Below are positions 1 to 57,330 of a DNA stretch of 57,330 nucleotides, piece after piece. The stretch spans positions 1 to 57,330 of the IMG/VR virus record IMGVR_UViG_3300027833_001471, one strand, 5' to 3'. Source of the stretch: a virus. The notes beneath the pieces are model-generated. The model had not been told where the DNA came from. It was given only the letters and a program-made list of their open reading frames with translations, and searched no databases. A program made the position numbers and the translations under genes. Each line of letters begins with the position of its first letter. The stretch's first letter is position 1.

Positions 1-61
1 CGTTAGGCAAACGAGACACAGCCACAGTAAAGCCGATGGGTGATAGGTAATTAGTATTCAT
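1..61 (-). CDS. Partial T4-like tail/baseplate gene (N-terminus only)
   Basis: A leftward reading frame starts with ATG at 61 and runs off the window, giving 20 residues. An AGGAAAG ribosome site lies 8 bases upstream and a TATAAATA late promoter lies at 112-105, so this looks like a virion gene. The segment GFTVAVSRLPN resembles the start of T4-like tail tube, tube-initiator or tail-cap proteins, which open with a similar 'F.v.v.rLPN' stretch. The family call is an inference from a very short piece; that a late gene begins here is better supported than its identity. Confidence 0.5.
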   Translation of the reverse strand, partial: MNTNYLSPIGFTVAVSRLPN

Positions 62-78
62 TTTCAAAACTTTCCTAT

Positions 79-107
79 TTGACAATCATTCTTTTCTATG
101 ATACTAT
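79..107 (+). promoter_or_regulatory. Sigma70-type early promoter of gene 39
   Basis: TTGACA at 79-84, a 17-base spacer and TACTAT at 102-107, 55 bases before the topoisomerase start codon. Confidence 0.55.
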
Positions 108-112
108 TTATA
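105..112 (-). promoter_or_regulatory. T4-like late promoter (TATAAATA)
   Basis: Exact TATAAATA on the minus strand, 44 bases before the leftward start codon at 61. This is the T4 late-promoter -10 box recognised by gp55/gp33/gp45-modified polymerase. It overlaps the divergent early promoter for gene 39. Confidence 0.7.
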
Positions 113-162
113 AATGTTACTAAATAAGGATTATTGATCAATCCTGAGAATAGCGAGGCCAC

Positions 163-1998
163 ATGGCAGAAGATTTTAAAATTTTAACAGCACGTCAACA
201 CGTCAGAGAACGTATTGGCATGTATATGGGTTCAAGTTCCCTTGAGGAAGTTGAGCGATTTGTTATGGGTGAATGGAAAACTGCAAAGTACGTTCCTGCA
301 CTATCTAAAATGGTAGATGAAATACTTGACAACTCAATCGATGAGGCAATTCGTACAAGCTTTAAACACGCCAATAAGATCGACGTATCAGTCAAGATGG
401 ATAACTCTATTACTATCTCTGACAACGGACGTGGTATCCCACATGAGGATGTGTTCGATGCAACCACCAAGAAGACTATAGCTAGGGCTACAGCGGCTTG
501 GACTAGAGTTAATGCGGGTACGTCTTTTGATGACGAACGTGTTACCATTGGCACGAATGGCGTTGGATCATCAGCTACTAACTTCCTATCAGCTAAGTTC
601 ATTGGCAAAACTTGGTCTAATGGTACTATCCTTCAAGTGTCATGCACTAATGGTGCTGAAAAGATACGTGAGACAAAGAAAGAAAAGACTGGCAATGGTA
701 CTGAGGTGTCATTCGTACCAGACTTTGATTTGTTTGAGGTGAACAACCTTAATGATCTCGACACACTCGCTTTGCTTGAGGATCGTTTGATTGCATTGCA
801 AATGGCTTTCCCTGAGATTGCTTTCTCTTTCAATAAGAAACGCATCAAGGTAAATAACCTTAAGAAATATTCTGAGATGTTCATCCAAGAGGGTGAAGCT
901 TCTATTATTGAAAAGAGCGACAACCTCTCGTTCTTCATTGCATCCAGTGAAGACGGTTTCAGATCAAACTCATATGTCAATGGTGTGAACACACGCCAAG
1001 GCGGCACATACGTTGACTTCGTGATGAATGGTATCGTTGACGAACTTGTTGTTAAGATCAAGCGTAAGTATAAGATCGAAATGGCTAAGATCACAATCAA
1101 GAGTGGGTTATCGTTCGTGATGTTCAGTCGTAACTTTGTCAATCCGAAGTTTGATTCACAAACAAAAGAGCGTTTGACAAATCCAATGGGTAATGTCAAA
1201 GCACATTATCTTGAGTCTGGCGTTAAGGACTTTGTGTTCTATTCGCAAAAGATCATGAATACACCTTCGATCATCGAACCAATCATTGAGGCTCAGTTGG
1301 CTAAGAAGTTAGCGCAAGATAAACGAGCCGCTACTCTAGCTCAAAAGAACCTTCGCAAGGTAAAGGTAGCCAAGCACATTGCCGCTAACAAGCCCTCAGC
1401 AACACTTAAGATTGTCGAGGGAGATTCTGCCATGGGGTTCCTACTGAAAGTTCGTAACGCCGATAAGGTGGGCGCTATGCCGCTCAGAGGGGTTATTATG
1501 AATACGTGGGACATGAAGCCAGCAGACGTTCTCAAGAACAAAGAGTTGTCTGAGTTGGTTGCTGTACTTGGTTTGAATATCAATGATCCAGATAGCGTAG
1601 ACAATATGCAATATGAGAACATCGCAACTCTTACAGATGCTGACCACGATGGTATCGGACACATCAGTCCATTGCTGATTGCTTTCTTCTATAAGTTTTG
1701 GCCTAGACTGCTATCTGAGCGAAGAGTTAAGATTACTCGAACACCAATTATGATCTCAAATAAAGATAAGAAGGTGAAGTGGTTCTACGGATACGAAGAA
1801 GCATCGAAGTTCAAAACAGACAACCCATCTGGTTGGAAGCATCGTTACATTAAGGGGCTTGGCTCTTTGACTGAAGAAGAATATGATGTGATTATTAACA
1901 AACCAAAGTACGACACTGTTACCGTTGACGATGCGTCTATGTTCCAAATGATGTTTGGTAAAGATTCGGCACTACGTAAACAGTTCATGTTTTCGTAG
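163..1998 (+). CDS. 39: DNA topoisomerase II large subunit (T4 gp39/gp60-like)
   Basis: Type IIA topoisomerase ATPase/TOPRIM subunit, which with the gp52 protein relaxes phage DNA and supports replication. The N-terminal GHKL ATPase fold is seen in the EILDNSIDEA helix (general base E53, Mg ligand N57), DNGRGIP at 87-93 and GTNGVGSSA near 130. The TOPRIM domain has EGDSA at 419-423 and the metal-binding DADHD at 492-496. At 611 residues it covers both gp39 and gp60 of T4, so the gene is unsplit here. It is followed by two tiny genes and then gene 52, the normal partner. Start ATG at 163 begins the conserved N-terminus. Confidence 0.95.
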   Translation: MAEDFKILTARQHVRERIGMYMGSSSLEEVERFVMGEWKTAKYVPALSKMVDEILDNSIDEAIRTSFKHANKIDVSVKMDNSITISDNGRGIPHEDVFDATTKKTIARATAAWTRVNAGTSFDDERVTIGTNGVGSSATNFLSAKFIGKTWSNGTILQVSCTNGAEKIRETKKEKTGNGTEVSFVPDFDLFEVNNLNDLDTLALLEDRLIALQMAFPEIAFSFNKKRIKVNNLKKYSEMFIQEGEASIIEKSDNLSFFIASSEDGFRSNSYVNGVNTRQGGTYVDFVMNGIVDELVVKIKRKYKIEMAKITIKSGLSFVMFSRNFVNPKFDSQTKERLTNPMGNVKAHYLESGVKDFVFYSQKIMNTPSIIEPIIEAQLAKKLAQDKRAATLAQKNLRKVKVAKHIAANKPSATLKIVEGDSAMGFLLKVRNADKVGAMPLRGVIMNTWDMKPADVLKNKELSELVAVLGLNINDPDSVDNMQYENIATLTDADHDGIGHISPLLIAFFYKFWPRLLSERRVKITRTPIMISNKDKKVKWFYGYEEASKFKTDNPSGWKHRYIKGLGSLTEEEYDVIINKPKYDTVTVDDASMFQMMFGKDSALRKQFMFS

Positions 1999-2002
1999 GG
2001 GG

Positions 2003-2031
2003 TTGACAAGGTATGGACAGGGTGATAAACT
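2003..2031 (+). promoter_or_regulatory. Sigma70-type promoter
   Basis: TTGACA 2003-2008, 17-base spacer, TAAACT 2026-2031, placed just after the gene 39 stop codon. It overlaps the first codons of the next small frame, which makes that frame's ATG at 2013 suspect. Confidence 0.45.
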
Positions 2032-2201
2032 TTATTCATTGGTATCGACAGTTAAAAGCTGAAGGTGTGGAGATGGGTTGGGATACTAAAGAGTTAGCCT
2101 ACCACACAAGATACAATACATGGAACTGTTTACGTTGGGCAATTATGAACAGCGGAACACATTATACGGATGGGAGTTATTTCGATGAGCAAGATTGGTA
2201 A
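2013..2201 (+). CDS. Small hypothetical protein
   Basis: 62 residues, rich in Trp and Tyr, no recognised family. ATG 2013 lies inside a sigma70-type promoter whose start site would be near 2038, so translation may begin instead at ATG 2072, which follows a GGTGTGGAG ribosome site and gives about 42 residues. It sits between the topoisomerase subunits and overlaps the next small frame. Confidence 0.55.
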   Translation: MDRVINFIHWYRQLKAEGVEMGWDTKELAYHTRYNTWNCLRWAIMNSGTHYTDGSYFDEQDW

Positions 2202-2304
2202 TTACGTAGTTGAGCTACAAGAGCAAATGACTGAAGAAGAAGCGCAAGCACAATACGAAGAAGAGTATGAGCCTTGCTTTGAATCAGATGAGGACGGTAG
2301 ATGA
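2185..2304 (+). CDS. Small acidic hypothetical protein
   Basis: A 39-residue frame, very acidic (many Glu in the middle and C-terminal half). It overlaps the end of the previous frame by 17 bases and its TGA overlaps the ATG of gene 52 (ATGA), a coupling seen across this genome. No family recognised; support comes from packing and codon pattern only. Confidence 0.55.
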   Translation: MSKIGNYVVELQEQMTEEEAQAQYEEEYEPCFESDEDGR

Positions 2305-3647
2305 GTTTACTAGAATTTACAAAAGATGATAAGTCCACTACGGACTATCCGATTAGCAATGTTGCCAAGAACGAATGGCTTGACTTTGCTATGTACACGG
2401 TTGAGTCTCGTGCCATTCCAAATATGATCGATGGACTAAAGCCAGTTCAGCGGTTCTATTTGTATTCATCTTTGCTAAACTCTAAGCGAGACTTCAAGAA
2501 AGTATCAGCGGTTTCTGGTATTATCTCTGACTATGGGTATAACCACGGTGAAACTTCAGCCGCAGGTGCTGGTCAGTTAATGGCGGCTTCTTGGAATAAC
2601 AATGTCTGCCTTGTAGAGGGCAGAGGTTCATTCGGTACTAGACTTATACAACAAGCGGGTGCGGCACGTTATGTATACACACGTGTGCATAAAAACTTTG
2701 AAACATATATCAAAGACCTTGAGTTGTCACCAGTACATGATGATCCAGAGCATGAGCCACCATCATTCTATTTGCCTGTACTACCTTTAGTATTGGCTAA
2801 TGGTGCTAAGGGTATCGCTACAGGCTTTGCTACTAGCATTTTACCAAGAAGTACAAAGCATCTTGCCAAAGCAGTTAAAGAATATCTTGCGAAAGGTTCT
2901 ATTGCACGAAAGCTTCCTATCACCTTTCCAGACTTTAGTGGCAAGGTAGAATACAACAAAGAAGAAGATAAGTACCAAGTCATCGGTACGTTCGAGCGCA
3001 AAAGCAAAACTGTAATGGTTATCACTGAAGTACCTTATGGATTTGACCGTGAGGGTTACATCAAGGTGCTTGACACATTGGAAGACAATAACGACATTGT
3101 TTCATACGAAGACAAATGTGATAAGACTGGGTTTTGTTTTGAAATCAAACTTAAGCTTGCTTCTGCCAATGCTTGGACTGATGAACGCATCATCCGTAAG
3201 TTTAAGTTGAGCAAACCTCTGACTGAGAACCTTACTGTGATCGACCAGAATGGTAAGCTACGTGAATATAAAGATGAGCGTGAACTAATTAAAGATTTTG
3301 TCGATTACCGCTTGACTGTCTTGCAAAAAAGAATTAATCTACGAAAGAAACAAGAGACTGAAGAATCACGTTGGCTCAAAGTTAAGATGCAGTTTATCCA
3401 AGCAGTGCTAGATGGGACAATTCAGTTTAAAAACAAAAAGAAAGATGTTATTGCTACACAGATATTAAAAGTTACTGATGCATTAGAATTAGATGTTGAC
3501 AAACTTCTCAGAATCAATATGCTATCACTGACGGACGAAATGGTTAAAGACCTCAAACAACAAATCGAGAGTTCTAAAGACCGACTAAAATTTTGGAAAG
3601 CAACAACGCCTAAAGATCAATTCGAAATCGACTTATCGGAGATTTAA
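2301..3647 (+). CDS. 52: DNA topoisomerase II medium subunit (T4 gp52-like)
   Basis: DNA-cleaving subunit of the phage type IIA topoisomerase, homologous to GyrA/ParC. The winged-helix active site is visible as AARYVYTR with catalytic Tyr124 preceded by Arg123; 'IDGLKPVQRFYL' at 43-54 is the conserved GyrA-type opening. The last ~120 residues are charged and helical, consistent with the dimerising coil. 448 residues matches T4 gp52 (about 440). Translationally coupled to the upstream 39-residue frame by an ATGA overlap, and placed next to its partner gene 39. Confidence 0.95.
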   Translation: MSLLEFTKDDKSTTDYPISNVAKNEWLDFAMYTVESRAIPNMIDGLKPVQRFYLYSSLLNSKRDFKKVSAVSGIISDYGYNHGETSAAGAGQLMAASWNNNVCLVEGRGSFGTRLIQQAGAARYVYTRVHKNFETYIKDLELSPVHDDPEHEPPSFYLPVLPLVLANGAKGIATGFATSILPRSTKHLAKAVKEYLAKGSIARKLPITFPDFSGKVEYNKEEDKYQVIGTFERKSKTVMVITEVPYGFDREGYIKVLDTLEDNNDIVSYEDKCDKTGFCFEIKLKLASANAWTDERIIRKFKLSKPLTENLTVIDQNGKLREYKDERELIKDFVDYRLTVLQKRINLRKKQETEESRWLKVKMQFIQAVLDGTIQFKNKKKDVIATQILKVTDALELDVDKLLRINMLSLTDEMVKDLKQQIESSKDRLKFWKATTPKDQFEIDLSEI

Positions 3648-4043
3648 ATGTACTACACTGCATACGCCAAGCCAAAGATTATAACAAACAAGCTAATGGA
3701 CAAAGTTGTCGTGTTTGCTTGTGACTTTCTTAATCTTGACGTTGACCTTGAAATAGAATTCAAGGGCGTAGAGAATGGTGGGTATGTTGACTTTGAAGAA
3801 GGTGAAGACATCGTTGTCGGTATCAATCCAGATCAAAGTAAGAACGAACTAATCCGTACTATCTTTCATGAGATGGTTCACGTTAAGCAGTATGTTGAAG
3901 GTGACTTGTCTCACGAAAATTCAGATAATCTCTGGAAAGGTGAGGTTGTTGATGTTCCTTATTCAGATCGTCCATGGGAGAAAGAAGCTTATGAGCAAGA
4001 AGAAGCTATGTGGCACATCTTTACAAAAGAGGTTGGACTATGA
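3648..4043 (+). CDS. Putative zinc-metallopeptidase-like protein (HExxH), copy 1
   Basis: 131 residues with a single HEMVHVKQY motif near residue 76, the HExxH zinc site of zincins, followed by an acidic C-terminal part with a possible third ligand in the Glu-rich stretch. It looks like a small SprT/zincin-like phage protein. The next gene is a clear paralogue (same HEM.HVKQY core and a shared 'W.[KD]EA' tail), so this is a tandem duplication. Substrate unknown. It starts directly after gene 52 with no gap. Confidence 0.7.
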   Translation: MYYTAYAKPKIITNKLMDKVVVFACDFLNLDVDLEIEFKGVENGGYVDFEEGEDIVVGINPDQSKNELIRTIFHEMVHVKQYVEGDLSHENSDNLWKGEVVDVPYSDRPWEKEAYEQEEAMWHIFTKEVGL

Positions 4044-4423
4044 TAATTGACGTTGCAGTCAACGAAAAATATGATGCTCTTTTGGATGACTTTGTTTACT
4101 ACATCTGCAAGCATTTTGGTATTATCCCACGGAAGATTTCTATAGAAACTGCTGACCTAGTTGGTAACAGAGGGATGTGCTTTGATGACGATGATGGAGA
4201 GTTTACTATCTTGGTAAAAACAAATGATGATATGGGACAGACTTTCGCAACTGTTGCGCATGAGATGATCCATGTTAAACAATATATGACACAAAATCTT
4301 GGTCAGATACTTGACGAAAGTACGGCAATGCCGTATGATTCGCGGTGGTGGGAAGATGAAGCTTTTAATGGTGCGGTTCCTCTTGTGGAATCTTTTGCAA
4401 CTAAGATCAAACTTTCTAGTTGA
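4040..4423 (+). CDS. Putative zinc-metallopeptidase-like protein (HExxH), copy 2
   Basis: 127 residues from ATG 4040, which overlaps the stop of copy 1 as ATGA; this start is preferred over the in-frame ATG at 4010, which would overlap more. The motif HEMIHVKQY (near residue 74) matches copy 1 and is followed by a similar 'MPYDSRWWEDEAF' block. Both copies keep His-Glu-His, so both could bind zinc. Function unknown; a cytosolic protease or a DNA-associated zincin is possible. Confidence 0.7.
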   Translation: MIIDVAVNEKYDALLDDFVYYICKHFGIIPRKISIETADLVGNRGMCFDDDDGEFTILVKTNDDMGQTFATVAHEMIHVKQYMTQNLGQILDESTAMPYDSRWWEDEAFNGAVPLVESFATKIKLSS

Positions 4424-4448
4424 CACCACCCAACCACTAGTGTATTAT
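4420..4448 (+). promoter_or_regulatory. Sigma70-type early promoter
   Basis: TTGACA 4420-4425 overlaps the stop codon of the previous gene; 17-base spacer; TATTAT 4443-4448. It drives the run of small genes from 4477. Confidence 0.7.
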
Positions 4449-4476
4449 ACACTTAATCGAAAGAAAAGGAAAACAA

Positions 4477-4707
4477 ATGAGTATCGACTTAACATTCTTT
4501 GAGGTAACGGATACCCAAAAACAAGTGGCTAATCTTGGTCGCAAGATGATGGAGTATTCGGAGAACTACAAAGACTCTGATATTCCCTTGGAAATTCTTA
4601 ATGCAATGTCTCGTGTCGGAGAAAATCTTGCTGAAAATGCTTATGATAAAGTAAAGCTAGATGAGATCGATACTATGGTTGTTAAATATGCTAGGAGAGT
4701 GTTATGA
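4477..4707 (+). CDS. Small hypothetical protein
   Basis: 76 residues, predicted mostly helical and acidic, no recognised family. Preceded by AAAGGAAAAC as ribosome site and by a strong early promoter at 4420. Overlaps the next gene by ATGA. Likely an early phage protein. Confidence 0.75.
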   Translation: MSIDLTFFEVTDTQKQVANLGRKMMEYSENYKDSDIPLEILNAMSRVGENLAENAYDKVKLDEIDTMVVKYARRVL

Positions 4708-4952
4708 GTGAGTTGGGCTTTGAAACTTCATATGAAGATGAAGTGACAGTTGAAATTATGGATTGGGCTTTGGATACAATGCCAGATGAAGTAAAAGGCA
4801 TGACACTAGAAGAAGTTGCAGATAAATATTGGGAAGTACACTTGAGTAGTACGCCAGATGAAGATGCCTTTTCTGTATTACCCGACTTCGATGATGATGC
4901 TCTAACAGACTTAACAAAAACATATGGGAATCAACCAAATGAAAAATTTTAA
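4704..4952 (+). CDS. Small acidic hypothetical protein
   Basis: 82 residues, strongly acidic, no family recognised. ATGA overlap with the upstream gene, and its last 14 bases overlap the next gene. Very acidic small early phage proteins often act as DNA mimics or inhibitors, but nothing specific is visible here. Confidence 0.7.
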   Translation: MSELGFETSYEDEVTVEIMDWALDTMPDEVKGMTLEEVADKYWEVHLSSTPDEDAFSVLPDFDDDALTDLTKTYGNQPNEKF

Positions 4953-5415
4953 GAAATTAGTATTGGTAGCCGCTCTGGCTACTGCAACACAGGCTACGGC
5001 AAACGAGAATGTAACAAACATTACAGTCTTTGATCATACTAAGACCGTAGTTACCAACAACCCTATTCAAGTTCGTGAATGTCGTGACGTAGAAGTCCCA
5101 GTTTATGAAAACTACCAAGGTGAAGGAGATGCCGCAGGCGGCGCATTTCTAGGAATGATCATTGGTGGCTTGCTTGGAAAAGGTGTTACTGGTGATGATG
5201 GTGGTGCGGCGGCTGGAGCGGTGATCGGTGGATTAGTTGGTGCTGATAAAGGCGCAAAAGGTTCGAATGGTCAACGTATTGTAGGATATTCTTACGAAGA
5301 GCGTTGTAATATCGTGACTGAGAATCGTAGAGAAGAGCGAGAAGTATATAGCCACTCTACCATTCGTTTCCATCTTGGTGGTGAGCGTCACGTTTTAAAG
5401 TTTCAACGCCGATGA
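4939..5415 (+). CDS. Glycine-zipper 2TM domain protein, exported
   Basis: Start taken at ATG 4939, giving 158 residues whose N-terminus is a good signal peptide (MKNFKKLVLVAALATATQA then TA-N). The middle has a glycine zipper with two potential membrane segments (GGAFLGMIIGGLLGKG and AGAVIGGLVGADKGAKG). Two Cys-containing flanks surround it. Glycine-zipper 2TM proteins are envelope-associated, as in the Rickettsia 17-kDa antigen family. In a phage this could serve lysis, superinfection exclusion or envelope stress. The ATG at 4924 would add five residues before the signal peptide and is less likely. Confidence 0.75.
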   Translation: MKNFKKLVLVAALATATQATANENVTNITVFDHTKTVVTNNPIQVRECRDVEVPVYENYQGEGDAAGGAFLGMIIGGLLGKGVTGDDGGAAAGAVIGGLVGADKGAKGSNGQRIVGYSYEERCNIVTENRREEREVYSHSTIRFHLGGERHVLKFQRR

Positions 5416-5513
5416 TAGATATTGTCGTAGCTAACCTAATCTTTTGGAGTTTGTATATTTTCATAGGTACAATTCCTTATCGTGTAATGCAGAAAGCAAT
5501 TGACAATTCATGA
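5412..5513 (+). CDS. Tiny single-span membrane protein
   Basis: 33 residues starting at an ATGA overlap with the glycine-zipper gene and ending in an ATGA overlap with the next gene. One hydrophobic helix (VVANLIFWSLYIFIGTI) then a basic tail. The double overlap is the main support. Function unknown. Confidence 0.6.
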   Translation: MIDIVVANLIFWSLYIFIGTIPYRVMQKAIDNS

Positions 5514-5695
5514 GATACACATTAGAAAGAAACGGTAAAGTGGTACAACACATTGTAATGGTTGGTGCTGAGAAAAGTAACTTCAAGACCCCTACTGTGT
5601 TTGACCTTAAATTTGAAACATACGAAGCGGCTAATGAAGTAGCCGAAGTGTTAAAAGCCAAAGTTGTAGATAACCAAGCTACATTAGCGGCGTAA
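5510..5695 (+). CDS. Small hypothetical protein
   Basis: 61 residues, beta-alpha pattern at the N-terminus (RYTLERNGKVVQHIVMVG), no family recognised. Coupled by ATGA to the tiny membrane protein upstream; the tRNA cluster begins six bases after its stop. Confidence 0.7.
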   Translation: MRYTLERNGKVVQHIVMVGAEKSNFKTPTVFDLKFETYEAANEVAEVLKAKVVDNQATLAA

Positions 5696-5701
5696 GAATT
5701 A

Positions 5702-5778
5702 GTTTCCTTAGCTCAGCTGGATAGAGCAACTGCCTTCTAAGCAGTAGGTCGTAGGTTCGAATCCTACAGGGAACGCCA
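5702..5778 (+). tRNA. tRNA-Arg (UCU)
   Basis: Cloverleaf with acceptor GTTTCCT/AGGGAAC, anticodon loop containing TCT, T-loop GTTCGAATC and an encoded CCA at 5776-5778. Reads AGA, a codon favoured by AT-rich phages over their hosts. Confidence 0.95.
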
Positions 5779-5787
5779 AAACAGTGT

Positions 5788-5862
5788 GCGAGAGTAGCTT
5801 AGCGGTAGAGCAAGACGCTCATAACGTCCAGGTCGTAGGTTCGATCCCTACCTCTCGCACCA
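5788..5862 (+). tRNA. tRNA with CAT anticodon (Met or Ile2)
   Basis: Acceptor GCGAGAG/CTCTCGC, loop CTCATAA giving anticodon CAT, T-loop GTTCGATCC, encoded CCA at 5860-5862. It lacks the three G:C pairs of an initiator anticodon stem. Whether it is elongator Met or TilS-modified Ile2 cannot be settled by eye. Confidence 0.9.
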
Positions 5863-5888
5863 AGAACGTGTTGGGTAGCACCGACTAG

Positions 5889-6055
5889 TATGGGTCAGCA
5901 AATCCCATATGATGAGAAGTGATTTAGCAGTCACAACAAAAGGCTTGATGGAAGTATCTCGGCAGGTGCATGTCGTTAGCAAGGTAGGGGTGGAGTTATA
6001 CCAAAGAATATCTAACGTTCTACGATATTTGACTTTGAAACTCCTCTTGCGCACC
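5889..6055 (+). ncRNA. Candidate structured non-coding RNA
   Basis: The 220 bases between the second tRNA and the next gene hold no convincing gene but a lot of pairing. Nested helices: GGTGC 5965 with GCACC 6051; GCAAG 5979 with CTTGC 6046; GGAGTT 5992 with AACTCC 6039; CAAAG 6002 with CTTTG 6033; AATATC 6007 with GATATT 6024. Two local hairpins precede them: TATGGG/CCCATA (5889/5904) and GTGA/TCAC (5919/5931). The 3' end reads GCACCA. It may be a stable phage RNA processed with the tRNAs, like the non-tRNA stable RNAs of the T4 tRNA cluster, or a decayed tRNA array. No known family recognised. Confidence 0.5.
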
Positions 6056-6082
6056 ACCCATAACTTTAACAAGGTAATAAGT

Positions 6083-6223
6083 ATGCGAAACATTTACGAG
6101 AAAAAAGACCTGACAATAAAAGAACTTACAAAACTATTTTCTGATAATGATATCGATTATTTCATCAAATCAGTAGATGGATGCGTTGCCGCAATACATT
6201 TTATCGTTAAGCCTGATGAGTAG
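6083..6223 (+). CDS. Small hypothetical protein
   Basis: 46 residues from ATG 6083, preceded by AAGGTAATAAGT. A longer in-frame extension back to 5909 would run through the structured RNA region and is rejected. No family recognised. Its end overlaps the epimerase start by 8 bases. Confidence 0.6.
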   Translation: MRNIYEKKDLTIKELTKLFSDNDIDYFIKSVDGCVAAIHFIVKPDE

Positions 6224-7082
6224 GGTTCTTGTAACAGGAGCTACTGGATATGTAGGTAGCCACTTAGTTAAGCGTCTTGCTGAATATGGGCATGAGGTTC
6301 ATGGTATTGACATTAACTTCCACGGTGAACATAACAATGTTGAAAAGTATTGTAGCTTAAAGCTACAGGATATCACATGGGTTATGAAGTATCGTTCAGA
6401 ATACGATGCTGTTGTCCATCTTGCTGGTAGAAGTGTCGTACCACAAAGTCTTATTGAACCATCTGAGTATTACAGAGTGAATACGATGGGTACAGATAAT
6501 CTGTTTAATTATATCGATACACCCAACCTTATTTTTGCGAGTACGTCTAGTGCATTTGAAATGGCATCTCCATACGCACGATCTAAGGTAGCGGCTGAGG
6601 ATATCATAAAGGAGAAGTCCAATGGGCATACTATTTTCCGCTTTTTTAATGTCTCTGGTTCTAATGGTGTTCATAGGCAACTTGGCTCTGCCACTCATCT
6701 TATTCGTCGTTGTGCTATGGTTGCTGCTGGAAATCTTCCCCACATTGATATATTTGGCGTGGATTATCCTACTCGTGACGGTACTTGTATACGCGATTAT
6801 GTACATGTCAGTGATCTTAGTTCTGCTATAGCAAAATCAGTTGAGACTGGCGCACTAAATACTGAGTATGAGTGTTTGGGTGGTAATGTAGGTTATACTG
6901 TTCTTGAAGTTGTTAGTGCAATGGAACGTGTGACAGGCAAGAAAATCAAGACTGTAATTCAAGGAAGACGACAGGGTGATGCAGTATCATCAGTTGTTGA
7001 CAATCTGAGTAAATGTGTTACACTTACAAAGACTTTAGAGGATATGTGTTTGGATCAATATAAGTTGGAACTAACACTTTAA
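6216..7082 (+). CDS. NAD-dependent epimerase/dehydratase (extended SDR)
   Basis: Nucleotide-sugar-modifying Rossmann enzyme of the UDP-glucose 4-epimerase/dehydratase family. Start taken at ATG 6216, where the protein opens directly with the NAD fingerprint VLVTGATGYVGSHL. An SDR-type Ser region (FASTSSAFE) and YARSK active site (YxxxK) follow, then RFFNVSG, and 'RDYVHVSDLSSAI', typical of GalE-like enzymes. 288 residues is short for the family (about 310-330). The product may feed the glycosyltransferases at 32-35 kb or alter host surface sugars; substrate not determined. Confidence 0.9.
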   Translation: MSRVLVTGATGYVGSHLVKRLAEYGHEVHGIDINFHGEHNNVEKYCSLKLQDITWVMKYRSEYDAVVHLAGRSVVPQSLIEPSEYYRVNTMGTDNLFNYIDTPNLIFASTSSAFEMASPYARSKVAAEDIIKEKSNGHTIFRFFNVSGSNGVHRQLGSATHLIRRCAMVAAGNLPHIDIFGVDYPTRDGTCIRDYVHVSDLSSAIAKSVETGALNTEYECLGGNVGYTVLEVVSAMERVTGKKIKTVIQGRRQGDAVSSVVDNLSKCVTLTKTLEDMCLDQYKLELTL

Positions 7083-7157
7083 TGGGAAGTAGCTCAATGG
7101 TAGAGCATCTGTTTTTGGTACAGAAGGTTGTAGGTTCGAGTCCTACCTTCCCAGCCA
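7083..7157 (+). tRNA. tRNA-Gln (UUG)
   Basis: Acceptor TGGGAAG/CTTCCCA, anticodon stem TCTGT/ACAGA with loop TTTTGGT (anticodon TTG), T-loop GTTCGAGTC and encoded CCA 7155-7157. The epimerase stop ends at the base before it. Confidence 0.93.
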
Positions 7158-7176
7158 AATTATAAGAGGAACTTAA

Positions 7177-7692
7177 GTGGCTGATGTTTTGATGTTAAAT
7201 GCTGATGGTCAACCAGTCAGTTATCTACCACTTAGTACCATTAAATGGAAAGAAGCAATCATGTACATGTGGCACGATAAGTGTACTGTATTAGATTGGT
7301 ACGACGATTGGGTTGTAAGATCACCATCGTGGGAAACCAAAGTTCCATCTGTTATCATATTAAAAGATTATGTTCGCAAGAAAACCCAAGTGCGGTTCTC
7401 TAAAAATAACGTTTATCTAAGAGACTTGTATACTTGTCTGTATTGTGAACAGCACGTCAGTCGTTCCATGGCAACACTTGATCACGTCATACCACTTAGC
7501 TTGGGTGGCAAAACTACATGGGAAAACATCGCTACTGCGTGTAATAAATGTAATGGTATTAAAGCAAACAGGACAAATATGAAGCCAGTATATGTACCAT
7601 ACCGCCCTGGTTATTACGAGTTAGTTCGTAAGAAAAAACAATTCGAGATCGAAGCTACGCATCCTTCTTGGGAAAAGTGGTTGACAAGCTAA
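7177..7692 (+). CDS. HNH endonuclease
   Basis: 171 residues from a GTG start at 7177 with AGAGGA upstream. HNH signature: two Cys pairs (CLYCEQ and CNKCNG) bracket LDHVIPLSLGGKTTWEN, the His-Asn zinc-finger nuclease core near residues 105-130. A free-standing HNH gene right after a tRNA resembles phage homing or recombination endonucleases. No intron is evident in the neighbouring genes. Confidence 0.9.
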   Translation: MADVLMLNADGQPVSYLPLSTIKWKEAIMYMWHDKCTVLDWYDDWVVRSPSWETKVPSVIILKDYVRKKTQVRFSKNNVYLRDLYTCLYCEQHVSRSMATLDHVIPLSLGGKTTWENIATACNKCNGIKANRTNMKPVYVPYRPGYYELVRKKKQFEIEATHPSWEKWLTS

Positions 7693-7709
7693 ACGAATCA
7701 TAGTATTGG
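7681..7709 (+). promoter_or_regulatory. Weak sigma70-type promoter with GANTC in spacer
   Basis: TTGACA 7681-7686, spacer containing GAATC, and TATTGG at 7704-7709 as the best-placed -10. It starts at the HNH gene end and would serve the 7739 gene. The -10 is poor, so confidence is low. Confidence 0.35.
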
Positions 7710-7738
7710 TTGTTCATCAACTATGAAAGGACGATGTT

Positions 7739-8140
7739 ATGACCTTCACCTATTGCGACGATTTAATCTCCGACTTCCACAAAGATGTGTATGGTTACCG
7801 CCCACGTGAAAGTTTTTGGAATGAATGGGAAACCCTTACCCCAACCCAAAAGCAAACAATTTGGGATGAGTATGATCGTGTCAGTGAACTTCAAGTGATT
7901 GAAACCAAAGCGCAAGAAGAGCGTGACGTTGCTAAGTTTGAAGATCGTGTTCAAGATGTTATCAATATCGGCGCGGGTAATCGTAAGACTGCCTTGAAGT
8001 GGATCGCTGATAGCGAAACTTTCTACCACGGACAAGATGTTGAGCATTTTGTGTGGCAACAAGGTATCCTTTTCACAGGATATGGCAAACAACTAATCAA
8101 AGATTTATTAGAAGTTGTTAAGTACAAGGAGTACGCATAA
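7739..8140 (+). CDS. Phage hypothetical protein
   Basis: 133 residues, helical, Trp-rich (RESFWNEWETLTPTQKQTIW), resembling conserved hypotheticals of marine T4-like phages but with no known function. RBS GAAAGGACG. Its TAA overlaps the next ATG (TAATG). Confidence 0.75.
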   Translation: MTFTYCDDLISDFHKDVYGYRPRESFWNEWETLTPTQKQTIWDEYDRVSELQVIETKAQEERDVAKFEDRVQDVINIGAGNRKTALKWIADSETFYHGQDVEHFVWQQGILFTGYGKQLIKDLLEVVKYKEYA

Positions 8141-8340
8141 TGGAAGTTAAAGTATATAAGCATAAAATTGATCTGAATACAGTACACACTTTTGGGTCTT
8201 ATGGGTGCAACCTATACACGCAAGATGGAGAGTTCGTTGAGGCTCGTGTGTTCCATATGATGTCAGGTCAGATGTTCCACAATGAAATTCGTGAGATCGC
8301 TCAGTTTGAAAAGCTACGAGTGGAGTCTCTAGCTTACTAA
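8140..8340 (+). CDS. Small hypothetical protein
   Basis: 66 residues, alpha/beta, no family recognised. Coupled to the upstream gene by TAATG; followed after its stop by a strong early promoter. Confidence 0.7.
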   Translation: MEVKVYKHKIDLNTVHTFGSYGCNLYTQDGEFVEARVFHMMSGQMFHNEIREIAQFEKLRVESLAY

Positions 8341-8343
8341 AAC

Positions 8344-8372
8344 TTGACAAATCGCACTTTTTGTGGTATCAT
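8344..8372 (+). promoter_or_regulatory. Sigma70-type early promoter
   Basis: TTGACA 8344-8349, 17-base spacer, TATCAT 8367-8372, upstream of the 27-residue frame and the ABC-GNAT gene. Confidence 0.7.
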
Positions 8373-8405
8373 AAATTAATAGGTTCTAGTAATGGAATAG
8401 GTAAT

Positions 8406-8489
8406 ATGATAGATAAAGCTAATACTATAGGAGACTTGATTATTAATTATTTAAGATTTATATCTCCTTATGATAAGGATAAACAATGA
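8406..8489 (+). CDS. Possible 27-residue leader peptide
   Basis: ATG 8406 to TGA 8489 overlaps the ATG of the ABC-GNAT gene (ATGA). It lies just after the 8344 promoter. It may be a leader that couples translation of the larger gene; no motif seen. Confidence 0.4.
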   Translation: MIDKANTIGDLIINYLRFISPYDKDKQ

Positions 8490-9559
8490 AGGTTACAGTT
8501 GTTCAAGATGACATTACATCTGAGATTAGTCGTATTATGGACTATGAGTTTGATGGTACTACTACGTTCTATCCTCATGAGTTCAGTGCTATTGATCGTG
8601 AGACTACGCTTAAAGACTTTGGTGTTGGTTTGATTGTGGGACCTTCTGGTTCTGGTAAGACAACTTTACTTAAAGAGTTTGGTCAAGAGGTTGAACCTGT
8701 TTGGGATGGTGACAAATCTATTGCTTCTCATTTCAAGGATATTGATGATGTGCAAGATCGTTTAGGTGCTGTTGGGTTTAACAGTATCCCTTCTTGGTTG
8801 CGTCCTTATCATGTTCTTTCCAATGGTGAACAGTTTCGTGCTAGGTTGGCTAGACAGTTAGATAGTAATATCGTTGTTGATGAGTTCACATCTGTTATTG
8901 ACAGAGACGTTGCTAAGAGTTGTTCTAATGCTATTAGTCGTTACGTTAAAAGAAACAATTTAAAGAATATTGTATTTTCATCTTGTCATTATGACATCAT
9001 TGAGTGGTTGCAACCAGATTGGGTTTTTGACACTCATACTGGTAAGCTGACCACAAGGGGGTATCATCGGCCAGACATTGTTTTGGAAATCTTACCTTGC
9101 ACCAGAGACATCTGGACGATCTTCAGCGACCACCACTATCTCGACGGAAACATTCACTCAGGTGCATCATGTTGGATTGCAGTCTGGAACGACAGACTTG
9201 TCGGATTTCTTTCTAGCTTAAGCATGCCTTCTGGCAGTTTGAAGAATGCTTGGCGAGGTCATCGTACCGTCGTTTTGCCAGAGTTTCAAGGTTTGGGGAT
9301 TGGTGCTAGAATGACAGAAGCTATGGGAGAATTACACTTAATAGAAGGTAAAAGATATTTTACAAAAACGGCTCACCCTAGATTGGGAGAGTTTCGGAAT
9401 AATTCTGATAAATGGCGTGGTACATCTAAGAATGGCGTCGCACGTTTAGATTACAATACCAATGACAGTACCTTTGGTGGGTTTGCTGGTGGCTTACAAA
9501 AACATATGAACAGAATGTGCTATTCGCACGAGTATATCGGACTTGCTTCTAAAGCATAA
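8486..9559 (+). CDS. ABC-ATPase/GNAT fusion protein
   Basis: 357 residues with two domains. The N-terminal ABC-type ATPase has Walker A GPSGSGKTT (~52-60), a degenerate signature LSNGEQFRARLA and Walker B IVVDEFTS. The C-terminal half is a GNAT acyltransferase, seen in RGHRTVVLPEFQGLGIGARM, the acetyl-CoA-binding segment. No membrane partner is present, so it is not a transporter. Such fusions occur in phages and prophages, where the acceptor is unknown. It precedes the heme genes; the 36-base gap carries a CATAAATA box. Confidence 0.85.
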   Translation: MKVTVVQDDITSEISRIMDYEFDGTTTFYPHEFSAIDRETTLKDFGVGLIVGPSGSGKTTLLKEFGQEVEPVWDGDKSIASHFKDIDDVQDRLGAVGFNSIPSWLRPYHVLSNGEQFRARLARQLDSNIVVDEFTSVIDRDVAKSCSNAISRYVKRNNLKNIVFSSCHYDIIEWLQPDWVFDTHTGKLTTRGYHRPDIVLEILPCTRDIWTIFSDHHYLDGNIHSGASCWIAVWNDRLVGFLSSLSMPSGSLKNAWRGHRTVVLPEFQGLGIGARMTEAMGELHLIEGKRYFTKTAHPRLGEFRNNSDKWRGTSKNGVARLDYNTNDSTFGGFAGGLQKHMNRMCYSHEYIGLASKA

Positions 9560-9562
9560 ATA
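9555..9562 (+). promoter_or_regulatory. Possible late-like promoter (CATAAATA) before hemE
   Basis: CATAAATA overlaps the stop codon of the ABC-GNAT gene, 33 bases before hemE, a spacing like the confirmed-looking late boxes at 27732 and 48161. The C in place of T is a deviation. Confidence 0.3.
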
Positions 9563-9595
9563 ATTGACCAACTAAGTTTTTGGAGCAAAGCTAAT

Positions 9596-10573
9596 ATGAA
9601 CGAAAAATTTACAAACGCAATTAACCGTGTCGAACAATCGTGTCCACCTATTTGGATGATGCGTCAAGCAGGTCGATACCAGAGTTCCTACATGCAACTC
9701 AAAGAACAATATAACTTTATGCAAATGTGTAAACTTCCGCAAATAGCGGCTAAGGTTGCTATGTTGCCTATTGATGAATTTGATTTTGATGTTGCTATCT
9801 TGTTTAGTGACATTCTTTGGCATGTCGAAGGATTGGGTCTTCCATTGGCGTTTGATCCTAGCCCAAAGTTTGAATTTCATTTATCCGAAGAAAATTACAA
9901 GAACCACATGTGTATTGAGACAGCAATGGAACACATAAACTTCCAAAAGGTTGCATTGGAAACCACAAGAGATATGTTGCCCAGTAGAAAAAGTTTGATT
10001 GGGTTTGTTGGCGGTCCTTGGAGTCTTCTTAACTATGCTTTAGGAGATAATAAGGTATCACTTGAGTTCAAAACGATGTATTTGAATGATGTTATTATTC
10101 CTCTTATGGCTAGAAGTATCAGAGCGCAGAAGTTAGCAGGTGCTGAGGTAGTCATGATCTTTGACAGTGGTTTGCATAATATGTCTAAAATATATTATGA
10201 GAACAAGTATCTCCCAATGATGGAACAGTTATCCGCAATCGGAAAAGTGGGTTACTACACACGTGATTTGCCTAATGGTTCTTTACCTAAAGTTAAGAAA
10301 ATGGAATGGGCTGGTATTGGTATCGACTCCACCCAAGACTTGGTAAAAACTTTGAAGACACATACCAATGGGTTTGTCCAAGGCAATTTTGACGAACAGC
10401 ATATGTTATTGGATACTAAACTTTATCATTATGAATTAGATAAATGGTTAGAAAGTTTGGATGGTGTTGACACCACTGGTTGGGTATGTGGATTGGGTCA
10501 TGGTATTCACAAACACACTCCAACAGATCACATAAAATACTTTATTAATCAAGTAAGGGATAAGTTTGAATAA
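9596..10573 (+). CDS. hemE: Uroporphyrinogen decarboxylase HemE
   Basis: Decarboxylates uroporphyrinogen III to coproporphyrinogen III, cytosolic. PIWMMRQAGRY (R23, R27 substrate binding), ILFSDIL with catalytic Asp72, GFVGGPWSLL, and CGLGHGIHKHTP, the HemE C-terminal signature in altered form. 325 residues compares with about 340-350 in bacteria. First gene of a tight hemE-hemF-hemC set joined by TAATG overlaps. Key residues are all present, so an active enzyme is likely. Heme genes are unusual in phages; this is an auxiliary metabolic gene. Confidence 0.95.
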   Translation: MNEKFTNAINRVEQSCPPIWMMRQAGRYQSSYMQLKEQYNFMQMCKLPQIAAKVAMLPIDEFDFDVAILFSDILWHVEGLGLPLAFDPSPKFEFHLSEENYKNHMCIETAMEHINFQKVALETTRDMLPSRKSLIGFVGGPWSLLNYALGDNKVSLEFKTMYLNDVIIPLMARSIRAQKLAGAEVVMIFDSGLHNMSKIYYENKYLPMMEQLSAIGKVGYYTRDLPNGSLPKVKKMEWAGIGIDSTQDLVKTLKTHTNGFVQGNFDEQHMLLDTKLYHYELDKWLESLDGVDTTGWVCGLGHGIHKHTPTDHIKYFINQVRDKFE

Positions 10574-11370
10574 TGTTTGACGATTATGCGGCTTGGTTTA
10601 AAACCTTGCAGAATGATATATGTGACACCGTAGAAGACATTGAATGGGATACTTGTTATAACATGGAAGAGCATAAGAGTCCGACCAAAGAAGGTTGGAC
10701 TCAAATGCATAAAACGATCAGAGGCGATGTAATTGAAAAAGGTACTGTTAATTTCAGTAAAATCAATTCGTCGTTCGATCCTAAGTTCGCAAGTGAAATA
10801 CCTGGGACTGAAGAAAACAATGATTACCAAGCAACTGGTATTAGCGTTGTTCTGCATCCAAAAAACCCCCACGTACCAGCGATGCACTTTAATACACGAT
10901 ACATCAAGACATCAACCAAGGAATGGTTTGGTGGTGGAATGGATGTTACGCCCTGCTTGCCTTTCAATACGGAAGCTTATCATGACGTATTGAAAGAGAT
11001 GTGTGATAAACACGACGAAGCTTATTACCCAAAGTTTAAACAAGCCTGTGATGAATACTTCTTTATTCCACATCGTAATGAAATGCGTGGTGTTGGTGGG
11101 ATATTTTTTGAGTACCACGATCCAAAAGATATGAGTTTTGACTTCGTTAAGGATGTGGGACGAACATTTAATTATCTAGTCAAACATATTACAAATGATT
11201 TGTCTGACCTTTCCTATACTGATGAAGCTAGAAGAATACTAGAAGTTAAGCGTGGACGCTATGTAGAGTTCAATCTGTTGTACGATAGAGGAACAAGATT
11301 TGGTTTCAAAACAGGGGGCAACATGGAAGCTATTCTCATGACACTTCCCCCAAAAGTTAGGTGGGAATAA
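10573..11370 (+). CDS. hemF: Aerobic coproporphyrinogen III oxidase HemF
   Basis: Oxygen-dependent conversion of coproporphyrinogen III to protoporphyrinogen IX. Visible family blocks: VPAMHFNTRYI, WFGGGMDVTPC, FIPHRNEMRGVGGIFF, and the C-terminal RGRYVEFNLLYDRGTRFGF. 265 residues, slightly shorter than bacterial HemF (about 300), the difference being mostly N-terminal. Overlaps hemE and hemC by one base (TAATG), indicating translational coupling. The O2-dependent form suits an aerobic surface-ocean host. Confidence 0.96.
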   Translation: MFDDYAAWFKTLQNDICDTVEDIEWDTCYNMEEHKSPTKEGWTQMHKTIRGDVIEKGTVNFSKINSSFDPKFASEIPGTEENNDYQATGISVVLHPKNPHVPAMHFNTRYIKTSTKEWFGGGMDVTPCLPFNTEAYHDVLKEMCDKHDEAYYPKFKQACDEYFFIPHRNEMRGVGGIFFEYHDPKDMSFDFVKDVGRTFNYLVKHITNDLSDLSYTDEARRILEVKRGRYVEFNLLYDRGTRFGFKTGGNMEAILMTLPPKVRWE

Positions 11371-12107
11371 TGAAGATAGGCGTAAGAGGTAGTGACCTTG
11401 CATTAGCATATGCTGAGAGAGCCTGTAAGGAGCTACAGTGCGACACAGAGGTAGTAATCATCCAAACTGATGGTGATTTGAACCCTAACACTCCTATCCA
11501 CGAGATAGGTGGTAAGGGTGTATTCTGTAATGCTATTGAATATGCCTTAGTGCAAGGTATCATTGATGTTGGTGTTCATAGCTTAAAAGACATGCCCGGT
11601 GATATCGAACACCCTGATCTTGTTGTTGCATCTTATCTAAAGCGCAATAACCCACACGATGTATTGATAGGTAATGTGTTTGAAGGTTGTGTGATTGGTA
11701 CAAGCAGTCCACGAAGAAAAGAACAAATACAAGAATTGTATGGTCATTTGAACGTAGAGATAAAACCTATTAGAGGAAACATAGACACACGTTTACAGAA
11801 ACTTGACGATAAAGAGTACGATGCAATTATCTTAGCAAAAGCTGGTTTAGATGCTCTTGATATATCTAGGATATGCAAACCCTTAGATATCATACCAGCA
11901 GTTGGTCAAGGAACTACTGTATTGCAGTGTAGAAAAGATGATGTTGAAACTATAGAACTTGTTTCTAAAACAAATGATGATCTAACCATGAGACAGTCTT
12001 TCTTAGAAAGAGCATTGCTAAAAGGTATTATGGGAGACTGTAGTACATCAGTTGCCGCCTTTGCTTATGATGATGCGCCCATTAAAATGGATGTTGTTTA
12101 TTATTGA
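11370..12107 (+). CDS. hemC: Porphobilinogen deaminase HemC, short C-terminus
   Basis: Condenses four porphobilinogens to hydroxymethylbilane. Start taken at ATG 11370 (TAATG overlap, AGGTGGGA ribosome site) rather than GTG 11361. Motifs: VRGSDLAL, VHSLKDMP with catalytic Asp74, IGTSSPRR, IRGNIDTRL, AVGQG, and Cys224 in MGDCSTSV, which would carry the dipyrromethane cofactor. At 245 residues it ends about 20 residues after the cofactor Cys, so most of domain 3 (usually about 60-80 residues) is missing. Activity is plausible but uncertain. Confidence 0.93.
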   Translation: MKIGVRGSDLALAYAERACKELQCDTEVVIIQTDGDLNPNTPIHEIGGKGVFCNAIEYALVQGIIDVGVHSLKDMPGDIEHPDLVVASYLKRNNPHDVLIGNVFEGCVIGTSSPRRKEQIQELYGHLNVEIKPIRGNIDTRLQKLDDKEYDAIILAKAGLDALDISRICKPLDIIPAVGQGTTVLQCRKDDVETIELVSKTNDDLTMRQSFLERALLKGIMGDCSTSVAAFAYDDAPIKMDVVYY

Positions 12108-12132
12108 CAACTTCATGACTTCATGATATGAT
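12104..12132 (+). promoter_or_regulatory. Sigma70-type early promoter of the modification genes
   Basis: TTGACA 12104-12109 overlapping the hemC stop, 17-base spacer, TATGAT 12127-12132. It drives the Mom-like gene and the methyltransferase. Confidence 0.7.
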
Positions 12133-12183
12133 ATAGAGATCATAAACGTAATATATGATTTGTAAGTCATAAGGAAGATTGTC

Positions 12184-12819
12184 ATGAGCGTTACGGATTA
12201 CACCGTATCACCAATAACTATACAAGAAGCTACACCGTTTGTTGTTGATTGGCATTACTCCAAGAATACGAATGGCTTGGCTACTCGTTTCTGTTTCGGT
12301 CTTTTCGATGGAACTGAAATGATTGGTGTTATGATATATGCGTATCTAGGCATGGCAAGTGTTTGGAAGAAGTATGGGGAAGTTGAAACAGACGTTGTTG
12401 AATTAAGACGATTGTGCTGTATTGATGACACCCCTAAGAACACGGAGAGTTACTTCATAGCTCAGACTATTAATTGGTTGAGGCAGAATACAGATTGTAA
12501 AGTTGTTGTCAGTTATGCTGACAGTATGCAAGGGCATGTAGGCACTATATACTATGCATCAAACTTTTACTATTTGGGTATGACTGCAAAGGGTAGATCG
12601 ATAAGGATTAAAGGTAATGATCGTCTGTATCACGAAAAGACAATACGGACTTACTACACACCTAAGAATGGCGAGAGGCGTCTTAAACCATACGCACAAA
12701 AGATTAAGGAACAGCTAGAGAACGGCGAAGCAGAATACGTTCATAGTAAAGGCAAACACATATTCGTATATCCTCTCAATAAGAAGGAAAGACGGAAGTA
12801 TAAAATGAAAGCAACTTAG
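12184..12819 (+). CDS. Mom-like DNA modification protein (GNAT superfamily)
   Basis: 211 residues resembling phage Mu Mom, which converts adenine to N6-carbamoylmethyladenine and blocks restriction. Shared features: HYSKN near the N-terminus, a 'VELRRLCCIDDTPKNTES' block like Mom's 'ELNRFWLSDE.PKNSES', and VVSYADSMQGHVGTIYYASNF, the strongest match to Mom ('ISYADG.Q...GTIY.A..F'). Start ATG 12184 follows an AAGGAAG site. The neighbouring methyltransferase supports an anti-restriction role. The exact base modification is unproven. Confidence 0.8.
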   Translation: MSVTDYTVSPITIQEATPFVVDWHYSKNTNGLATRFCFGLFDGTEMIGVMIYAYLGMASVWKKYGEVETDVVELRRLCCIDDTPKNTESYFIAQTINWLRQNTDCKVVVSYADSMQGHVGTIYYASNFYYLGMTAKGRSIRIKGNDRLYHEKTIRTYYTPKNGERRLKPYAQKIKEQLENGEAEYVHSKGKHIFVYPLNKKERRKYKMKAT

Positions 12820-12820
12820 A

Positions 12821-14413
12821 ATGACTGATGTGAAACTTATGCTAGGCAATTGCTTAGATCGACTTAAAGACCTTGATGATAATTCTGTGGATAGTATCGT
12901 TACTGATCCACCTTATGGAATTGATTTCATGGGTAAGAAATGGGATTACGATGTTCCGTCCACAGAGATTTGGGAACAAGCAATGAGAGTTCTCAAACCA
13001 GGTGGTTATCTTCTAGCATTTGCTGGTACACGTACACAGCATCGCATGGCAGTTCGTATTGAAGATGCTGGTTTCGAAATCAGGGATATGATCGCTTGGG
13101 TATATGGTAGTGGATTTCCTAAGTCACATAATGTTAGTAAGGCTATTGATAAGCATAGTGAGAAACCAGAAACAAATGAAAAAATAATTGAATTGAAAAC
13201 CCAACTTATTGAAATGTTTGATCAGTGTGTGTTGACCAGAAAGAAAATAGATGAAAAATGTGGTTTTCGTGCTAGTAACTATTTGACACTTCCTTCTGAA
13301 ACTAAAAAATATGATCCATGGGTTAATATACTACCGTCACATGACAAATGGAAAATAATAAAAGAAGTTATTGGCGCTAAAGATGATTTGGATATTGATA
13401 CCTTGTATAATGATATTGAACGTGAAGTAATTGGAACACAGACAAAAGCAAGAAGCACAAGTGGTAAATCAGCATTACCCACAGTTGGTGGTGATGTCAT
13501 ATACGAAACTTGGACAATAACTGCGCCCGCTACTGATGCCGCAAAACAATGGGAAGGTTGGGGTACAGCACTCAAACCTGCCCTAGAACCTATTACAGTT
13601 GCTAGAAAACCATTAGGGGAAAAGACCGTTGCCGCTAATGTTTTGAAGTATGGCACAGGTGGTATCAATATTGATGCTAGTCGTATTCCTACTAATCCTG
13701 ATGTTGATGATGCACGACTTGGTGGGAATGGTTCTTGGAAAACGGATGGAATGGCGGTAAATGCGTATGGTAAGTTCGCAGGAACCGAAAACACTTCATC
13801 TGAGCAAGGTCGTTTCCCTACCAATCTTATTCACGATGGTTCTGAGGAAGTCACGAGTGGATTTCCTGATACTAAGGGTAGGTCAAATAAGGGATCAAGC
13901 AGTTCAACCAAAGTGGATGGCGGGGGTGTGGTATATGGAAAATACACTGGAGAACTGGAATGTGGCACATCCGCTAACCGTGACCCTATCGGTTTTCAAG
14001 AAGGTTCTGCCGCACGTTTCTTCTATGTACCAAAGACATCTAAGAAAGATCGTAATAATGGGCTAGAGAACTTTACACCAAAGGCTACAGCATCATCTGA
14101 GTTCAGACCAAATCATGCAGAGAAAGCAGACAACGGTGAAGATGGCAATCCATATGGACGTTGGACGCCTACACAGAACAACCACCCTACTGTGAAGCCC
14201 ACAGACCTTATGCGCTACCTTGTGACTATGGTGACGCCAAAAGGTGGCACAACCCTTGATCCGTTCATGGGTAGTGGTTCTACAGGACGTGGCGCAAAGT
14301 TAGGTGGGTTCAACTTTATCGGCATTGAGTTAGATGAAAACTACTTGGAGATTGCAAAGGCTAGGATTGATGCCATATCTACTGAGGTTACGCTAGAAGA
14401 ATTTTTTAAGTAA
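12821..14413 (+). CDS. Site-specific DNA methyltransferase (N4-C/N6-A, beta-type order)
   Basis: SAM-dependent amino-methyltransferase. The catalytic motif IV TDPPYG is at residues 28-33, while the SAM-binding motif I (TLDPFMGSGSTGRGA) lies near the C-terminus, the order of the beta class that includes CcrM. About 300 residues between them are long and low in conservation, probably target recognition. 530 residues is large for the class. Target unknown; possible GANTC methylation would be of interest because this genome's early promoters carry GANTC. Directly follows the Mom-like gene. Confidence 0.9.
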   Translation: MTDVKLMLGNCLDRLKDLDDNSVDSIVTDPPYGIDFMGKKWDYDVPSTEIWEQAMRVLKPGGYLLAFAGTRTQHRMAVRIEDAGFEIRDMIAWVYGSGFPKSHNVSKAIDKHSEKPETNEKIIELKTQLIEMFDQCVLTRKKIDEKCGFRASNYLTLPSETKKYDPWVNILPSHDKWKIIKEVIGAKDDLDIDTLYNDIEREVIGTQTKARSTSGKSALPTVGGDVIYETWTITAPATDAAKQWEGWGTALKPALEPITVARKPLGEKTVAANVLKYGTGGINIDASRIPTNPDVDDARLGGNGSWKTDGMAVNAYGKFAGTENTSSEQGRFPTNLIHDGSEEVTSGFPDTKGRSNKGSSSSTKVDGGGVVYGKYTGELECGTSANRDPIGFQEGSAARFFYVPKTSKKDRNNGLENFTPKATASSEFRPNHAEKADNGEDGNPYGRWTPTQNNHPTVKPTDLMRYLVTMVTPKGGTTLDPFMGSGSTGRGAKLGGFNFIGIELDENYLEIAKARIDAISTEVTLEEFFK

Positions 14414-14420
14414 AAAGTTC

Positions 14421-14449
14421 TTGACACGAAAAAAGAATCGTTCTATACT
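14421..14449 (+). promoter_or_regulatory. Sigma70-type early promoter with GANTC in spacer
   Basis: TTGACA 14421-14426, 17-base spacer with GAATC at spacer positions 9-13, TATACT 14444-14449. Confidence 0.75.
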
Positions 14450-14476
14450 GAGTTCTGTAAAACGAAAGGAAATATT

Positions 14477-14773
14477 ATGAATAAATGGATATATGATTGT
14501 TGGAATGTAGTAATGGATCACGAAAAGAATCCACTAAGCAACATTCCTGACTTTGCTACACGACATATGATTATGCAAGTTCTTGCATGGATGTGGTGTA
14601 TTACATTTGCTATTATTGTAGGTAGCATGTGGGCAGGAGTAATTAGTATGATGTTACATGCATTAGTATTAGCCGCAATTGCAGTAACAGTAGCAACATT
14701 TGAAACAGCGAAGCGTAAACCAAATGTATTTGGGGCATACAATGGTCGTGCCAATGGGGGAGAACATGAGTAA
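14477..14773 (+). CDS. Conserved-looking phage membrane protein
   Basis: 98 residues: a short N-terminal helix (WIYDCWNVVMDHE), two membrane spans (~35-55 and ~60-78) and a Gly/Asn-rich tail. It looks like membrane proteins of T4-like marine phages with a 'YDCWN.VM.HE.NPL' opening. Function unknown. GAAAGGAAAT ribosome site. Confidence 0.75.
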   Translation: MNKWIYDCWNVVMDHEKNPLSNIPDFATRHMIMQVLAWMWCITFAIIVGSMWAGVISMMLHALVLAAIAVTVATFETAKRKPNVFGAYNGRANGGEHE

Positions 14774-15020
14774 ATTTGAAGTACACAAACCACACAAGAT
14801 GCTTGATTGGCTAGAAGGTGAAATGACCGATTGGGCTATTGGATTGGTGACAGAACATTTTGGTGTCGAAGAAGTTGACACAATGTCTCGTGAACAGATC
14901 GATGAAGTAATCGCTGAGTGGGAAAACCTACTAAATCAAAATGGTTATGATTGGTTAGCGCTTGGTTTGCGAAATGCAATTGGCATTTGGGAAAACGAGA
15001 ACGACGAATATATTATTTAA
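14766..15020 (+). CDS. Small acidic hypothetical protein
   Basis: 84 residues from ATG 14766 (GGGGGAGAAC upstream), overlapping the end of the membrane-protein gene. Acidic and Trp-rich, no family. Its stop overlaps the stop of the convergent IscA-like gene by four bases. Confidence 0.7.
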   Translation: MSKFEVHKPHKMLDWLEGEMTDWAIGLVTEHFGVEEVDTMSREQIDEVIAEWENLLNQNGYDWLALGLRNAIGIWENENDEYII

Positions 15021-15301
15021 ACAGCAAAACTCTCACCGCAACCGCACGAAGCTGTTGCGTTGGGATTAACTACCTTGAGGTAGCTACCACCTAGTTCCTC
15101 AACGTAGTCAATGGTACAACCGAAGATGAACATCTCTGCCATGGGATCAAGCCACAGATTTTCAACAGTGGGTTCCTTATCGGTAACTCCCCACTCATAT
15201 TGAAAACCAGAACAACCACCACCTTTTACATTAAGTGATACGTTTGGCTTTCCTGCCTTTGCTAAGTACGCTTTCGCGTTATCTGTGACTTGAATGTTCA
15301 T
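15017..15301 (-). CDS. A-type iron-sulfur carrier (IscA/ErpA/HesB family)
   Basis: 94 residues with the three invariant cysteines: C30 in GGGCSGF and C86/C88 in SCGCGESF. These bind a labile Fe-S cluster handed to apo-proteins. The overall length and 'LNVKGGGCSGFQY' are typical. HesB-like genes occur in cyanophages. Here it could help mature the three radical SAM proteins or the ferredoxin needed by the bilin reductase. Starts immediately after the stop of the small membrane gene at 15302 (TAAATG). Confidence 0.93.
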   Translation of the reverse strand: MNIQVTDNAKAYLAKAGKPNVSLNVKGGGCSGFQYEWGVTDKEPTVENLWLDPMAEMFIFGCTIDYVEELGGSYLKVVNPNATASCGCGESFAV

Positions 15302-15454
15302 TTATTCAGACTTCCAAATCGTCCATGCACCATAGACAATCATGCCATATGCTACTAGACTTACTGGTGCTAATACCATTGCGATACCTGTGCCAATTAG
15401 CACGGCTCCGTCCAATGATGTACGCTCAGTACATCTGTTTTTAATCCAATTCAT
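15302..15454 (-). CDS. Small two-span membrane protein
   Basis: 50 residues. N-terminus NRCTERTSLDGAVLIGTG, then two hydrophobic stretches. A protein with the same 'NRCTERTSLDG.VLI' opening is familiar from T4-like cyanophages. RBS AGGAGAAAAACT. Its TAA abuts the IscA-like ATG, so the pair is probably co-translated. Confidence 0.75.
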   Translation of the reverse strand: MNWIKNRCTERTSLDGAVLIGTGIAMVLAPVSLVAYGMIVYGAWTIWKSE

Positions 15455-15489
15455 AGTTTTTCTCCTAGTTTTTTATTGTTAACATAATG

Positions 15490-15840
15490 TTAATCAATTG
15501 CCACTATATTAGGCGATAAGCCTTCTTTCTTAGTCAGCGTTACCGCTTTTGCGCTATAACGTGGCTGTCCGTCATCTTTATTGACGAAGTAACTATATTT
15601 ATAAGGATTGTAAGTTACCGATGTCCCATTTTGAATGGTTTCTGTCGGTTCTACAAGTGTGCCTCTGATGAAAGCATGTACATTCTTTCTACCCTCACGA
15701 AGCACTTTTGCTCTGCCAGATGGCTGAACAGCAAATGTTGCGTCTTCTAGTTGGACGTCATATGTGTGGGCAATTACTTTACCCTTATGCCTTACACTAA
15801 ACAAGTTCTTGTGTAGATTGTAGTAAACTTCAACACGCAT
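15490..15840 (-). CDS. Phage hypothetical protein
   Basis: 116 residues, mainly beta-strand pattern (VEVYYNLHKNLFSVRHKGKVIAHTYDV), basic, no family recognised. First gene after a leftward sigma70-type promoter at 15897-15869 and heads the 15.8-15.0 kb leftward set. AAAGGATG ribosome site. Confidence 0.75.
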   Translation of the reverse strand: MRVEVYYNLHKNLFSVRHKGKVIAHTYDVQLEDATFAVQPSGRAKVLREGRKNVHAFIRGTLVEPTETIQNGTSVTYNPYKYSYFVNKDDGQPRYSAKAVTLTKKEGLSPNIVAID

Positions 15841-15868
15841 TAGTACATCCTTTATTTGTTATCAAAAC

Positions 15869-15897
15869 ACTTTAATCGATAAACAAACTAATGTCAA
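15869..15897 (-). promoter_or_regulatory. Leftward sigma70-type promoter
   Basis: Minus-strand TTGACA at 15897-15892, 17-base spacer, TAAAGT at 15874-15869, upstream of the 116-residue gene. Confidence 0.55.
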
Positions 15898-15956
15898 GAC
15901 ACCAAAAACAGCCATCCTCCATTATATAACATAGGGAGCGGTTGTTTTTGGTGTCT
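15897..15956. terminator. Long perfect hairpin between two leftward genes
   Basis: AGACACCAAAAACA at 15897-15910 pairs perfectly over 14 bases with TGTTTTTGGTGTCT at 15943-15956. The 32-base loop is AT-rich in its centre. It lies just after the stop of the 15955 gene and just before the 15897 promoter, so it probably ends leftward transcription from the lipase/cyclase operon, though a T-run on that side is weak. Confidence 0.55.
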
Positions 15957-16254
15957 ATTTCTTTTTGCCGCCAAGCTTCTTTGGCTCTACTGCCTCTAGT
16001 CGCTTTTCAATCTCATCGATCTTAGCTGTTATCTTTGGATACTTCTTACGCCATGCGTCTTCTGGTTGCTCCAACCAAGTCCAACCCCAACGTTTTACTA
16101 AGAAGTCAACTGCATTGTCTACCTTCGCATAGCCCCAAAGGCCAATGCGTGTCGTGCTTATATATGCAACAAAGATTGCACCTAAGACTGAACCACCCAA
16201 CGCTGTGTATATCCACAGACGATCACTCGCCATTTGTTGTATCATATCAATCAT
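15955..16254 (-). CDS. Single-span membrane protein with coiled-coil tail
   Basis: About 99 residues from ATG 16254, which has the best-spaced AAGGAG; ATG 16260 is only two codons upstream. One membrane span (WIYTALGGSVLGAIFVAYI) then a helical charged domain and a Lys-rich end. The layout resembles small holin-like or spanin-like phage proteins, but no family is recognised. It overlaps the lipase gene end by 8 bases. Confidence 0.7.
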   Translation of the reverse strand: MIDMIQQMASDRLWIYTALGGSVLGAIFVAYISTTRIGLWGYAKVDNAVDFLVKRWGWTWLEQPEDAWRKKYPKITAKIDEIEKRLEAVEPKKLGGKKK

Positions 16255-16984
16255 TATCATTCTCCTTGGTGTACTTACAATAATGGTTCATGCCATGATC
16301 ATATGCACCGTCAAATGGCATTCCCTTTTTCAAGGCTCTCCATCTGCCACGCCACTTATCTTTTACTCGTTGCCACTTTGTGCAGGCTCTAATATTTCCG
16401 TAGTAATTGATGTATCGTGGTGTGGAGTTGTGTCTGTACCCCAACAAAGCAAATGGTACACAAGTAACAAGATCGTTATTGTTGACGTGCCTAAAATGAG
16501 GTGTTTTGATAGATTTAACAAATTTCTTAGTCCCTGTTCTTGGTGATCCGTAGGTGAATAGCGCATCAACTTTATCTTGTAAACGACTACAAGCAATTGT
16601 TGCCATAGCACCACCCAACGAGTGACCACATATGAAAAAATTCTTTCCTTCTAATTTTAAACTGTCGATTGAAGTTGACAGTTGATCCCATAATTTATCT
16701 ACTTCTACTTGGAAGCCATTATGTACAAAACCAGAGCCATTCCATGCCCTGTCTGGTAATGCGTTTAGGTCTGCTTTGATATCAGAGAACTCTCCTGGTT
16801 CCGTCCCTCTAAAGCACAAAACATTTTCTTCTTTGTTTCCAATGATGTGAACTTGTGCGCCATCACTCTCAATAAATTTGTGTCTTGTATAACCTAGTTT
16901 TTTATATTGCTTCTTAGCATCTGCGCCATCCATATAAGCTATTTGGGCGCATTGAGCCATTACTGCACATTTATTTATGAACAT
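16247..16984 (-). CDS. Class 3 lipase-like alpha/beta hydrolase
   Basis: 245 residues. The nucleophile elbow GHSLGGA places Ser122; the family's 'TYGSPRTG' and 'HVNNNDLVTCVPF' follow, giving Asp171; His230 or His234 completes the triad. N-terminal 'VLCFRGTEPGEFSDIKADLN' is the class 3 oxyanion region (FRGT). No signal peptide, so it would act inside the cell or on the inner membrane. Could hydrolyse host membrane lipids for lysis or precursors. A CATAAATA overlaps its first codons but is probably coding coincidence. Confidence 0.85.
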   Translation of the reverse strand: MFINKCAVMAQCAQIAYMDGADAKKQYKKLGYTRHKFIESDGAQVHIIGNKEENVLCFRGTEPGEFSDIKADLNALPDRAWNGSGFVHNGFQVEVDKLWDQLSTSIDSLKLEGKNFFICGHSLGGAMATIACSRLQDKVDALFTYGSPRTGTKKFVKSIKTPHFRHVNNNDLVTCVPFALLGYRHNSTPRYINYYGNIRACTKWQRVKDKWRGRWRALKKGMPFDGAYDHGMNHYCKYTKENDND

Positions 16985-16996
16985 CTTTCCTATCCT

Positions 16997-17350
16997 TTAC
17001 TTCAATCCTTTTAATTTAGCTTTCATCATTTCGTGGGCATCTCTAGGTGTCTCCGTGGCTTCTGGCGATAGTCTGGGTTCGGTTTCCCCCCTGCCAAGAG
17101 CAACACTGGATTGTACCTGTTTTCTGCCACGACTTTCTTTTCGATAGCTACCCTCAATACCAAAATATCCGACTTCTTTTTTGAGCCTTTCAAGTCTTCG
17201 CCTGAGATGGAAAACTTTTTCATTTAAGTCTATCCCTATGCTATTTAGTTGTTGCTCTGAAAATTCCGTCCCAATATGGCGGTAAGTCTTGGGTTGCCAT
17301 GTAATTACAACGTTCAATCCAAATATCGTAATATTCATCCATTTTGCCAT
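16997..17350 (-). CDS. Hypothetical protein with basic coiled middle
   Basis: 117 residues, a beta N-terminus, then a Lys/Arg-rich helix (HLRRRLERLKKE) and a polar low-complexity C-terminus. No family. It overlaps the cyclase 3' end by 110 bases in another frame, so the true start may be later (for example after residue 35). Belongs to the cyclase-lipase leftward operon. Confidence 0.5.
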   Translation of the reverse strand: MAKWMNITIFGLNVVITWQPKTYRHIGTEFSEQQLNSIGIDLNEKVFHLRRRLERLKKEVGYFGIEGSYRKESRGRKQVQSSVALGRGETEPRLSPEATETPRDAHEMMKAKLKGLK

Positions 17351-19292
17351 TAAAACCTCCTTTTAGTTGCTCACACATAGTGATAACTTCACCAAACTTT
17401 TGTTCTTTATAACACTTGTGCATAAAGTTGTGGCTTAGTTGGTTTGCACTATTGAATGCCTTGTCTGATCCACTCAAGTCTAATGCTGTGTATATGTCTA
17501 ATCCAACTGTCTTTCCTTTTACTGCAAGGCAATCAAGTTGAAGGTAAAAGAAATCTTTCTTGGTAGCTTGGTATGTAGAAGGTCCGACAATCAACACAAC
17601 ACCATAACCCTTACAGGCACTTTCTAATCTAGCCGCCGTGGATACCGCATCTCCAAGAATGTCATAGCTGTGTCTTGCAGTCGATCCCATTTCACCAATG
17701 TAACCTAGACCAGTGTTGATCCCAGCGCCCATAGCAACAGGTGGTTTGCCAGCAGCAACAAGCTTAGCGCTAAACTCATCTACCGCTCTTAACATAAGGA
17801 AACATGTTTTAACACCATTTCTAGGATGATCTGGATCATTGATAGGTGCGTTGTGAATATGCATAGAGGCGTCACCAATGTACTTAATGATCATTCCGTT
17901 TGCGTCTAAGACTGGCTTAGTAATTGCATCCATGTAACCATTCATGACATCAGTAAGACCTTTAACGTCATCTCCAAAACTTTCGCCCAATGGAGTGAAG
18001 CCACGCAAGTCACTAAACACAATAGAAACTTCTTTCTTCATGCCTTCTTTGACAAGAGCAGGATTTTCTTGAAGTAGGCGTACTACTTCTGGCGAAGCGT
18101 AACCTGCGAATTGTTTTTTGATTGCTTGCTTCTGTAGAAACTCATCTACAAACCTGAGTACATACTGTACAAGACCAACGAGCAAGAGCATAGCACTAAT
18201 GGTAACGCCATCAATAAGAATATTCGAAGTAGTAAAGACATAGATGGAACCCCCAATAAGTCCAGTGATTGTCATGACAAAAACACCAAGACCTATGAAA
18301 GTCCAATATGATAATAAAATTATGATAAGACCACTCACAACTAATGCGGCTAACTCGCCCCATGCTTTTGCATCTGCATTTCGTGTGATGTTACTCTCGT
18401 TAAATACAGTACCAAGCATTGCCGCCTGTATTTCGTGTGGGAACACAGAACCCATCGCAGTAGCAAGTGGTTGTGTAATACCTGATGCAGTCGTACCTAC
18501 AAAAACCACAGCCCCACCGAAGTCATTTGGTAATTCAGAAAGGCTTACTGAGTTGTATCCTTGTGACCAATCAACCCATACTTCACCAGCTTCGTTTGTT
18601 GGTATGATACCGAATTGAGGTATTCTTAACTTATCTACGCCCAAAGGTGATAACTTAATTTGGAAGCTTGGATCACCAGCAAGAATACGTAATACTTCCA
18701 TTGTAACGTTTGGATATAACGTACCACCACTCTCAAAAACTAAAGGTGCGCGTCTAGTAACACCATCTATTTCTGGGAAGGTGTTGATAATTCCTGACCC
18801 CACTGCATTAGACTCAATGACATCGACGTTAGCTGTAATGCCAAGTACGCTTGGAATAACATACATATAATCGCTATTAATAATAGCGGCTCCCGGATTA
18901 ATTGGCTCATTTTTATTCTCCTCAGTACCTAGCATTGTCACTATGACAGGGTAGTTTTGCAAGGTTAATGCAAGTAAGTCGTCTTCACCAGACCTATCTT
19001 CCTCACTCATCAAAACATTAAACACTACAAGCCCAGCGCCACGACTGTACAAATCTTCGATAATAGCACCGTATTCACCACGAGGGAAAGGCCACTGACC
19101 ATATTGATTCAATGCTTCTTCATCTATATTAACTGCGTAAATGTTATTTGGGACAATTTCTTGGCTTACAATTAACTGATCGAAATAACGTAAACGCATG
19201 CTTTCAATAAAGGATGGGTTTACAACATATAACCAAGCAAATAAACCTAGCATCATTACAGCCCATATCGGGGAAAATAGTATTTTTCTCAT
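17241..19292 (-). CDS. CHASE2-domain adenylate cyclase (class III), membrane sensor
   Basis: 683 residues: N-terminal membrane span (~8-25), an extracytoplasmic CHASE2 domain (~30-305, with IDEEALNQYGQWPFPR), three membrane spans (~312-380), a linker, then a class III cyclase domain. Catalytic metals: D428 in VFSDLRGFT and D474 in KYIGDAS; purine-specifying K470 and D544 (YDILGD) indicate ATP; transition-state R555 is present, but the usual Asn four residues before it is Ser551. CHASE2 cyclases often pair with FecR proteins, as here. It would sense a periplasmic signal and make cAMP in the infected host. Confidence 0.92.
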   Translation of the reverse strand: MRKILFSPIWAVMMLGLFAWLYVVNPSFIESMRLRYFDQLIVSQEIVPNNIYAVNIDEEALNQYGQWPFPRGEYGAIIEDLYSRGAGLVVFNVLMSEEDRSGEDDLLALTLQNYPVIVTMLGTEENKNEPINPGAAIINSDYMYVIPSVLGITANVDVIESNAVGSGIINTFPEIDGVTRRAPLVFESGGTLYPNVTMEVLRILAGDPSFQIKLSPLGVDKLRIPQFGIIPTNEAGEVWVDWSQGYNSVSLSELPNDFGGAVVFVGTTASGITQPLATAMGSVFPHEIQAAMLGTVFNESNITRNADAKAWGELAALVVSGLIIILLSYWTFIGLGVFVMTITGLIGGSIYVFTTSNILIDGVTISAMLLLVGLVQYVLRFVDEFLQKQAIKKQFAGYASPEVVRLLQENPALVKEGMKKEVSIVFSDLRGFTPLGESFGDDVKGLTDVMNGYMDAITKPVLDANGMIIKYIGDASMHIHNAPINDPDHPRNGVKTCFLMLRAVDEFSAKLVAAGKPPVAMGAGINTGLGYIGEMGSTARHSYDILGDAVSTAARLESACKGYGVVLIVGPSTYQATKKDFFYLQLDCLAVKGKTVGLDIYTALDLSGSDKAFNSANQLSHNFMHKCYKEQKFGEVITMCEQLKGGFNGKMDEYYDIWIERCNYMATQDLPPYWDGIFRATTK

Positions 19293-19405
19293 TCTTCTTT
19301 ACACTCGCATTTATAGCAGACGTCATTCACACACTCTTTGCAATCTGGACTGTAACAGTGACAACCATGACCGCATTTCTTACAGGTTCTTGGTGTTCCT
19401 TGCAT
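19289..19405 (-). CDS. 38-residue cysteine-rich protein
   Basis: Short frame with nine Cys and two His in CxxC-like spacing (TCKKCGHGCHC, DCKECVNDVCYKC), suggesting one or two bound metal ions. It starts 27 bases after a perfect TATAAATA, has GGAG 8 bases upstream, and its TGA overlaps the cyclase ATG (ATGA). Similar short Cys-rich proteins are seen in marine phages. Might be a zinc or Fe-S knuckle; function unknown. Confidence 0.7.
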   Translation of the reverse strand: MQGTPRTCKKCGHGCHCYSPDCKECVNDVCYKCECKEE

Positions 19406-19431
19406 GTATTAACTCCATATAAAGATACATG

Positions 19432-19439
19432 TATTTATA
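19432..19439 (-). promoter_or_regulatory. T4-like late promoter (TATAAATA)
   Basis: Exact TATAAATA on the minus strand, 27 bases before the Cys-rich gene, heading the cyclase/lipase operon. It lies just past the stop codon of the curlin-repeat gene. Confidence 0.75.
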
Positions 19440-20153
19440 TTAATTTTGCGTTACGGTCACTGTGCAACCGTTTGCATTGTTGCAATATTGTGTAAGGCTG
19501 TATGAGTTTAATCCTGTATCTTGATAACTACTACCAAGTTGTCGAACATTGACAGTATTAGGACCACCTACATTTGTTACGTCTATGTTAGCAACATTAT
19601 TCATTGACCTTTGATATACGTTTACATAGTTATCATCACCAGTTACGCTGATATTCGATTCTGCTTCTCCATAACTGTCGCTACTAACCTTTACAGTATT
19701 ATCATCGCCTGTAATTAGAATATTACTTTCTTTAGTACCGCCCCAATCTTGATTACTATAACCGTGGCTTCCACTACTGTGGTTTGAAAACAAGACTTGT
19801 GCCTTGTTGCGATCACCTACAATTCCAATGTTTGTTTCATTGATGTTGTTGTTGCCTTGCCCAGTAGCGTGTGCTACAACAACTTTATTGTCATCGCCAA
19901 CTGTACTACTATTCACTATAGCATTGTCACTAGCGACTCCATCTGCCCGATTGTGTGCGTTGCCATCTACATCTTTACAATTTGAATCATTGCCGTTTGT
20001 ACAATACTGGAAGTAGTTGTCCTCACCATCTTGTATAACTTGCATTTCCAAGTCGTCACCTACTTGGTTGATGTATATTTCATTAGCATTACTGCTTCTG
20101 GGTAATATCGATAGTGTTACTACCAACGCCCATGCGATAATCGTATACTGCAC
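19440..20153 (-). CDS. Curlin-repeat protein 2 (CsgA-like), secreted
   Basis: 237 residues with an N-terminal signal peptide (hydrophobic to SSNA, then NEIYINQVGDD). Repeats of the form G-D-D/N-x-N-x-V-x-V occur through the protein (TGDDNTVKV, TGDDNYVNV, VGGPNTVNV, NGCTVTVTQN), the beta-strand/turn pattern of curlin-type amyloid repeats, though Asp replaces many Gln. N-terminal ends match curlin protein 1. It would be exported through the CsgG pore. Its start overlaps the FecR gene end by 65 bases. Confidence 0.75.
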   Translation of the reverse strand: MQYTIIAWALVVTLSILPRSSNANEIYINQVGDDLEMQVIQDGEDNYFQYCTNGNDSNCKDVDGNAHNRADGVASDNAIVNSSTVGDDNKVVVAHATGQGNNNINETNIGIVGDRNKAQVLFSNHSSGSHGYSNQDWGGTKESNILITGDDNTVKVSSDSYGEAESNISVTGDDNYVNVYQRSMNNVANIDVTNVGGPNTVNVRQLGSSYQDTGLNSYSLTQYCNNANGCTVTVTQN

Positions 20154-21222
20154 CGTTGTTTTGCTCCAAGTTTAATATGTAACCGTAGTTGTTATTTAAA
20201 TACAAATCTACAGTATGTTGTAGTGTTTGATCCACTCTTTGAAAGTGGTAGTTTGGTTCTTCGTTCTCTAATAATATGCGTGTTGCGGGATCGTACCCAT
20301 ACCCTTTTTCTCTAAAAAATTCTACGTTCTGTTTGTCCAATTCTGATTTCAACTGATTTGCCAATGCCAAACTTAATTGATCAAGAATATCGTTCAGCAA
20401 TTCCTCAAGGTAGTAGTCTGCATCTTTAAGATCAGTATCCCAAATATCTTCAATACTATCCACAAGAGCATCAGTATCCAATCCATCAAAATCCAAGAAA
20501 TCTACCGCAAGAACATCTGGCTTTTCAACAATCTCACCTTCCATTGGTGGTGCTTCATCATATGGTGTGCTTTCCCTTAGTATCAGTAAATTAGTGATGT
20601 CTCGTTCACTTAGGTCAAGTAGTCTAGGTGGTAATGGTTTACTGAAAGAACTTCTCACCATCGTTGCTTGGAATGCTTGGTTCATAATAACATAACCTAC
20701 GTCAGTCTCCACAGATATTTCACCAATTACACAACTCCCACTAACATCACAACTTGGTAGTAGTGTAACCATCGTCCCACCAGCCTCATCAACAACCATA
20801 ATAAAGTCAGTTCCTCTAACACCAATCGTCGCTGCTGGAGTTTTGATACTTACGTTTCTTCTGTTCCTCTTGGCTATTTGCCCACTGGCATACCTAACCG
20901 TGCCTAATGTAGTCTTTAAACTCAATGCACCAACACCCACACTTGGGTCATAAACGAAATCGTCAATCAATAGACGTGTGTGAGCCTTAAGGTCAACAAG
21001 CGTATCGTCAATAAAGCTGATACGCATACTACCCTTTTCTGTGATGGCTGTGTCCATAGACTCAACACCAACACCTTTACCCCCTTCAATAACGTCACTG
21101 TCTCTTTCAAGAACACCTGACCCATTGAATTGATCTATCCTACCTGCTTCTCCATAAATGGATGTCGGCATCAAGATTAACCATGTCACCATGAGCTTCT
21201 TTATAATGATACGCCATTTCAT
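20089..21222 (-). CDS. FecR-domain periplasmic protein
   Basis: 377 residues: signal peptide (to about residue 24, TSIYGEA), then a FecR domain (~35-150) with GKGVGVESMDTAITEKGSMRISFIDDTLVDL and VSIKTPAATIGVRGTDF, the conserved 'T.TA.IGVRGT.F' block. The C-terminal half is acidic and helical, ending in a short curlin-like segment (LNLEQNNGAVYDYRMGVGSN). FecR proteins in curli and cyclase loci act as periplasmic sensors or scaffolds. Lies between two curlin genes, upstream of the CHASE2 cyclase that could be its partner. Confidence 0.88.
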   Translation of the reverse strand: MKWRIIIKKLMVTWLILMPTSIYGEAGRIDQFNGSGVLERDSDVIEGGKGVGVESMDTAITEKGSMRISFIDDTLVDLKAHTRLLIDDFVYDPSVGVGALSLKTTLGTVRYASGQIAKRNRRNVSIKTPAATIGVRGTDFIMVVDEAGGTMVTLLPSCDVSGSCVIGEISVETDVGYVIMNQAFQATMVRSSFSKPLPPRLLDLSERDITNLLILRESTPYDEAPPMEGEIVEKPDVLAVDFLDFDGLDTDALVDSIEDIWDTDLKDADYYLEELLNDILDQLSLALANQLKSELDKQNVEFFREKGYGYDPATRILLENEEPNYHFQRVDQTLQHTVDLYLNNNYGYILNLEQNNGAVYDYRMGVGSNTIDITQKQ

Positions 21223-21230
21223 TTATGATA

Positions 21231-21950
21231 TTAATCGCTTTGCGTAATATCGACATCTTGTCCATCACCTGTAAAACTCCCAACTATTTTATTATCGTAA
21301 ATACCAGATTGACTGATATCATATGTGGAACCACCACCAACAATAGTTAAATTGATTTCATTTCCTAGTATGTCACCGTTCCCAGTAACATCAATGTCTA
21401 CAAAGTTTCCTTCATCGCCGTTTACACTGGCTGTACTCAAACTAGTTGAGTTGTTTTCAACCACAGTAATAGTTGCGTTAGTACCATCAATATCAACGTC
21501 ATAGTCAGAGTAATCACTCGTAACTGTGAAGTTTGCTATCAAAGTATCTGAATCGGCTACTTCACCGATATGGAATGAAAAATCGTTATCATCGCCAGTT
21601 GTAGTAATGTTCAACGTGACGTCTTCACAATTTAACCCACTTACACTGTCACATAGCATATCAACTGTGTTGCTGTCGCCTGTGAAAGCCCAAGTGCCTG
21701 TGTAGTTGTTTCCTTTGATAACCGCCGCAATAGTATTAAAGTTTCCCTGTTGAGTAACAGAAAATGTCATACTATCACCATTAAGCGTTACGCCTGTAGT
21801 GGAGTTACCAAATTGGTTGTCTTGACCGTCTTGGTTAATATCCAAGTCCAATCCATCGCCTGATTGCGTTATGTAAATGTCGTTCGCCCAAGCGCTTGTT
21901 GTCATAATGAAAATAGACGAAACCACATATATGAGTTTCTTACTAAACAT
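21231..21950 (-). CDS. Curlin-repeat protein 1 (CsgA-like), secreted
   Basis: 239 residues. Signal peptide ending TSAWA, mature N-terminus NDIYITQSGDGLDLDINQDGQDN, the curlin motif (Q-x-G-x-x-N spacing). Further repeats such as QQGNFNTIAAVIKGNN, FTGDSNTVDML and TISQSGIYDN. Asp-rich and Thr-rich like a soluble amyloid subunit. One TAATG overlap with csgG upstream. No CsgB-like nucleator is obvious, so one of the two curlin proteins may serve as the nucleator. Confidence 0.8.
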   Translation of the reverse strand: MFSKKLIYVVSSIFIMTTSAWANDIYITQSGDGLDLDINQDGQDNQFGNSTTGVTLNGDSMTFSVTQQGNFNTIAAVIKGNNYTGTWAFTGDSNTVDMLCDSVSGLNCEDVTLNITTTGDDNDFSFHIGEVADSDTLIANFTVTSDYSDYDVDIDGTNATITVVENNSTSLSTASVNGDEGNFVDIDVTGNGDILGNEINLTIVGGGSTYDISQSGIYDNKIVGSFTGDGQDVDITQSD

Positions 21951-22771
21951 TAATTATCTTCTTTCTCTTTAAATTTCCATAAGTCTTTATCTATACCTTC
22001 ATACACTAATTCTATAATCCCCTGTTCTATCGCCGCCCTAACAGCGTAGTTTACAGGCTCATTCACTGAATATCCATTCTCTACTTCCAACGCCTTAGTA
22101 CCTAAATCTAGGAACTTAAAAACATCTGTGCCGCTTCTGTAACTTGCTACGGTCTTTTCAGTAGCGATACTAACTAAAACTTTACCCGATGCTACACTTA
22201 CTAAGCGCATTACAACAGTAACCGTATCTATCCTATATTCCGTAGAAGCACCCAACCCCATAAATCTGACACCAATACCGCCAACGGCTGTGTTGCTATC
22301 ATATCCTACAATACCACCCTCTAATATAAGACCTGCAAATAAAAGTGGTTGTAGTGGTTCTGGACCCTTTTCGTCATTCTTCTCGTATATCTCACGAGTG
22401 TTTCTTATTAACTGTCTCTCTTTAATCAAATTGTCCATACCAACACGTTCGATCACTTGGAACCAACCCTCATCACCAACATCTTGTAATGCTTGGATCA
22501 CCCATGCCGCGCTACCCTGAGTAACCGCACTAGATAAATTAGCTACACCATCTCCTGGTTTTCTTTGACCAGTCATGTCAGAAAAGTTGTATACCGCAAT
22601 TGGTATCAACTCACCATCAAGTTTTGGAACCGCTTCTAACCTACCTTCGATAGGGCTAGGTTGATTGATAGGAGACTTGTCTATATTGCCTAAAATATCA
22701 AGGCTCTGTTCCATTGCACAACCGCTTAATGCAAGAACTATGCCAACTGATGCAATAAACATTTTCATCAA
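21950..22771 (-). CDS. csgG: Curli secretion pore lipoprotein CsgG
   Basis: 273 residues. Lipobox ALSGC places the lipidated Cys at 18 (SP-II signal). Family blocks: IPIAVYNFSDMTGQRKPG, the GQRK hallmark; WFQVIERVGMDNLIKERQLIRNTREIY; LILEGGIVGYDSNTAVGGIGVRFMGLG; and YRIDTVTVVMRLVSVASGKVLVSIATEKT. CsgG forms a nonameric outer-membrane channel that exports curlin. Overlaps csgF by ATGA and curlin 1 by TAATG, so the three are one translational unit. All channel-forming blocks are present. Confidence 0.95.
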   Translation of the reverse strand: MMKMFIASVGIVLALSGCAMEQSLDILGNIDKSPINQPSPIEGRLEAVPKLDGELIPIAVYNFSDMTGQRKPGDGVANLSSAVTQGSAAWVIQALQDVGDEGWFQVIERVGMDNLIKERQLIRNTREIYEKNDEKGPEPLQPLLFAGLILEGGIVGYDSNTAVGGIGVRFMGLGASTEYRIDTVTVVMRLVSVASGKVLVSIATEKTVASYRSGTDVFKFLDLGTKALEVENGYSVNEPVNYAVRAAIEQGIIELVYEGIDKDLWKFKEKEDN

Positions 22772-23244
22772 AAATTAAACTCCCCTAATCCTGGGATAGA
22801 TATTTCTGTTACAGTGCCATCATCTCCTGTAATGGTCAGGGTGATCTGACCTGTTATCACATCTTTCTCCCAACTAATTTCTGATCCTTCGATGTCAGCA
22901 GTACCGCTTGTTGAGCATGTAGCCCCTGACGCATCAGCACAATCAGCAAACATAGAGTCTACTAATTGTTTCGAGATTGTTGCGTATATTCTTGATTCAA
23001 CGTTTCTTAAGAACTTGTTTAATGTAGAGTTTTCTAGTTCACGCTCAATACGATCTGCTTCTGCATCAGCCGCATCTTCCAATTCTTTTTTTCTGTTAAA
23101 TGAAAGTTGTTCTATACTTAAAACATGCGTAGAGTAGCCCTGTCCATTAAATGACGGATTTTTAAATCCCCATTGCATTGGACTTGAAACTGCTACGTTA
23201 CTTACTAGTGTCAGCGTTATCGCTACTATTATCGTTTTCATCAT
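22768..23244 (-). CDS. csgF: Curli assembly factor CsgF
   Basis: 158 residues with a signal peptide (to VAVSS). The mature N-terminus MQWGFKNPSFNGQGY matches the E. coli CsgF opening (TFQFRNPNFGG), the segment that inserts in the CsgG channel. The C-terminus (EISWEKDVITGQITLTITGDDGTVTEISIPGL) matches CsgF's beta C-terminal domain (DRKTGQTSTIQVSGL). Slightly longer than E. coli CsgF (138) because of a Glu-rich helix. It overlaps the upstream gene by 47 bases and csgG by ATGA. Confidence 0.92.
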   Translation of the reverse strand: MMKTIIVAITLTLVSNVAVSSPMQWGFKNPSFNGQGYSTHVLSIEQLSFNRKKELEDAADAEADRIERELENSTLNKFLRNVESRIYATISKQLVDSMFADCADASGATCSTSGTADIEGSEISWEKDVITGQITLTITGDDGTVTEISIPGLGEFNF

Positions 23245-23566
23245 CTGCCTGTCCTGTTGAGTTGAAAGCCTTACTGCCTGCTTTGTATTCTTGTACTAGT
23301 CTATGCAACTCATCCTCACGCTGTGGGTTGAGCTTTGCTCTATATTCCAGTACCATACTTAGCTTACTGTTTAGTCTTATCATATCATTATCAAGCATTC
23401 GAACACGATCAACTAATTTGATCAGGGTGAACATAGTTTCACCGATGACTGGATCAATGGTTTCCGTCACCCATTTCCAAATAAAGAAAATGAAATAGCC
23501 CATGCCCATTGCCGCTATGATTGGAAAACCATATTCGCTTACAGCCTTGGCTAAATCAAATTCCAT
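23198..23566 (-). CDS. Membrane-anchored coiled-coil protein A
   Basis: 122 residues: one N-terminal membrane span (FPIIAAMGMGYFIFFIWKW), a helical coil with MLDNDMIRLNSKLS, and an acidic disordered tail. A paralogue of the 24016 gene product (same topology and 'NND/DND..., L.K' core). The same layout occurs in T4-like marine phages without known function. It leads directly into csgF. Confidence 0.75.
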   Translation of the reverse strand: MEFDLAKAVSEYGFPIIAAMGMGYFIFFIWKWVTETIDPVIGETMFTLIKLVDRVRMLDNDMIRLNSKLSMVLEYRAKLNPQREDELHRLVQEYKAGSKAFNSTGQADDENDNSSDNADTSK

Positions 23567-23579
23567 TTACTTCCCTTTG

Positions 23580-23789
23580 CTAATCCCTAACGACTCCATC
23601 AGCCGAAGAAATTTTAACTAACCAACCCCTCTCGTTTACACGAAAGACGTCACCTGGCTGATACAGCCAATAATCCTTTTCAGTGCCATCTTGTTTGACA
23701 CCCATAACCTCGCCTTCCCAGTTACCTTCGACTCGAAAGTTCTCTCCAGCTTGGTTGATGTTATATTCCATCCAGATCATTTGAATCAA
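23580..23789 (-). CDS. Small hypothetical protein
   Basis: 69 residues, beta-rich, with VFRVNERGWLVKI near the end that resembles 'EFRVGPNGYFERI' in the next gene upstream. The two are thus probably distant duplicates. ATGA overlap with the 23786 gene. Function unknown. Confidence 0.65.
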   Translation of the reverse strand: MIQMIWMEYNINQAGENFRVEGNWEGEVMGVKQDGTEKDYWLYQPGDVFRVNERGWLVKISSADGVVRD

Positions 23790-24016
23790 TCCTTACCATT
23801 ATATACGATTGAGGCGTATGAACTGTCATCAACCTCATTCATTTGATCAGTTATATTGCCGATACGCTCAAAGTATCCATTAGGACCCACTCTAAACTCA
23901 TCACCAATTTCGAGTTTCACATCATCAATAACGAAGAACTTATCATCTGTGTTCTTTCCATTGAGAATCCGAAACCCATTTTCAAACTTAGTTAGTACCA
24001 AATCTTTCCATAACAT
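23786..24016 (-). CDS. Small hypothetical protein
   Basis: 76 residues, beta-rich; the EFRVGPNGYFERI block is shared with its downstream neighbour. One-base overlap (TAATG) with the coiled-coil gene upstream. It lies in the operon that leads to csgF-csgG, so it could be a structural or assembly accessory; no family recognised. Confidence 0.65.
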   Translation of the reverse strand: MLWKDLVLTKFENGFRILNGKNTDDKFFVIDDVKLEIGDEFRVGPNGYFERIGNITDQMNEVDDSSYASIVYNGKD

Positions 24017-24294
24017 TAGTCTCTCCTTGCGTCATCCTTGCCTTCGTTAGCCGCAATACGATCAATGTTTGGTTTCACGTTTAGAGCATAACTAAGTAGG
24101 GCATCAATTTTCACTAAATCATTATTCATGGTCTGAACTCTATTATCCAATCCAGTCATAATATTCTTCAAAGAAGTAACGGAATCTGTAACACTCGCCA
24201 AAATAAACTTAAGCGTTATGAAAACGAATAACCCAGCAGCAAGCGCACCCGCAATTGGAAATCCTACGTCTCCGACTAGTGATAAAAAGTCCAT
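24016..24294 (-). CDS. Membrane-anchored coiled-coil protein B
   Basis: 92 residues: N-terminal span (FPIAGALAAGLFVFITLKFIL) then a coil (MNNDLVKIDALLSYAL) and charged tail. Paralogue of the 23198 product. First gene after the late promoter at 24320-24313, so it heads the leftward late operon that includes the curli genes. Confidence 0.75.
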   Translation of the reverse strand: MDFLSLVGDVGFPIAGALAAGLFVFITLKFILASVTDSVTSLKNIMTGLDNRVQTMNNDLVKIDALLSYALNVKPNIDRIAANEGKDDARRD

Positions 24295-24312
24295 TCCGTC
24301 TCCTTCGTTTAC

Positions 24313-24320
24313 TATTTATA
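24313..24320 (-). promoter_or_regulatory. T4-like late promoter of the curli operon (TATAAATA)
   Basis: Exact TATAAATA on the minus strand 18 bases before the 24294 start codon. Gene spacing downstream (overlaps or gaps of 14 bases or less down to 19440) suggests one transcript through csgF, csgG, curlin 1, fecR and curlin 2. Confidence 0.75.
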
Positions 24321-24359
24321 ATAAATAGAACGACAAAGCTAAAAAAAAGGGAAAATGTC

Positions 24360-24830
24360 ATGTACGAATACAGAGCGCAGATTACAAGAGTTGTTGATGG
24401 GGATACGGTTGATTGTGACATCGAATTGGGTTTTGGTGTAGTTTTAGCCGATGAACGTGTGAGAATTATGGGTATTGATACTCCTGAGTCACGTACAAGC
24501 GACAAAGTTGAGAAGGTTTTTGGTCTAGCCGCAAAGCAAAGACTTAAAGAGTTGCTTGGCAAAGAGTGTATTTTAAAAACACAAATCGCAAAGAATGGTG
24601 AAGATATGAAGGGTAAGTTTGGTCGTGTCCTTGGAGACTTTATCATGGATGATGATCGTATGGTCACTGAAGTTATGGCTGAAGAAGGACATTGTGTTCC
24701 TTACTATGGTGGTGCTAAAGGTGATACGCAAGACGCTCACATGGTAAACAGACAGAAGCTATTGAGCGAAGGTGTAGTAACCCAAGCCGATTATGATAAA
24801 GCTGTCGCAATTATGGAGAAAAGAAAATAA
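24360..24830 (+). CDS. Staphylococcal-nuclease-like thermonuclease
   Basis: 156 residues from ATG 24360 (AAGG 8 bases upstream). SNase fold: RVVDGDTVDCDI (metal Asp), DERVRIMGIDTPES with Arg35 and Glu43 matching the S. aureus catalytic Arg35/Glu43, and KFGRVLGD with Arg89 as the second catalytic Arg. No signal peptide, so it would act in the host cytoplasm on host DNA or RNA. All catalytic residues kept. Confidence 0.92.
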   Translation: MYEYRAQITRVVDGDTVDCDIELGFGVVLADERVRIMGIDTPESRTSDKVEKVFGLAAKQRLKELLGKECILKTQIAKNGEDMKGKFGRVLGDFIMDDDRMVTEVMAEEGHCVPYYGGAKGDTQDAHMVNRQKLLSEGVVTQADYDKAVAIMEKRK

Positions 24831-25093
24831 TGGATAATTTTACTTTAGAAGAACTAAATGCAATGGTAGTTGAAGCGGGTGAAACCCAAGTTATAGTACA
24901 AGCTAATTGGATAGGACTAAACGCATCTAACGAAGGTGTGTATTATGCTACTGATACTGATGGAGATGCTGGACACATTTACATCAATCTACGTGATGGG
25001 GAATATGTTATCAATGTAGCTTCTTTGATTACTGCCAACGATGTTATTACTGATTACGTACCAGCAGATACAGCACCAGAAGATACTGAATAA
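24830..25093 (+). CDS. Small acidic hypothetical protein
   Basis: 87 residues, acidic, beta-rich, no family. TAATG overlap with the nuclease gene. A strong promoter follows its stop. Confidence 0.7.
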   Translation: MDNFTLEELNAMVVEAGETQVIVQANWIGLNASNEGVYYATDTDGDAGHIYINLRDGEYVINVASLITANDVITDYVPADTAPEDTE

Positions 25094-25101
25094 TTTAAGT
25101 G

Positions 25102-25130
25102 TTGACAACCTTTTCGTGATTCGCTATAAC
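25102..25130 (+). promoter_or_regulatory. Sigma70-type early promoter with GANTC in spacer
   Basis: TTGACA 25102-25107; 17-base spacer with GATTC at spacer positions 11-15; TATAAC 25125-25130. Confidence 0.8.
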
Positions 25131-25166
25131 TTAATAGTAAAAAGAATCAAACGAAAGAGAAATCAA

Positions 25167-25535
25167 ATGCTTTATCAAATTTTTCAAATTCAGTTCTCAG
25201 ATCAAGACATCGCAGAAGTTAATTCAGATCAGCCTAACGCTAAGTATACTGCTAAGCGTAATCTTGATTTTGACTTTGGTGATATTGGCATCACTACTCT
25301 TGCTTCTGAAGCTTTTGATAGCGGTCTTTACACTCACGTTGCCAACATCACTGGCAATGATCTTGAGCATGTCTTCGAAATCAGCAACCTTTGCATTGAA
25401 AGCAATATCGAGCGTTTAGGTCGTAAGTCTTCTTTGTCTGTTGGCGACATCATTGTTGATGGCAACGGCATCATGTGGGTATGTGCTAATTTTGGCTTTG
25501 ATGAAATTAAAGTGCTTGACAGCGTAGCCGCCTAG
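25167..25535 (+). CDS. Early hypothetical protein
   Basis: 122 residues from ATG 25167, 36 bases after the promoter, with GAAAGAGAAATC upstream. Acidic, alpha/beta, with a C-terminal 'SVGDIIVDGNGIMWVCANFGFDEIKVL' typical of small phage and plasmid proteins of the 'YodL/DUF-like defence-island' style, but I cannot assign a family. Own strong promoter suggests early expression. Confidence 0.7.
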   Translation: MLYQIFQIQFSDQDIAEVNSDQPNAKYTAKRNLDFDFGDIGITTLASEAFDSGLYTHVANITGNDLEHVFEISNLCIESNIERLGRKSSLSVGDIIVDGNGIMWVCANFGFDEIKVLDSVAA

Positions 25536-25575
25536 TGCTACAAAAGTGAGTAATTAGAATCAGAAGGGATTCGAA

Positions 25576-25845
25576 ATGATATATAAGCACACTGCCGTAG
25601 TTGCCAAAACAAAAAGTGCTGAGACATATGCCATTGGGCGGTCAGATGTTCTTGACGGTAAACCACCTGAGTGGGGTGGCTACTACGTGTGGGTGCGGAA
25701 GGCTAATTACATGTCTCACGTCAAAGGTGGCATCGGCTACACATGGCGGTACGTCAAGAAAGATTTGACTTACAACGAAGCCGTTATCTTGATGAACAAA
25801 CGGATCAAGTTCAAAGCTTTCGAAACAAATGAAGCATACGGATAA
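25576..25845 (+). CDS. Early hypothetical protein
   Basis: 89 residues, basic, aromatic-rich (WGGYYVWVRKANYMSH), no family. AGAAGGGATTCG precedes the start. Followed by a promoter that overlaps a G-rich/C-rich hairpin (GGGGTTGACAGCCCCC). Confidence 0.7.
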   Translation: MIYKHTAVVAKTKSAETYAIGRSDVLDGKPPEWGGYYVWVRKANYMSHVKGGIGYTWRYVKKDLTYNEAVILMNKRIKFKAFETNEAYG

Positions 25846-25854
25846 ATTAGGGGG

Positions 25855-25883
25855 TTGACAGCCCCCTTTTTTGATTCTATAAC
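25855..25883 (+). promoter_or_regulatory. Sigma70-type early promoter with GANTC in spacer, overlapping a terminator-like hairpin
   Basis: TTGACA 25855-25860, spacer of 17 ending in GATTC, TATAAC 25878-25883. The -35 box sits in the loop of GGGG-TTGACAG-CCCC followed by T6, so the same bases can end upstream transcription and start new transcription. Confidence 0.75.
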
Positions 25884-25915
25884 ATATGAGTAATCAGTCT
25901 TGAAAGGACGCAAAG

Positions 25916-26116
25916 ATGTTTGAAGTTGGTATGGGATTTATTCGCAACTACGCAAAAAACACTGCTACAGGTGAGATCACTTCGATCCACGATAATGCAG
26001 ATGGCGTAACACTTGTGACTGTATCGTTCGATGACGGTTCAATGAAGTCTTACACTGAGGACTGCGTTATCGCAAACCTTGGCAAGCGCATAATAGTAAC
26101 AGTAGGAGTTATTTAA
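25916..26116 (+). CDS. Early hypothetical protein
   Basis: 66 residues, beta-rich (KRIIVTVGVI end), GAAAGGACG ribosome site, TAATG overlap with the next gene. No family. Confidence 0.7.
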   Translation: MFEVGMGFIRNYAKNTATGEITSIHDNADGVTLVTVSFDDGSMKSYTEDCVIANLGKRIIVTVGVI

Positions 26117-26361
26117 TGATAAAAGCGGGATCAAACGAAATCGAAGCGAGAGCAAATGCTCTACAAGCCTCTATTGATAACAAGGGGCAGTACGTGACCC
26201 TCTATGCTTGCTTTGGAGTTTTCATGAAGATGTCTAAGTCACTTCACGTCTTTGATCCCAGTGACAGTCTTTTCGGGGTCTATTGGCTAAATGGTAAAGA
26301 GAAGCCCTTTACTATGGCTCAGCAAATAAAAGATGAACAATCAACTCCTAGTATGACTTAG
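26116..26361 (+). CDS. Early hypothetical protein
   Basis: 81 residues, alpha then beta, coupled by TAATG to the gene before. No family recognised. Confidence 0.65.
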   Translation: MIKAGSNEIEARANALQASIDNKGQYVTLYACFGVFMKMSKSLHVFDPSDSLFGVYWLNGKEKPFTMAQQIKDEQSTPSMT

Positions 26362-26364
26362 GGG

Positions 26365-26393
26365 TTGACAACATCAGAATGATTCTCTATACA
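26365..26393 (+). promoter_or_regulatory. Sigma70-type early promoter with GANTC in spacer
   Basis: TTGACA 26365-26370; spacer with GATTC at positions 11-15; TATACA 26388-26393. The sequence just after (AGTAAGAGTAA) is repeated after the 26943 promoter. Confidence 0.8.
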
Positions 26394-26423
26394 GTAAGAG
26401 TAAGTTAAAAAGAAAGAGAGCCA

Positions 26424-26648
26424 ATGCTAGTTCAAACAACAATGACCGAAAATAACAAAATGTGTTATAGCCTCGAAGCGCGTGGCACTAAGTATGAAGT
26501 TGTTGATGATCGTGATGGCTTCTATGCTGTTTGGTCTAAGCGTAATAGCCTGACAACTACTAATCTAGTTCTTATGACTTTGAAAGAAATGAAGGCTCGT
26601 TCAAAGGCTCTTAATCACCTCGCAACTCTTATCGAAATGGAAGTATAA
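26424..26648 (+). CDS. Early hypothetical protein
   Basis: 74 residues, basic, no family. GAAAGAGAG ribosome site; one base separates it from the next gene. Own early promoter at 26365. Confidence 0.7.
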   Translation: MLVQTTMTENNKMCYSLEARGTKYEVVDDRDGFYAVWSKRNSLTTTNLVLMTLKEMKARSKALNHLATLIEMEV

Positions 26649-26649
26649 T

Positions 26650-26946
26650 ATGGCTTTTGCTCCTGACTCAGTTGGTTTCACATATGGTGATAGCAGTATT
26701 CAAGGGTGTTTTCGTTTGAAAGAGAACGATAACCTTTTCGAGTATAGTCGCAACGACGATCCATTCAGCTTTTGTGAAGACTTTCCTCACAAGGTATGGG
26801 TTACTTCGACTATTGAAGGTATCGACTCTGGCTTTCGTTATGGCATTGTCAAAAAGACCGTTGCTTACGTTGCTGTAGATGAAGATGAGTTTGGCTTGCC
26901 TGTACTTGAGAAGTGGGACTTAAAACAAAGTCGAGTTTATGGTTGA
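26650..26946 (+). CDS. Early hypothetical protein
   Basis: 98 residues, acidic, beta-rich with two Cys, no family. Its stop overlaps the next promoter's -35 box. Confidence 0.7.
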   Translation: MAFAPDSVGFTYGDSSIQGCFRLKENDNLFEYSRNDDPFSFCEDFPHKVWVTSTIEGIDSGFRYGIVKKTVAYVAVDEDEFGLPVLEKWDLKQSRVYG

Positions 26947-26971
26947 CAAGTACAAATAGATTCGCTATAAA
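26943..26971 (+). promoter_or_regulatory. Sigma70-type early promoter with GANTC in spacer
   Basis: TTGACA 26943-26948; spacer with GATTC at positions 11-15; TATAAA 26966-26971; then AGTAAGAGTAAATAGAATC, a second GANTC. Confidence 0.8.
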
Positions 26972-27007
26972 GTAAGAGTAAATAGAATCACTTGAAAGGG
27001 GTTCCCA

Positions 27008-27205
27008 ATGAAACCAGAATTTGTAAGTCTACAGTCTCTCTATTGGATGGTCTTTGACCAAGCATCAGATTTGATGGCAGTAGCAGAAGGTCTTGAGCCA
27101 ACATCAGCTTTAAAGCAGTGTGCTTTTGATAATGGTATTGCTGAGGGTTCTGAAATGGGTGCTTTCATCAATTGGGCGCACGACGTCATCGACGGAAAAA
27201 TTTAA
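27008..27205 (+). CDS. Early hypothetical protein
   Basis: 65 residues, acidic, helical, no family. GAAAGGGG ribosome site and its own promoter at 26943. Last gene before the terminator at 27309. Confidence 0.7.
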   Translation: MKPEFVSLQSLYWMVFDQASDLMAVAEGLEPTSALKQCAFDNGIAEGSEMGAFINWAHDVIDGKI

Positions 27206-27308
27206 TAGGAATAGGCACATCCCAAAGCAATCACGTTGCCTACCAATCGGCAGAGCTAAGACTCGGATTAACAATGGGTGTCACAAGAGCCTGATATAAA
27301 TCAGGGAG
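27206..27308 (+). ncRNA. Possible trailer or small RNA before a terminator
   Basis: About 100 bases without a reading frame between the 27205 stop and a strong terminator. Contains short inverted segments (GGCAC...; CTGATataaaTCAG at 27293-27304). It may be only the 3' untranslated region of the early transcript. Confidence 0.25.
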
Positions 27309-27337
27309 AAAGGGAGAGTTTTGGCTCTCCCTTTTTT
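27309..27337 (+). terminator. Rho-independent terminator
   Basis: AAAGGGAGAG 27309-27318 pairs perfectly with CTCTCCCTTT 27325-27334, loop of six, followed by a T-rich run (TTTTTTATTTTATTTTTTA). It ends the rightward early transcript; its A/T flanks could also end the leftward gene at 27341. Confidence 0.9.
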
Positions 27338-27340
27338 ATT

Positions 27341-27673
27341 TTATTTTTTATTCTTGATCGCGTCTGCACCAAAAAATGCCGCTACCAGTGCTGAAATAGC
27401 GATGAAATACGTGGGTGCGATATCACCAACAATACCTGCGGCTTCGTCTAACCCAAGGAATGATGTCATAACGATTGCGAAGGGATATAGCAACATCCCG
27501 AATAATGCGAACCATGTCATTTTTCTCATCGCATCTCTTTGCGAGTCCTGATCTTCAAGTGCTTTTCTTTTGAATTCTAACGCCATGTCCATTTCAGCTT
27601 TTGAAATGTGTCCGTCTCCATTGGCATCCATGCCTTCGAGTGCGTCTGCGTCGATTGTTTTTTTATCTGTCAT
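27341..27673 (-). CDS. EF-hand membrane protein
   Basis: 110 residues from ATG 27673, chosen because TAGGAGCTAAC places its ribosome site correctly (ATG 27688 does not). One EF-hand calcium loop (DANGDGHISKAE, ~16-27), a charged helix, then two membrane spans (WFALFGMLLYPFAIVMTSF and TYFIAISALVAAFFG). Resembles hypothetical EF-hand proteins of marine T4-like phages. Might be a calcium-triggered lysis or membrane factor. A CATAAATA (minus, 27730-27723) is upstream. Confidence 0.75.
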   Translation of the reverse strand: MTDKKTIDADALEGMDANGDGHISKAEMDMALEFKRKALEDQDSQRDAMRKMTWFALFGMLLYPFAIVMTSFLGLDEAAGIVGDIAPTYFIAISALVAAFFGADAIKNKK

Positions 27674-27731
27674 GTTAGCTCCTATCATAAAGTTTTCATC
27701 ACAAATAATTCAAATACAAATCTATTTATGT

Positions 27732-27739
27732 TATAAATA
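27732..27739 (+). promoter_or_regulatory. T4-like late promoter (TATAAATA)
   Basis: Exact TATAAATA 39 bases before the 27778 start codon. It heads the rightward operon of virion-like proteins and modifying enzymes to 35.4 kb. Confidence 0.75.
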
Positions 27740-27777
27740 CATTAAGTAGCCTAGTCAAATTAGCAAAGGAGATGAAC

Positions 27778-27960
27778 ATGGCAATCAAAGTAAGCACCAC
27801 AACGGTGATTGATAACGCATTACAACTACAAAATATCGCAACTTTAGACGGTACAACAGGTACGACAATACAAGATATGATAAAAGCAGTCGATCACAAG
27901 CTAATCATAAGAGATTCAGCAGGAAACGAAACTTTTAGAATTTACGGCTTGCCAGCGTAA
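27778..27960 (+). CDS. Small virion-like protein
   Basis: 60 residues from ATG 27778, where AAAGGAG is six bases away (ATG 27772 would leave no spacing). Reads like the N-terminus of phage fibre or whisker proteins (IKVSTTTVIDNALQLQNIATLDGTT). Its TAA overlaps the next ATG. A structural accessory is likely. Confidence 0.65.
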   Translation: MAIKVSTTTVIDNALQLQNIATLDGTTGTTIQDMIKAVDHKLIIRDSAGNETFRIYGLPA

Positions 27961-28964
27961 TGGCAGGTTGGTTACTACAGGGCGATTTAACAGGTGCTGG
28001 CGTTGGTCTTGATATGCCAATTACGGCACTTGACCCGTATGAAGGTCAGGTTCTACAAAGAATTGCTTATCTATATTCTCTTAATACTACTGTAAACGTT
28101 AACGTTGTTGCTACAGGTGGTAATTTAGATGCTATTACAGATAATCGCATGATAGCAGGTGCTGTGGAAACACGCACAGCCGCCGAAGGTGGATTTGCAT
28201 CTGCGGCAAACACACCTAACATATCATCAATTTTAGGTGGTACTTATGACAGAATTAATACAACAGAAAGTGCTTCACCACCTGCATTACCTACTGATAC
28301 TAATCTACATAGGTTTCCACTGTTTATCTCGCCTGACGTTCCTGGCTCATTTCAAGCTATGGATATTGCAGACTGTGTTGAGTTCTTCATCCAACCAGCA
28401 ATTGCGCTTATTACAAGTGGAACCGTATCAGCCGCTGCTGGTGGAGCTTATCACATATCTACATCAAACAGTGTCGCTGGCTCTACTTTACAATCAGCAA
28501 CTCCTGTATTTATTGACACAAGAGCAAATGCCGCCCTCTATACTTCTGGTGGTATCGGTGAAACTTTAGACCAACCTACAACTGTGAGTAACTATTACTT
28601 ACATAAAATTACACCAACAGGCAACACTCCTGACTTTATGCCAGTGTATTGGGATTATGCTTCTGGCGAAGTAAGAGAAATGTCATTGGCTATATTTGAC
28701 GCTATATTCGGACCTATGATACAAAACATGGCAGTTAATGGAAGTGGCATTGCGGGGTTTGACACAAAAATAACATATAACGTAAATGGTACTGGCAATA
28801 CAATGGGTACTGTGATGGCTGACACAAGATTGTCTGGTTCATCAGCTTCTGGTTACACTCAAAGATTCGTAAGTACATCTGATTATCGTACACAAGAGTT
28901 TCCAAATGGTACTCCAACAACGAACCAATCTCACACATTAAGAACTACAGTAACAGCAACTTAA
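27960..28964 (+). CDS. Putative tail-fibre/structural protein
   Basis: 334 residues, Ala/Thr/Ser/Gly/Asn-rich, no membrane segment, few charged residues, the composition of phage fibre or decoration proteins. TAATG overlap with the 60-residue gene and under the same late promoter. No named family. It is followed by a coiled-coil protein and then by sugar- and peptide-modifying enzymes, so it could be their substrate. Confidence 0.65.
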   Translation: MAGWLLQGDLTGAGVGLDMPITALDPYEGQVLQRIAYLYSLNTTVNVNVVATGGNLDAITDNRMIAGAVETRTAAEGGFASAANTPNISSILGGTYDRINTTESASPPALPTDTNLHRFPLFISPDVPGSFQAMDIADCVEFFIQPAIALITSGTVSAAAGGAYHISTSNSVAGSTLQSATPVFIDTRANAALYTSGGIGETLDQPTTVSNYYLHKITPTGNTPDFMPVYWDYASGEVREMSLAIFDAIFGPMIQNMAVNGSGIAGFDTKITYNVNGTGNTMGTVMADTRLSGSSASGYTQRFVSTSDYRTQEFPNGTPTTNQSHTLRTTVTAT

Positions 28965-28974
28965 GGAATATATT

Positions 28975-29574
28975 ATGGCAGAATTTAGCGGTAGCATCAA
29001 TACGGCATATTACGTGAACGAAGATTACAGTTTAATCGAAGTTGTGTATACGAACCCTAATGATGAAAAAATCAATTACATGGTTGAAGTAGGGGATAAT
29101 GCAGATCATAAAGCTTTGATCGAAGAAGGTTATGACCTTGAAACTCTTTTAGAGAGAACTTCTGAATACAAAAGAGTACATGCTGGTGCGCTTGGCGCAT
29201 TAGTTAACGAACAAGCACAAGCCTTGGCTGAAGAGATGCTAGGCATGAAGCATATGAAAGAATTAAAGGCACAACTTCAAATTGAAAATGAACAATTAGG
29301 TGTAGCCCAATTAAAGAACAAAGAGAAAATCGAGAAAACAGAAAAAACTCTTTTAAGTCTTGACCAAGATGTTAAAGTCAAAACAAACAAAATTGACCAC
29401 GGACTATTTGATTTCATCTTTAGTGTAAATGAAGACAAAGAAGAATTGTTTAAATTTAAGCTTTGGGCATTAGAGCAAGATGTAGTTAAAGCGGCTGATA
29501 AGAAGATCAAGTCTTCAATTCGTAAAGCTAAACGCATCACAGAAGCCATGGCAATCTTAGACTCAATTATTTAA
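28975..29574 (+). CDS. Coiled-coil virion-like protein
   Basis: 199 residues: short beta N-terminus (AYYVNEDYSLIEVVYTNP), then a long coiled coil (~85-140, Gln/Glu/Lys-rich) and a helical C-terminus. Similar layout to fibre-associated or chaperone proteins of T4-like phages. AAGGAATA upstream. Function unknown. Confidence 0.65.
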   Translation: MAEFSGSINTAYYVNEDYSLIEVVYTNPNDEKINYMVEVGDNADHKALIEEGYDLETLLERTSEYKRVHAGALGALVNEQAQALAEEMLGMKHMKELKAQLQIENEQLGVAQLKNKEKIEKTEKTLLSLDQDVKVKTNKIDHGLFDFIFSVNEDKEELFKFKLWALEQDVVKAADKKIKSSIRKAKRITEAMAILDSII

Positions 29575-30231
29575 ATGACATATCAGGTTGTAGCCAGTCA
29601 CCGTACTGGCTCTTCACTTTTAAATCATTATGCGATAGACCACAATGATGGATTTGGGTTTCATGAGTTGTTTTTAAAACCCGCCAGCACTGAAATACAA
29701 AGTTTAAGATTTGCGAGTACAGAGCAGAAGTTCGAGTTTTTAGAATACTACAAAAAACAAGATATTCATTTTTCTATTAAAGTATTTCCGTGTATAGTCA
29801 TAACTGAAGGATACGAAAGTAGATTGTTGGACTACTTAGATGGGTATAAGATACTTACTATCAATAGAAATCCATTTGATACATTTTTAAGTTACGCATA
29901 TCAAAATTACACTTATTGGAAAAATTCTCATAGGCTAGTCAAAGACAATAAGTTTATGGAAGTTAGTTTTGAAATTGATTGTAGTTCTATTAGAGAATTC
30001 TGTGATGAAATAAAAGCTACTAATAAATTTATCGACAAACTAGATATACACAAGACGTTTGAATACGCAGAATTGACTGTGCCAAATCTGAATAAATACT
30101 TCAAAAGCAAGTTTAAACCATTCACATCACCATCTGGTGTAGATTATAAAAATCTTGCTACTAATTATGCAGAAGTGAAAGAGATATTTAATAATGAAAT
30201 GCATGGTTCCCGAAACAGGGCTTACGATTAA
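29575..30231 (+). CDS. Sulfotransferase-like protein
   Basis: 218 residues. The N-terminal HRTGSSLL (8-15) matches the 5'-phosphosulfate loop of PAPS-dependent sulfotransferases, and INRNPFDTFLSY near residue 103 matches the 3'-phosphate loop (R-x-P-x-D-x-x-x-S-x). Starts at the base after the previous stop; ends with a 38-base overlap into the radical SAM gene. It could sulfate a glycan or protein made by this cassette. Substrate unknown. Confidence 0.75.
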   Translation: MTYQVVASHRTGSSLLNHYAIDHNDGFGFHELFLKPASTEIQSLRFASTEQKFEFLEYYKKQDIHFSIKVFPCIVITEGYESRLLDYLDGYKILTINRNPFDTFLSYAYQNYTYWKNSHRLVKDNKFMEVSFEIDCSSIREFCDEIKATNKFIDKLDIHKTFEYAELTVPNLNKYFKSKFKPFTSPSGVDYKNLATNYAEVKEIFNNEMHGSRNRAYD

Positions 30232-31381
30232 CCCTATTGGTGAAATGGTTATATGTTGTGCAGGTGACAACGTAGCGCTTTCTCATATCAAAAATGTAGA
30301 TGATCTTACTGATTTCTTTAATGGAGAAGTCTATGAAAAGCTACGTTCTGATTTCAAAGCAAAATCGTTTCCAAAACAATGTAATGTTTGTTGGAAGCAT
30401 TGGGATGCAGGGCGTATTGCTAGGTTTGACTCATATAACAGATTTGACTTTCCAACATATGAAGAAGACTTGGCGTCTGATGTTATTCCTATTAGGTTTC
30501 TTGAGATTACTACAAGCAACATATGCAATCAAATGTGTGTATCTTGTTCTGGAAAATATTCTTCTAAGTGGTCGCCATATGAGCAAATGGCTATTGACTC
30601 TGGCTTAACGTGGCGCAATGAAAACCACAAGTTCCATACTGAAACATATAAGATGACCAAGGCTGATGTTGATAAGGTTCTCGACATTGTACCTAATTTA
30701 CAGCACCTGACTATCAAAGGTGGTGAGCCTTTTGCTGATCCCAACAACATCAAGATATTAAAGAAGTTAGCTGAGACTAATCCAAGTTGTCGTGTAGAGA
30801 TATGCACGAATATGCAACTCGTAACTAACACTGTTATTGAAATATTACATCAAATAAATGAGGTACACATCCAAGCAAGTATTGATGGCGTACACGAAAT
30901 GTACGATTGGATACGTGGTGGCAACTTTAAAAGAACAGTGAATAACATTAAGCGATACCACGAACACTCTGGTCGTAAGGTTGTTATTGTGTCAACAGTA
31001 TCTGTATATAATTGGATGCATCTACCAGAACTTATTGATTACTGGAAAGATATTGAGGGTGTGGATAGAATTAGTATGGCTAATCTCGTTACCTTCCCTA
31101 AATATTGTAGTCCATGTTACCTAGACGTGCATCACATCGAAGAAGGTAGAAACAAGCTGTTTGATTATCTTAAGGATTGGAATAAAATTTCTGATACTTA
31201 TTATGAGACAGATAACCTACATTTATCTGGTATGAATAACATATTGAGTGTAGTGCAAGGCGATGATGATATTAAACTAATACAGGATAGAATGATACAA
31301 TGGATCGACTTTTGTTTAGTCGCTCGTGAAAACAATGAAGACATATATGAATTAGCACCATACTTAGAGGATTACAGATGA
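30194..31381 (+). CDS. Radical SAM protein with N-terminal auxiliary Cys domain
   Basis: 395 residues. The core CNQMCVSC gives C111, C115, C118 for the SAM-binding 4Fe-4S cluster, with the TIKGGEPF glycine motif near 170. An N-terminal Cys-rich part (C21, C22, C63, C66; CNVCW) resembles a SPASM/twitch-type auxiliary cluster placed before the core, an order seen in phage 'twitch' radical SAM proteins. Such enzymes often modify peptides or sugars. ATGA overlap with the next radical SAM gene, so the two are co-translated. Confidence 0.88.
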   Translation: MKCMVPETGLTINPIGEMVICCAGDNVALSHIKNVDDLTDFFNGEVYEKLRSDFKAKSFPKQCNVCWKHWDAGRIARFDSYNRFDFPTYEEDLASDVIPIRFLEITTSNICNQMCVSCSGKYSSKWSPYEQMAIDSGLTWRNENHKFHTETYKMTKADVDKVLDIVPNLQHLTIKGGEPFADPNNIKILKKLAETNPSCRVEICTNMQLVTNTVIEILHQINEVHIQASIDGVHEMYDWIRGGNFKRTVNNIKRYHEHSGRKVVIVSTVSVYNWMHLPELIDYWKDIEGVDRISMANLVTFPKYCSPCYLDVHHIEEGRNKLFDYLKDWNKISDTYYETDNLHLSGMNNILSVVQGDDDIKLIQDRMIQWIDFCLVARENNEDIYELAPYLEDYR

Positions 31382-32454
31382 GTTGGGATTTCTTTCAAAG
31401 CAACAGAACAATACCACAACACCATAAGTTAATAACGTGTTATGCTCCATTTAACCACATGCGAATTCGTAGAAATGGTGAAATGCATCCTTGCTGTTTT
31501 ACTACAAGTAAAACGAGATGGAAAAAAGATGAGGTTAGTTTAAAAGATTATTGGTTTGGTGAACTAAATCAATCGTACCAAGATGCAATGCTTGGCGGCG
31601 ATTTGCATAAAGGATGTGAGTTAGTATGTGGTACTAGGATAAAGAATAAAATTCACCCACCTATTAATGAATATGATTGGAATGTTGGGGATGAACGTTT
31701 AGAACACGCAATGGATGCCAGTTCTTATCCTAAAATATTCGAGTTTGAAATATCAAATCTGTGTAACATGGCTTGCCCAATGTGTAATGGTGAGTTAAGT
31801 TCAAAACACATGTTAGGTCGAGACAAAGATTTAAAAGTATACGATCCAAATGTATTCGACAATAATGAAAACTTAGACCAACTGATAGAACAGTTTAAAG
31901 AATTTATCCCACACCTCAAAGAAATTAGATTTGTTGGTGGCGAACCTTTTTCTCATAAGGGTTTGTATAAATTGTGTAGTGAGATTGCTGAAATTAATCC
32001 TGATATGAGAGTACAAATTTGTACTAATGGTAGTGTATTCAATAAAAAAGTTTTAAAGATGTGCCAAGAAAACAATTTAAAATTAACAATGTCAGTTGAT
32101 ACAATAATACCAGAAGAATATTCGCAAATACGAATTGGTGGCAATTACGACGAGACATTTGCAAATGTTAAAAAGTTTGCAGAATACTCAAATGAGGTTA
32201 CAGTGAACGCAACACTAATGTCTATTAACGCTTTAAACATTGATAAGCTAATAGCTTTTGCAAAAGAAAATGGTTTTGGATTCTTTATAAACATTTACTC
32301 AAGGAACGGCAGAAGCCACACGCCAGATTGGAGTATAAGCACAATGACAATCGATGATAGGAAAACCTCAATTGGTAGGCTTACTGCTCTATTGGGTGAT
32401 AAAGACTATGAGATATACCACGAAGAAATTCAAAAGGTTATTGATTTATTATGA
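31378..32454 (+). CDS. Radical SAM protein (second, paralogous)
   Basis: 358 residues with CNMACPMC (C129, C133, C136) and FVGGEPF as the glycine motif. The N-terminus again has Cys pairs (C39-C40, C80, C84) for a possible auxiliary cluster. It shares order and spacing with the preceding gene (about one domain each), so the two are duplicates. Both are coupled by ATGA overlaps to their neighbours. Substrate not known; adjacent fibre proteins or glycans are candidates. Confidence 0.88.
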   Translation: MSWDFFQSNRTIPQHHKLITCYAPFNHMRIRRNGEMHPCCFTTSKTRWKKDEVSLKDYWFGELNQSYQDAMLGGDLHKGCELVCGTRIKNKIHPPINEYDWNVGDERLEHAMDASSYPKIFEFEISNLCNMACPMCNGELSSKHMLGRDKDLKVYDPNVFDNNENLDQLIEQFKEFIPHLKEIRFVGGEPFSHKGLYKLCSEIAEINPDMRVQICTNGSVFNKKVLKMCQENNLKLTMSVDTIIPEEYSQIRIGGNYDETFANVKKFAEYSNEVTVNATLMSINALNIDKLIAFAKENGFGFFINIYSRNGRSHTPDWSISTMTIDDRKTSIGRLTALLGDKDYEIYHEEIQKVIDLL

Positions 32455-33068
32455 CACCAGATAATATTATATTCGTAAAACACGGCGATAAGTATAACGC
32501 TGGGCATGTAAATAGGCTACACAAACAGCTTAAAGAATACTTTCCTAATGCGGATTACCTGTGCTACACAGATGATCCTGTTGGCGTTAATATTGTCTGT
32601 ATGCCTGTTTTTACTAAACCAACTCTAAGATTTTGGTGGAACAAACTTGCCATGTTTAGTGAAGACTTTACAGTTGCTGGTGTCGTAGGTAAGTGCCTAT
32701 TCTTTGATCTTGATATGGATATTAAGGAAGACCCAAGTTCTTTCTTGAAGTGGGATGGGCTAACCATACTCAAAGACTATTGGAAAGACGATCTCTACAT
32801 GGCTCCACATGCTTATGATGTTCATATAAATAGTTCAGTAATCACATGGACTGCTGGAGAACAGACGCATATATGGGATCACTTTATGTCTAATAAAGAT
32901 TACTTCATGCGTAAGTATAAAGGCATCGACAGATTTTTAGTCCACGAAGGATTGGAGTTTAATACTTTCGATCATGGGCTTGTAAACAGTGTTGCTAATG
33001 AATTTAGAAATGCACCAATTGATATGTATAATGGAATGAAATATGAGCTACCTAGAAACAATCTATAA
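32451..33068 (+). CDS. Glycosyltransferase-like protein (GT-A fold)
   Basis: 205 residues. FFDLDMDI near residue 85 is a D-x-D sugar-nucleotide/Mn site in GT-A fashion, preceded by 'RFWWNKLAMFSED'. Short for a full enzyme (GT8-like proteins are usually 250 or more). ATGA overlap with the radical SAM gene and a 26-base overlap with the next gene. Likely acts on a phage or host glycan. Confidence 0.65.
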   Translation: MTPDNIIFVKHGDKYNAGHVNRLHKQLKEYFPNADYLCYTDDPVGVNIVCMPVFTKPTLRFWWNKLAMFSEDFTVAGVVGKCLFFDLDMDIKEDPSSFLKWDGLTILKDYWKDDLYMAPHAYDVHINSSVITWTAGEQTHIWDHFMSNKDYFMRKYKGIDRFLVHEGLEFNTFDHGLVNSVANEFRNAPIDMYNGMKYELPRNNL

Positions 33069-33708
33069 AAATGCATTAAACGCATGTGAAGATATTTACA
33101 GAGAATCGCAATACAATAAAGACGTAGATTTGTATAGAAGCTACGACATTATGAACTCTGTCAACGAAACGCAGTTGAAAAGCAAGCAGTGGCTAGTTGA
33201 TACGCTAGTGCCTTTCCTTACAGATGAGCAATTCGAATGGTGTCCTCTACAGGATATTATTATTCTTGGTGGGTGGTACGGCATGAATGGCATGTTACTT
33301 CGCCAAAAGATAGACAACGATATTAATATTTGGAATGTCGATACAGATCAATGGTGTGAACATTACACAAACATGCTACAAGATGGCAACGATGACTATA
33401 AAAACAACCATTCGATCACTGACGATGCCTTAGACTACTTTTTCACAAGGGCTGATGCATACCAACTTATTATCAATACAAGTTGTGAGCATATGGAACC
33501 AGATGATATACGATTGATGCTTGGCGCGAAAACGCGCGAGACTATGATTTGTTTTCAAAGCAATAATTATCATTCTATCCAAAGCCATATCAATACACAC
33601 AATAGCTTAGATGAGTTTGTCGAGTCGTTAGACTTGGCTGGTGTTTTGTGGAAAGGTGAGAAGAAAGTAAATGAGGAATGCGATAGGTATATGGTGATAG
33701 GCGTATGA
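33043..33708 (+). CDS. Methyltransferase-like protein
   Basis: 221 residues. IILGGWYGMNGMLLRQK then IWNVDTDQ looks like motif I and the following acidic strand end of a class I SAM methyltransferase; 'LIINTSCEHM' would be motif IV/VI. The match is loose. ATGA overlap with the large glycosyltransferase gene. Alternative: a Rossmann-like protein of other function. Confidence 0.5.
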   Translation: MSYLETIYKNALNACEDIYRESQYNKDVDLYRSYDIMNSVNETQLKSKQWLVDTLVPFLTDEQFEWCPLQDIIILGGWYGMNGMLLRQKIDNDINIWNVDTDQWCEHYTNMLQDGNDDYKNNHSITDDALDYFFTRADAYQLIINTSCEHMEPDDIRLMLGAKTRETMICFQSNNYHSIQSHINTHNSLDEFVESLDLAGVLWKGEKKVNEECDRYMVIGV

Positions 33709-35414
33709 AAAGAGTTATTTTTACGACATATGACGATATTGAAAAAGAACAAGATCAATGGGGAACAAACCATTACGCTACTGAGTCTATTAAAACGTAT
33801 TTTGATAAACTAATCGCAAACAAAGAAGAATACGCTAACAGTCTAATTAACGTTGAGTTTAAATTTTACCATAACACAATGAAAGACTTTAATATTGATG
33901 CTGACTTAGAATTTACAAAGACTAATCTATACAAACACCATATCATGGCAGAGTTAGCTGATGATTACGATGAGGTTATGTATGTAGATATGGATGTTGT
34001 ATTCAACACAGAAAAGAACGTGTTTGACGAATTAGACTTGAGCGAAGGCATTCACATCCAAGTGCAAACAGATGAGGTCACGAACAAAGACATTGAAGGT
34101 GTCATGTTTGAAAATATCGGTAGTCGTAGCCCTACACTAAAGTATCACATCACGAAAGATTTGTTGGGTGGTGGAGACAATCATGTAATGAACACTGGCA
34201 TTATGATAGCCAAGTCAGAGCATATCAAACAGATTAAGTTTATGGAAAGATTGCCAAGTATCATTGAAAAAGTTGATGATCTTAAACGCAATGGCATTTC
34301 TGATGATCAATATAAATTTTTAAGAATGTATTACTATCCAAACAATGAATCTATATTTTCGTATATTATGGAGAGTGAAGCCATTCCATATGTTATTATG
34401 GAAGATAGATGGCATACACTTGTTGGCAAAGACCCCTCTGATTTAGATTGGGACAACATTGAGATAGCACACTTCATTAGCAAGAAGTTTAATATGTTTT
34501 TTAAAGACAAGACAAAGCTGATATATTCTATCTACATTGAAATACCCGACGAACGCTTAGACAATCCACGTGGACCTAACGATGATCCTGTCAATAAGAG
34601 TAAGCGAACACAAGAAAGATTGGCAGAATATAAAGATAAGTTGTATAATAACCATCTTGAATACGCACACAATCACGAAGCGACTTACATCCACTTTACG
34701 AGAGACAACCAATACGAAGAGTTTCGTGCTAGGTTCCCTGATCTATCAGAGTACGATGTAATCAATCTATATAAAGTATATCTATTAGATTACCTGACGC
34801 ATCAGTATGATCTGGTATTGTATGTAGATTTTGATGTTGTGTTTGTGTCTGATCATGATGTGTTTGGTTACCTTAGAGGCGAACATCTATTTTGCTGTTA
34901 TGCAACGAACGCTAAAGATGCTGGCGTAAATCTGTGGGATGCAAGGTATCTAAAAGCTTATGACAAAGACTTTAGATCGCCAGAAGCAAAGTATTGGAAT
35001 TCACATGCCATGTTATCTGAACAAGATGTAGACCCTGATAATTATGTTTTTAACACAGGTATCATGATGGCTAGTAGAGAAGTTATGGAAAAACTAGGGT
35101 ACTTTTCTGACATAAGCGAGACTATCGCTATGATGAAAGAACTCAAGGAAGACTCTATCTATCCACCTCAAGTACAAGCGTCTTTTGGTTACGATAACGA
35201 AACAATAATGTCATACAAAGTTAAAATGAATAACGTGCCTGTCCAAAGGCTATCTGATACATGGCATTTTAAGCATGTTGAGCAACCACTCGCCGCTTAC
35301 ACTAAGGGTACAGAAGAATACAAAACAAGCAAGTACACTCTTAACGCAGAAATAACTAAGCACAACAGCGTAATGGTTCACATGATTTCTAAGAACTTTG
35401 GATTACTTTTTTGA
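33705..35414 (+). CDS. Tandem-domain glycosyltransferase-like protein
   Basis: 569 residues made of two similar GT-A domains. Domain 1 has EVMYVDMDVVFN (D95/D97), domain 2 LVLYVDFDVVFV (D375/D377); each is followed by NTGIMIA or NTGIMMA and a 'W(H/-)' block (RWHTL, TWHFKH). The internal duplication gives two possible active sites, for example for adding two sugars in sequence. End of the rightward late operon; converges on the leftward DUF6356 genes with a 12-base overlap. Confidence 0.75.
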   Translation: MKRVIFTTYDDIEKEQDQWGTNHYATESIKTYFDKLIANKEEYANSLINVEFKFYHNTMKDFNIDADLEFTKTNLYKHHIMAELADDYDEVMYVDMDVVFNTEKNVFDELDLSEGIHIQVQTDEVTNKDIEGVMFENIGSRSPTLKYHITKDLLGGGDNHVMNTGIMIAKSEHIKQIKFMERLPSIIEKVDDLKRNGISDDQYKFLRMYYYPNNESIFSYIMESEAIPYVIMEDRWHTLVGKDPSDLDWDNIEIAHFISKKFNMFFKDKTKLIYSIYIEIPDERLDNPRGPNDDPVNKSKRTQERLAEYKDKLYNNHLEYAHNHEATYIHFTRDNQYEEFRARFPDLSEYDVINLYKVYLLDYLTHQYDLVLYVDFDVVFVSDHDVFGYLRGEHLFCCYATNAKDAGVNLWDARYLKAYDKDFRSPEAKYWNSHAMLSEQDVDPDNYVFNTGIMMASREVMEKLGYFSDISETIAMMKELKEDSIYPPQVQASFGYDNETIMSYKVKMNNVPVQRLSDTWHFKHVEQPLAAYTKGTEEYKTSKYTLNAEITKHNSVMVHMISKNFGLLF

Positions 35415-35684
35415 AGCCTTTTCAGCATCTTCTCGTTCGATTACACCCTTGAGTTCAGCAATGAGTTCTTCTGCTAACTCAACCTGTCTTAAGGTAATTC
35501 TGTGTGGAGTGTTAGGAAACAAAAACGGAATAAACGCATGAGTGTATCCAGTAATTGCATTGACCAAGCCAAAGGTACTTAGTTTTATAGCAAACCACAT
35601 GTGTTGGAAATATCCAGAACGAACTTCTTCTAAGTGTTCAGTATTAATCAAATAGCCATATCGGCCTAAGTTACCAAATTTCAT
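35403..35684 (-). CDS. DUF6356-like small membrane protein A
   Basis: 93 residues: GYFQHMWFAIKLSTFGLVNAITGYTHAFIPFLFPNTPH matches the alphaproteobacterial DUF6356 pattern (H near the start of a span, then 'HA..PFLFP.T'). One to two membrane segments. ATGA overlap with its paralogue upstream. Function of the family unknown. Confidence 0.7.
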   Translation of the reverse strand: MKFGNLGRYGYLINTEHLEEVRSGYFQHMWFAIKLSTFGLVNAITGYTHAFIPFLFPNTPHRITLRQVELAEELIAELKGVIEREDAEKASKK

Positions 35685-35890
35685 TTGTGATGCTCGAATG
35701 TTGTGTCTACTAAACTTGCCAATTTCTTTGCCGCATTCATAGATGATGCTTCAAGAGCAAATGGTAAGATAGCATGAATTGTACTTGTCACGAATACTGC
35801 TAATGACCAAAATACCATGTGTGATCCAATTTTAAGATGACCGAAGTATCCTGTGTCTGCCTTTTCGCAATGTGCTGTAAGTGTAGTCAT
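35681..35890 (-). CDS. DUF6356-like small membrane protein B
   Basis: 69 residues, paralogue of the next gene (GYFGHLKIGSHMVFWSLAVFVTSTIHAILPFALEAS). Late promoter TATAAATA at 35926-35919. The pair is separate from the flanking enzyme cassettes. DUF6356 is common in alphaproteobacteria, a host hint. Confidence 0.7.
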   Translation of the reverse strand: MTTLTAHCEKADTGYFGHLKIGSHMVFWSLAVFVTSTIHAILPFALEASSMNAAKKLASLVDTTFEHHK

Positions 35891-35918
35891 TTTGTTCTCC
35901 TTATATGATGTTACTACC

Positions 35919-35926
35919 TATTTATA
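35919..35926 (-). promoter_or_regulatory. T4-like late promoter (TATAAATA)
   Basis: Exact minus-strand TATAAATA 28 bases before the 35890 start, overlapping the last bases before the methyltransferase stop. Confidence 0.7.
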
Positions 35927-35928
35927 AT

Positions 35929-36543
35929 TCAATACCCAACAATTCCCAAAGCTGTCTCTGGTCTTACTCGAATATCCATGTAGTTAAACCAATCCGTGGT
36001 TCCTGTCTTTACGTGGTGATGATCTAATTGACTTTTTAAATGTTCTGTATCAAATGCACTCCAAAGAATACCTTTTTCATCTCGTGTGTATGATACATCC
36101 CCACCATCAAAGTTTAAATCATAATACTTGTCTCGAAATTTATCTAGGAATGTGTTGTTAGTTGGGTCTATGTAAGTGAATACAATCCTGTTCGTATATT
36201 TCGAAAGATGTCTAATGCAGTACAAAGCTTCATCTAATATGTGATGGGTAAACACACTATTCGCAAATACTATATCGTGCCATGGTATTTTTGGGAACGG
36301 CTCGTGAGCATTTCCGTTTGGGTTATAATAAGAGTGGTGTCTGTTCCAATGGATTGACTTCACGTTATTTGGTAAGGCATCTAATCCTTCTTTGCTAATA
36401 TCCAAGCACGTATACTTTTTAACATTAATTTCACCATCTAACAAGTTTCCCCTGTTACCACCAAAGTCTAGTACACTTTGCCAACTGTAATCAGGCACAC
36501 ACTGCTTAAATATAGCATATGTATTTGTTTTCCTAAACTTCAT
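35929..36543 (-). CDS. Class I SAM-dependent methyltransferase
   Basis: 204 residues from ATG 36543, which overlaps the upstream TGA (ATGA); GTG 36555 is an alternative. VLDFGGNRGNLL is motif I, YTCLDISKEGL the following acidic loop, DIVFANSVFTHH motif IV. Family resembles methyltransferase type 11/12. Last gene of the P450 cassette; a tailoring O-, N- or C-methylation is possible. Confidence 0.8.
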   Translation of the reverse strand: MKFRKTNTYAIFKQCVPDYSWQSVLDFGGNRGNLLDGEINVKKYTCLDISKEGLDALPNNVKSIHWNRHHSYYNPNGNAHEPFPKIPWHDIVFANSVFTHHILDEALYCIRHLSKYTNRIVFTYIDPTNNTFLDKFRDKYYDLNFDGGDVSYTRDEKGILWSAFDTEHLKSQLDHHHVKTGTTDWFNYMDIRVRPETALGIVGY

Positions 36544-36719
36544 TTCTTGTTCCACAAAACTATTATCATGATAACCTCACGATAAATTGGGATCATACAC
36601 CCCACAAATCTTGTTGCTTTATCGCATTTTTTCCACACAAGTGATGGTGGATACTTTTCTGTCAACATGAAAGCTACAATAGTCACTAGTATATATTGAA
36701 TTATGAATAGTTCTATCAT
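36540..36719 (-). CDS. Small membrane protein
   Basis: 59 residues with a hydrophobic N-terminal helix (ELFIIQYILVTIVAFML) and a second weaker one. Bounded on both sides by ATGA overlaps, which strongly supports it as a gene of the cassette. Function unknown. Confidence 0.65.
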   Translation of the reverse strand: MIELFIIQYILVTIVAFMLTEKYPPSLVWKKCDKATRFVGCMIPIYREVIMIIVLWNKK

Positions 36720-37318
36720 GGCAATATATCCGCAACTAAATGAATACGATCAATATCACTTGCATTTAATGCCGTGTGGTTACCCTTATCAGTATGAGCA
36801 AACGTCCAAAGTTCTAGTGGCAAATGCTTTACTTCGTCTTCAATGATCATAAGACAAGCTTCATCTGTTTGTATTGGGTAATGCAATCTTGGGATTGGAT
36901 CGATATGCCAATTCATACAAGTGTATGGTTTTGATTTTAATAGACGAACTCTGCCAATTTCATATTCAGTTTCCATAGCTTTATACATAGCTTCGAATAC
37001 TGTACCTTTAAAAACATCACACAACTCCCAGTCATATACTGACTTTGGAGACATTGGTATTCTAACATCTCCCTGTGGTGTAAGCCTGATGAAGAAGTCT
37101 GACTTACCTTTATCTGCGAAGTAACCAGCGCCAAAGCTGTAATCATCCGTATAGTCGGGTGCGGCGTTCAGACATATCTGTTGGGCGCTGTGTGGATTGG
37201 ATGGTTGGAACCATTCTAAATTTAAGCTGTCTAATTCTTCTAGCAGACCTTTAAACTGGGGCAACTTTATGTTATCATAATAAGTCAATGTTGAACATCT
37301 CACTTTCTTTGCCTTCAA
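36716..37318 (-). CDS. Asp/Asn beta-hydroxylase-like Fe(II) dioxygenase
   Basis: 200 residues. The C-terminal half has MNWHIDP (H138, D140) and, after a jelly-roll stretch, H181 and R191 in 'HTALNASDIDRIHLV', the HxD...H and 2-oxoglutarate Arg pattern of aspartyl/asparaginyl beta-hydroxylases. Overlaps the radical SAM fusion gene end by 44 bases. The fusion protein next door carries the same domain, as does the 43314 gene, so three homologous hydroxylases are in one cassette. Confidence 0.75.
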   Translation of the reverse strand: MKAKKVRCSTLTYYDNIKLPQFKGLLEELDSLNLEWFQPSNPHSAQQICLNAAPDYTDDYSFGAGYFADKGKSDFFIRLTPQGDVRIPMSPKSVYDWELCDVFKGTVFEAMYKAMETEYEIGRVRLLKSKPYTCMNWHIDPIPRLHYPIQTDEACLMIIEDEVKHLPLELWTFAHTDKGNHTALNASDIDRIHLVADILP

Positions 37319-39326
37319 TCGCTTTCAATACTTCATCGTAACTCTTGTCGAATATCGCTAGTTTGAGGAATATCCTATCATCATTTGAGAAGACGCTGTG
37401 CATCTGTTGTACGTTTAGTAAAGCACATTCATAGTAAACATCAATGTCTTCATCCCACGTAATAGGTCCCGATCCATTTAAAATTATATTTATAGCAGTG
37501 GCTGTTCCGTGATCACGATGAGCCGCTAAATGACTACCAGCTTCTTGGTGATAATATCGTGGGAATACTTCACACCCAACAATAGATGCTACTTGCCATG
37601 CAACCTCGTTAGCAACTTCACAGTCTTCAACATCATCAAATCTAATCACTTGTAACATTTCAAGTGTCTTCGTTTCCGTTTCGTTAGAGGCAGTAAATGC
37701 TTTAGATTTATCTTTATGCTCGTGGTATTCTGTTATCAAAGCATCTTTCAGTTCTTGAGTAACTGGTAGATTTTTCATATATTTTATGTTGGGTTCTTTC
37801 TCATCAACACCCAAGAACTTCACAACCTTTGAATAGTAACTCTTTTGCAGATATTGACGCGCCCTTCTTTTAATCATAGGGTTAGTGAACAACTCTGTGA
37901 ACGTCATTTTACGTAGCTCTTCGAATCCAAATCCAAGACATTGGTAGAACATCAAGAAAAATGTGGACACTTTTATCTCATCAAAATATCCTTCTTGCAA
38001 GTCTTTTACGTACTCAACAACCTCATCACTTGTCCAGTATTGGTTAGACCACTTGTTTTCCATATTAGATTGACGATCAATGGTATAACCAAAGTAATCT
38101 GATCTTTTGGATAATTCGGATGCAGTACCAAGTTCAAGAGGGCTAAAAGAATAAGCATCAAACAAATCCTTTCTTTCAAACAATTCCTTAGTCCATTCAT
38201 CCATTGTTTCTCTATTGTCGTGTGGCAATCCAGCAATGAAACTTCCATACACACTTAACGATCCACCGAATACTTCTTTTGACTTTTCAATCGTTTCAAA
38301 CACTTTCTCTTTTGGACAGCCTTTGCCAATTGATTTAGCTGACTCATAATTAAGAGATTCGACACCAAGAAACCACGCGCATACATTAATTCTTTTAAGT
38401 AAATCTAACTGTTGTGGGAATGCCGCTATAAGATCGATGCGAATGAAAGAAGAGAACTGCAACTTGACTGGAAGGTTCAGTTCTTCTATAGCCTCAGCAA
38501 TAGCCTCTAGTTTTACTGTTTGTTCGTTAAACGTGTCATCAATAATAACGTACTTCGTAGTACCATACAGATCATAGTTCTGCTGTAGTTCAGCCTTAAT
38601 GCATTCTTTATTCCTAAGAAAAGAATTGTCACCTTTCTTTTTACCTATAAGGGGATATGCACAGAACTTACATTTGAATATACAACCCCTACCAAACTCA
38701 ATGCCCATAGCATCTTCAGCATTCCAAAAATCTTCTGGGACGTAGTTTACTCTTTCGTTTCTAAAATCAAACAACGCACCTTTCTGGTCAAAATCAATAA
38801 CGTATGGGTAGTCTCCATATTCCTTGTTGTATTTAAGTTCTATTCCATTCTTGAGATGTTCTGTGATGTGAAGTGCTGGTGCTTCGCCCATGCCAACAAC
38901 AAAGTAATCCACACTTTCGCGTACTTCAGATGCGCGATAATAGGTCATCATACCACCATATACTGTCTTGACACCCTTCGAACGGATGTAGTCAGTCATA
39001 TCTTTTACTTCTTCATCACTGATAGGCCAACGCCAAAGAATGTTTTGCCTTGCACTATCACGAGTGTGGCGCTTGTTATAAACATCCTTACTCTTTCGCA
39101 TGAATAGAGAAGAACTAAACCCAACCCATAATGTGTTGTCACCAATTAGTTTGTCAAGGATTTCGTTTATGTTTCCTTTTTGCATGAAGTGGGTAAAGTT
39201 GTTCAATACAAATACTGAGTAGCCTTGATTTCTTAAATAGGACGCAATTTTATAACCACCAACAGCACGAGCCACGTTGAATACAGGGTCACTCCCCTCA
39301 GTCATAATGATAATGTCGTATGTCAT
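37275..39326 (-). CDS. B12-binding-like radical SAM protein fused to a hydroxylase-like domain
   Basis: 683 residues. Residues 1-170 look like a cobalamin-binding Rossmann domain (DIIIMTEGSDP.., VKTVYGGMMT, VVGMGEAPAL), although the B12 lower-ligand motif DxHxxG is not seen. The radical SAM core follows with GRGCIFKCKFCAYP (C215, C219, C222). The C-terminal ~90 residues form an Asp/Asn-hydroxylase-like cupin: HRDHG (H603, D605), H643 and R651. A radical SAM core joined to a mononuclear iron oxygenase-like domain is unusual. One base separates it from the ligase gene. Confidence 0.85.
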   Translation of the reverse strand: MTYDIIIMTEGSDPVFNVARAVGGYKIASYLRNQGYSVFVLNNFTHFMQKGNINEILDKLIGDNTLWVGFSSSLFMRKSKDVYNKRHTRDSARQNILWRWPISDEEVKDMTDYIRSKGVKTVYGGMMTYYRASEVRESVDYFVVGMGEAPALHITEHLKNGIELKYNKEYGDYPYVIDFDQKGALFDFRNERVNYVPEDFWNAEDAMGIEFGRGCIFKCKFCAYPLIGKKKGDNSFLRNKECIKAELQQNYDLYGTTKYVIIDDTFNEQTVKLEAIAEAIEELNLPVKLQFSSFIRIDLIAAFPQQLDLLKRINVCAWFLGVESLNYESAKSIGKGCPKEKVFETIEKSKEVFGGSLSVYGSFIAGLPHDNRETMDEWTKELFERKDLFDAYSFSPLELGTASELSKRSDYFGYTIDRQSNMENKWSNQYWTSDEVVEYVKDLQEGYFDEIKVSTFFLMFYQCLGFGFEELRKMTFTELFTNPMIKRRARQYLQKSYYSKVVKFLGVDEKEPNIKYMKNLPVTQELKDALITEYHEHKDKSKAFTASNETETKTLEMLQVIRFDDVEDCEVANEVAWQVASIVGCEVFPRYYHQEAGSHLAAHRDHGTATAINIILNGSGPITWDEDIDVYYECALLNVQQMHSVFSNDDRIFLKLAIFDKSYDEVLKAIEGKESEMFNIDLL

Positions 39327-39327
39327 T

Positions 39328-40098
39328 CTATCCCTTACGCGGTCTATTAAAGTCTACTGTAGTTCCATCTCTACCTTTGTAAAAGAATATGCCATGTTTA
39401 GCGTCGAATGAAACTTTATCTTTAGTATCGTACCAATCGTCAAACACACATATATCACCTTCGACAAGCAAGTTGCCATCTCCAACAGAAATCCAACTAC
39501 AATTAATTATGTCCCCAAGAATAGTAGTGTTGGGTGGTGTAATTGATTTTGCATATTCTACTTCAGCCATGTTAGTAAACCTATGCATAATTGCATTAGG
39601 TCCTATTTCAGTCATGCCCCATATAAGTATAACTTCACACCCTCTTCCAACAAACGCTTCTATTATATCATATGTAACAGGCTCTGATCCAACTAGAAAA
39701 ATGTGTCCCTCAAGATCAAGAGTTTTAAATGTTTTAGTCTTCATAACAGCCTTGGCTTGTTTTGGGGTCAAGTGGCTGTGTGTGTATTTAGCTACATTCC
39801 TAACATAATCGTATGGATTAAACCTAACGAGATCAACTGTCGCACCTACGGAGAGAGCGGGTATTGTTTGTGCAAATAACCCCCCTGCCTTTTCTGGGCT
39901 TAAACATGTGTATATTACACTCGAATTGGTTATACGTTGTACATAACAAGCGTTCTTTGCATCTATTGCTATCTTTGATGGTGTTTGTTCAATTGCTTTT
40001 GGTTCACCACTTGTGCCTGACGTGTAAATGATCTTTCCATTTTCAATCACATCATCGAAGTAATTATTGTCATACTTATCATAAAACTGTCTAATCAT
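39328..40098 (-). CDS. Minimal AMP-forming ligase (ANL superfamily)
   Basis: 256 residues from ATG 40098. A3 P-loop YTSGTSGEPK (26-35), A5 WGMTEIGP, A7 'DDWYDTKDKV', and the hinge A8 'YKGRDGTTVDFN', after which it stops. Typical ANL enzymes run 500 residues or more, with about 120 more N-terminal residues and a C-terminal subdomain with the catalytic Lys (A10); both are absent here. It could activate a carboxylic or amino acid without the thiolation step, or act with a partner. Overlaps the halogenase-like gene by 8 bases. Confidence 0.85.
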   Translation of the reverse strand: MIRQFYDKYDNNYFDDVIENGKIIYTSGTSGEPKAIEQTPSKIAIDAKNACYVQRITNSSVIYTCLSPEKAGGLFAQTIPALSVGATVDLVRFNPYDYVRNVAKYTHSHLTPKQAKAVMKTKTFKTLDLEGHIFLVGSEPVTYDIIEAFVGRGCEVILIWGMTEIGPNAIMHRFTNMAEVEYAKSITPPNTTILGDIINCSWISVGDGNLLVEGDICVFDDWYDTKDKVSFDAKHGIFFYKGRDGTTVDFNRPRKG

Positions 40099-41221
40099 CG
40101 AAGTAACCAAACTCGAATTCTTTGTCTACATATCTTAACACATGATGACCCATGAACCTTTCGGTAATTGTTTTGAACATTTCATCATCTTGATTTGCAA
40201 CATATCTTTTCAAAACATTTGTCTGTTCGATACGTTTACTTGACGTCTCTTTAGCCCAATCCCAAAACTCATTTTCGTATATAGAACCACCATGGTAGAT
40301 CAGGTTGATTAAATCTTCTACTGCACGATAGTTTAGGATACATAGTTCGTTAGCTTTATCTTGGGTAATTTCTCCACGTATGTATTGAGAATGAATTTCG
40401 GCATTCTTGACTGTCATGTAAAGAGAGTTTGCACTCATTGGTTCAAAGAACACTGCTCGGTTCCCACTCTTTAGTATTTTGCCATCAATCGTTTTCTTAC
40501 AATAATATGGTTTTAAATCAAATGTTCTAAAATTACTCCTATCATCATCTGATGCTTCCGTGATGCGAATAAGTTCATCTTCTGCTTCTTTACGTGTGCA
40601 AAACTCATTATTGTATAGGAAACCATGGGATGTTCTGTGTTGTAGTGGGATAACAAACATCCAACCATACTTGTGGGCAACGTGTTTAGTAAAGCCAAAA
40701 TCAGATGGGGTTGGATCATCGTAAACTAATGCAGAGTTTAAAACAAGGTTACACTCTTCGTAATCAGAGAAATTTGTTGGTCTGCCACGACAATCAATTA
40801 CATAATCATATTCTGTCAAGTCTTTATATTCTACGTTAGCATCAACACGTCTATAATTAGAGTACATCTTTTGTAATCTCTTCAATCCCATTTCGGCAAA
40901 ATCACGAGCATCAAAGTGAATAGCATGATAACCAGATTGGAATGGAAATATGATTTCTTTTTCGCGCCAATCAATATACTGCGTACCATACTTAGTCGTG
41001 CTGTTGAGTTCTTTTGCTTCTGTTGCGAATATGAAATCAAATGCTTGACCAATTGCAAACGTCACTTCAGACGTGGTACTTTCTCCAACCCCAAGAATGG
41101 GTTTGTTGCTATCGTAGATGTGAGTTACCTCGCAGTCAATGCCTCTGTTCTTAAAGTCTTTTAGTATACAACCAGTAGTTAAGATGCCTGCACTACCAGC
41201 ACCAAGTATTGCAATCTTCAT
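40091..41221 (-). CDS. Flavin-dependent tryptophan-halogenase-like protein
   Basis: 376 residues. FAD motif LGAGSAG (G7/G9/G12), GVGEST (44-49) where tryptophan halogenases have 'GVGEAT', K77 in TTKYG...W at the place of the catalytic Lys (Lys79 of PrnA), and GWMFVIPLQHRTSHG, the W-x-W-x-I-P signature with Phe for the second Trp. Shorter than PrnA (about 540). May be a halogenase or a related flavin hydroxylase. ATGA overlap with the GNAT gene; a flavin reductase would come from the host. Confidence 0.85.
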   Translation of the reverse strand: MKIAILGAGSAGILTTGCILKDFKNRGIDCEVTHIYDSNKPILGVGESTTSEVTFAIGQAFDFIFATEAKELNSTTKYGTQYIDWREKEIIFPFQSGYHAIHFDARDFAEMGLKRLQKMYSNYRRVDANVEYKDLTEYDYVIDCRGRPTNFSDYEECNLVLNSALVYDDPTPSDFGFTKHVAHKYGWMFVIPLQHRTSHGFLYNNEFCTRKEAEDELIRITEASDDDRSNFRTFDLKPYYCKKTIDGKILKSGNRAVFFEPMSANSLYMTVKNAEIHSQYIRGEITQDKANELCILNYRAVEDLINLIYHGGSIYENEFWDWAKETSSKRIEQTNVLKRYVANQDDEMFKTITERFMGHHVLRYVDKEFEFGYFDD

Positions 41222-41730
41222 TCGTCACCCCTAACTTCAAAATATCTATCAGCATTTAATAACCAAATATTCTGATCTACCCCAAACACTTCTTCAGTGC
41301 TTACTAGGTCTACCAAACCATTTCTTTCGAGAATGTAATATAGCTTATTAAGTCTTCCCATCTTGCCACTTGCATCGTTATTTATGTTGGTTGTAATGTA
41401 TATTGGATCGTTAGTAGCATATATGACCTTTGGAAGATGGTAGTAGAACATCCAACAGTTCATATGGTTTTTGCTCAAACCCTTTGGTCTTGAGTATAAT
41501 TGACATCCTCTATATAAAGCCCTAACGCCATCTCTAAATTGATGTACACCAGATATGCCTACCATCTTGCCATCAACTGATGTCTCGAACCACACGCCAC
41601 CATCGTCAAGAGTCTTTTGGAAATTCATGACTTCTAACGAGTTGTTGTTTTTATAACCAAGTTTGTCACATTCTTCTATAAAAGTTAGAAGTTGGGGTGT
41701 CACTTCGTGTAGTTGATTAGTGCGTATCAT
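41218..41730 (-). CDS. GNAT-like acyltransferase
   Basis: 170 residues. GVWFETSVDGKMVGISGVHQF has the GNAT beta-2/beta-3 pattern, and later 'LYYILERNGLVDLVSTEEVFGVDQNIW' its C-terminal half, but the CoA loop (R/Q-x-x-G-x-G/A) is not clear. ATGA overlaps on both sides place it firmly in the P450 cassette. Could acylate the cassette product. Confidence 0.6.
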   Translation of the reverse strand: MIRTNQLHEVTPQLLTFIEECDKLGYKNNNSLEVMNFQKTLDDGGVWFETSVDGKMVGISGVHQFRDGVRALYRGCQLYSRPKGLSKNHMNCWMFYYHLPKVIYATNDPIYITTNINNDASGKMGRLNKLYYILERNGLVDLVSTEEVFGVDQNIWLLNADRYFEVRGDE

Positions 41731-42974
41731 GAGAACTTGAATTCTAAATCTTTGTATACGGTAGTTGACCCAAACATCGCTGGTAATAGTTCTGGCTCTT
41801 TCGTAATCTCAAAATTGTCAAACCTATCAAGCAAGCTATTAATTATCATTTCAAGAAAGTGCTTGACAAGGAAGTCGCCAGTACAGTGGTGAGGTCCGTA
41901 AGCAAGGGTTACTGGAAGTGGTTCGTCATCTCGTTCAAGACTAAACTCTAGGGGATTTTTAAAGTATTTGGGGTCACGGTTTGCTCCATATGTATACAAA
42001 AGAATTCTACCATTTGCATCAAACTTGTATCCATGGTAATCTATGTCTTCTGTGATATCACGTATGCCACCCTTTAGTGGGGCGAGACGCATACTTTCTC
42101 TTGCAAACTTTGAGACAAGTGTTCTATCTGCTTTAATTCTCTTGACAATATCAGGATACTTGGCAAGGTTCATAGCTAGGTTCTGGTACATACTCAGAGC
42201 AAAGGTTGGAATTACAACAGTCCATAAGCTTTGGATAAACATATATCCCATCCTACGTGGGTTGTCATTGTATATCCATTGCTTGTCACTCAAGTTCTTC
42301 GTCATATTAATCATTGTATCGTCATCAACACCCTCAAGATGATAATAGCTAATAGCTTCATCTACGATACGTGCAAACATATTATAGAACTCAGTAGTTT
42401 CGGCAACTGGCTTATCGTAGTCAAAGTCTGGGTTGAAATTAGAGAAGACACCCCCAGGGCGCATCCACTCGTGAAAGCCATCCTTAACATAATCCTCTGA
42501 CACATCTAGTTCTGCCCAAGGAAATTCTATAGTCTGTATCTGAGTGTCGGTAACAATCCTACCGATGACGTCATAAGACACGAATGGTTTGTTCTTTTCT
42601 ATCTTATCGAACCATTTGTCTATATTTGACTTCAGCGCGTCAATCATAAAGCCAGAACGTCTTTTCGCCCAATTAAGGCTTTCCTTCTTCGCAAGATGAT
42701 GATGCGGACCTTCTCTTAGTGTCAATGCATAACCTGCTCTCCAAATACCACCAAGTGGTGTTGGGTCAAAAGGTGCTGGTGATGTCTTAGCTAAGCTGAA
42801 TTCTTCATTCATCTTTGAGGCTTCTTTGAGCCTATCCATTGAGAAGATTATCCAGTGTTTGTATATTGGATGCCAAAAGAAACCTCTTGGTTCGTTTTCG
42901 AAACAAAAAGTAGTGTGTTCATCCATGTTATACAGGAAATCGGGATTAACGATTTCAAAATCATTTTTTCTCAT
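41727..42974 (-). CDS. Cytochrome P450
   Basis: 415 residues, full P450 length for a soluble bacterial enzyme. K-helix E293-x-x-R296 (ESMR), the PERF-like 'NPLEFSLERD', and the heme loop LAYGPHHCTGDFL with ligand Cys364. N-terminal 'W.R' C-helix region GPHHHLAKKESLNWAKRR. No membrane anchor. It would need heme and a host ferredoxin. P450s are rare in phages. Lies 15 bases after a virion-like gene that has its own late promoter, so it is probably made late in infection. Confidence 0.92.
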   Translation of the reverse strand: MRKNDFEIVNPDFLYNMDEHTTFCFENEPRGFFWHPIYKHWIIFSMDRLKEASKMNEEFSLAKTSPAPFDPTPLGGIWRAGYALTLREGPHHHLAKKESLNWAKRRSGFMIDALKSNIDKWFDKIEKNKPFVSYDVIGRIVTDTQIQTIEFPWAELDVSEDYVKDGFHEWMRPGGVFSNFNPDFDYDKPVAETTEFYNMFARIVDEAISYYHLEGVDDDTMINMTKNLSDKQWIYNDNPRRMGYMFIQSLWTVVIPTFALSMYQNLAMNLAKYPDIVKRIKADRTLVSKFARESMRLAPLKGGIRDITEDIDYHGYKFDANGRILLYTYGANRDPKYFKNPLEFSLERDDEPLPVTLAYGPHHCTGDFLVKHFLEMIINSLLDRFDNFEITKEPELLPAMFGSTTVYKDLEFKFS

Positions 42975-42989
42975 AATATACTCTAATTG

Positions 42990-43292
42990 TTAGAGGTCGG
43001 CAGTCTCTGGTGTAAATGAAATAGTCCAACCATCTGAAATCAAAGATGCCTTTGCAGAAGCAGAAACATTAGCCATAAGAGTAGTGTATTGAGAAGCGGC
43101 TTCATCTGTCCAGTTTGTTACAATAGTATGTGTCCCTGAGTCTACCGACGTAGTTGTTGTTCTACCACCATTTGTAGTTTGCTCATTGAGAAAAGATAAT
43201 ACATCAGAAGGCAGATAACTAGCAATATGAGAAAGAGCCTCATCTGTAGTGATATCTGTTGGTGGTGTGAAAGTAACTGTTTGTTGTACCAT
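42990..43292 (-). CDS. Small Thr/Ser-rich virion-like protein
   Basis: 100 residues, Thr/Ser-rich beta pattern (QQTVTFTPPTDITTDEALSHI, GTHTIVTNWTDEA), typical of small phage structural proteins. First gene after the late promoter at 43318-43311, with AAGGAGATT before the ATG. A plausible substrate of the tailoring enzymes that follow in the same operon, though no recognisable leader/core peptide or carrier-protein Ser motif is present. Confidence 0.65.
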   Translation of the reverse strand: MVQQTVTFTPPTDITTDEALSHIASYLPSDVLSFLNEQTTNGGRTTTTSVDSGTHTIVTNWTDEAASQYTTLMANVSASAKASLISDGWTISFTPETADL

Positions 43293-43310
43293 ATTTAATC
43301 TCCTTTTGTC

Positions 43311-43318
43311 TATTTATA
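43311..43318 (-). promoter_or_regulatory. T4-like late promoter of the P450 cassette (TATAAATA)
   Basis: Exact minus-strand TATAAATA 18 bases before the 43292 start. Genes from 43292 to 35929 have gaps of at most 16 bases, so one late transcript can carry them. Confidence 0.75.
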
Positions 43319-43823
43319 CGTTATCCCAGAAACTCTTCTTCTTTCTACCATGTACGATTAAATGCAACCTATCTTCGTTAGAGTTGTTCTCAACCCAATG
43401 TGGGTAATGCACATTAAGGACAAATGATGCCCCAGAGTGATAAGGAACTTCTTTCCCATCTAATATGAACTTACTTCCTTTTGGATATGTTATTGACATA
43501 TTAAGAGTGTCAAGCCAATTGTGTTCTGGTACATCTCTATGTTCAGCAATCATACCACCAGACTTTATAAGCAGAAACCTACAATCATCTATTTTATCAT
43601 ATGGTAATGACTTAATAAAATCTGTAGTCTTAGGACATTTCAATCCTACTTCTGTGATATTATCTTTTAAGAACAAAGATACAGCAAACCAGTCTTTATG
43701 ACCATCTTGTGGTCTATTGATTGTTAATGTTTCTTTGACTGATAAGTATTCTTGTTCTATATCATGACAAGGAACATTAAAGTTCATTTTAACCCAAGGG
43801 ACGTCACTGCTTCTATAATACAT
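43314..43823 (-). CDS. Asp/Asn beta-hydroxylase-like Fe(II) dioxygenase
   Basis: 169 residues. AEHRDVPEHN (H95, D97), then H139/H142 in NVHYPHWVENNS and R152 in DRLHLIVHG complete the HxD...H...R pattern of aspartyl/asparaginyl beta-hydroxylases; the whole second half aligns with that fold. N-terminal 'VPWVKMNFNVP' fits as well. Preceded by its own late promoter at 43931-43924. Protein Asp/Asn hydroxylation or free-substrate oxidation both possible. Confidence 0.8.
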   Translation of the reverse strand: MYYRSSDVPWVKMNFNVPCHDIEQEYLSVKETLTINRPQDGHKDWFAVSLFLKDNITEVGLKCPKTTDFIKSLPYDKIDDCRFLLIKSGGMIAEHRDVPEHNWLDTLNMSITYPKGSKFILDGKEVPYHSGASFVLNVHYPHWVENNSNEDRLHLIVHGRKKKSFWDNV

Positions 43824-43912
43824 AATTTACCTTAATTAGAATCTTATTGTATATCATAAGGGATAACCCTATTATACATGACTTAGAAAGTTTGTCAAGC
43901 AAAAAGTAACTG

Positions 43913-43940
43913 TTGACAACAAGTATTTATAGTGTAGAAT
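43913..43940 (+). promoter_or_regulatory. Sigma70-type early promoter
   Basis: TTGACA 43913-43918, 16-base spacer (which contains the opposite-strand late box), TAGAAT 43935-43940. Confidence 0.6.
43924..43931 (-). promoter_or_regulatory. T4-like late promoter (TATAAATA)
   Basis: Exact minus-strand TATAAATA about 100 bases before the 43823 start; nested inside the divergent early promoter at 43913-43940. Confidence 0.6.
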
Positions 43941-43947
43941 AGTGTTT

Positions 43948-44262
43948 ATGAATGCTTATGATGTAATGATACAAAAGATAGTTCGCAATGCAATCTACAC
44001 AATTCGTCGTAGAGGCATGGAGTGCGAACCAGAACAGATCGAACCAATGGAGTACGATGCACTTCCTATGGGCAATGGTCTGGAACATCGTGGCTTCCTC
44101 AAAACTAAAGATGCATACATGTTTAAAGACTTGTTAGCACTAGAACTTACCATCCAATATATTGCATACCAAAAGAAGCACGATGATGATCGTATCAACG
44201 AACCACGTGTTAGTTTGAGAAAAGATGGTTTAGAAATACTTTTTTATACTCAAGGGGGTTGA
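43948..44262 (+). CDS. Early hypothetical protein
   Basis: 104 residues from ATG 43948 (GTG 43942 also in frame). Basic N-terminal helix (NAYDVMIQKIVRNAIYTIRRR), then helical. The predicted transcription start (about 43947) nearly meets the ATG, so the mRNA would be leaderless or start lower. No family. Confidence 0.65.
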   Translation: MNAYDVMIQKIVRNAIYTIRRRGMECEPEQIEPMEYDALPMGNGLEHRGFLKTKDAYMFKDLLALELTIQYIAYQKKHDDDRINEPRVSLRKDGLEILFYTQGG

Positions 44263-44287
44263 CAAGCCCGAATCAATATGACATACA
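44259..44287 (+). promoter_or_regulatory. Sigma70-type early promoter with GANTC in spacer
   Basis: TTGACA 44259-44264; spacer with GAATC at positions 6-10; CATACA 44282-44287. Shares GAATCAATATG with the 44780 promoter. Confidence 0.65.
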
Positions 44288-44315
44288 GTATAGGTAACAA
44301 CACGAAAGAAATAAA

Positions 44316-44486
44316 ATGACACTTAATGAATTATGCGACCAGTACGATGATTTTCTTTTTGAAAACGATTTGCCTCCTATGAGTGCTGATGAGCTTTTGT
44401 TTGAACATGATCTTACACCAGAACAGTGTGATTATCTGGAACAGTTTATTGAATCATGGCATGTAGCAGAAAAGGAAGCCGCATAA
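44316..44486 (+). CDS. Small acidic hypothetical protein
   Basis: 56 residues, very acidic (DQYDDFLFENDLPP, LFEHDLTPEQCDYLEQF), helical, no family. GAAAGAAAT upstream; TAATG overlap with the next gene. The charge pattern would suit a DNA-mimic or inhibitor, which is only a guess. Confidence 0.65.
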   Translation: MTLNELCDQYDDFLFENDLPPMSADELLFEHDLTPEQCDYLEQFIESWHVAEKEAA

Positions 44487-44776
44487 TGGGCAAACGTGGT
44501 GAACTAAAAGACATGGATGGCTTTGAAGAAGGTGTACGTCAAAGTGCTGTTCAGTACAATGTTGTTTTGTTTCAGCCAAGAAAACCATCACTCGTTAGTG
44601 GCACTTTCAAAGATTTAGGGGAAGCCCAAACATATAGTAGAGATATGTTATCAGAACAAACAAAAGTTCGCAGTGCAATGATTTATGCAATAGATGAGTC
44701 TGATCACCATGCATTAGTTGGTACTATTACTCGTAATATGAAATGGAACTTAGTAATACCAGAGGCGCACAAATAA
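44486..44776 (+). CDS. Early hypothetical protein
   Basis: 96 residues from ATG 44486 (TAATG overlap); an in-frame ATG at 44456 lies inside the previous gene and is rejected. Basic, alpha/beta, no family. Confidence 0.7.
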   Translation: MGKRGELKDMDGFEEGVRQSAVQYNVVLFQPRKPSLVSGTFKDLGEAQTYSRDMLSEQTKVRSAMIYAIDESDHHALVGTITRNMKWNLVIPEAHK

Positions 44777-44779
44777 GTC

Positions 44780-44808
44780 TTGACACCATCGAATCAATAT
44801 GGCATAAA
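44780..44808 (+). promoter_or_regulatory. Sigma70-type early promoter with GANTC in spacer
   Basis: TTGACA 44780-44785; spacer with GAATC at positions 6-10; CATAAA 44803-44808. Confidence 0.65.
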
Positions 44809-44843
44809 GTATGTATAAGTTATCTAAACAGAAGGAAATCAAA

Positions 44844-45023
44844 ATGGATATTCAATCAGCAACACAAGTCGCAGAAACTATGCGTCGATTAGTACGCCGT
44901 TCTGCAAATTTTGGCAAAAGCCGTGAAGATATTCTTGATGAGATCATGATGATCGCAGAAGATTATGAAGGATTGGCAGATCGAATGGATCAGTCAATGG
45001 CGCAAGAATGTGAGGTAGCATGA
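44844..45023 (+). CDS. Small helical hypothetical protein
   Basis: 59 residues from ATG 44844 (AGAAGGAAATC upstream). Helical with 'TMRRLVRRSANFGKSREDILDEIMMIAEDYE'. ATGA overlap with the next gene. No family. Confidence 0.65.
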   Translation: MDIQSATQVAETMRRLVRRSANFGKSREDILDEIMMIAEDYEGLADRMDQSMAQECEVA

Positions 45024-45184
45024 TACACAAATATCATATGAACCGCTTTGTTACTAAAGAACAGATGCAAGAACTCTGGGACGAAGCAAAGGTTGCTGAA
45101 AAGAACAATGATGTCGAAACCTTAGATATGTTAGATTTAATTTTTGAGAAAATTGATTTGGGCAAAATTCTGGTTCCTGCGTAA
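45020..45184 (+). CDS. Small hypothetical protein
   Basis: 54 residues, helical, acidic, coupled by ATGA to the gene before; TGAGG ribosome site within that gene. Its stop is followed by a TATAAATA and a terminator. Confidence 0.6.
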   Translation: MIHKYHMNRFVTKEQMQELWDEAKVAEKNNDVETLDMLDLIFEKIDLGKILVPA

Positions 45185-45192
45185 TATAAATA
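45185..45192 (+). promoter_or_regulatory. Possible late promoter (TATAAATA) just before a terminator
   Basis: Exact TATAAATA on the plus strand. Transcription from it would begin near 45199 and meet the terminator hairpin at once, then reach the PiT-like gene. Confidence 0.45.
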
Positions 45193-45200
45193 AAGTTTCT

Positions 45201-45228
45201 AAAGGGGCTGTTCTGGCCTCTTTTTTTT
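45201..45228 (+). terminator. Rho-independent terminator
   Basis: AAAGGGGC pairs with GGCCTCTTT (one G:T, loop of about six) followed by a T8 run. Ends the early transcript from 43.9-45.2 kb. Confidence 0.75.
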
Positions 45229-45271
45229 ATGTGAGCGACAGGGTAAAGCTGTCAAGCAAAAGGAGAAACAA

Positions 45272-46231
45272 ATGGACGCACTCACTATATGGATGGTGGT
45301 AGGATTTATATTCGCCGCTTATGCCGTAATTGCAAATGATTCAGTACAAACATTAGGTACATGGATCGCATCAAACAATGAAAAGTTTCATTGGAGAACA
45401 ATGTGGATAGCCGCATCGGCTGTTCTAATCTATACATTATGGTATGGATGGTACATGAATGGTGGAGACATCAGTTATGGACGATTAAACAAAATTCCAT
45501 TTCAAGAAGTAAAATGGTATCACGCACTAGCACCCGCAGTTCTGTTGGGGCTAACACGTTTCGGCGTACCAGTATCAACATCATTCCTAGTTCTATCAGC
45601 ATTCGCTAGTACATTTGTACTAGAAAAGATGTTGATGAAGTCAATGATGGGTTATGCAGTTGCGGCTGTGGCGGCATACGTCATATGGCTCGTAGTAAGC
45701 CGCCTGTTGGACGAAGCGAAGCCTGTTAAAGAAAACCATAAAACGGCATGGAGAGTGGCTCAGTGGGTCACTACAGGCTTCCTGTGGTTCACTTGGTTAT
45801 CGCACGATATGGCTAACATCGCGGTGTTTTTACCACGTCAGTTAGACGTACCATTAATGCTTATGATCACAGCAGTATTTGTGATTGGGCTTGGCTTCAT
45901 GTTTCGTGAAGGTGGTGGTAAGATTCAACAGATTGTAGTCGAGAAACATAACACTCGCTACGTTCGATCTGCTACAATCATCGATCTGGTGTATTGGTTG
46001 ATCCTATACTTCTTTAAGGAACTGAATGATATTCCAATGTCAACGACTTGGGTATTTGTAGGATTGCTTTGTGGGCGTGAATTGGCTATGGCTAGTTACA
46101 CAGGCAAGGCAAAATTTAAGACAGTCTTCCCACTGATTGGGCGAGACTTTATGAAGATGATGGTGGGTCTTGGCGCATCCTTGGGTATCGTGCTACTTAT
46201 CCATTACATCTTAGTACCAAACGGATTTTAA
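45272..46231 (+). CDS. PiT-family (PHO4-like) phosphate transporter
   Basis: 319 residues, 9-10 membrane spans. The first span carries IANDSVQTLGTW and a second block WLSHDMANIAVFLPR, the duplicated PiT signature (ANDxxN.. type), and GVPVSTSFLVLSAFAS matches PiT's 'G.P.STTH'. Shorter than bacterial Pit (about 420-500). Located in the inner membrane; likely imports phosphate or a related anion during infection. AAAGGAGAAAC ribosome site; hemJ follows 16 bases later. Confidence 0.8.
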   Translation: MDALTIWMVVGFIFAAYAVIANDSVQTLGTWIASNNEKFHWRTMWIAASAVLIYTLWYGWYMNGGDISYGRLNKIPFQEVKWYHALAPAVLLGLTRFGVPVSTSFLVLSAFASTFVLEKMLMKSMMGYAVAAVAAYVIWLVVSRLLDEAKPVKENHKTAWRVAQWVTTGFLWFTWLSHDMANIAVFLPRQLDVPLMLMITAVFVIGLGFMFREGGGKIQQIVVEKHNTRYVRSATIIDLVYWLILYFFKELNDIPMSTTWVFVGLLCGRELAMASYTGKAKFKTVFPLIGRDFMKMMVGLGASLGIVLLIHYILVPNGF

Positions 46232-46247
46232 TTGAAAGGACTATATT

Positions 46248-46679
46248 ATGAGTAGCTACGAAATTGTTTTGATAATACATATCTTGGCAGTAATATCATG
46301 GATGGCAGGGCTGTTCTATTTGCCAAGAGTAATGGTGTATCATTCCCAAGAGACGAAACCTGGGGATGATATGGATAAAGTTTTCCAAACAATGGAAGTA
46401 AAACTGTTAAGAGCAATAATGATGCCAGCAATGTTTGCCACATTATTCTCTGGTATTGCTTTGATTGGTTTGGGATACGTTGATTGGTCACTCACGTGGC
46501 CTTATGTAAAGCTTGTGAGTGTATTCTTGATGTTTGGCTTTCATGGCTTCTTGAGTAAACAGCGTAAGAACTTTATCAAAGGTGAGAATATCCCATCACC
46601 AAAGAAGATGCGGATATTAAATGAAGTACCTACGATCTTGTTGATCATTATCGTGGCGTCAGTAATTCTTAAATATTAA
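46248..46679 (+). CDS. hemJ: Protoporphyrinogen IX oxidase HemJ
   Basis: 143 residues, four membrane spans. HILAVISWMAGLFYLPRVMVYH, then VKLLRAIMMPAMFATLFSGI, KLVSVFLMFGFHGFLSKQRKNF and RILNEVPTILLIIIV match HemJ block for block, including the conserved His and the 'RxLNExPT' end. HemJ is the form used by alphaproteobacteria and many cyanobacteria. It oxidises protoporphyrinogen IX (the HemF product) to protoporphyrin IX in the inner membrane. Sits far from hemEFC but completes the pathway to protoporphyrin. Confidence 0.95.
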   Translation: MSSYEIVLIIHILAVISWMAGLFYLPRVMVYHSQETKPGDDMDKVFQTMEVKLLRAIMMPAMFATLFSGIALIGLGYVDWSLTWPYVKLVSVFLMFGFHGFLSKQRKNFIKGENIPSPKKMRILNEVPTILLIIIVASVILKY

Positions 46680-46690
46680 GGAGATATATA

Positions 46691-46843
46691 ATGGCTTACA
46701 AATTAGTAGTTGAGAGTAATTATGAAACATACGTCAGAAAACGTGGTAAAAATAAGCAAGCACTTGAAGATTTAGCGCTTAAGTTGTCGATGAAGAAACC
46801 ACATGCCAAATTCTATGTCGTTAAGGACACTATGAAAATCTGA
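46691..46843 (+). CDS. Small basic hypothetical protein
   Basis: 50 residues, basic, alpha/beta (AYKLVVESNYETYVRKRGKNK), AAGGAGATA ribosome site, 11 bases after hemJ. No family. Last gene before the tmRNA. Confidence 0.65.
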   Translation: MAYKLVVESNYETYVRKRGKNKQALEDLALKLSMKKPHAKFYVVKDTMKI

Positions 46844-46882
46844 CAAATATGTCACACAAAAATAACTAATTAGGCTGGATGA

Positions 46883-46911
46883 TTGACATCTGGCCTTTTT
46901 AATGATATATA
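46883..46911 (+). promoter_or_regulatory. Sigma70-type promoter of the tmRNA gene
   Basis: TTGACA 46883-46888, 17-base spacer, TATATA 46906-46911; predicted start near 46918, just before the tmRNA acceptor piece. Confidence 0.75.
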
Positions 46912-46919
46912 CTATATGT

Positions 46920-47240
46920 GAACGTTGAAGTGACGTAAATACGGATCGGACTTGGGGGCAGTACCCAACGCCTCCACCACAAGCACATTACGCCTTACTG
47001 CAATAAGGTGTTTTTGCAGAGACACAGACCTCACGAGGGTTGAAGATGATGTGCTTTTGATGGGGGCGAACTAGGATCGACGGACGGAATAGCTGAGTGG
47101 AGTTCATCGGGTGATCGCGTATAGATCAATTAAACTAAATGCAAATGAAAATTTCGCACCATCTGGATTTGCCTTAGCGGCATAATCACAGGGGGTTGGC
47201 GACTTACCTAGCAACAGAAAAGTCGTACTTAAAACAATTA
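46920..47240 (+). ncRNA. ssrA: Circularly permuted two-piece tmRNA (ssrA)
   Basis: Acceptor piece first (~46922-46979): T-arm TTGGG/CCCAA with seven-base loop (46952-46968), acceptor strand CGCCTCC 46969-46975, discriminator A, encoded CCA 46977-46979. Coding piece from 47062: GGGGGCG (47062-47068) pairs with the acceptor strand, followed by a D-arm-like GAACTAGGATCGACGG. The excised segment 46980-47061 is closed by AAGCACAT/ATGTGCTT (46981/47049), which brings the processing sites together. Tag frame 47141-47185 encodes ANENFAPSGFALAA then TAA. A hairpin/pseudoknot follows (GTTGGCGACTT, GCAAC, AAGTCG). The 3' end (~47232-47240) is estimated. This gene order is the alphaproteobacterial/marine-cyanobacterial form. 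Confidence 0.93.
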
Positions 47241-47256
47241 TAAAGGAAAAGATGTA

Positions 47257-48069
47257 ATGAATAGACTATTAACAACAACAGCAGTGATGGTACTGCTAAC
47301 GGGAACTGCACATGCAGACCAAACTTTGATTTCACCAGCAGCACCACTAGTAACTGGCTCAATCGAAACTGTAATCGCAGAAACTGGAACAACTGATAAG
47401 TACGGAGCAACTACATCTTTTGATCTCGACGTTAACACACCAGACGGTATTGTGACTGGCGGCATTTCTTTTAAAGCAACTCCAAGTACATCAGTATCTG
47501 TTGATGAATGGAATATTGCTACAACTGTAGGCGCGGCAACGTTGTCTTTTGGTGACCAAGGTAACATCTGGTTCGATACAGAAAGTGCCGCAGTAAACGG
47601 TACAATCGAAGAGCCAACGATGGCTAAAGAGAGCTTGCAAGTATCAGCAATGGGTGCAACTGTTGCACTTGGTTTTGATGCAATCGCCACAGACGTCACA
47701 GATTTGGAAAACGTCCAAGTAGGATATGGTTTTGACGCAAGCATTCTTAGTGTTGCAACCGTAGCTGACTATAACGTAGACTCAAAAGAGTGGGTTCTTG
47801 CGGGTCGTGCAGACACAGCAGGTATGCTTGAAGGTGTACGTCTTGGTGGTGCAGTATCATACGGTTCGCTAAGTGAGAAAACAAACTTCGAAGCAGATGC
47901 TACTGTAATGGGGATCACTGGTTACTTGAACGGTGACACAGATGACCTAACGCAAAACGTTGGTGCATCATACATCATGGGTGAAGTATTGACAGTAGAA
48001 GGCGCAGTAAACTATAACTTGAATACAGAAGTGGTTGCACCATCTGTAACGTTGTCTTTCGACTTCTAA
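47257..48069 (+). CDS. Alphaproteobacterial-type outer-membrane porin
   Basis: 270 residues: signal peptide (MNRLLTTTAVMVLLTGTAHA, cleavage after AHA), then amphipathic beta strands (GITGYLNGD, NVGASYIMGEVLTVEGAVNYNL) and a C-terminal Phe (TLSFDF), the Bam-recognition end of porins. Acidic overall, like Rhodobacter porins, but short (about 290-300 usual). AAAGGAAAAG ribosome site. It begins about 20 bases after the tmRNA, with no terminator between, so it may share that transcript. Terminator at 48117. Confidence 0.75.
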   Translation: MNRLLTTTAVMVLLTGTAHADQTLISPAAPLVTGSIETVIAETGTTDKYGATTSFDLDVNTPDGIVTGGISFKATPSTSVSVDEWNIATTVGAATLSFGDQGNIWFDTESAAVNGTIEEPTMAKESLQVSAMGATVALGFDAIATDVTDLENVQVGYGFDASILSVATVADYNVDSKEWVLAGRADTAGMLEGVRLGGAVSYGSLSEKTNFEADATVMGITGYLNGDTDDLTQNVGASYIMGEVLTVEGAVNYNLNTEVVAPSVTLSFDF

Positions 48070-48116
48070 GATACGCTACGCAGTAAAAACTGCAAATTTA
48101 CGCTTAAACGTAAACT

Positions 48117-48151
48117 AAAGGGGTTGCTAGTTAATACAGCAACCCTTTTTT
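48117..48151 (+). terminator. Rho-independent terminator
   Basis: AAAGGGGTTGC 48117-48127 pairs with GCAACCCTTTTTT 48139-48151 (loop of 11), ending in T6. Closes the porin transcript. Confidence 0.9.
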
Positions 48152-48160
48152 GTTTCTTTG

Positions 48161-48168
48161 TATAAATA
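48161..48168 (+). promoter_or_regulatory. T4-like late promoter (TATAAATA) of heme oxygenase
   Basis: Exact TATAAATA 30 bases before the heme oxygenase start, right after the porin terminator. Confidence 0.75.
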
Positions 48169-48197
48169 CAAGAAAGCAGTGCAAAGAGAGGTATATT

Positions 48198-48740
48198 ATG
48201 ACAAATAAACTAAAACAACTCACATGGGCGCATCACCAAGCGGCTGAACGTCGAAAGTTCGCAAAGCAATTAATCAGTGGTGGCATTGATCCTTTCGTAT
48301 ATTACAAATTTCTAAACTGCCAGTATCTCGTATACAAGATGCTCGAAGAACTTGTAATCATTCCACCCAATCTAACAACAATCTATAGAGCGCCTCGTAT
48401 CCTACAGGATATCGAAGAGCTTAGCGAAATATATGGCTTTGATGATATTGACCATTACCCCAAATCAGTCGGTAAATGTATGACGCATATGCAAGGTCTT
48501 GCAGACGCAGACAATAATGACGGTCTACTATCACATATGTACGTTCGTCACTTTGGTGAATTACATGGTGGGCAGATAATCAAAGCCAAGACCCCAGGTA
48601 AGGGTATCATGTACGAATTTGAAGGTGACACTAAGGTTCTTATCGAAGAATTTAGGAAGCTTCTCCACGATGGTATGGAAGAAGAAGCCAAGCGTTGCTT
48701 TGACTTCGCTTCAGAATTATTTGATGAGCTATCAAAATAG
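48198..48740 (+). CDS. ho1: Heme oxygenase (biliverdin-forming)
   Basis: 180 residues from ATG 48198 (AGAGAGG upstream); a longer in-frame start at 48150 would lie in the terminator and is rejected. Proximal His13 in THE 'WAHHQAAE' helix (H-x-x-A-E), and MYVRHFGELHGGQIIKAK, the distal-helix signature (GxLxGG). Slightly short for bacterial HO (about 200-230). Opens heme to biliverdin IX-alpha using ferredoxin. Two genes downstream is a bilin reductase, giving a heme-to-bilin route; heme oxygenase genes are known from marine phages. Confidence 0.92.
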   Translation: MTNKLKQLTWAHHQAAERRKFAKQLISGGIDPFVYYKFLNCQYLVYKMLEELVIIPPNLTTIYRAPRILQDIEELSEIYGFDDIDHYPKSVGKCMTHMQGLADADNNDGLLSHMYVRHFGELHGGQIIKAKTPGKGIMYEFEGDTKVLIEEFRKLLHDGMEEEAKRCFDFASELFDELSK

Positions 48741-48769
48741 TTGACAAATCGGAGTTTTTGTTATACAAT
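48741..48769 (+). promoter_or_regulatory. Sigma70-type early promoter
   Basis: TTGACA 48741-48746 directly after the heme oxygenase stop, 17-base spacer, TACAAT 48764-48769. Confidence 0.65.
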
Positions 48770-48803
48770 AAATCTATTATAAACCACATAAGGAGTGTCC
48801 AAG

Positions 48804-48971
48804 ATGCAAGATCAAGCATTAGAAGAAATTAACCTTAAACCAAAGCCGAAGGCTGAACGACTTGCCAAAGATGTTGCGGCAAGGAAGCGTCGAAAAGAAG
48901 CTAAAGGTATTATAGAAACTCGAACGACTAATGAGTATAATAGACTACGTAGGGAACGTAAAAAGAAATAA
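48804..48971 (+). CDS. Small very basic protein
   Basis: 55 residues, highly basic (AARKRRKEAKG, RLRRERKKK), so probably nucleic-acid-binding. AAGGAGTG ribosome site; TAATG overlap with the next gene. No family. Confidence 0.65.
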   Translation: MQDQALEEINLKPKPKAERLAKDVAARKRRKEAKGIIETRTTNEYNRLRRERKKK

Positions 48972-49672
48972 TGTTATTTAAATTTAAAAAAAATACAATA
49001 ACAGTAGACGCTTTTACTGATCAGGAAAATGTTGCCAAGACGCCAATTGCTTCTAGCACAAAATATGTTCCTGATTGGTTTAAGTCTATGAAGCCTACCA
49101 AGGCGTATGCCCAAGATGGGATGGTGGTTGTCTCTAGTACATTCAAGAAGTGTCCTGGAATGATCGACAATCTAAAGCACAGCTTCACTATCCCAGCATG
49201 GTCTGACTTCATTGTCAAGGCTACAGATAATGGCATCGTCAAACAGTTCCCTCATTCTGAATTTGATTATGGGGCGCAATATCACAATGACCCCGAAACA
49301 TCACCTATTGGAGCATTCGCACCAAAAGTGCATGTTAAGATTTTGTCGCCGTGGTATCTCAAGGAAAAGTCAGGCGTAAACTTTTATCAGTCACAGGCGT
49401 TCTGGTCATTCAACGCAACCAATTCTACTATATTGATACCACCGGGTGTTGTTAATTATAAGCACCAACACAGTACACATATCAACATGTTCATAACTAA
49501 AGATTTGCAATGTGATTTTGAACGTGGTGACGCATTAATGTATTTGCACCCAATGTCTGAGGACAAAGTTGTTATCAAAACACATGTAGTAGATACAAAT
49601 GAATACAACAAGATCAAAGGGTCTACATATTACCCCAAGTTCACAAATGGGTATAGGGAGATGATGGAATGA
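48971..49672 (+). CDS. Phage hypothetical protein
   Basis: 233 residues, soluble alpha/beta. Blocks such as STKYVPDWFKSM, KKCPGMIDNLKHSFTIPAWSDF and PKVHVKILSPWYLKEKSG look like a conserved hypothetical of T4-like marine phages. No function. Coupled by TAATG to the basic protein and by ATGA to the bilin reductase, so it may act with the bilin pathway. Confidence 0.7.
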   Translation: MLFKFKKNTITVDAFTDQENVAKTPIASSTKYVPDWFKSMKPTKAYAQDGMVVVSSTFKKCPGMIDNLKHSFTIPAWSDFIVKATDNGIVKQFPHSEFDYGAQYHNDPETSPIGAFAPKVHVKILSPWYLKEKSGVNFYQSQAFWSFNATNSTILIPPGVVNYKHQHSTHINMFITKDLQCDFERGDALMYLHPMSEDKVVIKTHVVDTNEYNKIKGSTYYPKFTNGYREMME

Positions 49673-50355
49673 GTTTTTCGTTATGGGGGCGTTTGGATAA
49701 TTACGCTGATGATTTGACTAAGCGTTTCGACAAATCTTTTGTGAGATACGACAACCCTAAGTACACTGAAAACATGAAGTTCGAAGGTTGGACAGACACG
49801 TTTTGGCATTCAGATAAGATCGGTAAGTGCCATCTAAAAACAATTCAACCAAAAGATGTTAAGTCTTTGTGGTTGATGCACATCAACATTTTTCCTAAAG
49901 AGGGCATTGAACTTCCAATCTTGGGCTTTGATATCGTAGCAGGACCCAAAAAGATCACTGGATCGTTTATGGACTTCTCACCATTACATGGGTATGGGCA
50001 TCCATACAACGAATATATGAAACAAGCCATCTTAGGATTAGAATGGATTAAACCACGTGAGTTACCAGATTGGGCTAAAGAAATATTCTCAGATGATATG
50101 ATTGCTGTTGGCAACATACGAGAGGGGCATGAGTTGGATCAGTTCATCTCAGTCACATCTCAACTAGTGACATATTACTTGAAGAACTTGGAAGAACAGG
50201 CAGTTGTATCAAACCGTGATACACTTCCTATACTGAATAAATACTGCTCAAACCAAAAGCTAAATCCTCATTTGCACAGGTCAATTTTGGCTATGGGCAT
50301 CAGTGAAGAAGACAAGGAATCTTACGTAAACAACGTACTCTTCGAGGAAAAATAA
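49669..50355 (+). CDS. pcyX: Ferredoxin-dependent bilin reductase (PcyA/PcyX-like)
   Basis: 228 residues. MHINIFPKEGIELPILGFDIV lines up with PcyA 'LHCVMFPRLEYDLPMFGMDIV': His71 and Asp88 match PcyA His88 and Asp105 with the same 17-residue spacing. RELPDWAKEIFS, the YC..QK.N segment and the SYVNNVLFEE end match the family C-terminus. The place of PcyA Glu76 is not Glu, so the product may be phycoerythrobilin-like rather than phycocyanobilin. Marine phage PcyX enzymes paired with heme oxygenase have been described from metagenomes; symbol given on that basis. Needs reduced ferredoxin. Confidence 0.88.
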   Translation: MSFSLWGRLDNYADDLTKRFDKSFVRYDNPKYTENMKFEGWTDTFWHSDKIGKCHLKTIQPKDVKSLWLMHINIFPKEGIELPILGFDIVAGPKKITGSFMDFSPLHGYGHPYNEYMKQAILGLEWIKPRELPDWAKEIFSDDMIAVGNIREGHELDQFISVTSQLVTYYLKNLEEQAVVSNRDTLPILNKYCSNQKLNPHLHRSILAMGISEEDKESYVNNVLFEEK

Positions 50356-50356
50356 C

Positions 50357-50385
50357 TTGACAATTAGTGGGTGTTGTGGTAATAT
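50357..50385 (+). promoter_or_regulatory. Sigma70-type early promoter
   Basis: TTGACA 50357-50362, 17-base spacer, TAATAT 50380-50385, just after the bilin reductase stop. It leads into gene 33 and gene 59. Confidence 0.6.
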
Positions 50386-50503
50386 GTCTATATGTAAAGG
50401 TATAGATTACATAACGTTTAATAATCATGCATTTAAGATAACTGTACACTACTGCGAAGGCTGTGGACAGGTAAAGGCAACCTCTAACATTAAGGAAAGT
50501 AAC

Positions 50504-50704
50504 ATGGCAGGTGATAATATTATTGTAGAAAAGGCAGGGCAAACGCTCAGAGCCGAATATTTCAAAACTGAAAACGGATCGGGCATTCGTTGTTTTATTA
50601 ATGAAGAGTTCATCCAAGAAGAAATCTACGAAGGTAAGTCGATTCATTGGGCAGAGAGTGCGGCATCTAATTGGACGTCGGGTGTCAAGACACTGAATGG
50701 ATAA
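50504..50704 (+). CDS. Small hypothetical protein
   Basis: 66 residues from ATG 50504 (TAAGGAAAGT six bases upstream). In-frame codons continue upstream to 50357 through the promoter and include HYCEGCG; that part is either untranslated leader or a longer product starting elsewhere. No family. Overlaps gene 33 by 8 bases. Confidence 0.55.
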   Translation: MAGDNIIVEKAGQTLRAEYFKTENGSGIRCFINEEFIQEEIYEGKSIHWAESAASNWTSGVKTLNG

Positions 50705-50951
50705 ACAACAGCCTACGATCAACCCAAGAACACCTGAGAAGGTTCATCACGAGATATCAAATATGTTATCTAATGGCGTCAATTATATTGATGCTCTAAT
50801 TGAATATGCACGTCAGAACGACTTAGAAATAGAAGCAGTCGCTGACATAGTTAAGAAGTCCTCAATCCTAAAAGAAAAGGTAAGAACTGAGGCAGTGAAA
50901 ATGAAAATGGTGGTTAAAGATGAAAGAGACATCACGGAGTTATGTGACTAA
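50697..50951 (+). CDS. 33: Late transcription coactivator (T4 gp33-like)
   Basis: 84 residues. NYIDALIEYARQNDLEIEAVADIVKKSSILKEKVRTEA matches the gp33 pattern of T4-like marine phages ('NY.DA...Y...N.LEIE..A..I....K.KI..EA'). gp33 links gp55-containing polymerase to the sliding clamp for late transcription. It lies upstream of gene 59 as in T4-like genomes, and the window's TATAAATA boxes would be its targets. Confidence 0.85.
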   Translation: MDKQQPTINPRTPEKVHHEISNMLSNGVNYIDALIEYARQNDLEIEAVADIVKKSSILKEKVRTEAVKMKMVVKDERDITELCD

Positions 50952-51522
50952 AGAATCGTTTGAGACATATCGTATGTACCAAGCAATGCATAGACACTTC
51001 AACGTTGACAAATTTGATTTCCATAGGTACAGAGGGAAAACGAATGTTAAGGTAGAAAGCTTCAGAACAAGGAATGACGTATATTCATTCTATAGGTTGT
51101 CGCAAGAAGATAATGTACAAGAACTCATATTGGCAAATCTTATCCACAACAAGAAGGCGTGGGTAAGAGATATTGTTTCAGATGAAGGCAAGCAACGCTA
51201 TTTAGAATGGCGGCGTAAGAAAGAATCTTTGACGAGAGTGGTAAAGGATGATCTGAACCAACTAAATGATGATTGGCAATCCAACTTCGTTTCAGTTAAA
51301 GGTCAGCATCCTATTATCATATCATTATTATTACAGAAGCAAATAACGTTGGAGACATTTACAATTCTCACTCACGTAGCAAATATTTTTGCGTATTGGG
51401 AGACGAATTTACTTGACAAAATCGTTGCTTATGATATAATTAAACAATCAAGAAAATACAGACCTTTCTTGAATATTGATGAAAAAAAGTTCAAGAAAGT
51501 CATTCGAGAACACTTTTTCTGA
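50920..51522 (+). CDS. 59: Replicative helicase loader (T4 gp59-like)
   Basis: 200 residues. N-terminal SFETYRMYQAMHRHF..KFDFHRYRGK, central 'NLIHNKKAWVRDI', and C-terminal 'ITLETFTILTHVANIF' follow gp59, the helix-rich loader that places gp41 helicase on gp32-coated forks. Length near T4 gp59 (217). Overlaps gene 33 by 32 bases; ends at a late promoter. Confidence 0.88.
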   Translation: MKETSRSYVTKESFETYRMYQAMHRHFNVDKFDFHRYRGKTNVKVESFRTRNDVYSFYRLSQEDNVQELILANLIHNKKAWVRDIVSDEGKQRYLEWRRKKESLTRVVKDDLNQLNDDWQSNFVSVKGQHPIIISLLLQKQITLETFTILTHVANIFAYWETNLLDKIVAYDIIKQSRKYRPFLNIDEKKFKKVIREHFF

Positions 51523-51530
51523 TATAAATA
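51523..51530 (+). promoter_or_regulatory. T4-like late promoter (TATAAATA) of gene 32
   Basis: Exact TATAAATA directly after the gene 59 stop, 78 bases before gene 32. The leader in between may hold the gp32 translational operator known in T4, though I see no clear pseudoknot. Confidence 0.65.
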
Positions 51531-51608
51531 AGCAGTGGACTTAGTTCACTACACATCGCAATATAACATACACAACGCTATAAAAAGCAAAATTAGGAGA
51601 TACAAGTC

Positions 51609-52535
51609 ATGGACTTTAATACACTCAAAAAGAATCGTTCAAACTCATTGAACAAACTAAACTCACAGCTTGAGAAAATTCAAAGCAAGAGTTACTCAGA
51701 CCCCAACGAAGGTAAAATGTGGAAACCTACACGCGACAAAGCGGGTAACGGTTTCGCAGTAATTCGTTTCCTACCAGCACCATCAGGTGAAGATGTTCCA
51801 TTTGTTCGCATGTGGGATCACGGTTTCCAAGGACCAACAGGTCTGTGGTATATCGAAAACTCTTTGACTACATTAGATCGTGATGATCCAGTATCAGAAT
51901 ACAACAGTAAGTTGTGGAACTCTGGTGTCGAAGACGATAAGGCAGAAGCACGTAAAATGAAACGTCGCTTGAAGTATGTTTCTAACATCTTGGTGATTTC
52001 TGACCCATCAAACCCACAAAATGAAGGCAAGGTCTTTATGTATCAGTATGGTGCAAAAATCTTTGGTAAACTTCAAGAGCTTATGAACCCACAGTTTGAC
52101 GATGAAACTGCGGCTGATCCGTTCAACATGTGGGAAGGTGCTAACTTCCGTCTGAAAATTCAGAAGGTTGCTGGTTACCCCAACTACGATAAGTCAACGT
52201 TCGACACACCATCTGCTATTTCGGATGATGATTCTGAATTGGAACGCATCTTTAACGAAGCACATTCCTTGAAGGAATTGGTTGATCCAAAGAACTTCAA
52301 GTCATATGATGAGTTGAAAACAAAGTTCTACCGCGTACTTGCGTTGGATCAATCACCATCAACACCCAACACAGCGGCAGAGGTTGATGATTTGGATATG
52401 TCTAGCTTTGGTGGTAATTCACCAGAACCTACACTAACCACAATGCCAGAGGCGCAATCAACTGCTCCTTCAATGTCCATGAGTGATGACGATGATGATG
52501 ATCTGTCAATCTTTAAGGAACTTGCGAATGGCTAA
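51609..52535 (+). CDS. 32: Single-stranded DNA-binding protein (T4 gp32-like)
   Basis: 308 residues. Basic N-terminus (FNTLKKNRSNSLNKL), then the OB-fold opening WKPTRDKAGNGFAVIRFLPAPSGEDVPFVRMWDHGFQG..GLWYIENSLTTL, typical of marine gp32, and the acidic tail DDDDDDLSIFKELANG used for protein contacts. Coats ssDNA in replication and recombination. Followed by a small gene and uvsX, the normal order. AGGAGATACA ribosome site. Confidence 0.95.
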   Translation: MDFNTLKKNRSNSLNKLNSQLEKIQSKSYSDPNEGKMWKPTRDKAGNGFAVIRFLPAPSGEDVPFVRMWDHGFQGPTGLWYIENSLTTLDRDDPVSEYNSKLWNSGVEDDKAEARKMKRRLKYVSNILVISDPSNPQNEGKVFMYQYGAKIFGKLQELMNPQFDDETAADPFNMWEGANFRLKIQKVAGYPNYDKSTFDTPSAISDDDSELERIFNEAHSLKELVDPKNFKSYDELKTKFYRVLALDQSPSTPNTAAEVDDLDMSSFGGNSPEPTLTTMPEAQSTAPSMSMSDDDDDDLSIFKELANG

Positions 52536-52854
52536 TAAAACCTATGAAGAGGTTTTAGATTTTGACTTTGGTTTCAGCTTCATTGATGAAGAGCTTCAAG
52601 AGAAAGAAGCTGAAGCCAAGGTTGCTATTGAGAGAGTTAGCAGTGAGAAGCAGACGTTAGAAGACCAACTAACTGACGCTAAACTCGCGGCTGACGATCT
52701 TGAATATCGTTTAGAACTATTATTTAAATCGGTAACACCGTTCTTGGACAACTTATGTAAGAACTCTGAGAAATCAACAATTTATTGGCCTGATCGCGTA
52801 GCAAAGATTGAGGCTTATAAGAGCAAACTTAAATCTATAGTAGAAGGTAGTTAA
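52528..52854 (+). CDS. Conserved phage hypothetical between gene 32 and uvsX
   Basis: 108 residues from ATG 52528, overlapping the gp32 stop by 8 bases. KTYEEVLDFDFGFSFIDEEL then a coiled coil. A protein with the same 'YEEVLDFDFGFSFVDE' opening is found in this place in T4-like cyanophages. Function unknown; the context suggests a replication accessory. Confidence 0.75.
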   Translation: MANKTYEEVLDFDFGFSFIDEELQEKEAEAKVAIERVSSEKQTLEDQLTDAKLAADDLEYRLELLFKSVTPFLDNLCKNSEKSTIYWPDRVAKIEAYKSKLKSIVEGS

Positions 52855-52857
52855 ATT

Positions 52858-53955
52858 ATGAATGATTTATTGAACTCAATCGTCAGTAACAGTACGATTA
52901 AAATGACTGCCCCTATTATGAAGTCCAAGGTATATGGCAAGAAAGACATGGCTCCTACACAGGTTCCTATGGTCAACGTTGCTTTGTCTGGACGTATTGA
53001 TGGCGGTTTGACACCAGGACTGCTAGTCTTAGCAGGACCTTCCAAACACTTTAAGTCAGCATTTGCCCTACTTATGGCAGGTGCTTTCATGAAACGGAAC
53101 CCAGATGCAATTCTGATGTTCTTTGATGCAGAGTTTGGAACACCACAAGCATACTTCGAAAGCTTTGGTATCGACATGGAACGTGTAGCCCACATTCCAA
53201 TCACAGACGTTGAGCAATTGAAGTTTGAGATGATGCAACAGCTTGATAAAATTGAGCCTAAGCATTATGGTAAAATTGTTATGGTTGTCGACTCTATTGG
53301 TAACCTAGCTTCCAAGAAAGAGGTACAGGATTCACTTGATGGCAAATCAGTTGCTGATATGTCAAGAGCTAAATCTATCAAGTCTCTATTCCGTATGGTA
53401 ACACCACACCTTAACCTTAAAGACATTCCATTGATTGCGGTTAATCACACGTATCAAACACAAGAGATGTATTCTAAGGCTGTTGTGTCTGGTGGTACAG
53501 GCATTATGTATAGTGCGGATACTGTTTGGATTGTTGGACGTCAACAAGACAAGGTGGGTACTGAAATCCAAGGCTACCATTTCATCATTAACATTGAGAA
53601 GTCTCGATATGTTAAAGAGAAGTCTAAGATTCCAATCTCAGTATCGTGGGACAGTGGTATTATGAAGTGGTCTGGTCTTATGGAAGTTGCTGAAAAAGGT
53701 GGCTATCTACGCAAACCTAAAGTTGGTTGGTACGAAGCACTTGATCCAGAGACTGGTGTAATCCTTTCTGAAAAACTGATGAGGGCAAAGGAAATCGTTG
53801 ACAACAAAGATTTCTGGCTTAACATGTTCGAAGAAACAAACTTCGGCAAGTACATCAAGGATTCGTTTACTATCGGTGCATCAGGTGCTATCATGCGTGA
53901 TGACGAAGTAAGCCCAGAAGTTATCGATGAACTAATCGACGATAGCGAAGAATAA
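52858..53955 (+). CDS. uvsX: RecA-like recombinase UvsX
   Basis: 365 residues. Walker A LAGPSKHFKSAFAL, Walker B IVMVVDSIGNLA, L1/L2 region with AKSIKSLFRMVTPHLNLKDIPLIAVNHTY. Catalyses strand exchange in phage recombination-dependent replication. Size and order (32 - small gene - uvsX - 41) as in T4-like phages. AAGGTAGTTAAATT precedes the start. Confidence 0.96.
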   Translation: MNDLLNSIVSNSTIKMTAPIMKSKVYGKKDMAPTQVPMVNVALSGRIDGGLTPGLLVLAGPSKHFKSAFALLMAGAFMKRNPDAILMFFDAEFGTPQAYFESFGIDMERVAHIPITDVEQLKFEMMQQLDKIEPKHYGKIVMVVDSIGNLASKKEVQDSLDGKSVADMSRAKSIKSLFRMVTPHLNLKDIPLIAVNHTYQTQEMYSKAVVSGGTGIMYSADTVWIVGRQQDKVGTEIQGYHFIINIEKSRYVKEKSKIPISVSWDSGIMKWSGLMEVAEKGGYLRKPKVGWYEALDPETGVILSEKLMRAKEIVDNKDFWLNMFEETNFGKYIKDSFTIGASGAIMRDDEVSPEVIDELIDDSEE

Positions 53956-53960
53956 TTTCC

Positions 53961-53989
53961 TTGACATTACACGTTTAGTGTAATATTAT
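53961..53989 (+). promoter_or_regulatory. Sigma70-type promoter of gene 41
   Basis: TTGACA 53961-53966, 17-base spacer, TATTAT 53984-53989. Confidence 0.7.
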
Positions 53990-53998
53990 ATACCTTAA

Positions 53999-54027
53999 GA
54001 TGGCGGCTAATTTCATTGGTCGCCATC
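53999..54027 (+). promoter_or_regulatory. Leader hairpin before gene 41
   Basis: GATGGCG 53999-54005 pairs exactly with CGCCATC 54021-54027 around a 15-base loop, at the 5' end of the transcript predicted from the 53961 promoter and immediately before ATG 54028. No T-run, so it is not a terminator; it may protect the 5' end or control start choice. Confidence 0.5.
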
Positions 54028-54054
54028 ATGCAACTCAGACGTATGGAATTTGAA

Positions 54055-55494
54055 ATGATAGAATTAACAGTATTATCCAATCTAGTGTTCAATGATGAAT
54101 ACTATCGCCGTGTATATCCCTATATAAAATCTGAATATTTTGATGATCAAGGCGTGAAGAAAATCTTTACTGCGTATAGTGACTACGTGGATGAATACAA
54201 CTATGCACCGTCTGTCGAAGCGCTTAAGATTTGTATTGATAAGCGCAAGGATATGAATGAAGATAGTTACAAGCAAGTAATGTCTACAGTTGATAATCTA
54301 AAGCGTGACGAAGACACTAATACTGATTGGCTCGTTTCTGAAACAGAAAAGTTCTGTCAAGACAAAGACCTCTTTAATACTATTCGAAAAGCCATTCTAG
54401 TTATTGATGGTGAAGAGAAAGAAATCGACAAAGGTGCGTTGCCCCAGATGTTGACTGATAGCCTTGGCATCAGCTTTGATACCTCTATTGGTCACGACTA
54501 TCTTGAGGACTACGAAAGTCGTTATGAATTCTACCACAAGAAAGAAGAGCGTATTCCATTCGATATTGATATCTTGAATAAGATCACTAAGGGTGGTTTA
54601 CCACGCAAGTCTATGACTGTATTGTTGGCAACAACTGGTGGTGGTAAATCGTTGGTCAAATGTCATGCGGCGGCTTCTGCATTGATGATGGGCAAGAACG
54701 TTGTTTACATCACTATGGAGATGGCTGAAGAACGCATCTCAGAGCGTATTGATGCTAATATGATGGGTATCCGTGTTGATGAGATTAAAGACATGGACAA
54801 AGATACATACGCTAAACGTATGGAACGAATTACATCTAAGACAACAGGGAAACTTATTGTCAAAGAATATCCTACTGGATCAGCACATGCGGGTCACTTC
54901 CGTCATCTACTCAATGAATTAAAGATGAAGCGTAACTTTAAGCCTGACATCATTATGATCGATTACTTGAACATCTGTGCTTCATCACGCATTAAAGGTG
55001 CGGCGGCGGCAAACTCCTATACGCTAGTCAAGTCTATCGCTGAAGAAATTCGTGGTTTGGCTATGGAATTTGATTGTGCTGTAATCACATCCTCACAGTT
55101 TAATCGTGATGGGTATGGCAACTCTGATGTTGATCTTACTAACACTTCTGAGTCTATGGGTATTACTCACACTGCTGACTGTATTCTTGGTTTGATTACG
55201 GATGAAGAACTTGATAGCCTTGGACAGATTATGATCAAGCAATTGAAAAATCGTTGGGGTGATATTAGTTGGTATAGAAGGTTTGTTGTTGGTATTGATA
55301 GGGCTAAGATGTCAATCTTTGATCTGGAAGACTCAGCACAGTCTGGTATTCAACAAGGGCAGTCTACAGCAAATAATACACCAGTAAAGGCAGTTACACG
55401 CGCTGGGGTTGATGATCCAATATTCGACAAGACAACATTTAGTAATCCTAAGAATGGAAAGAAAAGCCTATTTGGCGCAGGGGGTATCACATGA
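54055..55494 (+). CDS. 41: Replicative DNA helicase (T4 gp41-like, DnaB family)
   Basis: 479 residues from ATG 54055, chosen because MIELTVLSNLVFNDEYYRRVYPYIKSEYFDD then matches the T4 gp41 N-terminus (VEIILSHLIFD...YF); earlier ATGs at 54028 and 54043 follow the leader hairpin closely. Walker A LLATTGGGKSLVKC, Walker B IIMIDYLNIC, and the Arg-finger region near the end. Unwinds DNA at the phage fork with gp61 primase, loaded by gp59. Confidence 0.95.
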   Translation: MIELTVLSNLVFNDEYYRRVYPYIKSEYFDDQGVKKIFTAYSDYVDEYNYAPSVEALKICIDKRKDMNEDSYKQVMSTVDNLKRDEDTNTDWLVSETEKFCQDKDLFNTIRKAILVIDGEEKEIDKGALPQMLTDSLGISFDTSIGHDYLEDYESRYEFYHKKEERIPFDIDILNKITKGGLPRKSMTVLLATTGGGKSLVKCHAAASALMMGKNVVYITMEMAEERISERIDANMMGIRVDEIKDMDKDTYAKRMERITSKTTGKLIVKEYPTGSAHAGHFRHLLNELKMKRNFKPDIIMIDYLNICASSRIKGAAAANSYTLVKSIAEEIRGLAMEFDCAVITSSQFNRDGYGNSDVDLTNTSESMGITHTADCILGLITDEELDSLGQIMIKQLKNRWGDISWYRRFVVGIDRAKMSIFDLEDSAQSGIQQGQSTANNTPVKAVTRAGVDDPIFDKTTFSNPKNGKKSLFGAGGIT

Positions 55495-55682
55495 GCTACG
55501 TTGTAAAGCAAGTCGGTAATAAGTATCACATTCACGAAACTGAGTGGGATGTCACTATTCCACTTTATCTAACTAAAGTTAAAGCCAATCAAATGGCAAG
55601 AAAACTAAATCTTGGTTCTGGCTTTGGGGCAAGTCCTATCCCAATATTCTTCTGTGGTGAATTTAAATCAATTAACGTGTAA
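55491..55682 (+). CDS. Small hypothetical protein
   Basis: 63 residues, beta-rich N-terminus (YVVKQVGNKYHIHETEW), no family. ATGA overlap with gene 41, so co-translated with the helicase. Confidence 0.65.
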   Translation: MSYVVKQVGNKYHIHETEWDVTIPLYLTKVKANQMARKLNLGSGFGASPIPIFFCGEFKSINV

Positions 55683-55688
55683 CTTATT

Positions 55689-55892
55689 ATGAAAACAATT
55701 GTGAAAAAGATAGTGCTTACGAGAGATCGTATGTTGCTCTCCGCATTGCTGAAAGCAATGAATCGTTATATGAACCATCAACAGAAAATTAAGAAATATA
55801 TTAATCCCAAATCACAATGGTCTGGGGTTAACAAAACTGAAGAAACTCTTATGTTGCAAGTTAAGAGAGCTTTAGAAAGACGGTTGGGTTAA
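55689..55892 (+). CDS. Small basic phage protein
   Basis: 67 residues, basic, helical: 'IVLTRDRMLLSALLKAMNRYM' and 'TEETLMLQVKRALERRL' resemble a short conserved protein found after gene 41 in marine T4-like phages. No function known. No good ribosome site, stop overlaps the convergent gene's stop. Confidence 0.65.
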   Translation: MKTIVKKIVLTRDRMLLSALLKAMNRYMNHQQKIKKYINPKSQWSGVNKTEETLMLQVKRALERRLG

Positions 55893-56260
55893 GACGTGTA
55901 ACCAGTCTCTTTAGTCAATTTCATTATGCAATGGAAAGGTCCGTCACCAACAATTCGTATGTCTCTATTTGCATATACGTTATCTACGAAACCTGTGAAT
56001 TCCAATGAACCTGAGTTTACGAAATAGTAATGTCCGTGTGGTGCTACTCCATCCCACCTAGAAACGTCTACGTGTTTATTGACTTTACAACCCCAATGGA
56101 TTTCTTTAATCGTAACAGAAGCTGTACCTGCGTCAAACGTTTCGCCAGCAGCGATAAGATCAGCTATAGCAATATCTACTGTATCACCAGATGAGTCTGT
56201 TACGTATACTTTGATTATTGCTTCGTTATGAGATCGTTTTAGATAATGGATACTAGACAT
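55889..56260 (-). CDS. Putative virion protein
   Basis: 123 residues from ATG 56260 (AGAGAGG upstream), beta-rich (SSIHYLKRSHNEAIIKVYVTDSSGDTVDI, DIRIVGDGPFH). Late promoter at 56288-56281 lies 20 bases before the start, so a structural or head/neck accessory is likely. An in-frame extension to 56305 would include the promoter and is rejected. No named family. Confidence 0.65.
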   Translation of the reverse strand: MSSIHYLKRSHNEAIIKVYVTDSSGDTVDIAIADLIAAGETFDAGTASVTIKEIHWGCKVNKHVDVSRWDGVAPHGHYYFVNSGSLEFTGFVDNVYANRDIRIVGDGPFHCIMKLTKETGYTS

Positions 56261-56280
56261 TGTTAACCTCTCTTTTGTTT

Positions 56281-56288
56281 TATTTATA
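56281..56288 (-). promoter_or_regulatory. T4-like late promoter (TATAAATA)
   Basis: Exact minus-strand TATAAATA 20 bases before the 56260 start. The 140 bases to its right (56290-56430) hold no gene and no promoter I can recognise. Confidence 0.75.
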
Positions 56289-56430
56289 AAATGACAAACT
56301 GTCACGGTTTCCTAGAACGCAATCCGACTATGCAATCTTAGCGTATCTCATGGGGTAGTATTTTCAAAAATAGGTGCTAAATATATTTGTAAGAACAAAA
56401 GAAACACTTATTTAAAAGGATTGATTATCA

Positions 56431-56718
56431 ATGGCACACACATTATTCACCCCAAATTCCCAATCAAACGGACTGTCAATTGCGGCATACAAAGTAGTAA
56501 CATTCTTCGACAGAATTGGAGAAGCAATGGCTAAACGTAAAGTAGCAAGAGATACTTACAAATCCCTACACAAACTAACAGATAGAGAACTAAGCGACAT
56601 TGGTATCAGTCGTGGTGATATTCGCTCTATCTCAGAAGACAAATGGCACGAAAACAGTCTTCGTGACACATACCCACATAATATTCCTTCGAACCCAAAT
56701 TTAAGAGGTTCTGTATAA
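56431..56718 (+). CDS. DUF1127 small protein
   Basis: 95 residues. The core YKSLHKLTDRELSDIGISRGDIRSIS is the DUF1127 signature (L..L.D..L.DIG..R.DI). N-terminal 20 residues are disordered, followed by a basic amphipathic helix (RIGEAMAKRKVAR). DUF1127 proteins in alphaproteobacteria are Arg-rich small proteins that affect RNA turnover, phosphate and stress responses. In a phage it may tune host RNA metabolism. AAAAGGATTG ribosome site; TAATG overlap with the next gene. Confidence 0.85.
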   Translation: MAHTLFTPNSQSNGLSIAAYKVVTFFDRIGEAMAKRKVARDTYKSLHKLTDRELSDIGISRGDIRSISEDKWHENSLRDTYPHNIPSNPNLRGSV

Positions 56719-56903
56719 TGGAATTAGCAGGTAACACACCAGTAAACTTTAACATATTTAAATTGTTAAGCAGAGTATTAGTAATAACAGGAATGTTCCT
56801 TTGGGGTATTGGTGAGTCAGCAGGTCGTGCAAGAGCGGCATCAGAATTAGCTCGTATGGGCTACCACGAAGAAGCAAAAAGATTAATGTTGGAGAGTAAA
56901 TAA
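56718..56903 (+). CDS. Small single-span membrane protein
   Basis: 61 residues: one hydrophobic helix ([17 protein letters not shown]) then a basic helical tail [21 protein letters not shown], host-like in style. Between TAATG overlaps on both sides, so translated together with DUF1127 and AtpE. Unknown; it might sit at the membrane with the c subunit. Confidence 0.7.
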
Positions 56904-57127
56904 TGTATGGTGATATAGCAACAATGGGCGCAATGATTGGCGCAGGACTAGCAACATTTGGCATGGGTGGCGCGGCTATCGGTGTTGGAATTATTGTAGG
57001 AGCGGTACTTAAAGTAATGCCTAAGAAAGCAGACACAGGCACTATGTTTGTCGGTGTTGCATTTGCAGAAGCATTAGGAATCTTTGCATTCTTAGTAGCG
57101 CTACTATTAATGTTTGCTGTTGTTTAA
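56903..57127 (+). CDS. atpE: F-type ATP synthase subunit c (AtpE-like)
   Basis: 74 residues, two-span hairpin. First span [22 protein letters not shown] has the GxGxG-type packing; second span [23 protein letters not shown] places the proton-carrying Glu56, and closely matches alphaproteobacterial c subunits. The cytoplasmic loop differs: the family's Arg-(Gln/Asn)-Pro, which contacts F1 gamma/epsilon, is replaced by K37-V-M-P40-K-K. It would enter or compete for the host c-ring in the inner membrane. I am not aware of c subunits reported from phages. Confidence 0.92.
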
Positions 57128-57330
57128 ATGGTAGGCGAACAGCACGTTGAGATATCAGCACAAGTGGTACAGAAGTTAGGCTTCTATATGTTTGTGGTAA
57201 TGACTTCATTATTATTAATATGTACAGCATTTGGGTTCTATGCAGTAATTCAAAAGTTTAACGAACCAAACTGGAAAGAGGTATGTATCGCAAAAGGCGG
57301 TGTACCAGTACAATTAGAAAAATCAGTCTT
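57128..57330 (+). CDS. Partial membrane protein at the window edge
   Basis: 67 codons read without a stop before the window ends. Starts at the base after the atpE stop. One membrane span (FYMFVVMTSLLLICTAFGFYAVI) then a soluble part with a single Cys (VCIAKGGVPV). Not an ATP synthase subunit by eye. Function unknown. Confidence 0.65.
   Translation, partial: MVGEQHVEISAQVVQKLGFYMFVVMTSLLLICTAFGFYAVIQKFNEPNWKEVCIAKGGVPVQLEKSV

Follow-up and report, generated by a model that had tools for sequence, protein, structure and literature searches.

The window analyzed here, a 57 kb stretch of viral DNA (57,330 nucleotides), is a fragment of the genome of a T4-like phage that encodes topoisomerase II subunits, UvsX, a gp41-type helicase, gp32 and gp59. 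It contains a leftward block of genes (35403-43823) which we tentatively interpret as a mobile, late-expressed and phage-specific biosynthetic cassette, which, late in infection, might yield a small molecule or lipid that is N-acylated and oxidised. The genes of the block are as follows.

43314-43823, minus strand: ABH1, a 2OG-Fe(II) oxygenase of the Asp/Asn-hydroxylase type (PF05118, E 2.5e-16)
42990-43292, minus strand: vir100, a 100-aa protein with a ferredoxin-like fold (structure model)
41727-42974, minus strand: cytochrome P450 (PF00067, E 1.1e-11)
41218-41730, minus strand: GNAT-fold N-acyltransferase, a core gene (AlphaFold2 model and Foldseek)
40091-41221, minus strand: FH, a flavoprotein of the Trp-halogenase family (PF04820, E 2.3e-28; phrog_2928, 2.6e-64)
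39328-40110, minus strand: core-only ANL ligase, a core gene (PF00501, E 1.1e-17, profile positions 167-359 of 384)
37275-39326, minus strand: rSAM, a B12-type radical SAM protein with a C-terminal 2OG-Fe(II)-like domain (PF04055, E 4e-16)
36716-37318, minus strand: ABH3, an Asp/Asn-hydroxylase-like 2OG-Fe(II) oxygenase (weak PF05118 match, E 3.9e-4; alignment)
36540-36719, minus strand: small membrane protein of 59 aa, overlapping ABH3 and MT (reading frame)
35929-36555, minus strand: MT, a class I SAM-dependent methyltransferase (weak Methyltransf_12 match, E 3.1e-5)
35681-35890, minus strand: mem69, a small DUF6356 membrane protein (PF19883, 1.4e-6)
35403-35684, minus strand: mem93, a small DUF6356 membrane protein, a core gene (PF19883, 4.1e-10)

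Six pairs of genes overlap, namely P450-GNAT, GNAT-FH, FH-ANL, rSAM-ABH3, ABH3-small membrane protein and small membrane protein-MT. An earlier note on this DNA had described a run of overlapping leftward enzyme genes and likened it to the tool set of a small natural-product cluster carried by a phage. All the enzymes that it named are present, as judged from Pfam matches and, for GNAT, from structure, and their classes are those of such a cluster, here in a T4-like phage; its gene list is extended by the two DUF6356 proteins that end the block (35403-35890). ABH1, in which the HxD..H..R motif is present, is accessory and adjoins the cassette in L002, L003 and L004 only. The 59-aa membrane protein is kept in L002, L003 and L006 and has analogues (c12/c40) at other loci, and the DFGGNRGN motif of MT is invariant in the alignment.

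A scan of IMG/VR with FH, rSAM, P450 and ANL as queries identified about 20 contigs with the block, which represent 14 clusters of P450 genes (95% nucleotide identity). In every contig that covers the region, the order P450-GNAT-(FH)-ANL-rSAM-MT is kept, the fuller form continuing after rSAM with ABH3/2OG-MT-(DUF6356 x2). The variation among the cassettes is modular: FH is missing in L052, L053, L054 and L056, and DUF6356 is missing and ABH3 inverted in L052-L054. The 2OG domain that ends the rSAM protein of the window is encoded by a gene of its own in L009-L011, L013 and L052-L054; L005 lacks it. Because the same gene order recurs in 14 distinct cassettes, the cassette is more than a chance assembly; homologues scattered in unrelated orders, the outcome that the earlier note had set against its own reading, were not found.

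The flanks of the cassette differ. In the window its convergent neighbor is an rSAM/glycosyltransferase operon; in L005, L009, L011 and L013 it comes after glycosyltransferases and fibre-like repeat proteins; and in L007, L008, L012 and L014 a tail-fibre-like gene takes the convergent position. G001 and G004 have few other genes in common and their clamp loaders are 30% identical, whereas the identities of the cassette genes are 79% (P450), 85% (FH), 73% (rSAM), 70% (GNAT), 63% (ANL) and 46% (MT). Given this gap between a backbone at about 30% and cassette genes at 46-85%, the block is transferred as one unit, even between distantly related phages. The median dN/dS of the cassette enzymes is 0.05-0.22, which indicates purifying selection. 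These observations bear on the possibility that the genes are an unlinked pile of morons, without a common pathway, in a variable locus flanked by late genes. The site is indeed variable, with glycosyltransferases and other metabolic genes, and both FH and DUF6356 can be missing. However, the fixed order in 14 distinct cassettes largely refutes such an origin; block transfer also speaks against it, as does a second cassette in which the core of GNAT, ANL and DUF6356 recurs, and we consider it very improbable.

This second, shorter cassette was found by scanning IMG/VR with DUF6356 and is present in other phage contigs (L103, L104, L107-L119). Its common form is 2OG hydroxylase-GNAT-[flavin halogenase]-DUF6356-core-only ANL-c1, where c1 is a protein of about 250 aa; the GNAT is 41-46% and the ANL 41-43% identical to the respective proteins of the window. 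In both cassette types, the ANL is short of about 150 residues at its N-terminus and stops soon after motif A8. Neither a P450 nor a full-length rSAM was detected on the twelve second-cassette contigs searched, which may be fragments. Since the second cassette has the same core, GNAT, ANL and DUF6356 can be regarded as the core and the oxidative enzymes as exchangeable. Six of the second-cassette contigs encode a flavin halogenase (FDH) which, being only about 20% identical to FH, belongs to a different subfamily; judging from these sequences, a flavin halogenase-type enzyme appears to have been recruited beside the core from two subfamilies. In several contigs, tricarboxylate-transporter-like membrane and binding proteins, recognized by sequence, are encoded beside the second cassette (L109:12383-14852); the binding protein had no Pfam match.

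Loss of active-site residues in most homologues, the other outcome that had been set against the idea of a functional enzyme set, is not observed: the cofactor and catalytic motifs of P450, the radical SAM protein and FH are kept. In P450, the ExxR motif and the haem-ligand Cys364 (HHCTG) are found in all 20 sequences compared. Of the acid-alcohol pair of the I-helix, the Thr is kept and the acid is replaced by Pro (TVVIPTF), a substitution that, at the level of sequence, points to atypical chemistry and not to loss of the fold. The protein is TxtE-like and weakly matches NCBIfam models of RiPP and amino-acid P450s; a motif search of the window revealed no ORF with a 2Fe-2S motif that could be its ferredoxin partner. 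Cytochromes P450 have been described in Mycobacterium phage Adler and other viruses (PMC9405906); the cassette P450 is likewise virus-encoded but is part of a pathway-like operon.

The FAD motif GxGxxG of FH (G7-A-G-S-A-G12) is invariant in the cassettes, and Lys77, the equivalent of Lys79 of PrnA, is invariant in all cassettes and all relatives compared. The position of PrnA Glu346 is occupied by Ser263, invariant in the cassettes, within a PMSANS segment instead of the PLESTG of Trp halogenases, and this position varies among related phage proteins too. A canonical tryptophan halogenase is thus doubtful, and the enzyme may halogenate, hydroxylate or carry out another flavin oxidation; the assignment of a halogenase-like flavoprotein in the earlier note stands as to family and catalytic lysine and is in doubt as to actual halogenation. 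The flavin-dependent halogenase-like genes of cyanophages and pelagiphages (PrnA-like; cyanophage VirX1) belong to the same superfamily as FH, which is 33-35% identical to the S-SSM7 and S-SSM5/S-MS29 proteins, and keep GxGxxG and the catalytic Lys. In the cyanophage loci inspected, however, the halogenase-like gene is solitary and lies near genes for replication or photosynthesis, without a P450/rSAM/ANL/GNAT block, and the Ser at the Glu346 position distinguishes the cassette FH.

In the ANL, the A3 P-loop, A5 (WGMTE), A7 (D) and A8 (GR) are kept in the alignments, and its distant matches are to fatty-acyl ligases. The C-terminal domain of ANL enzymes normally supplies the adenylation lysine. 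Adenylation is not certain because, in both cassette types, the C-terminal subdomain with the A10 Lys is absent. Pfam gave no match for GNAT, the AlphaFold model of which matches GNAT structures (Foldseek E 3e-6, TM about 0.57). The CxxxCxxC motif of rSAM (215-CIFKCKFC, residues 215-222) has invariant Cys residues; cobalamin binding is uncertain, with a weak PF02310 match (E 0.009) and no DxHxxG. The radical SAM core and a similar domain layout are shared with the B12-binding enzymes PhpK, lipid B12-rSAM, HpnJ and ApyD, from which the cassette protein differs by the fused 2OG domain; its matches to all four (for PhpK, lipid B12-rSAM and HpnJ, NCBIfam models) are far below the equivalog cut-offs.

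The earlier note had also placed the cassette behind late promoters, and this proposal gains support from the distribution of the box TATAAATA, of which the window has 14 copies where 4.7 are expected, a threefold enrichment seen in 0 of 100 shuffles. One copy lies 26 bp before the start of vir100 (43311-43318) and another 36 bp before mem69 (35919-35926), and ABH1 has its own upstream copy (43924-43931). Among the relatives, the box precedes the first cassette gene by 26-42 nt in six loci, a weaker ATAAATA-type box precedes the cassette in others, and no late box was seen before the cassette in L028, L029, L053 and L054; in L029, L053 and L054, P450 directly follows a SPASM-like radical-SAM gene. 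These boxes are of the T4 late-promoter type, from which expression of the cassette late in infection can be predicted.

Under the tentatively favored scenario of a biosynthetic cassette, the enzymes would form one pathway, in which the core ANL activates a carboxylic acid as the adenylate, which the core GNAT uses to acylate an amine. The DUF6356 proteins, as the membrane component of the core, would place this acylation at or near the inner membrane, and the exchangeable P450, flavoprotein, 2OG hydroxylases, B12-type radical SAM protein and methyltransferase could tailor the acid or the product, putatively a small molecule or lipid.

A different substrate is conceivable, with the cassette decorating a polypeptide, either a virion or fibre protein or vir100, by hydroxylation, methylation, acylation and oxidation of aromatic residues as in the maturation of RiPPs or protein cofactors. 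The late-type promoters are compatible with this, as are the neighboring fibre-like, SPASM radical-SAM and glycosyltransferase genes, which also fit glycan decoration. So is the weak match of P450 to RiPP and amino-acid P450s. FH weakly matches QhpG, a flavoprotein with a halogenase-like fold that dihydroxylates a peptidyl Trp (PMC7876137), but the score is 16 against a cut-off of 240, and no partners of the QhpC/QhpD type were seen. The NCBIfam matches in general are far below the curated cut-offs. The only candidate for a RiPP precursor peptide is vir100, which directly precedes P450 in 11 contigs, has a nearly invariant C-terminus (F-T/S-P-E-TADL) and evolves fast (median dN/dS 0.35). Yet its model (pLDDT 93) is a stable, well-folded ferredoxin-like domain, not a leader-core peptide, and it is absent from the cassettes of L007, L008, L012, L014, L028, L029 and L052-L054. 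The suggestion that the gene next to the cassette is virion-like could not be upheld, as vir100 has no detectable virion relative in PHROG, Pfam, PDB or BFVD. To our knowledge, RiPP pathways do not usually include an ANL and a pair of DUF6356 membrane proteins. Taken together, we regard polypeptide decoration as rather unlikely.

Remodelling of the membrane, by late acylation, hydroxylation and methylation of a host aminolipid or fatty acid, is a further reading that we consider unlikely. It draws on the weak match of ABH1 to the model of the lipid A hydroxylase LpxO, on the lipid B12-rSAM and hopanoid models matched by rSAM, on the resemblance of ANL to fatty-acyl ligases and on that of the DUF6356 proteins to small membrane proteins of alphaproteobacteria, as well as on a FabB-type synthase, the beta-ketoacyl-ACP synthase I encoded near the cassette in L009 (16397-17605), L010, L011 and L013. 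All these matches are distant, however, and FabB is confined to one phage group. Neither a flavoprotein of the halogenase family nor a P450 resembling TxtE is typical of lipid head-group pathways. Finally, GNAT and 2OG enzymes occur in pathways of DNA or nucleotide hypermodification, and in the window (12184-14413) the genes for an N6/N4 DNA methylase and a DNA modification protein of the Mom family are neighbors. A role of the cassette in such hypermodification is nonetheless improbable in the extreme: the late-type promoters, DUF6356, the Asp/Asn-hydroxylase-type 2OG enzymes, P450 and the flavoprotein do not fit, and the cassette is not accompanied by any nucleotide-linked gene.

Outside the contigs described above, relatives are scarce. 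In 50,697 phage records searched with tblastn, P450, rSAM and GNAT had no relative and ANL had a single weak match. Scans of genome contigs that depended on short conserved motifs, which distant relatives can escape, yielded no cellular relative of rSAM and one relative of FH (30% identity); the latter is from a Polyangiaceae MAG and has none of the other cassette genes in its vicinity. Plasmid searches returned generic relatives only (below 30% identity), and in these limited genome and plasmid searches no cellular pathway with the same enzyme set was found; the cassette may have a bacterial ancestor. A defence function was considered and set aside, the sole match being that of the radical SAM protein to the candidate model PDC-M51A, which was taken as generic. 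Among 14 control genomes, DUF6356 had matches in Caulobacter only, a distribution that weakly suggests an alphaproteobacterial host; no paper on the function of DUF6356 was found.

The biosynthetic enzymes of the cassette are thus inherited together, as a block carried by phages. Phage-borne biosynthetic gene clusters have been described as rare and as residing mostly in temperate phages (Dragos et al., 2021, cited in PMC10452541); the cassette is likewise a multi-enzyme, natural-product-like set but differs in residing in T4-like phages. Solitary phage halogenases, viral P450s and phage-borne gene clusters are thus known kinds, and, in line with the earlier claim that no phage counterpart has been described, the literature yielded no description of the combined gene set or of its two-type modular architecture. 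A broader and more speculative proposition, which we hold with less assurance than the biosynthetic cassette itself, is that T4-like phages have evolved and exchange a natural-product pathway family of their own, with a membrane core of truncated ANL, GNAT and DUF6356 to which P450, radical-SAM, halogenase-family and 2OG modules are added interchangeably. This family would be unrelated to known cellular clusters and would produce, late in infection, a bioactive acylated compound or lipid. Multi-step specialized metabolism is unexpected in phages that have no known lysogenic state; if the cassette is a pathway, phages of this kind keep and exchange it, and a defined gene set for new chemistry becomes available. 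The core common to the two cassette types is a first handle on the DUF6356 family and the truncated ANL enzymes.

Several other genes of the window deserve mention. Genes for haem and bilin metabolism (9596-12107, 46248-46679, 48150-48740 and 49669-50355) encode uroporphyrinogen decarboxylase, coproporphyrinogen oxidase, porphobilinogen deaminase, HemJ (UPF0093) and a ferredoxin-dependent bilin reductase, together with a heme-oxygenase-like ORF recognized by eye. For phages, genes for HemO, bilin reductase and AlaS have been described (PMC11480375); the mid-pathway haem enzymes of the window are not among them and might also provide the P450 with haem. The region 17241-23250, with a CHASE2 adenylate/guanylate cyclase, FecR, CsgG and curli-type genes, is arranged as in Pelagibacter phage HTVC008M. 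A protein encoded at 8486-9559 combines an ATPase-like N-terminal half with a GNAT C-terminal half, and a 319-aa PHO4-type phosphate transporter (45272-46231) was identified by a weak match. The window also contains a tmRNA gene (46887-47276; ARAGORN tmRNA*, probably permuted) with the tag ANENFAPSGFALAA.
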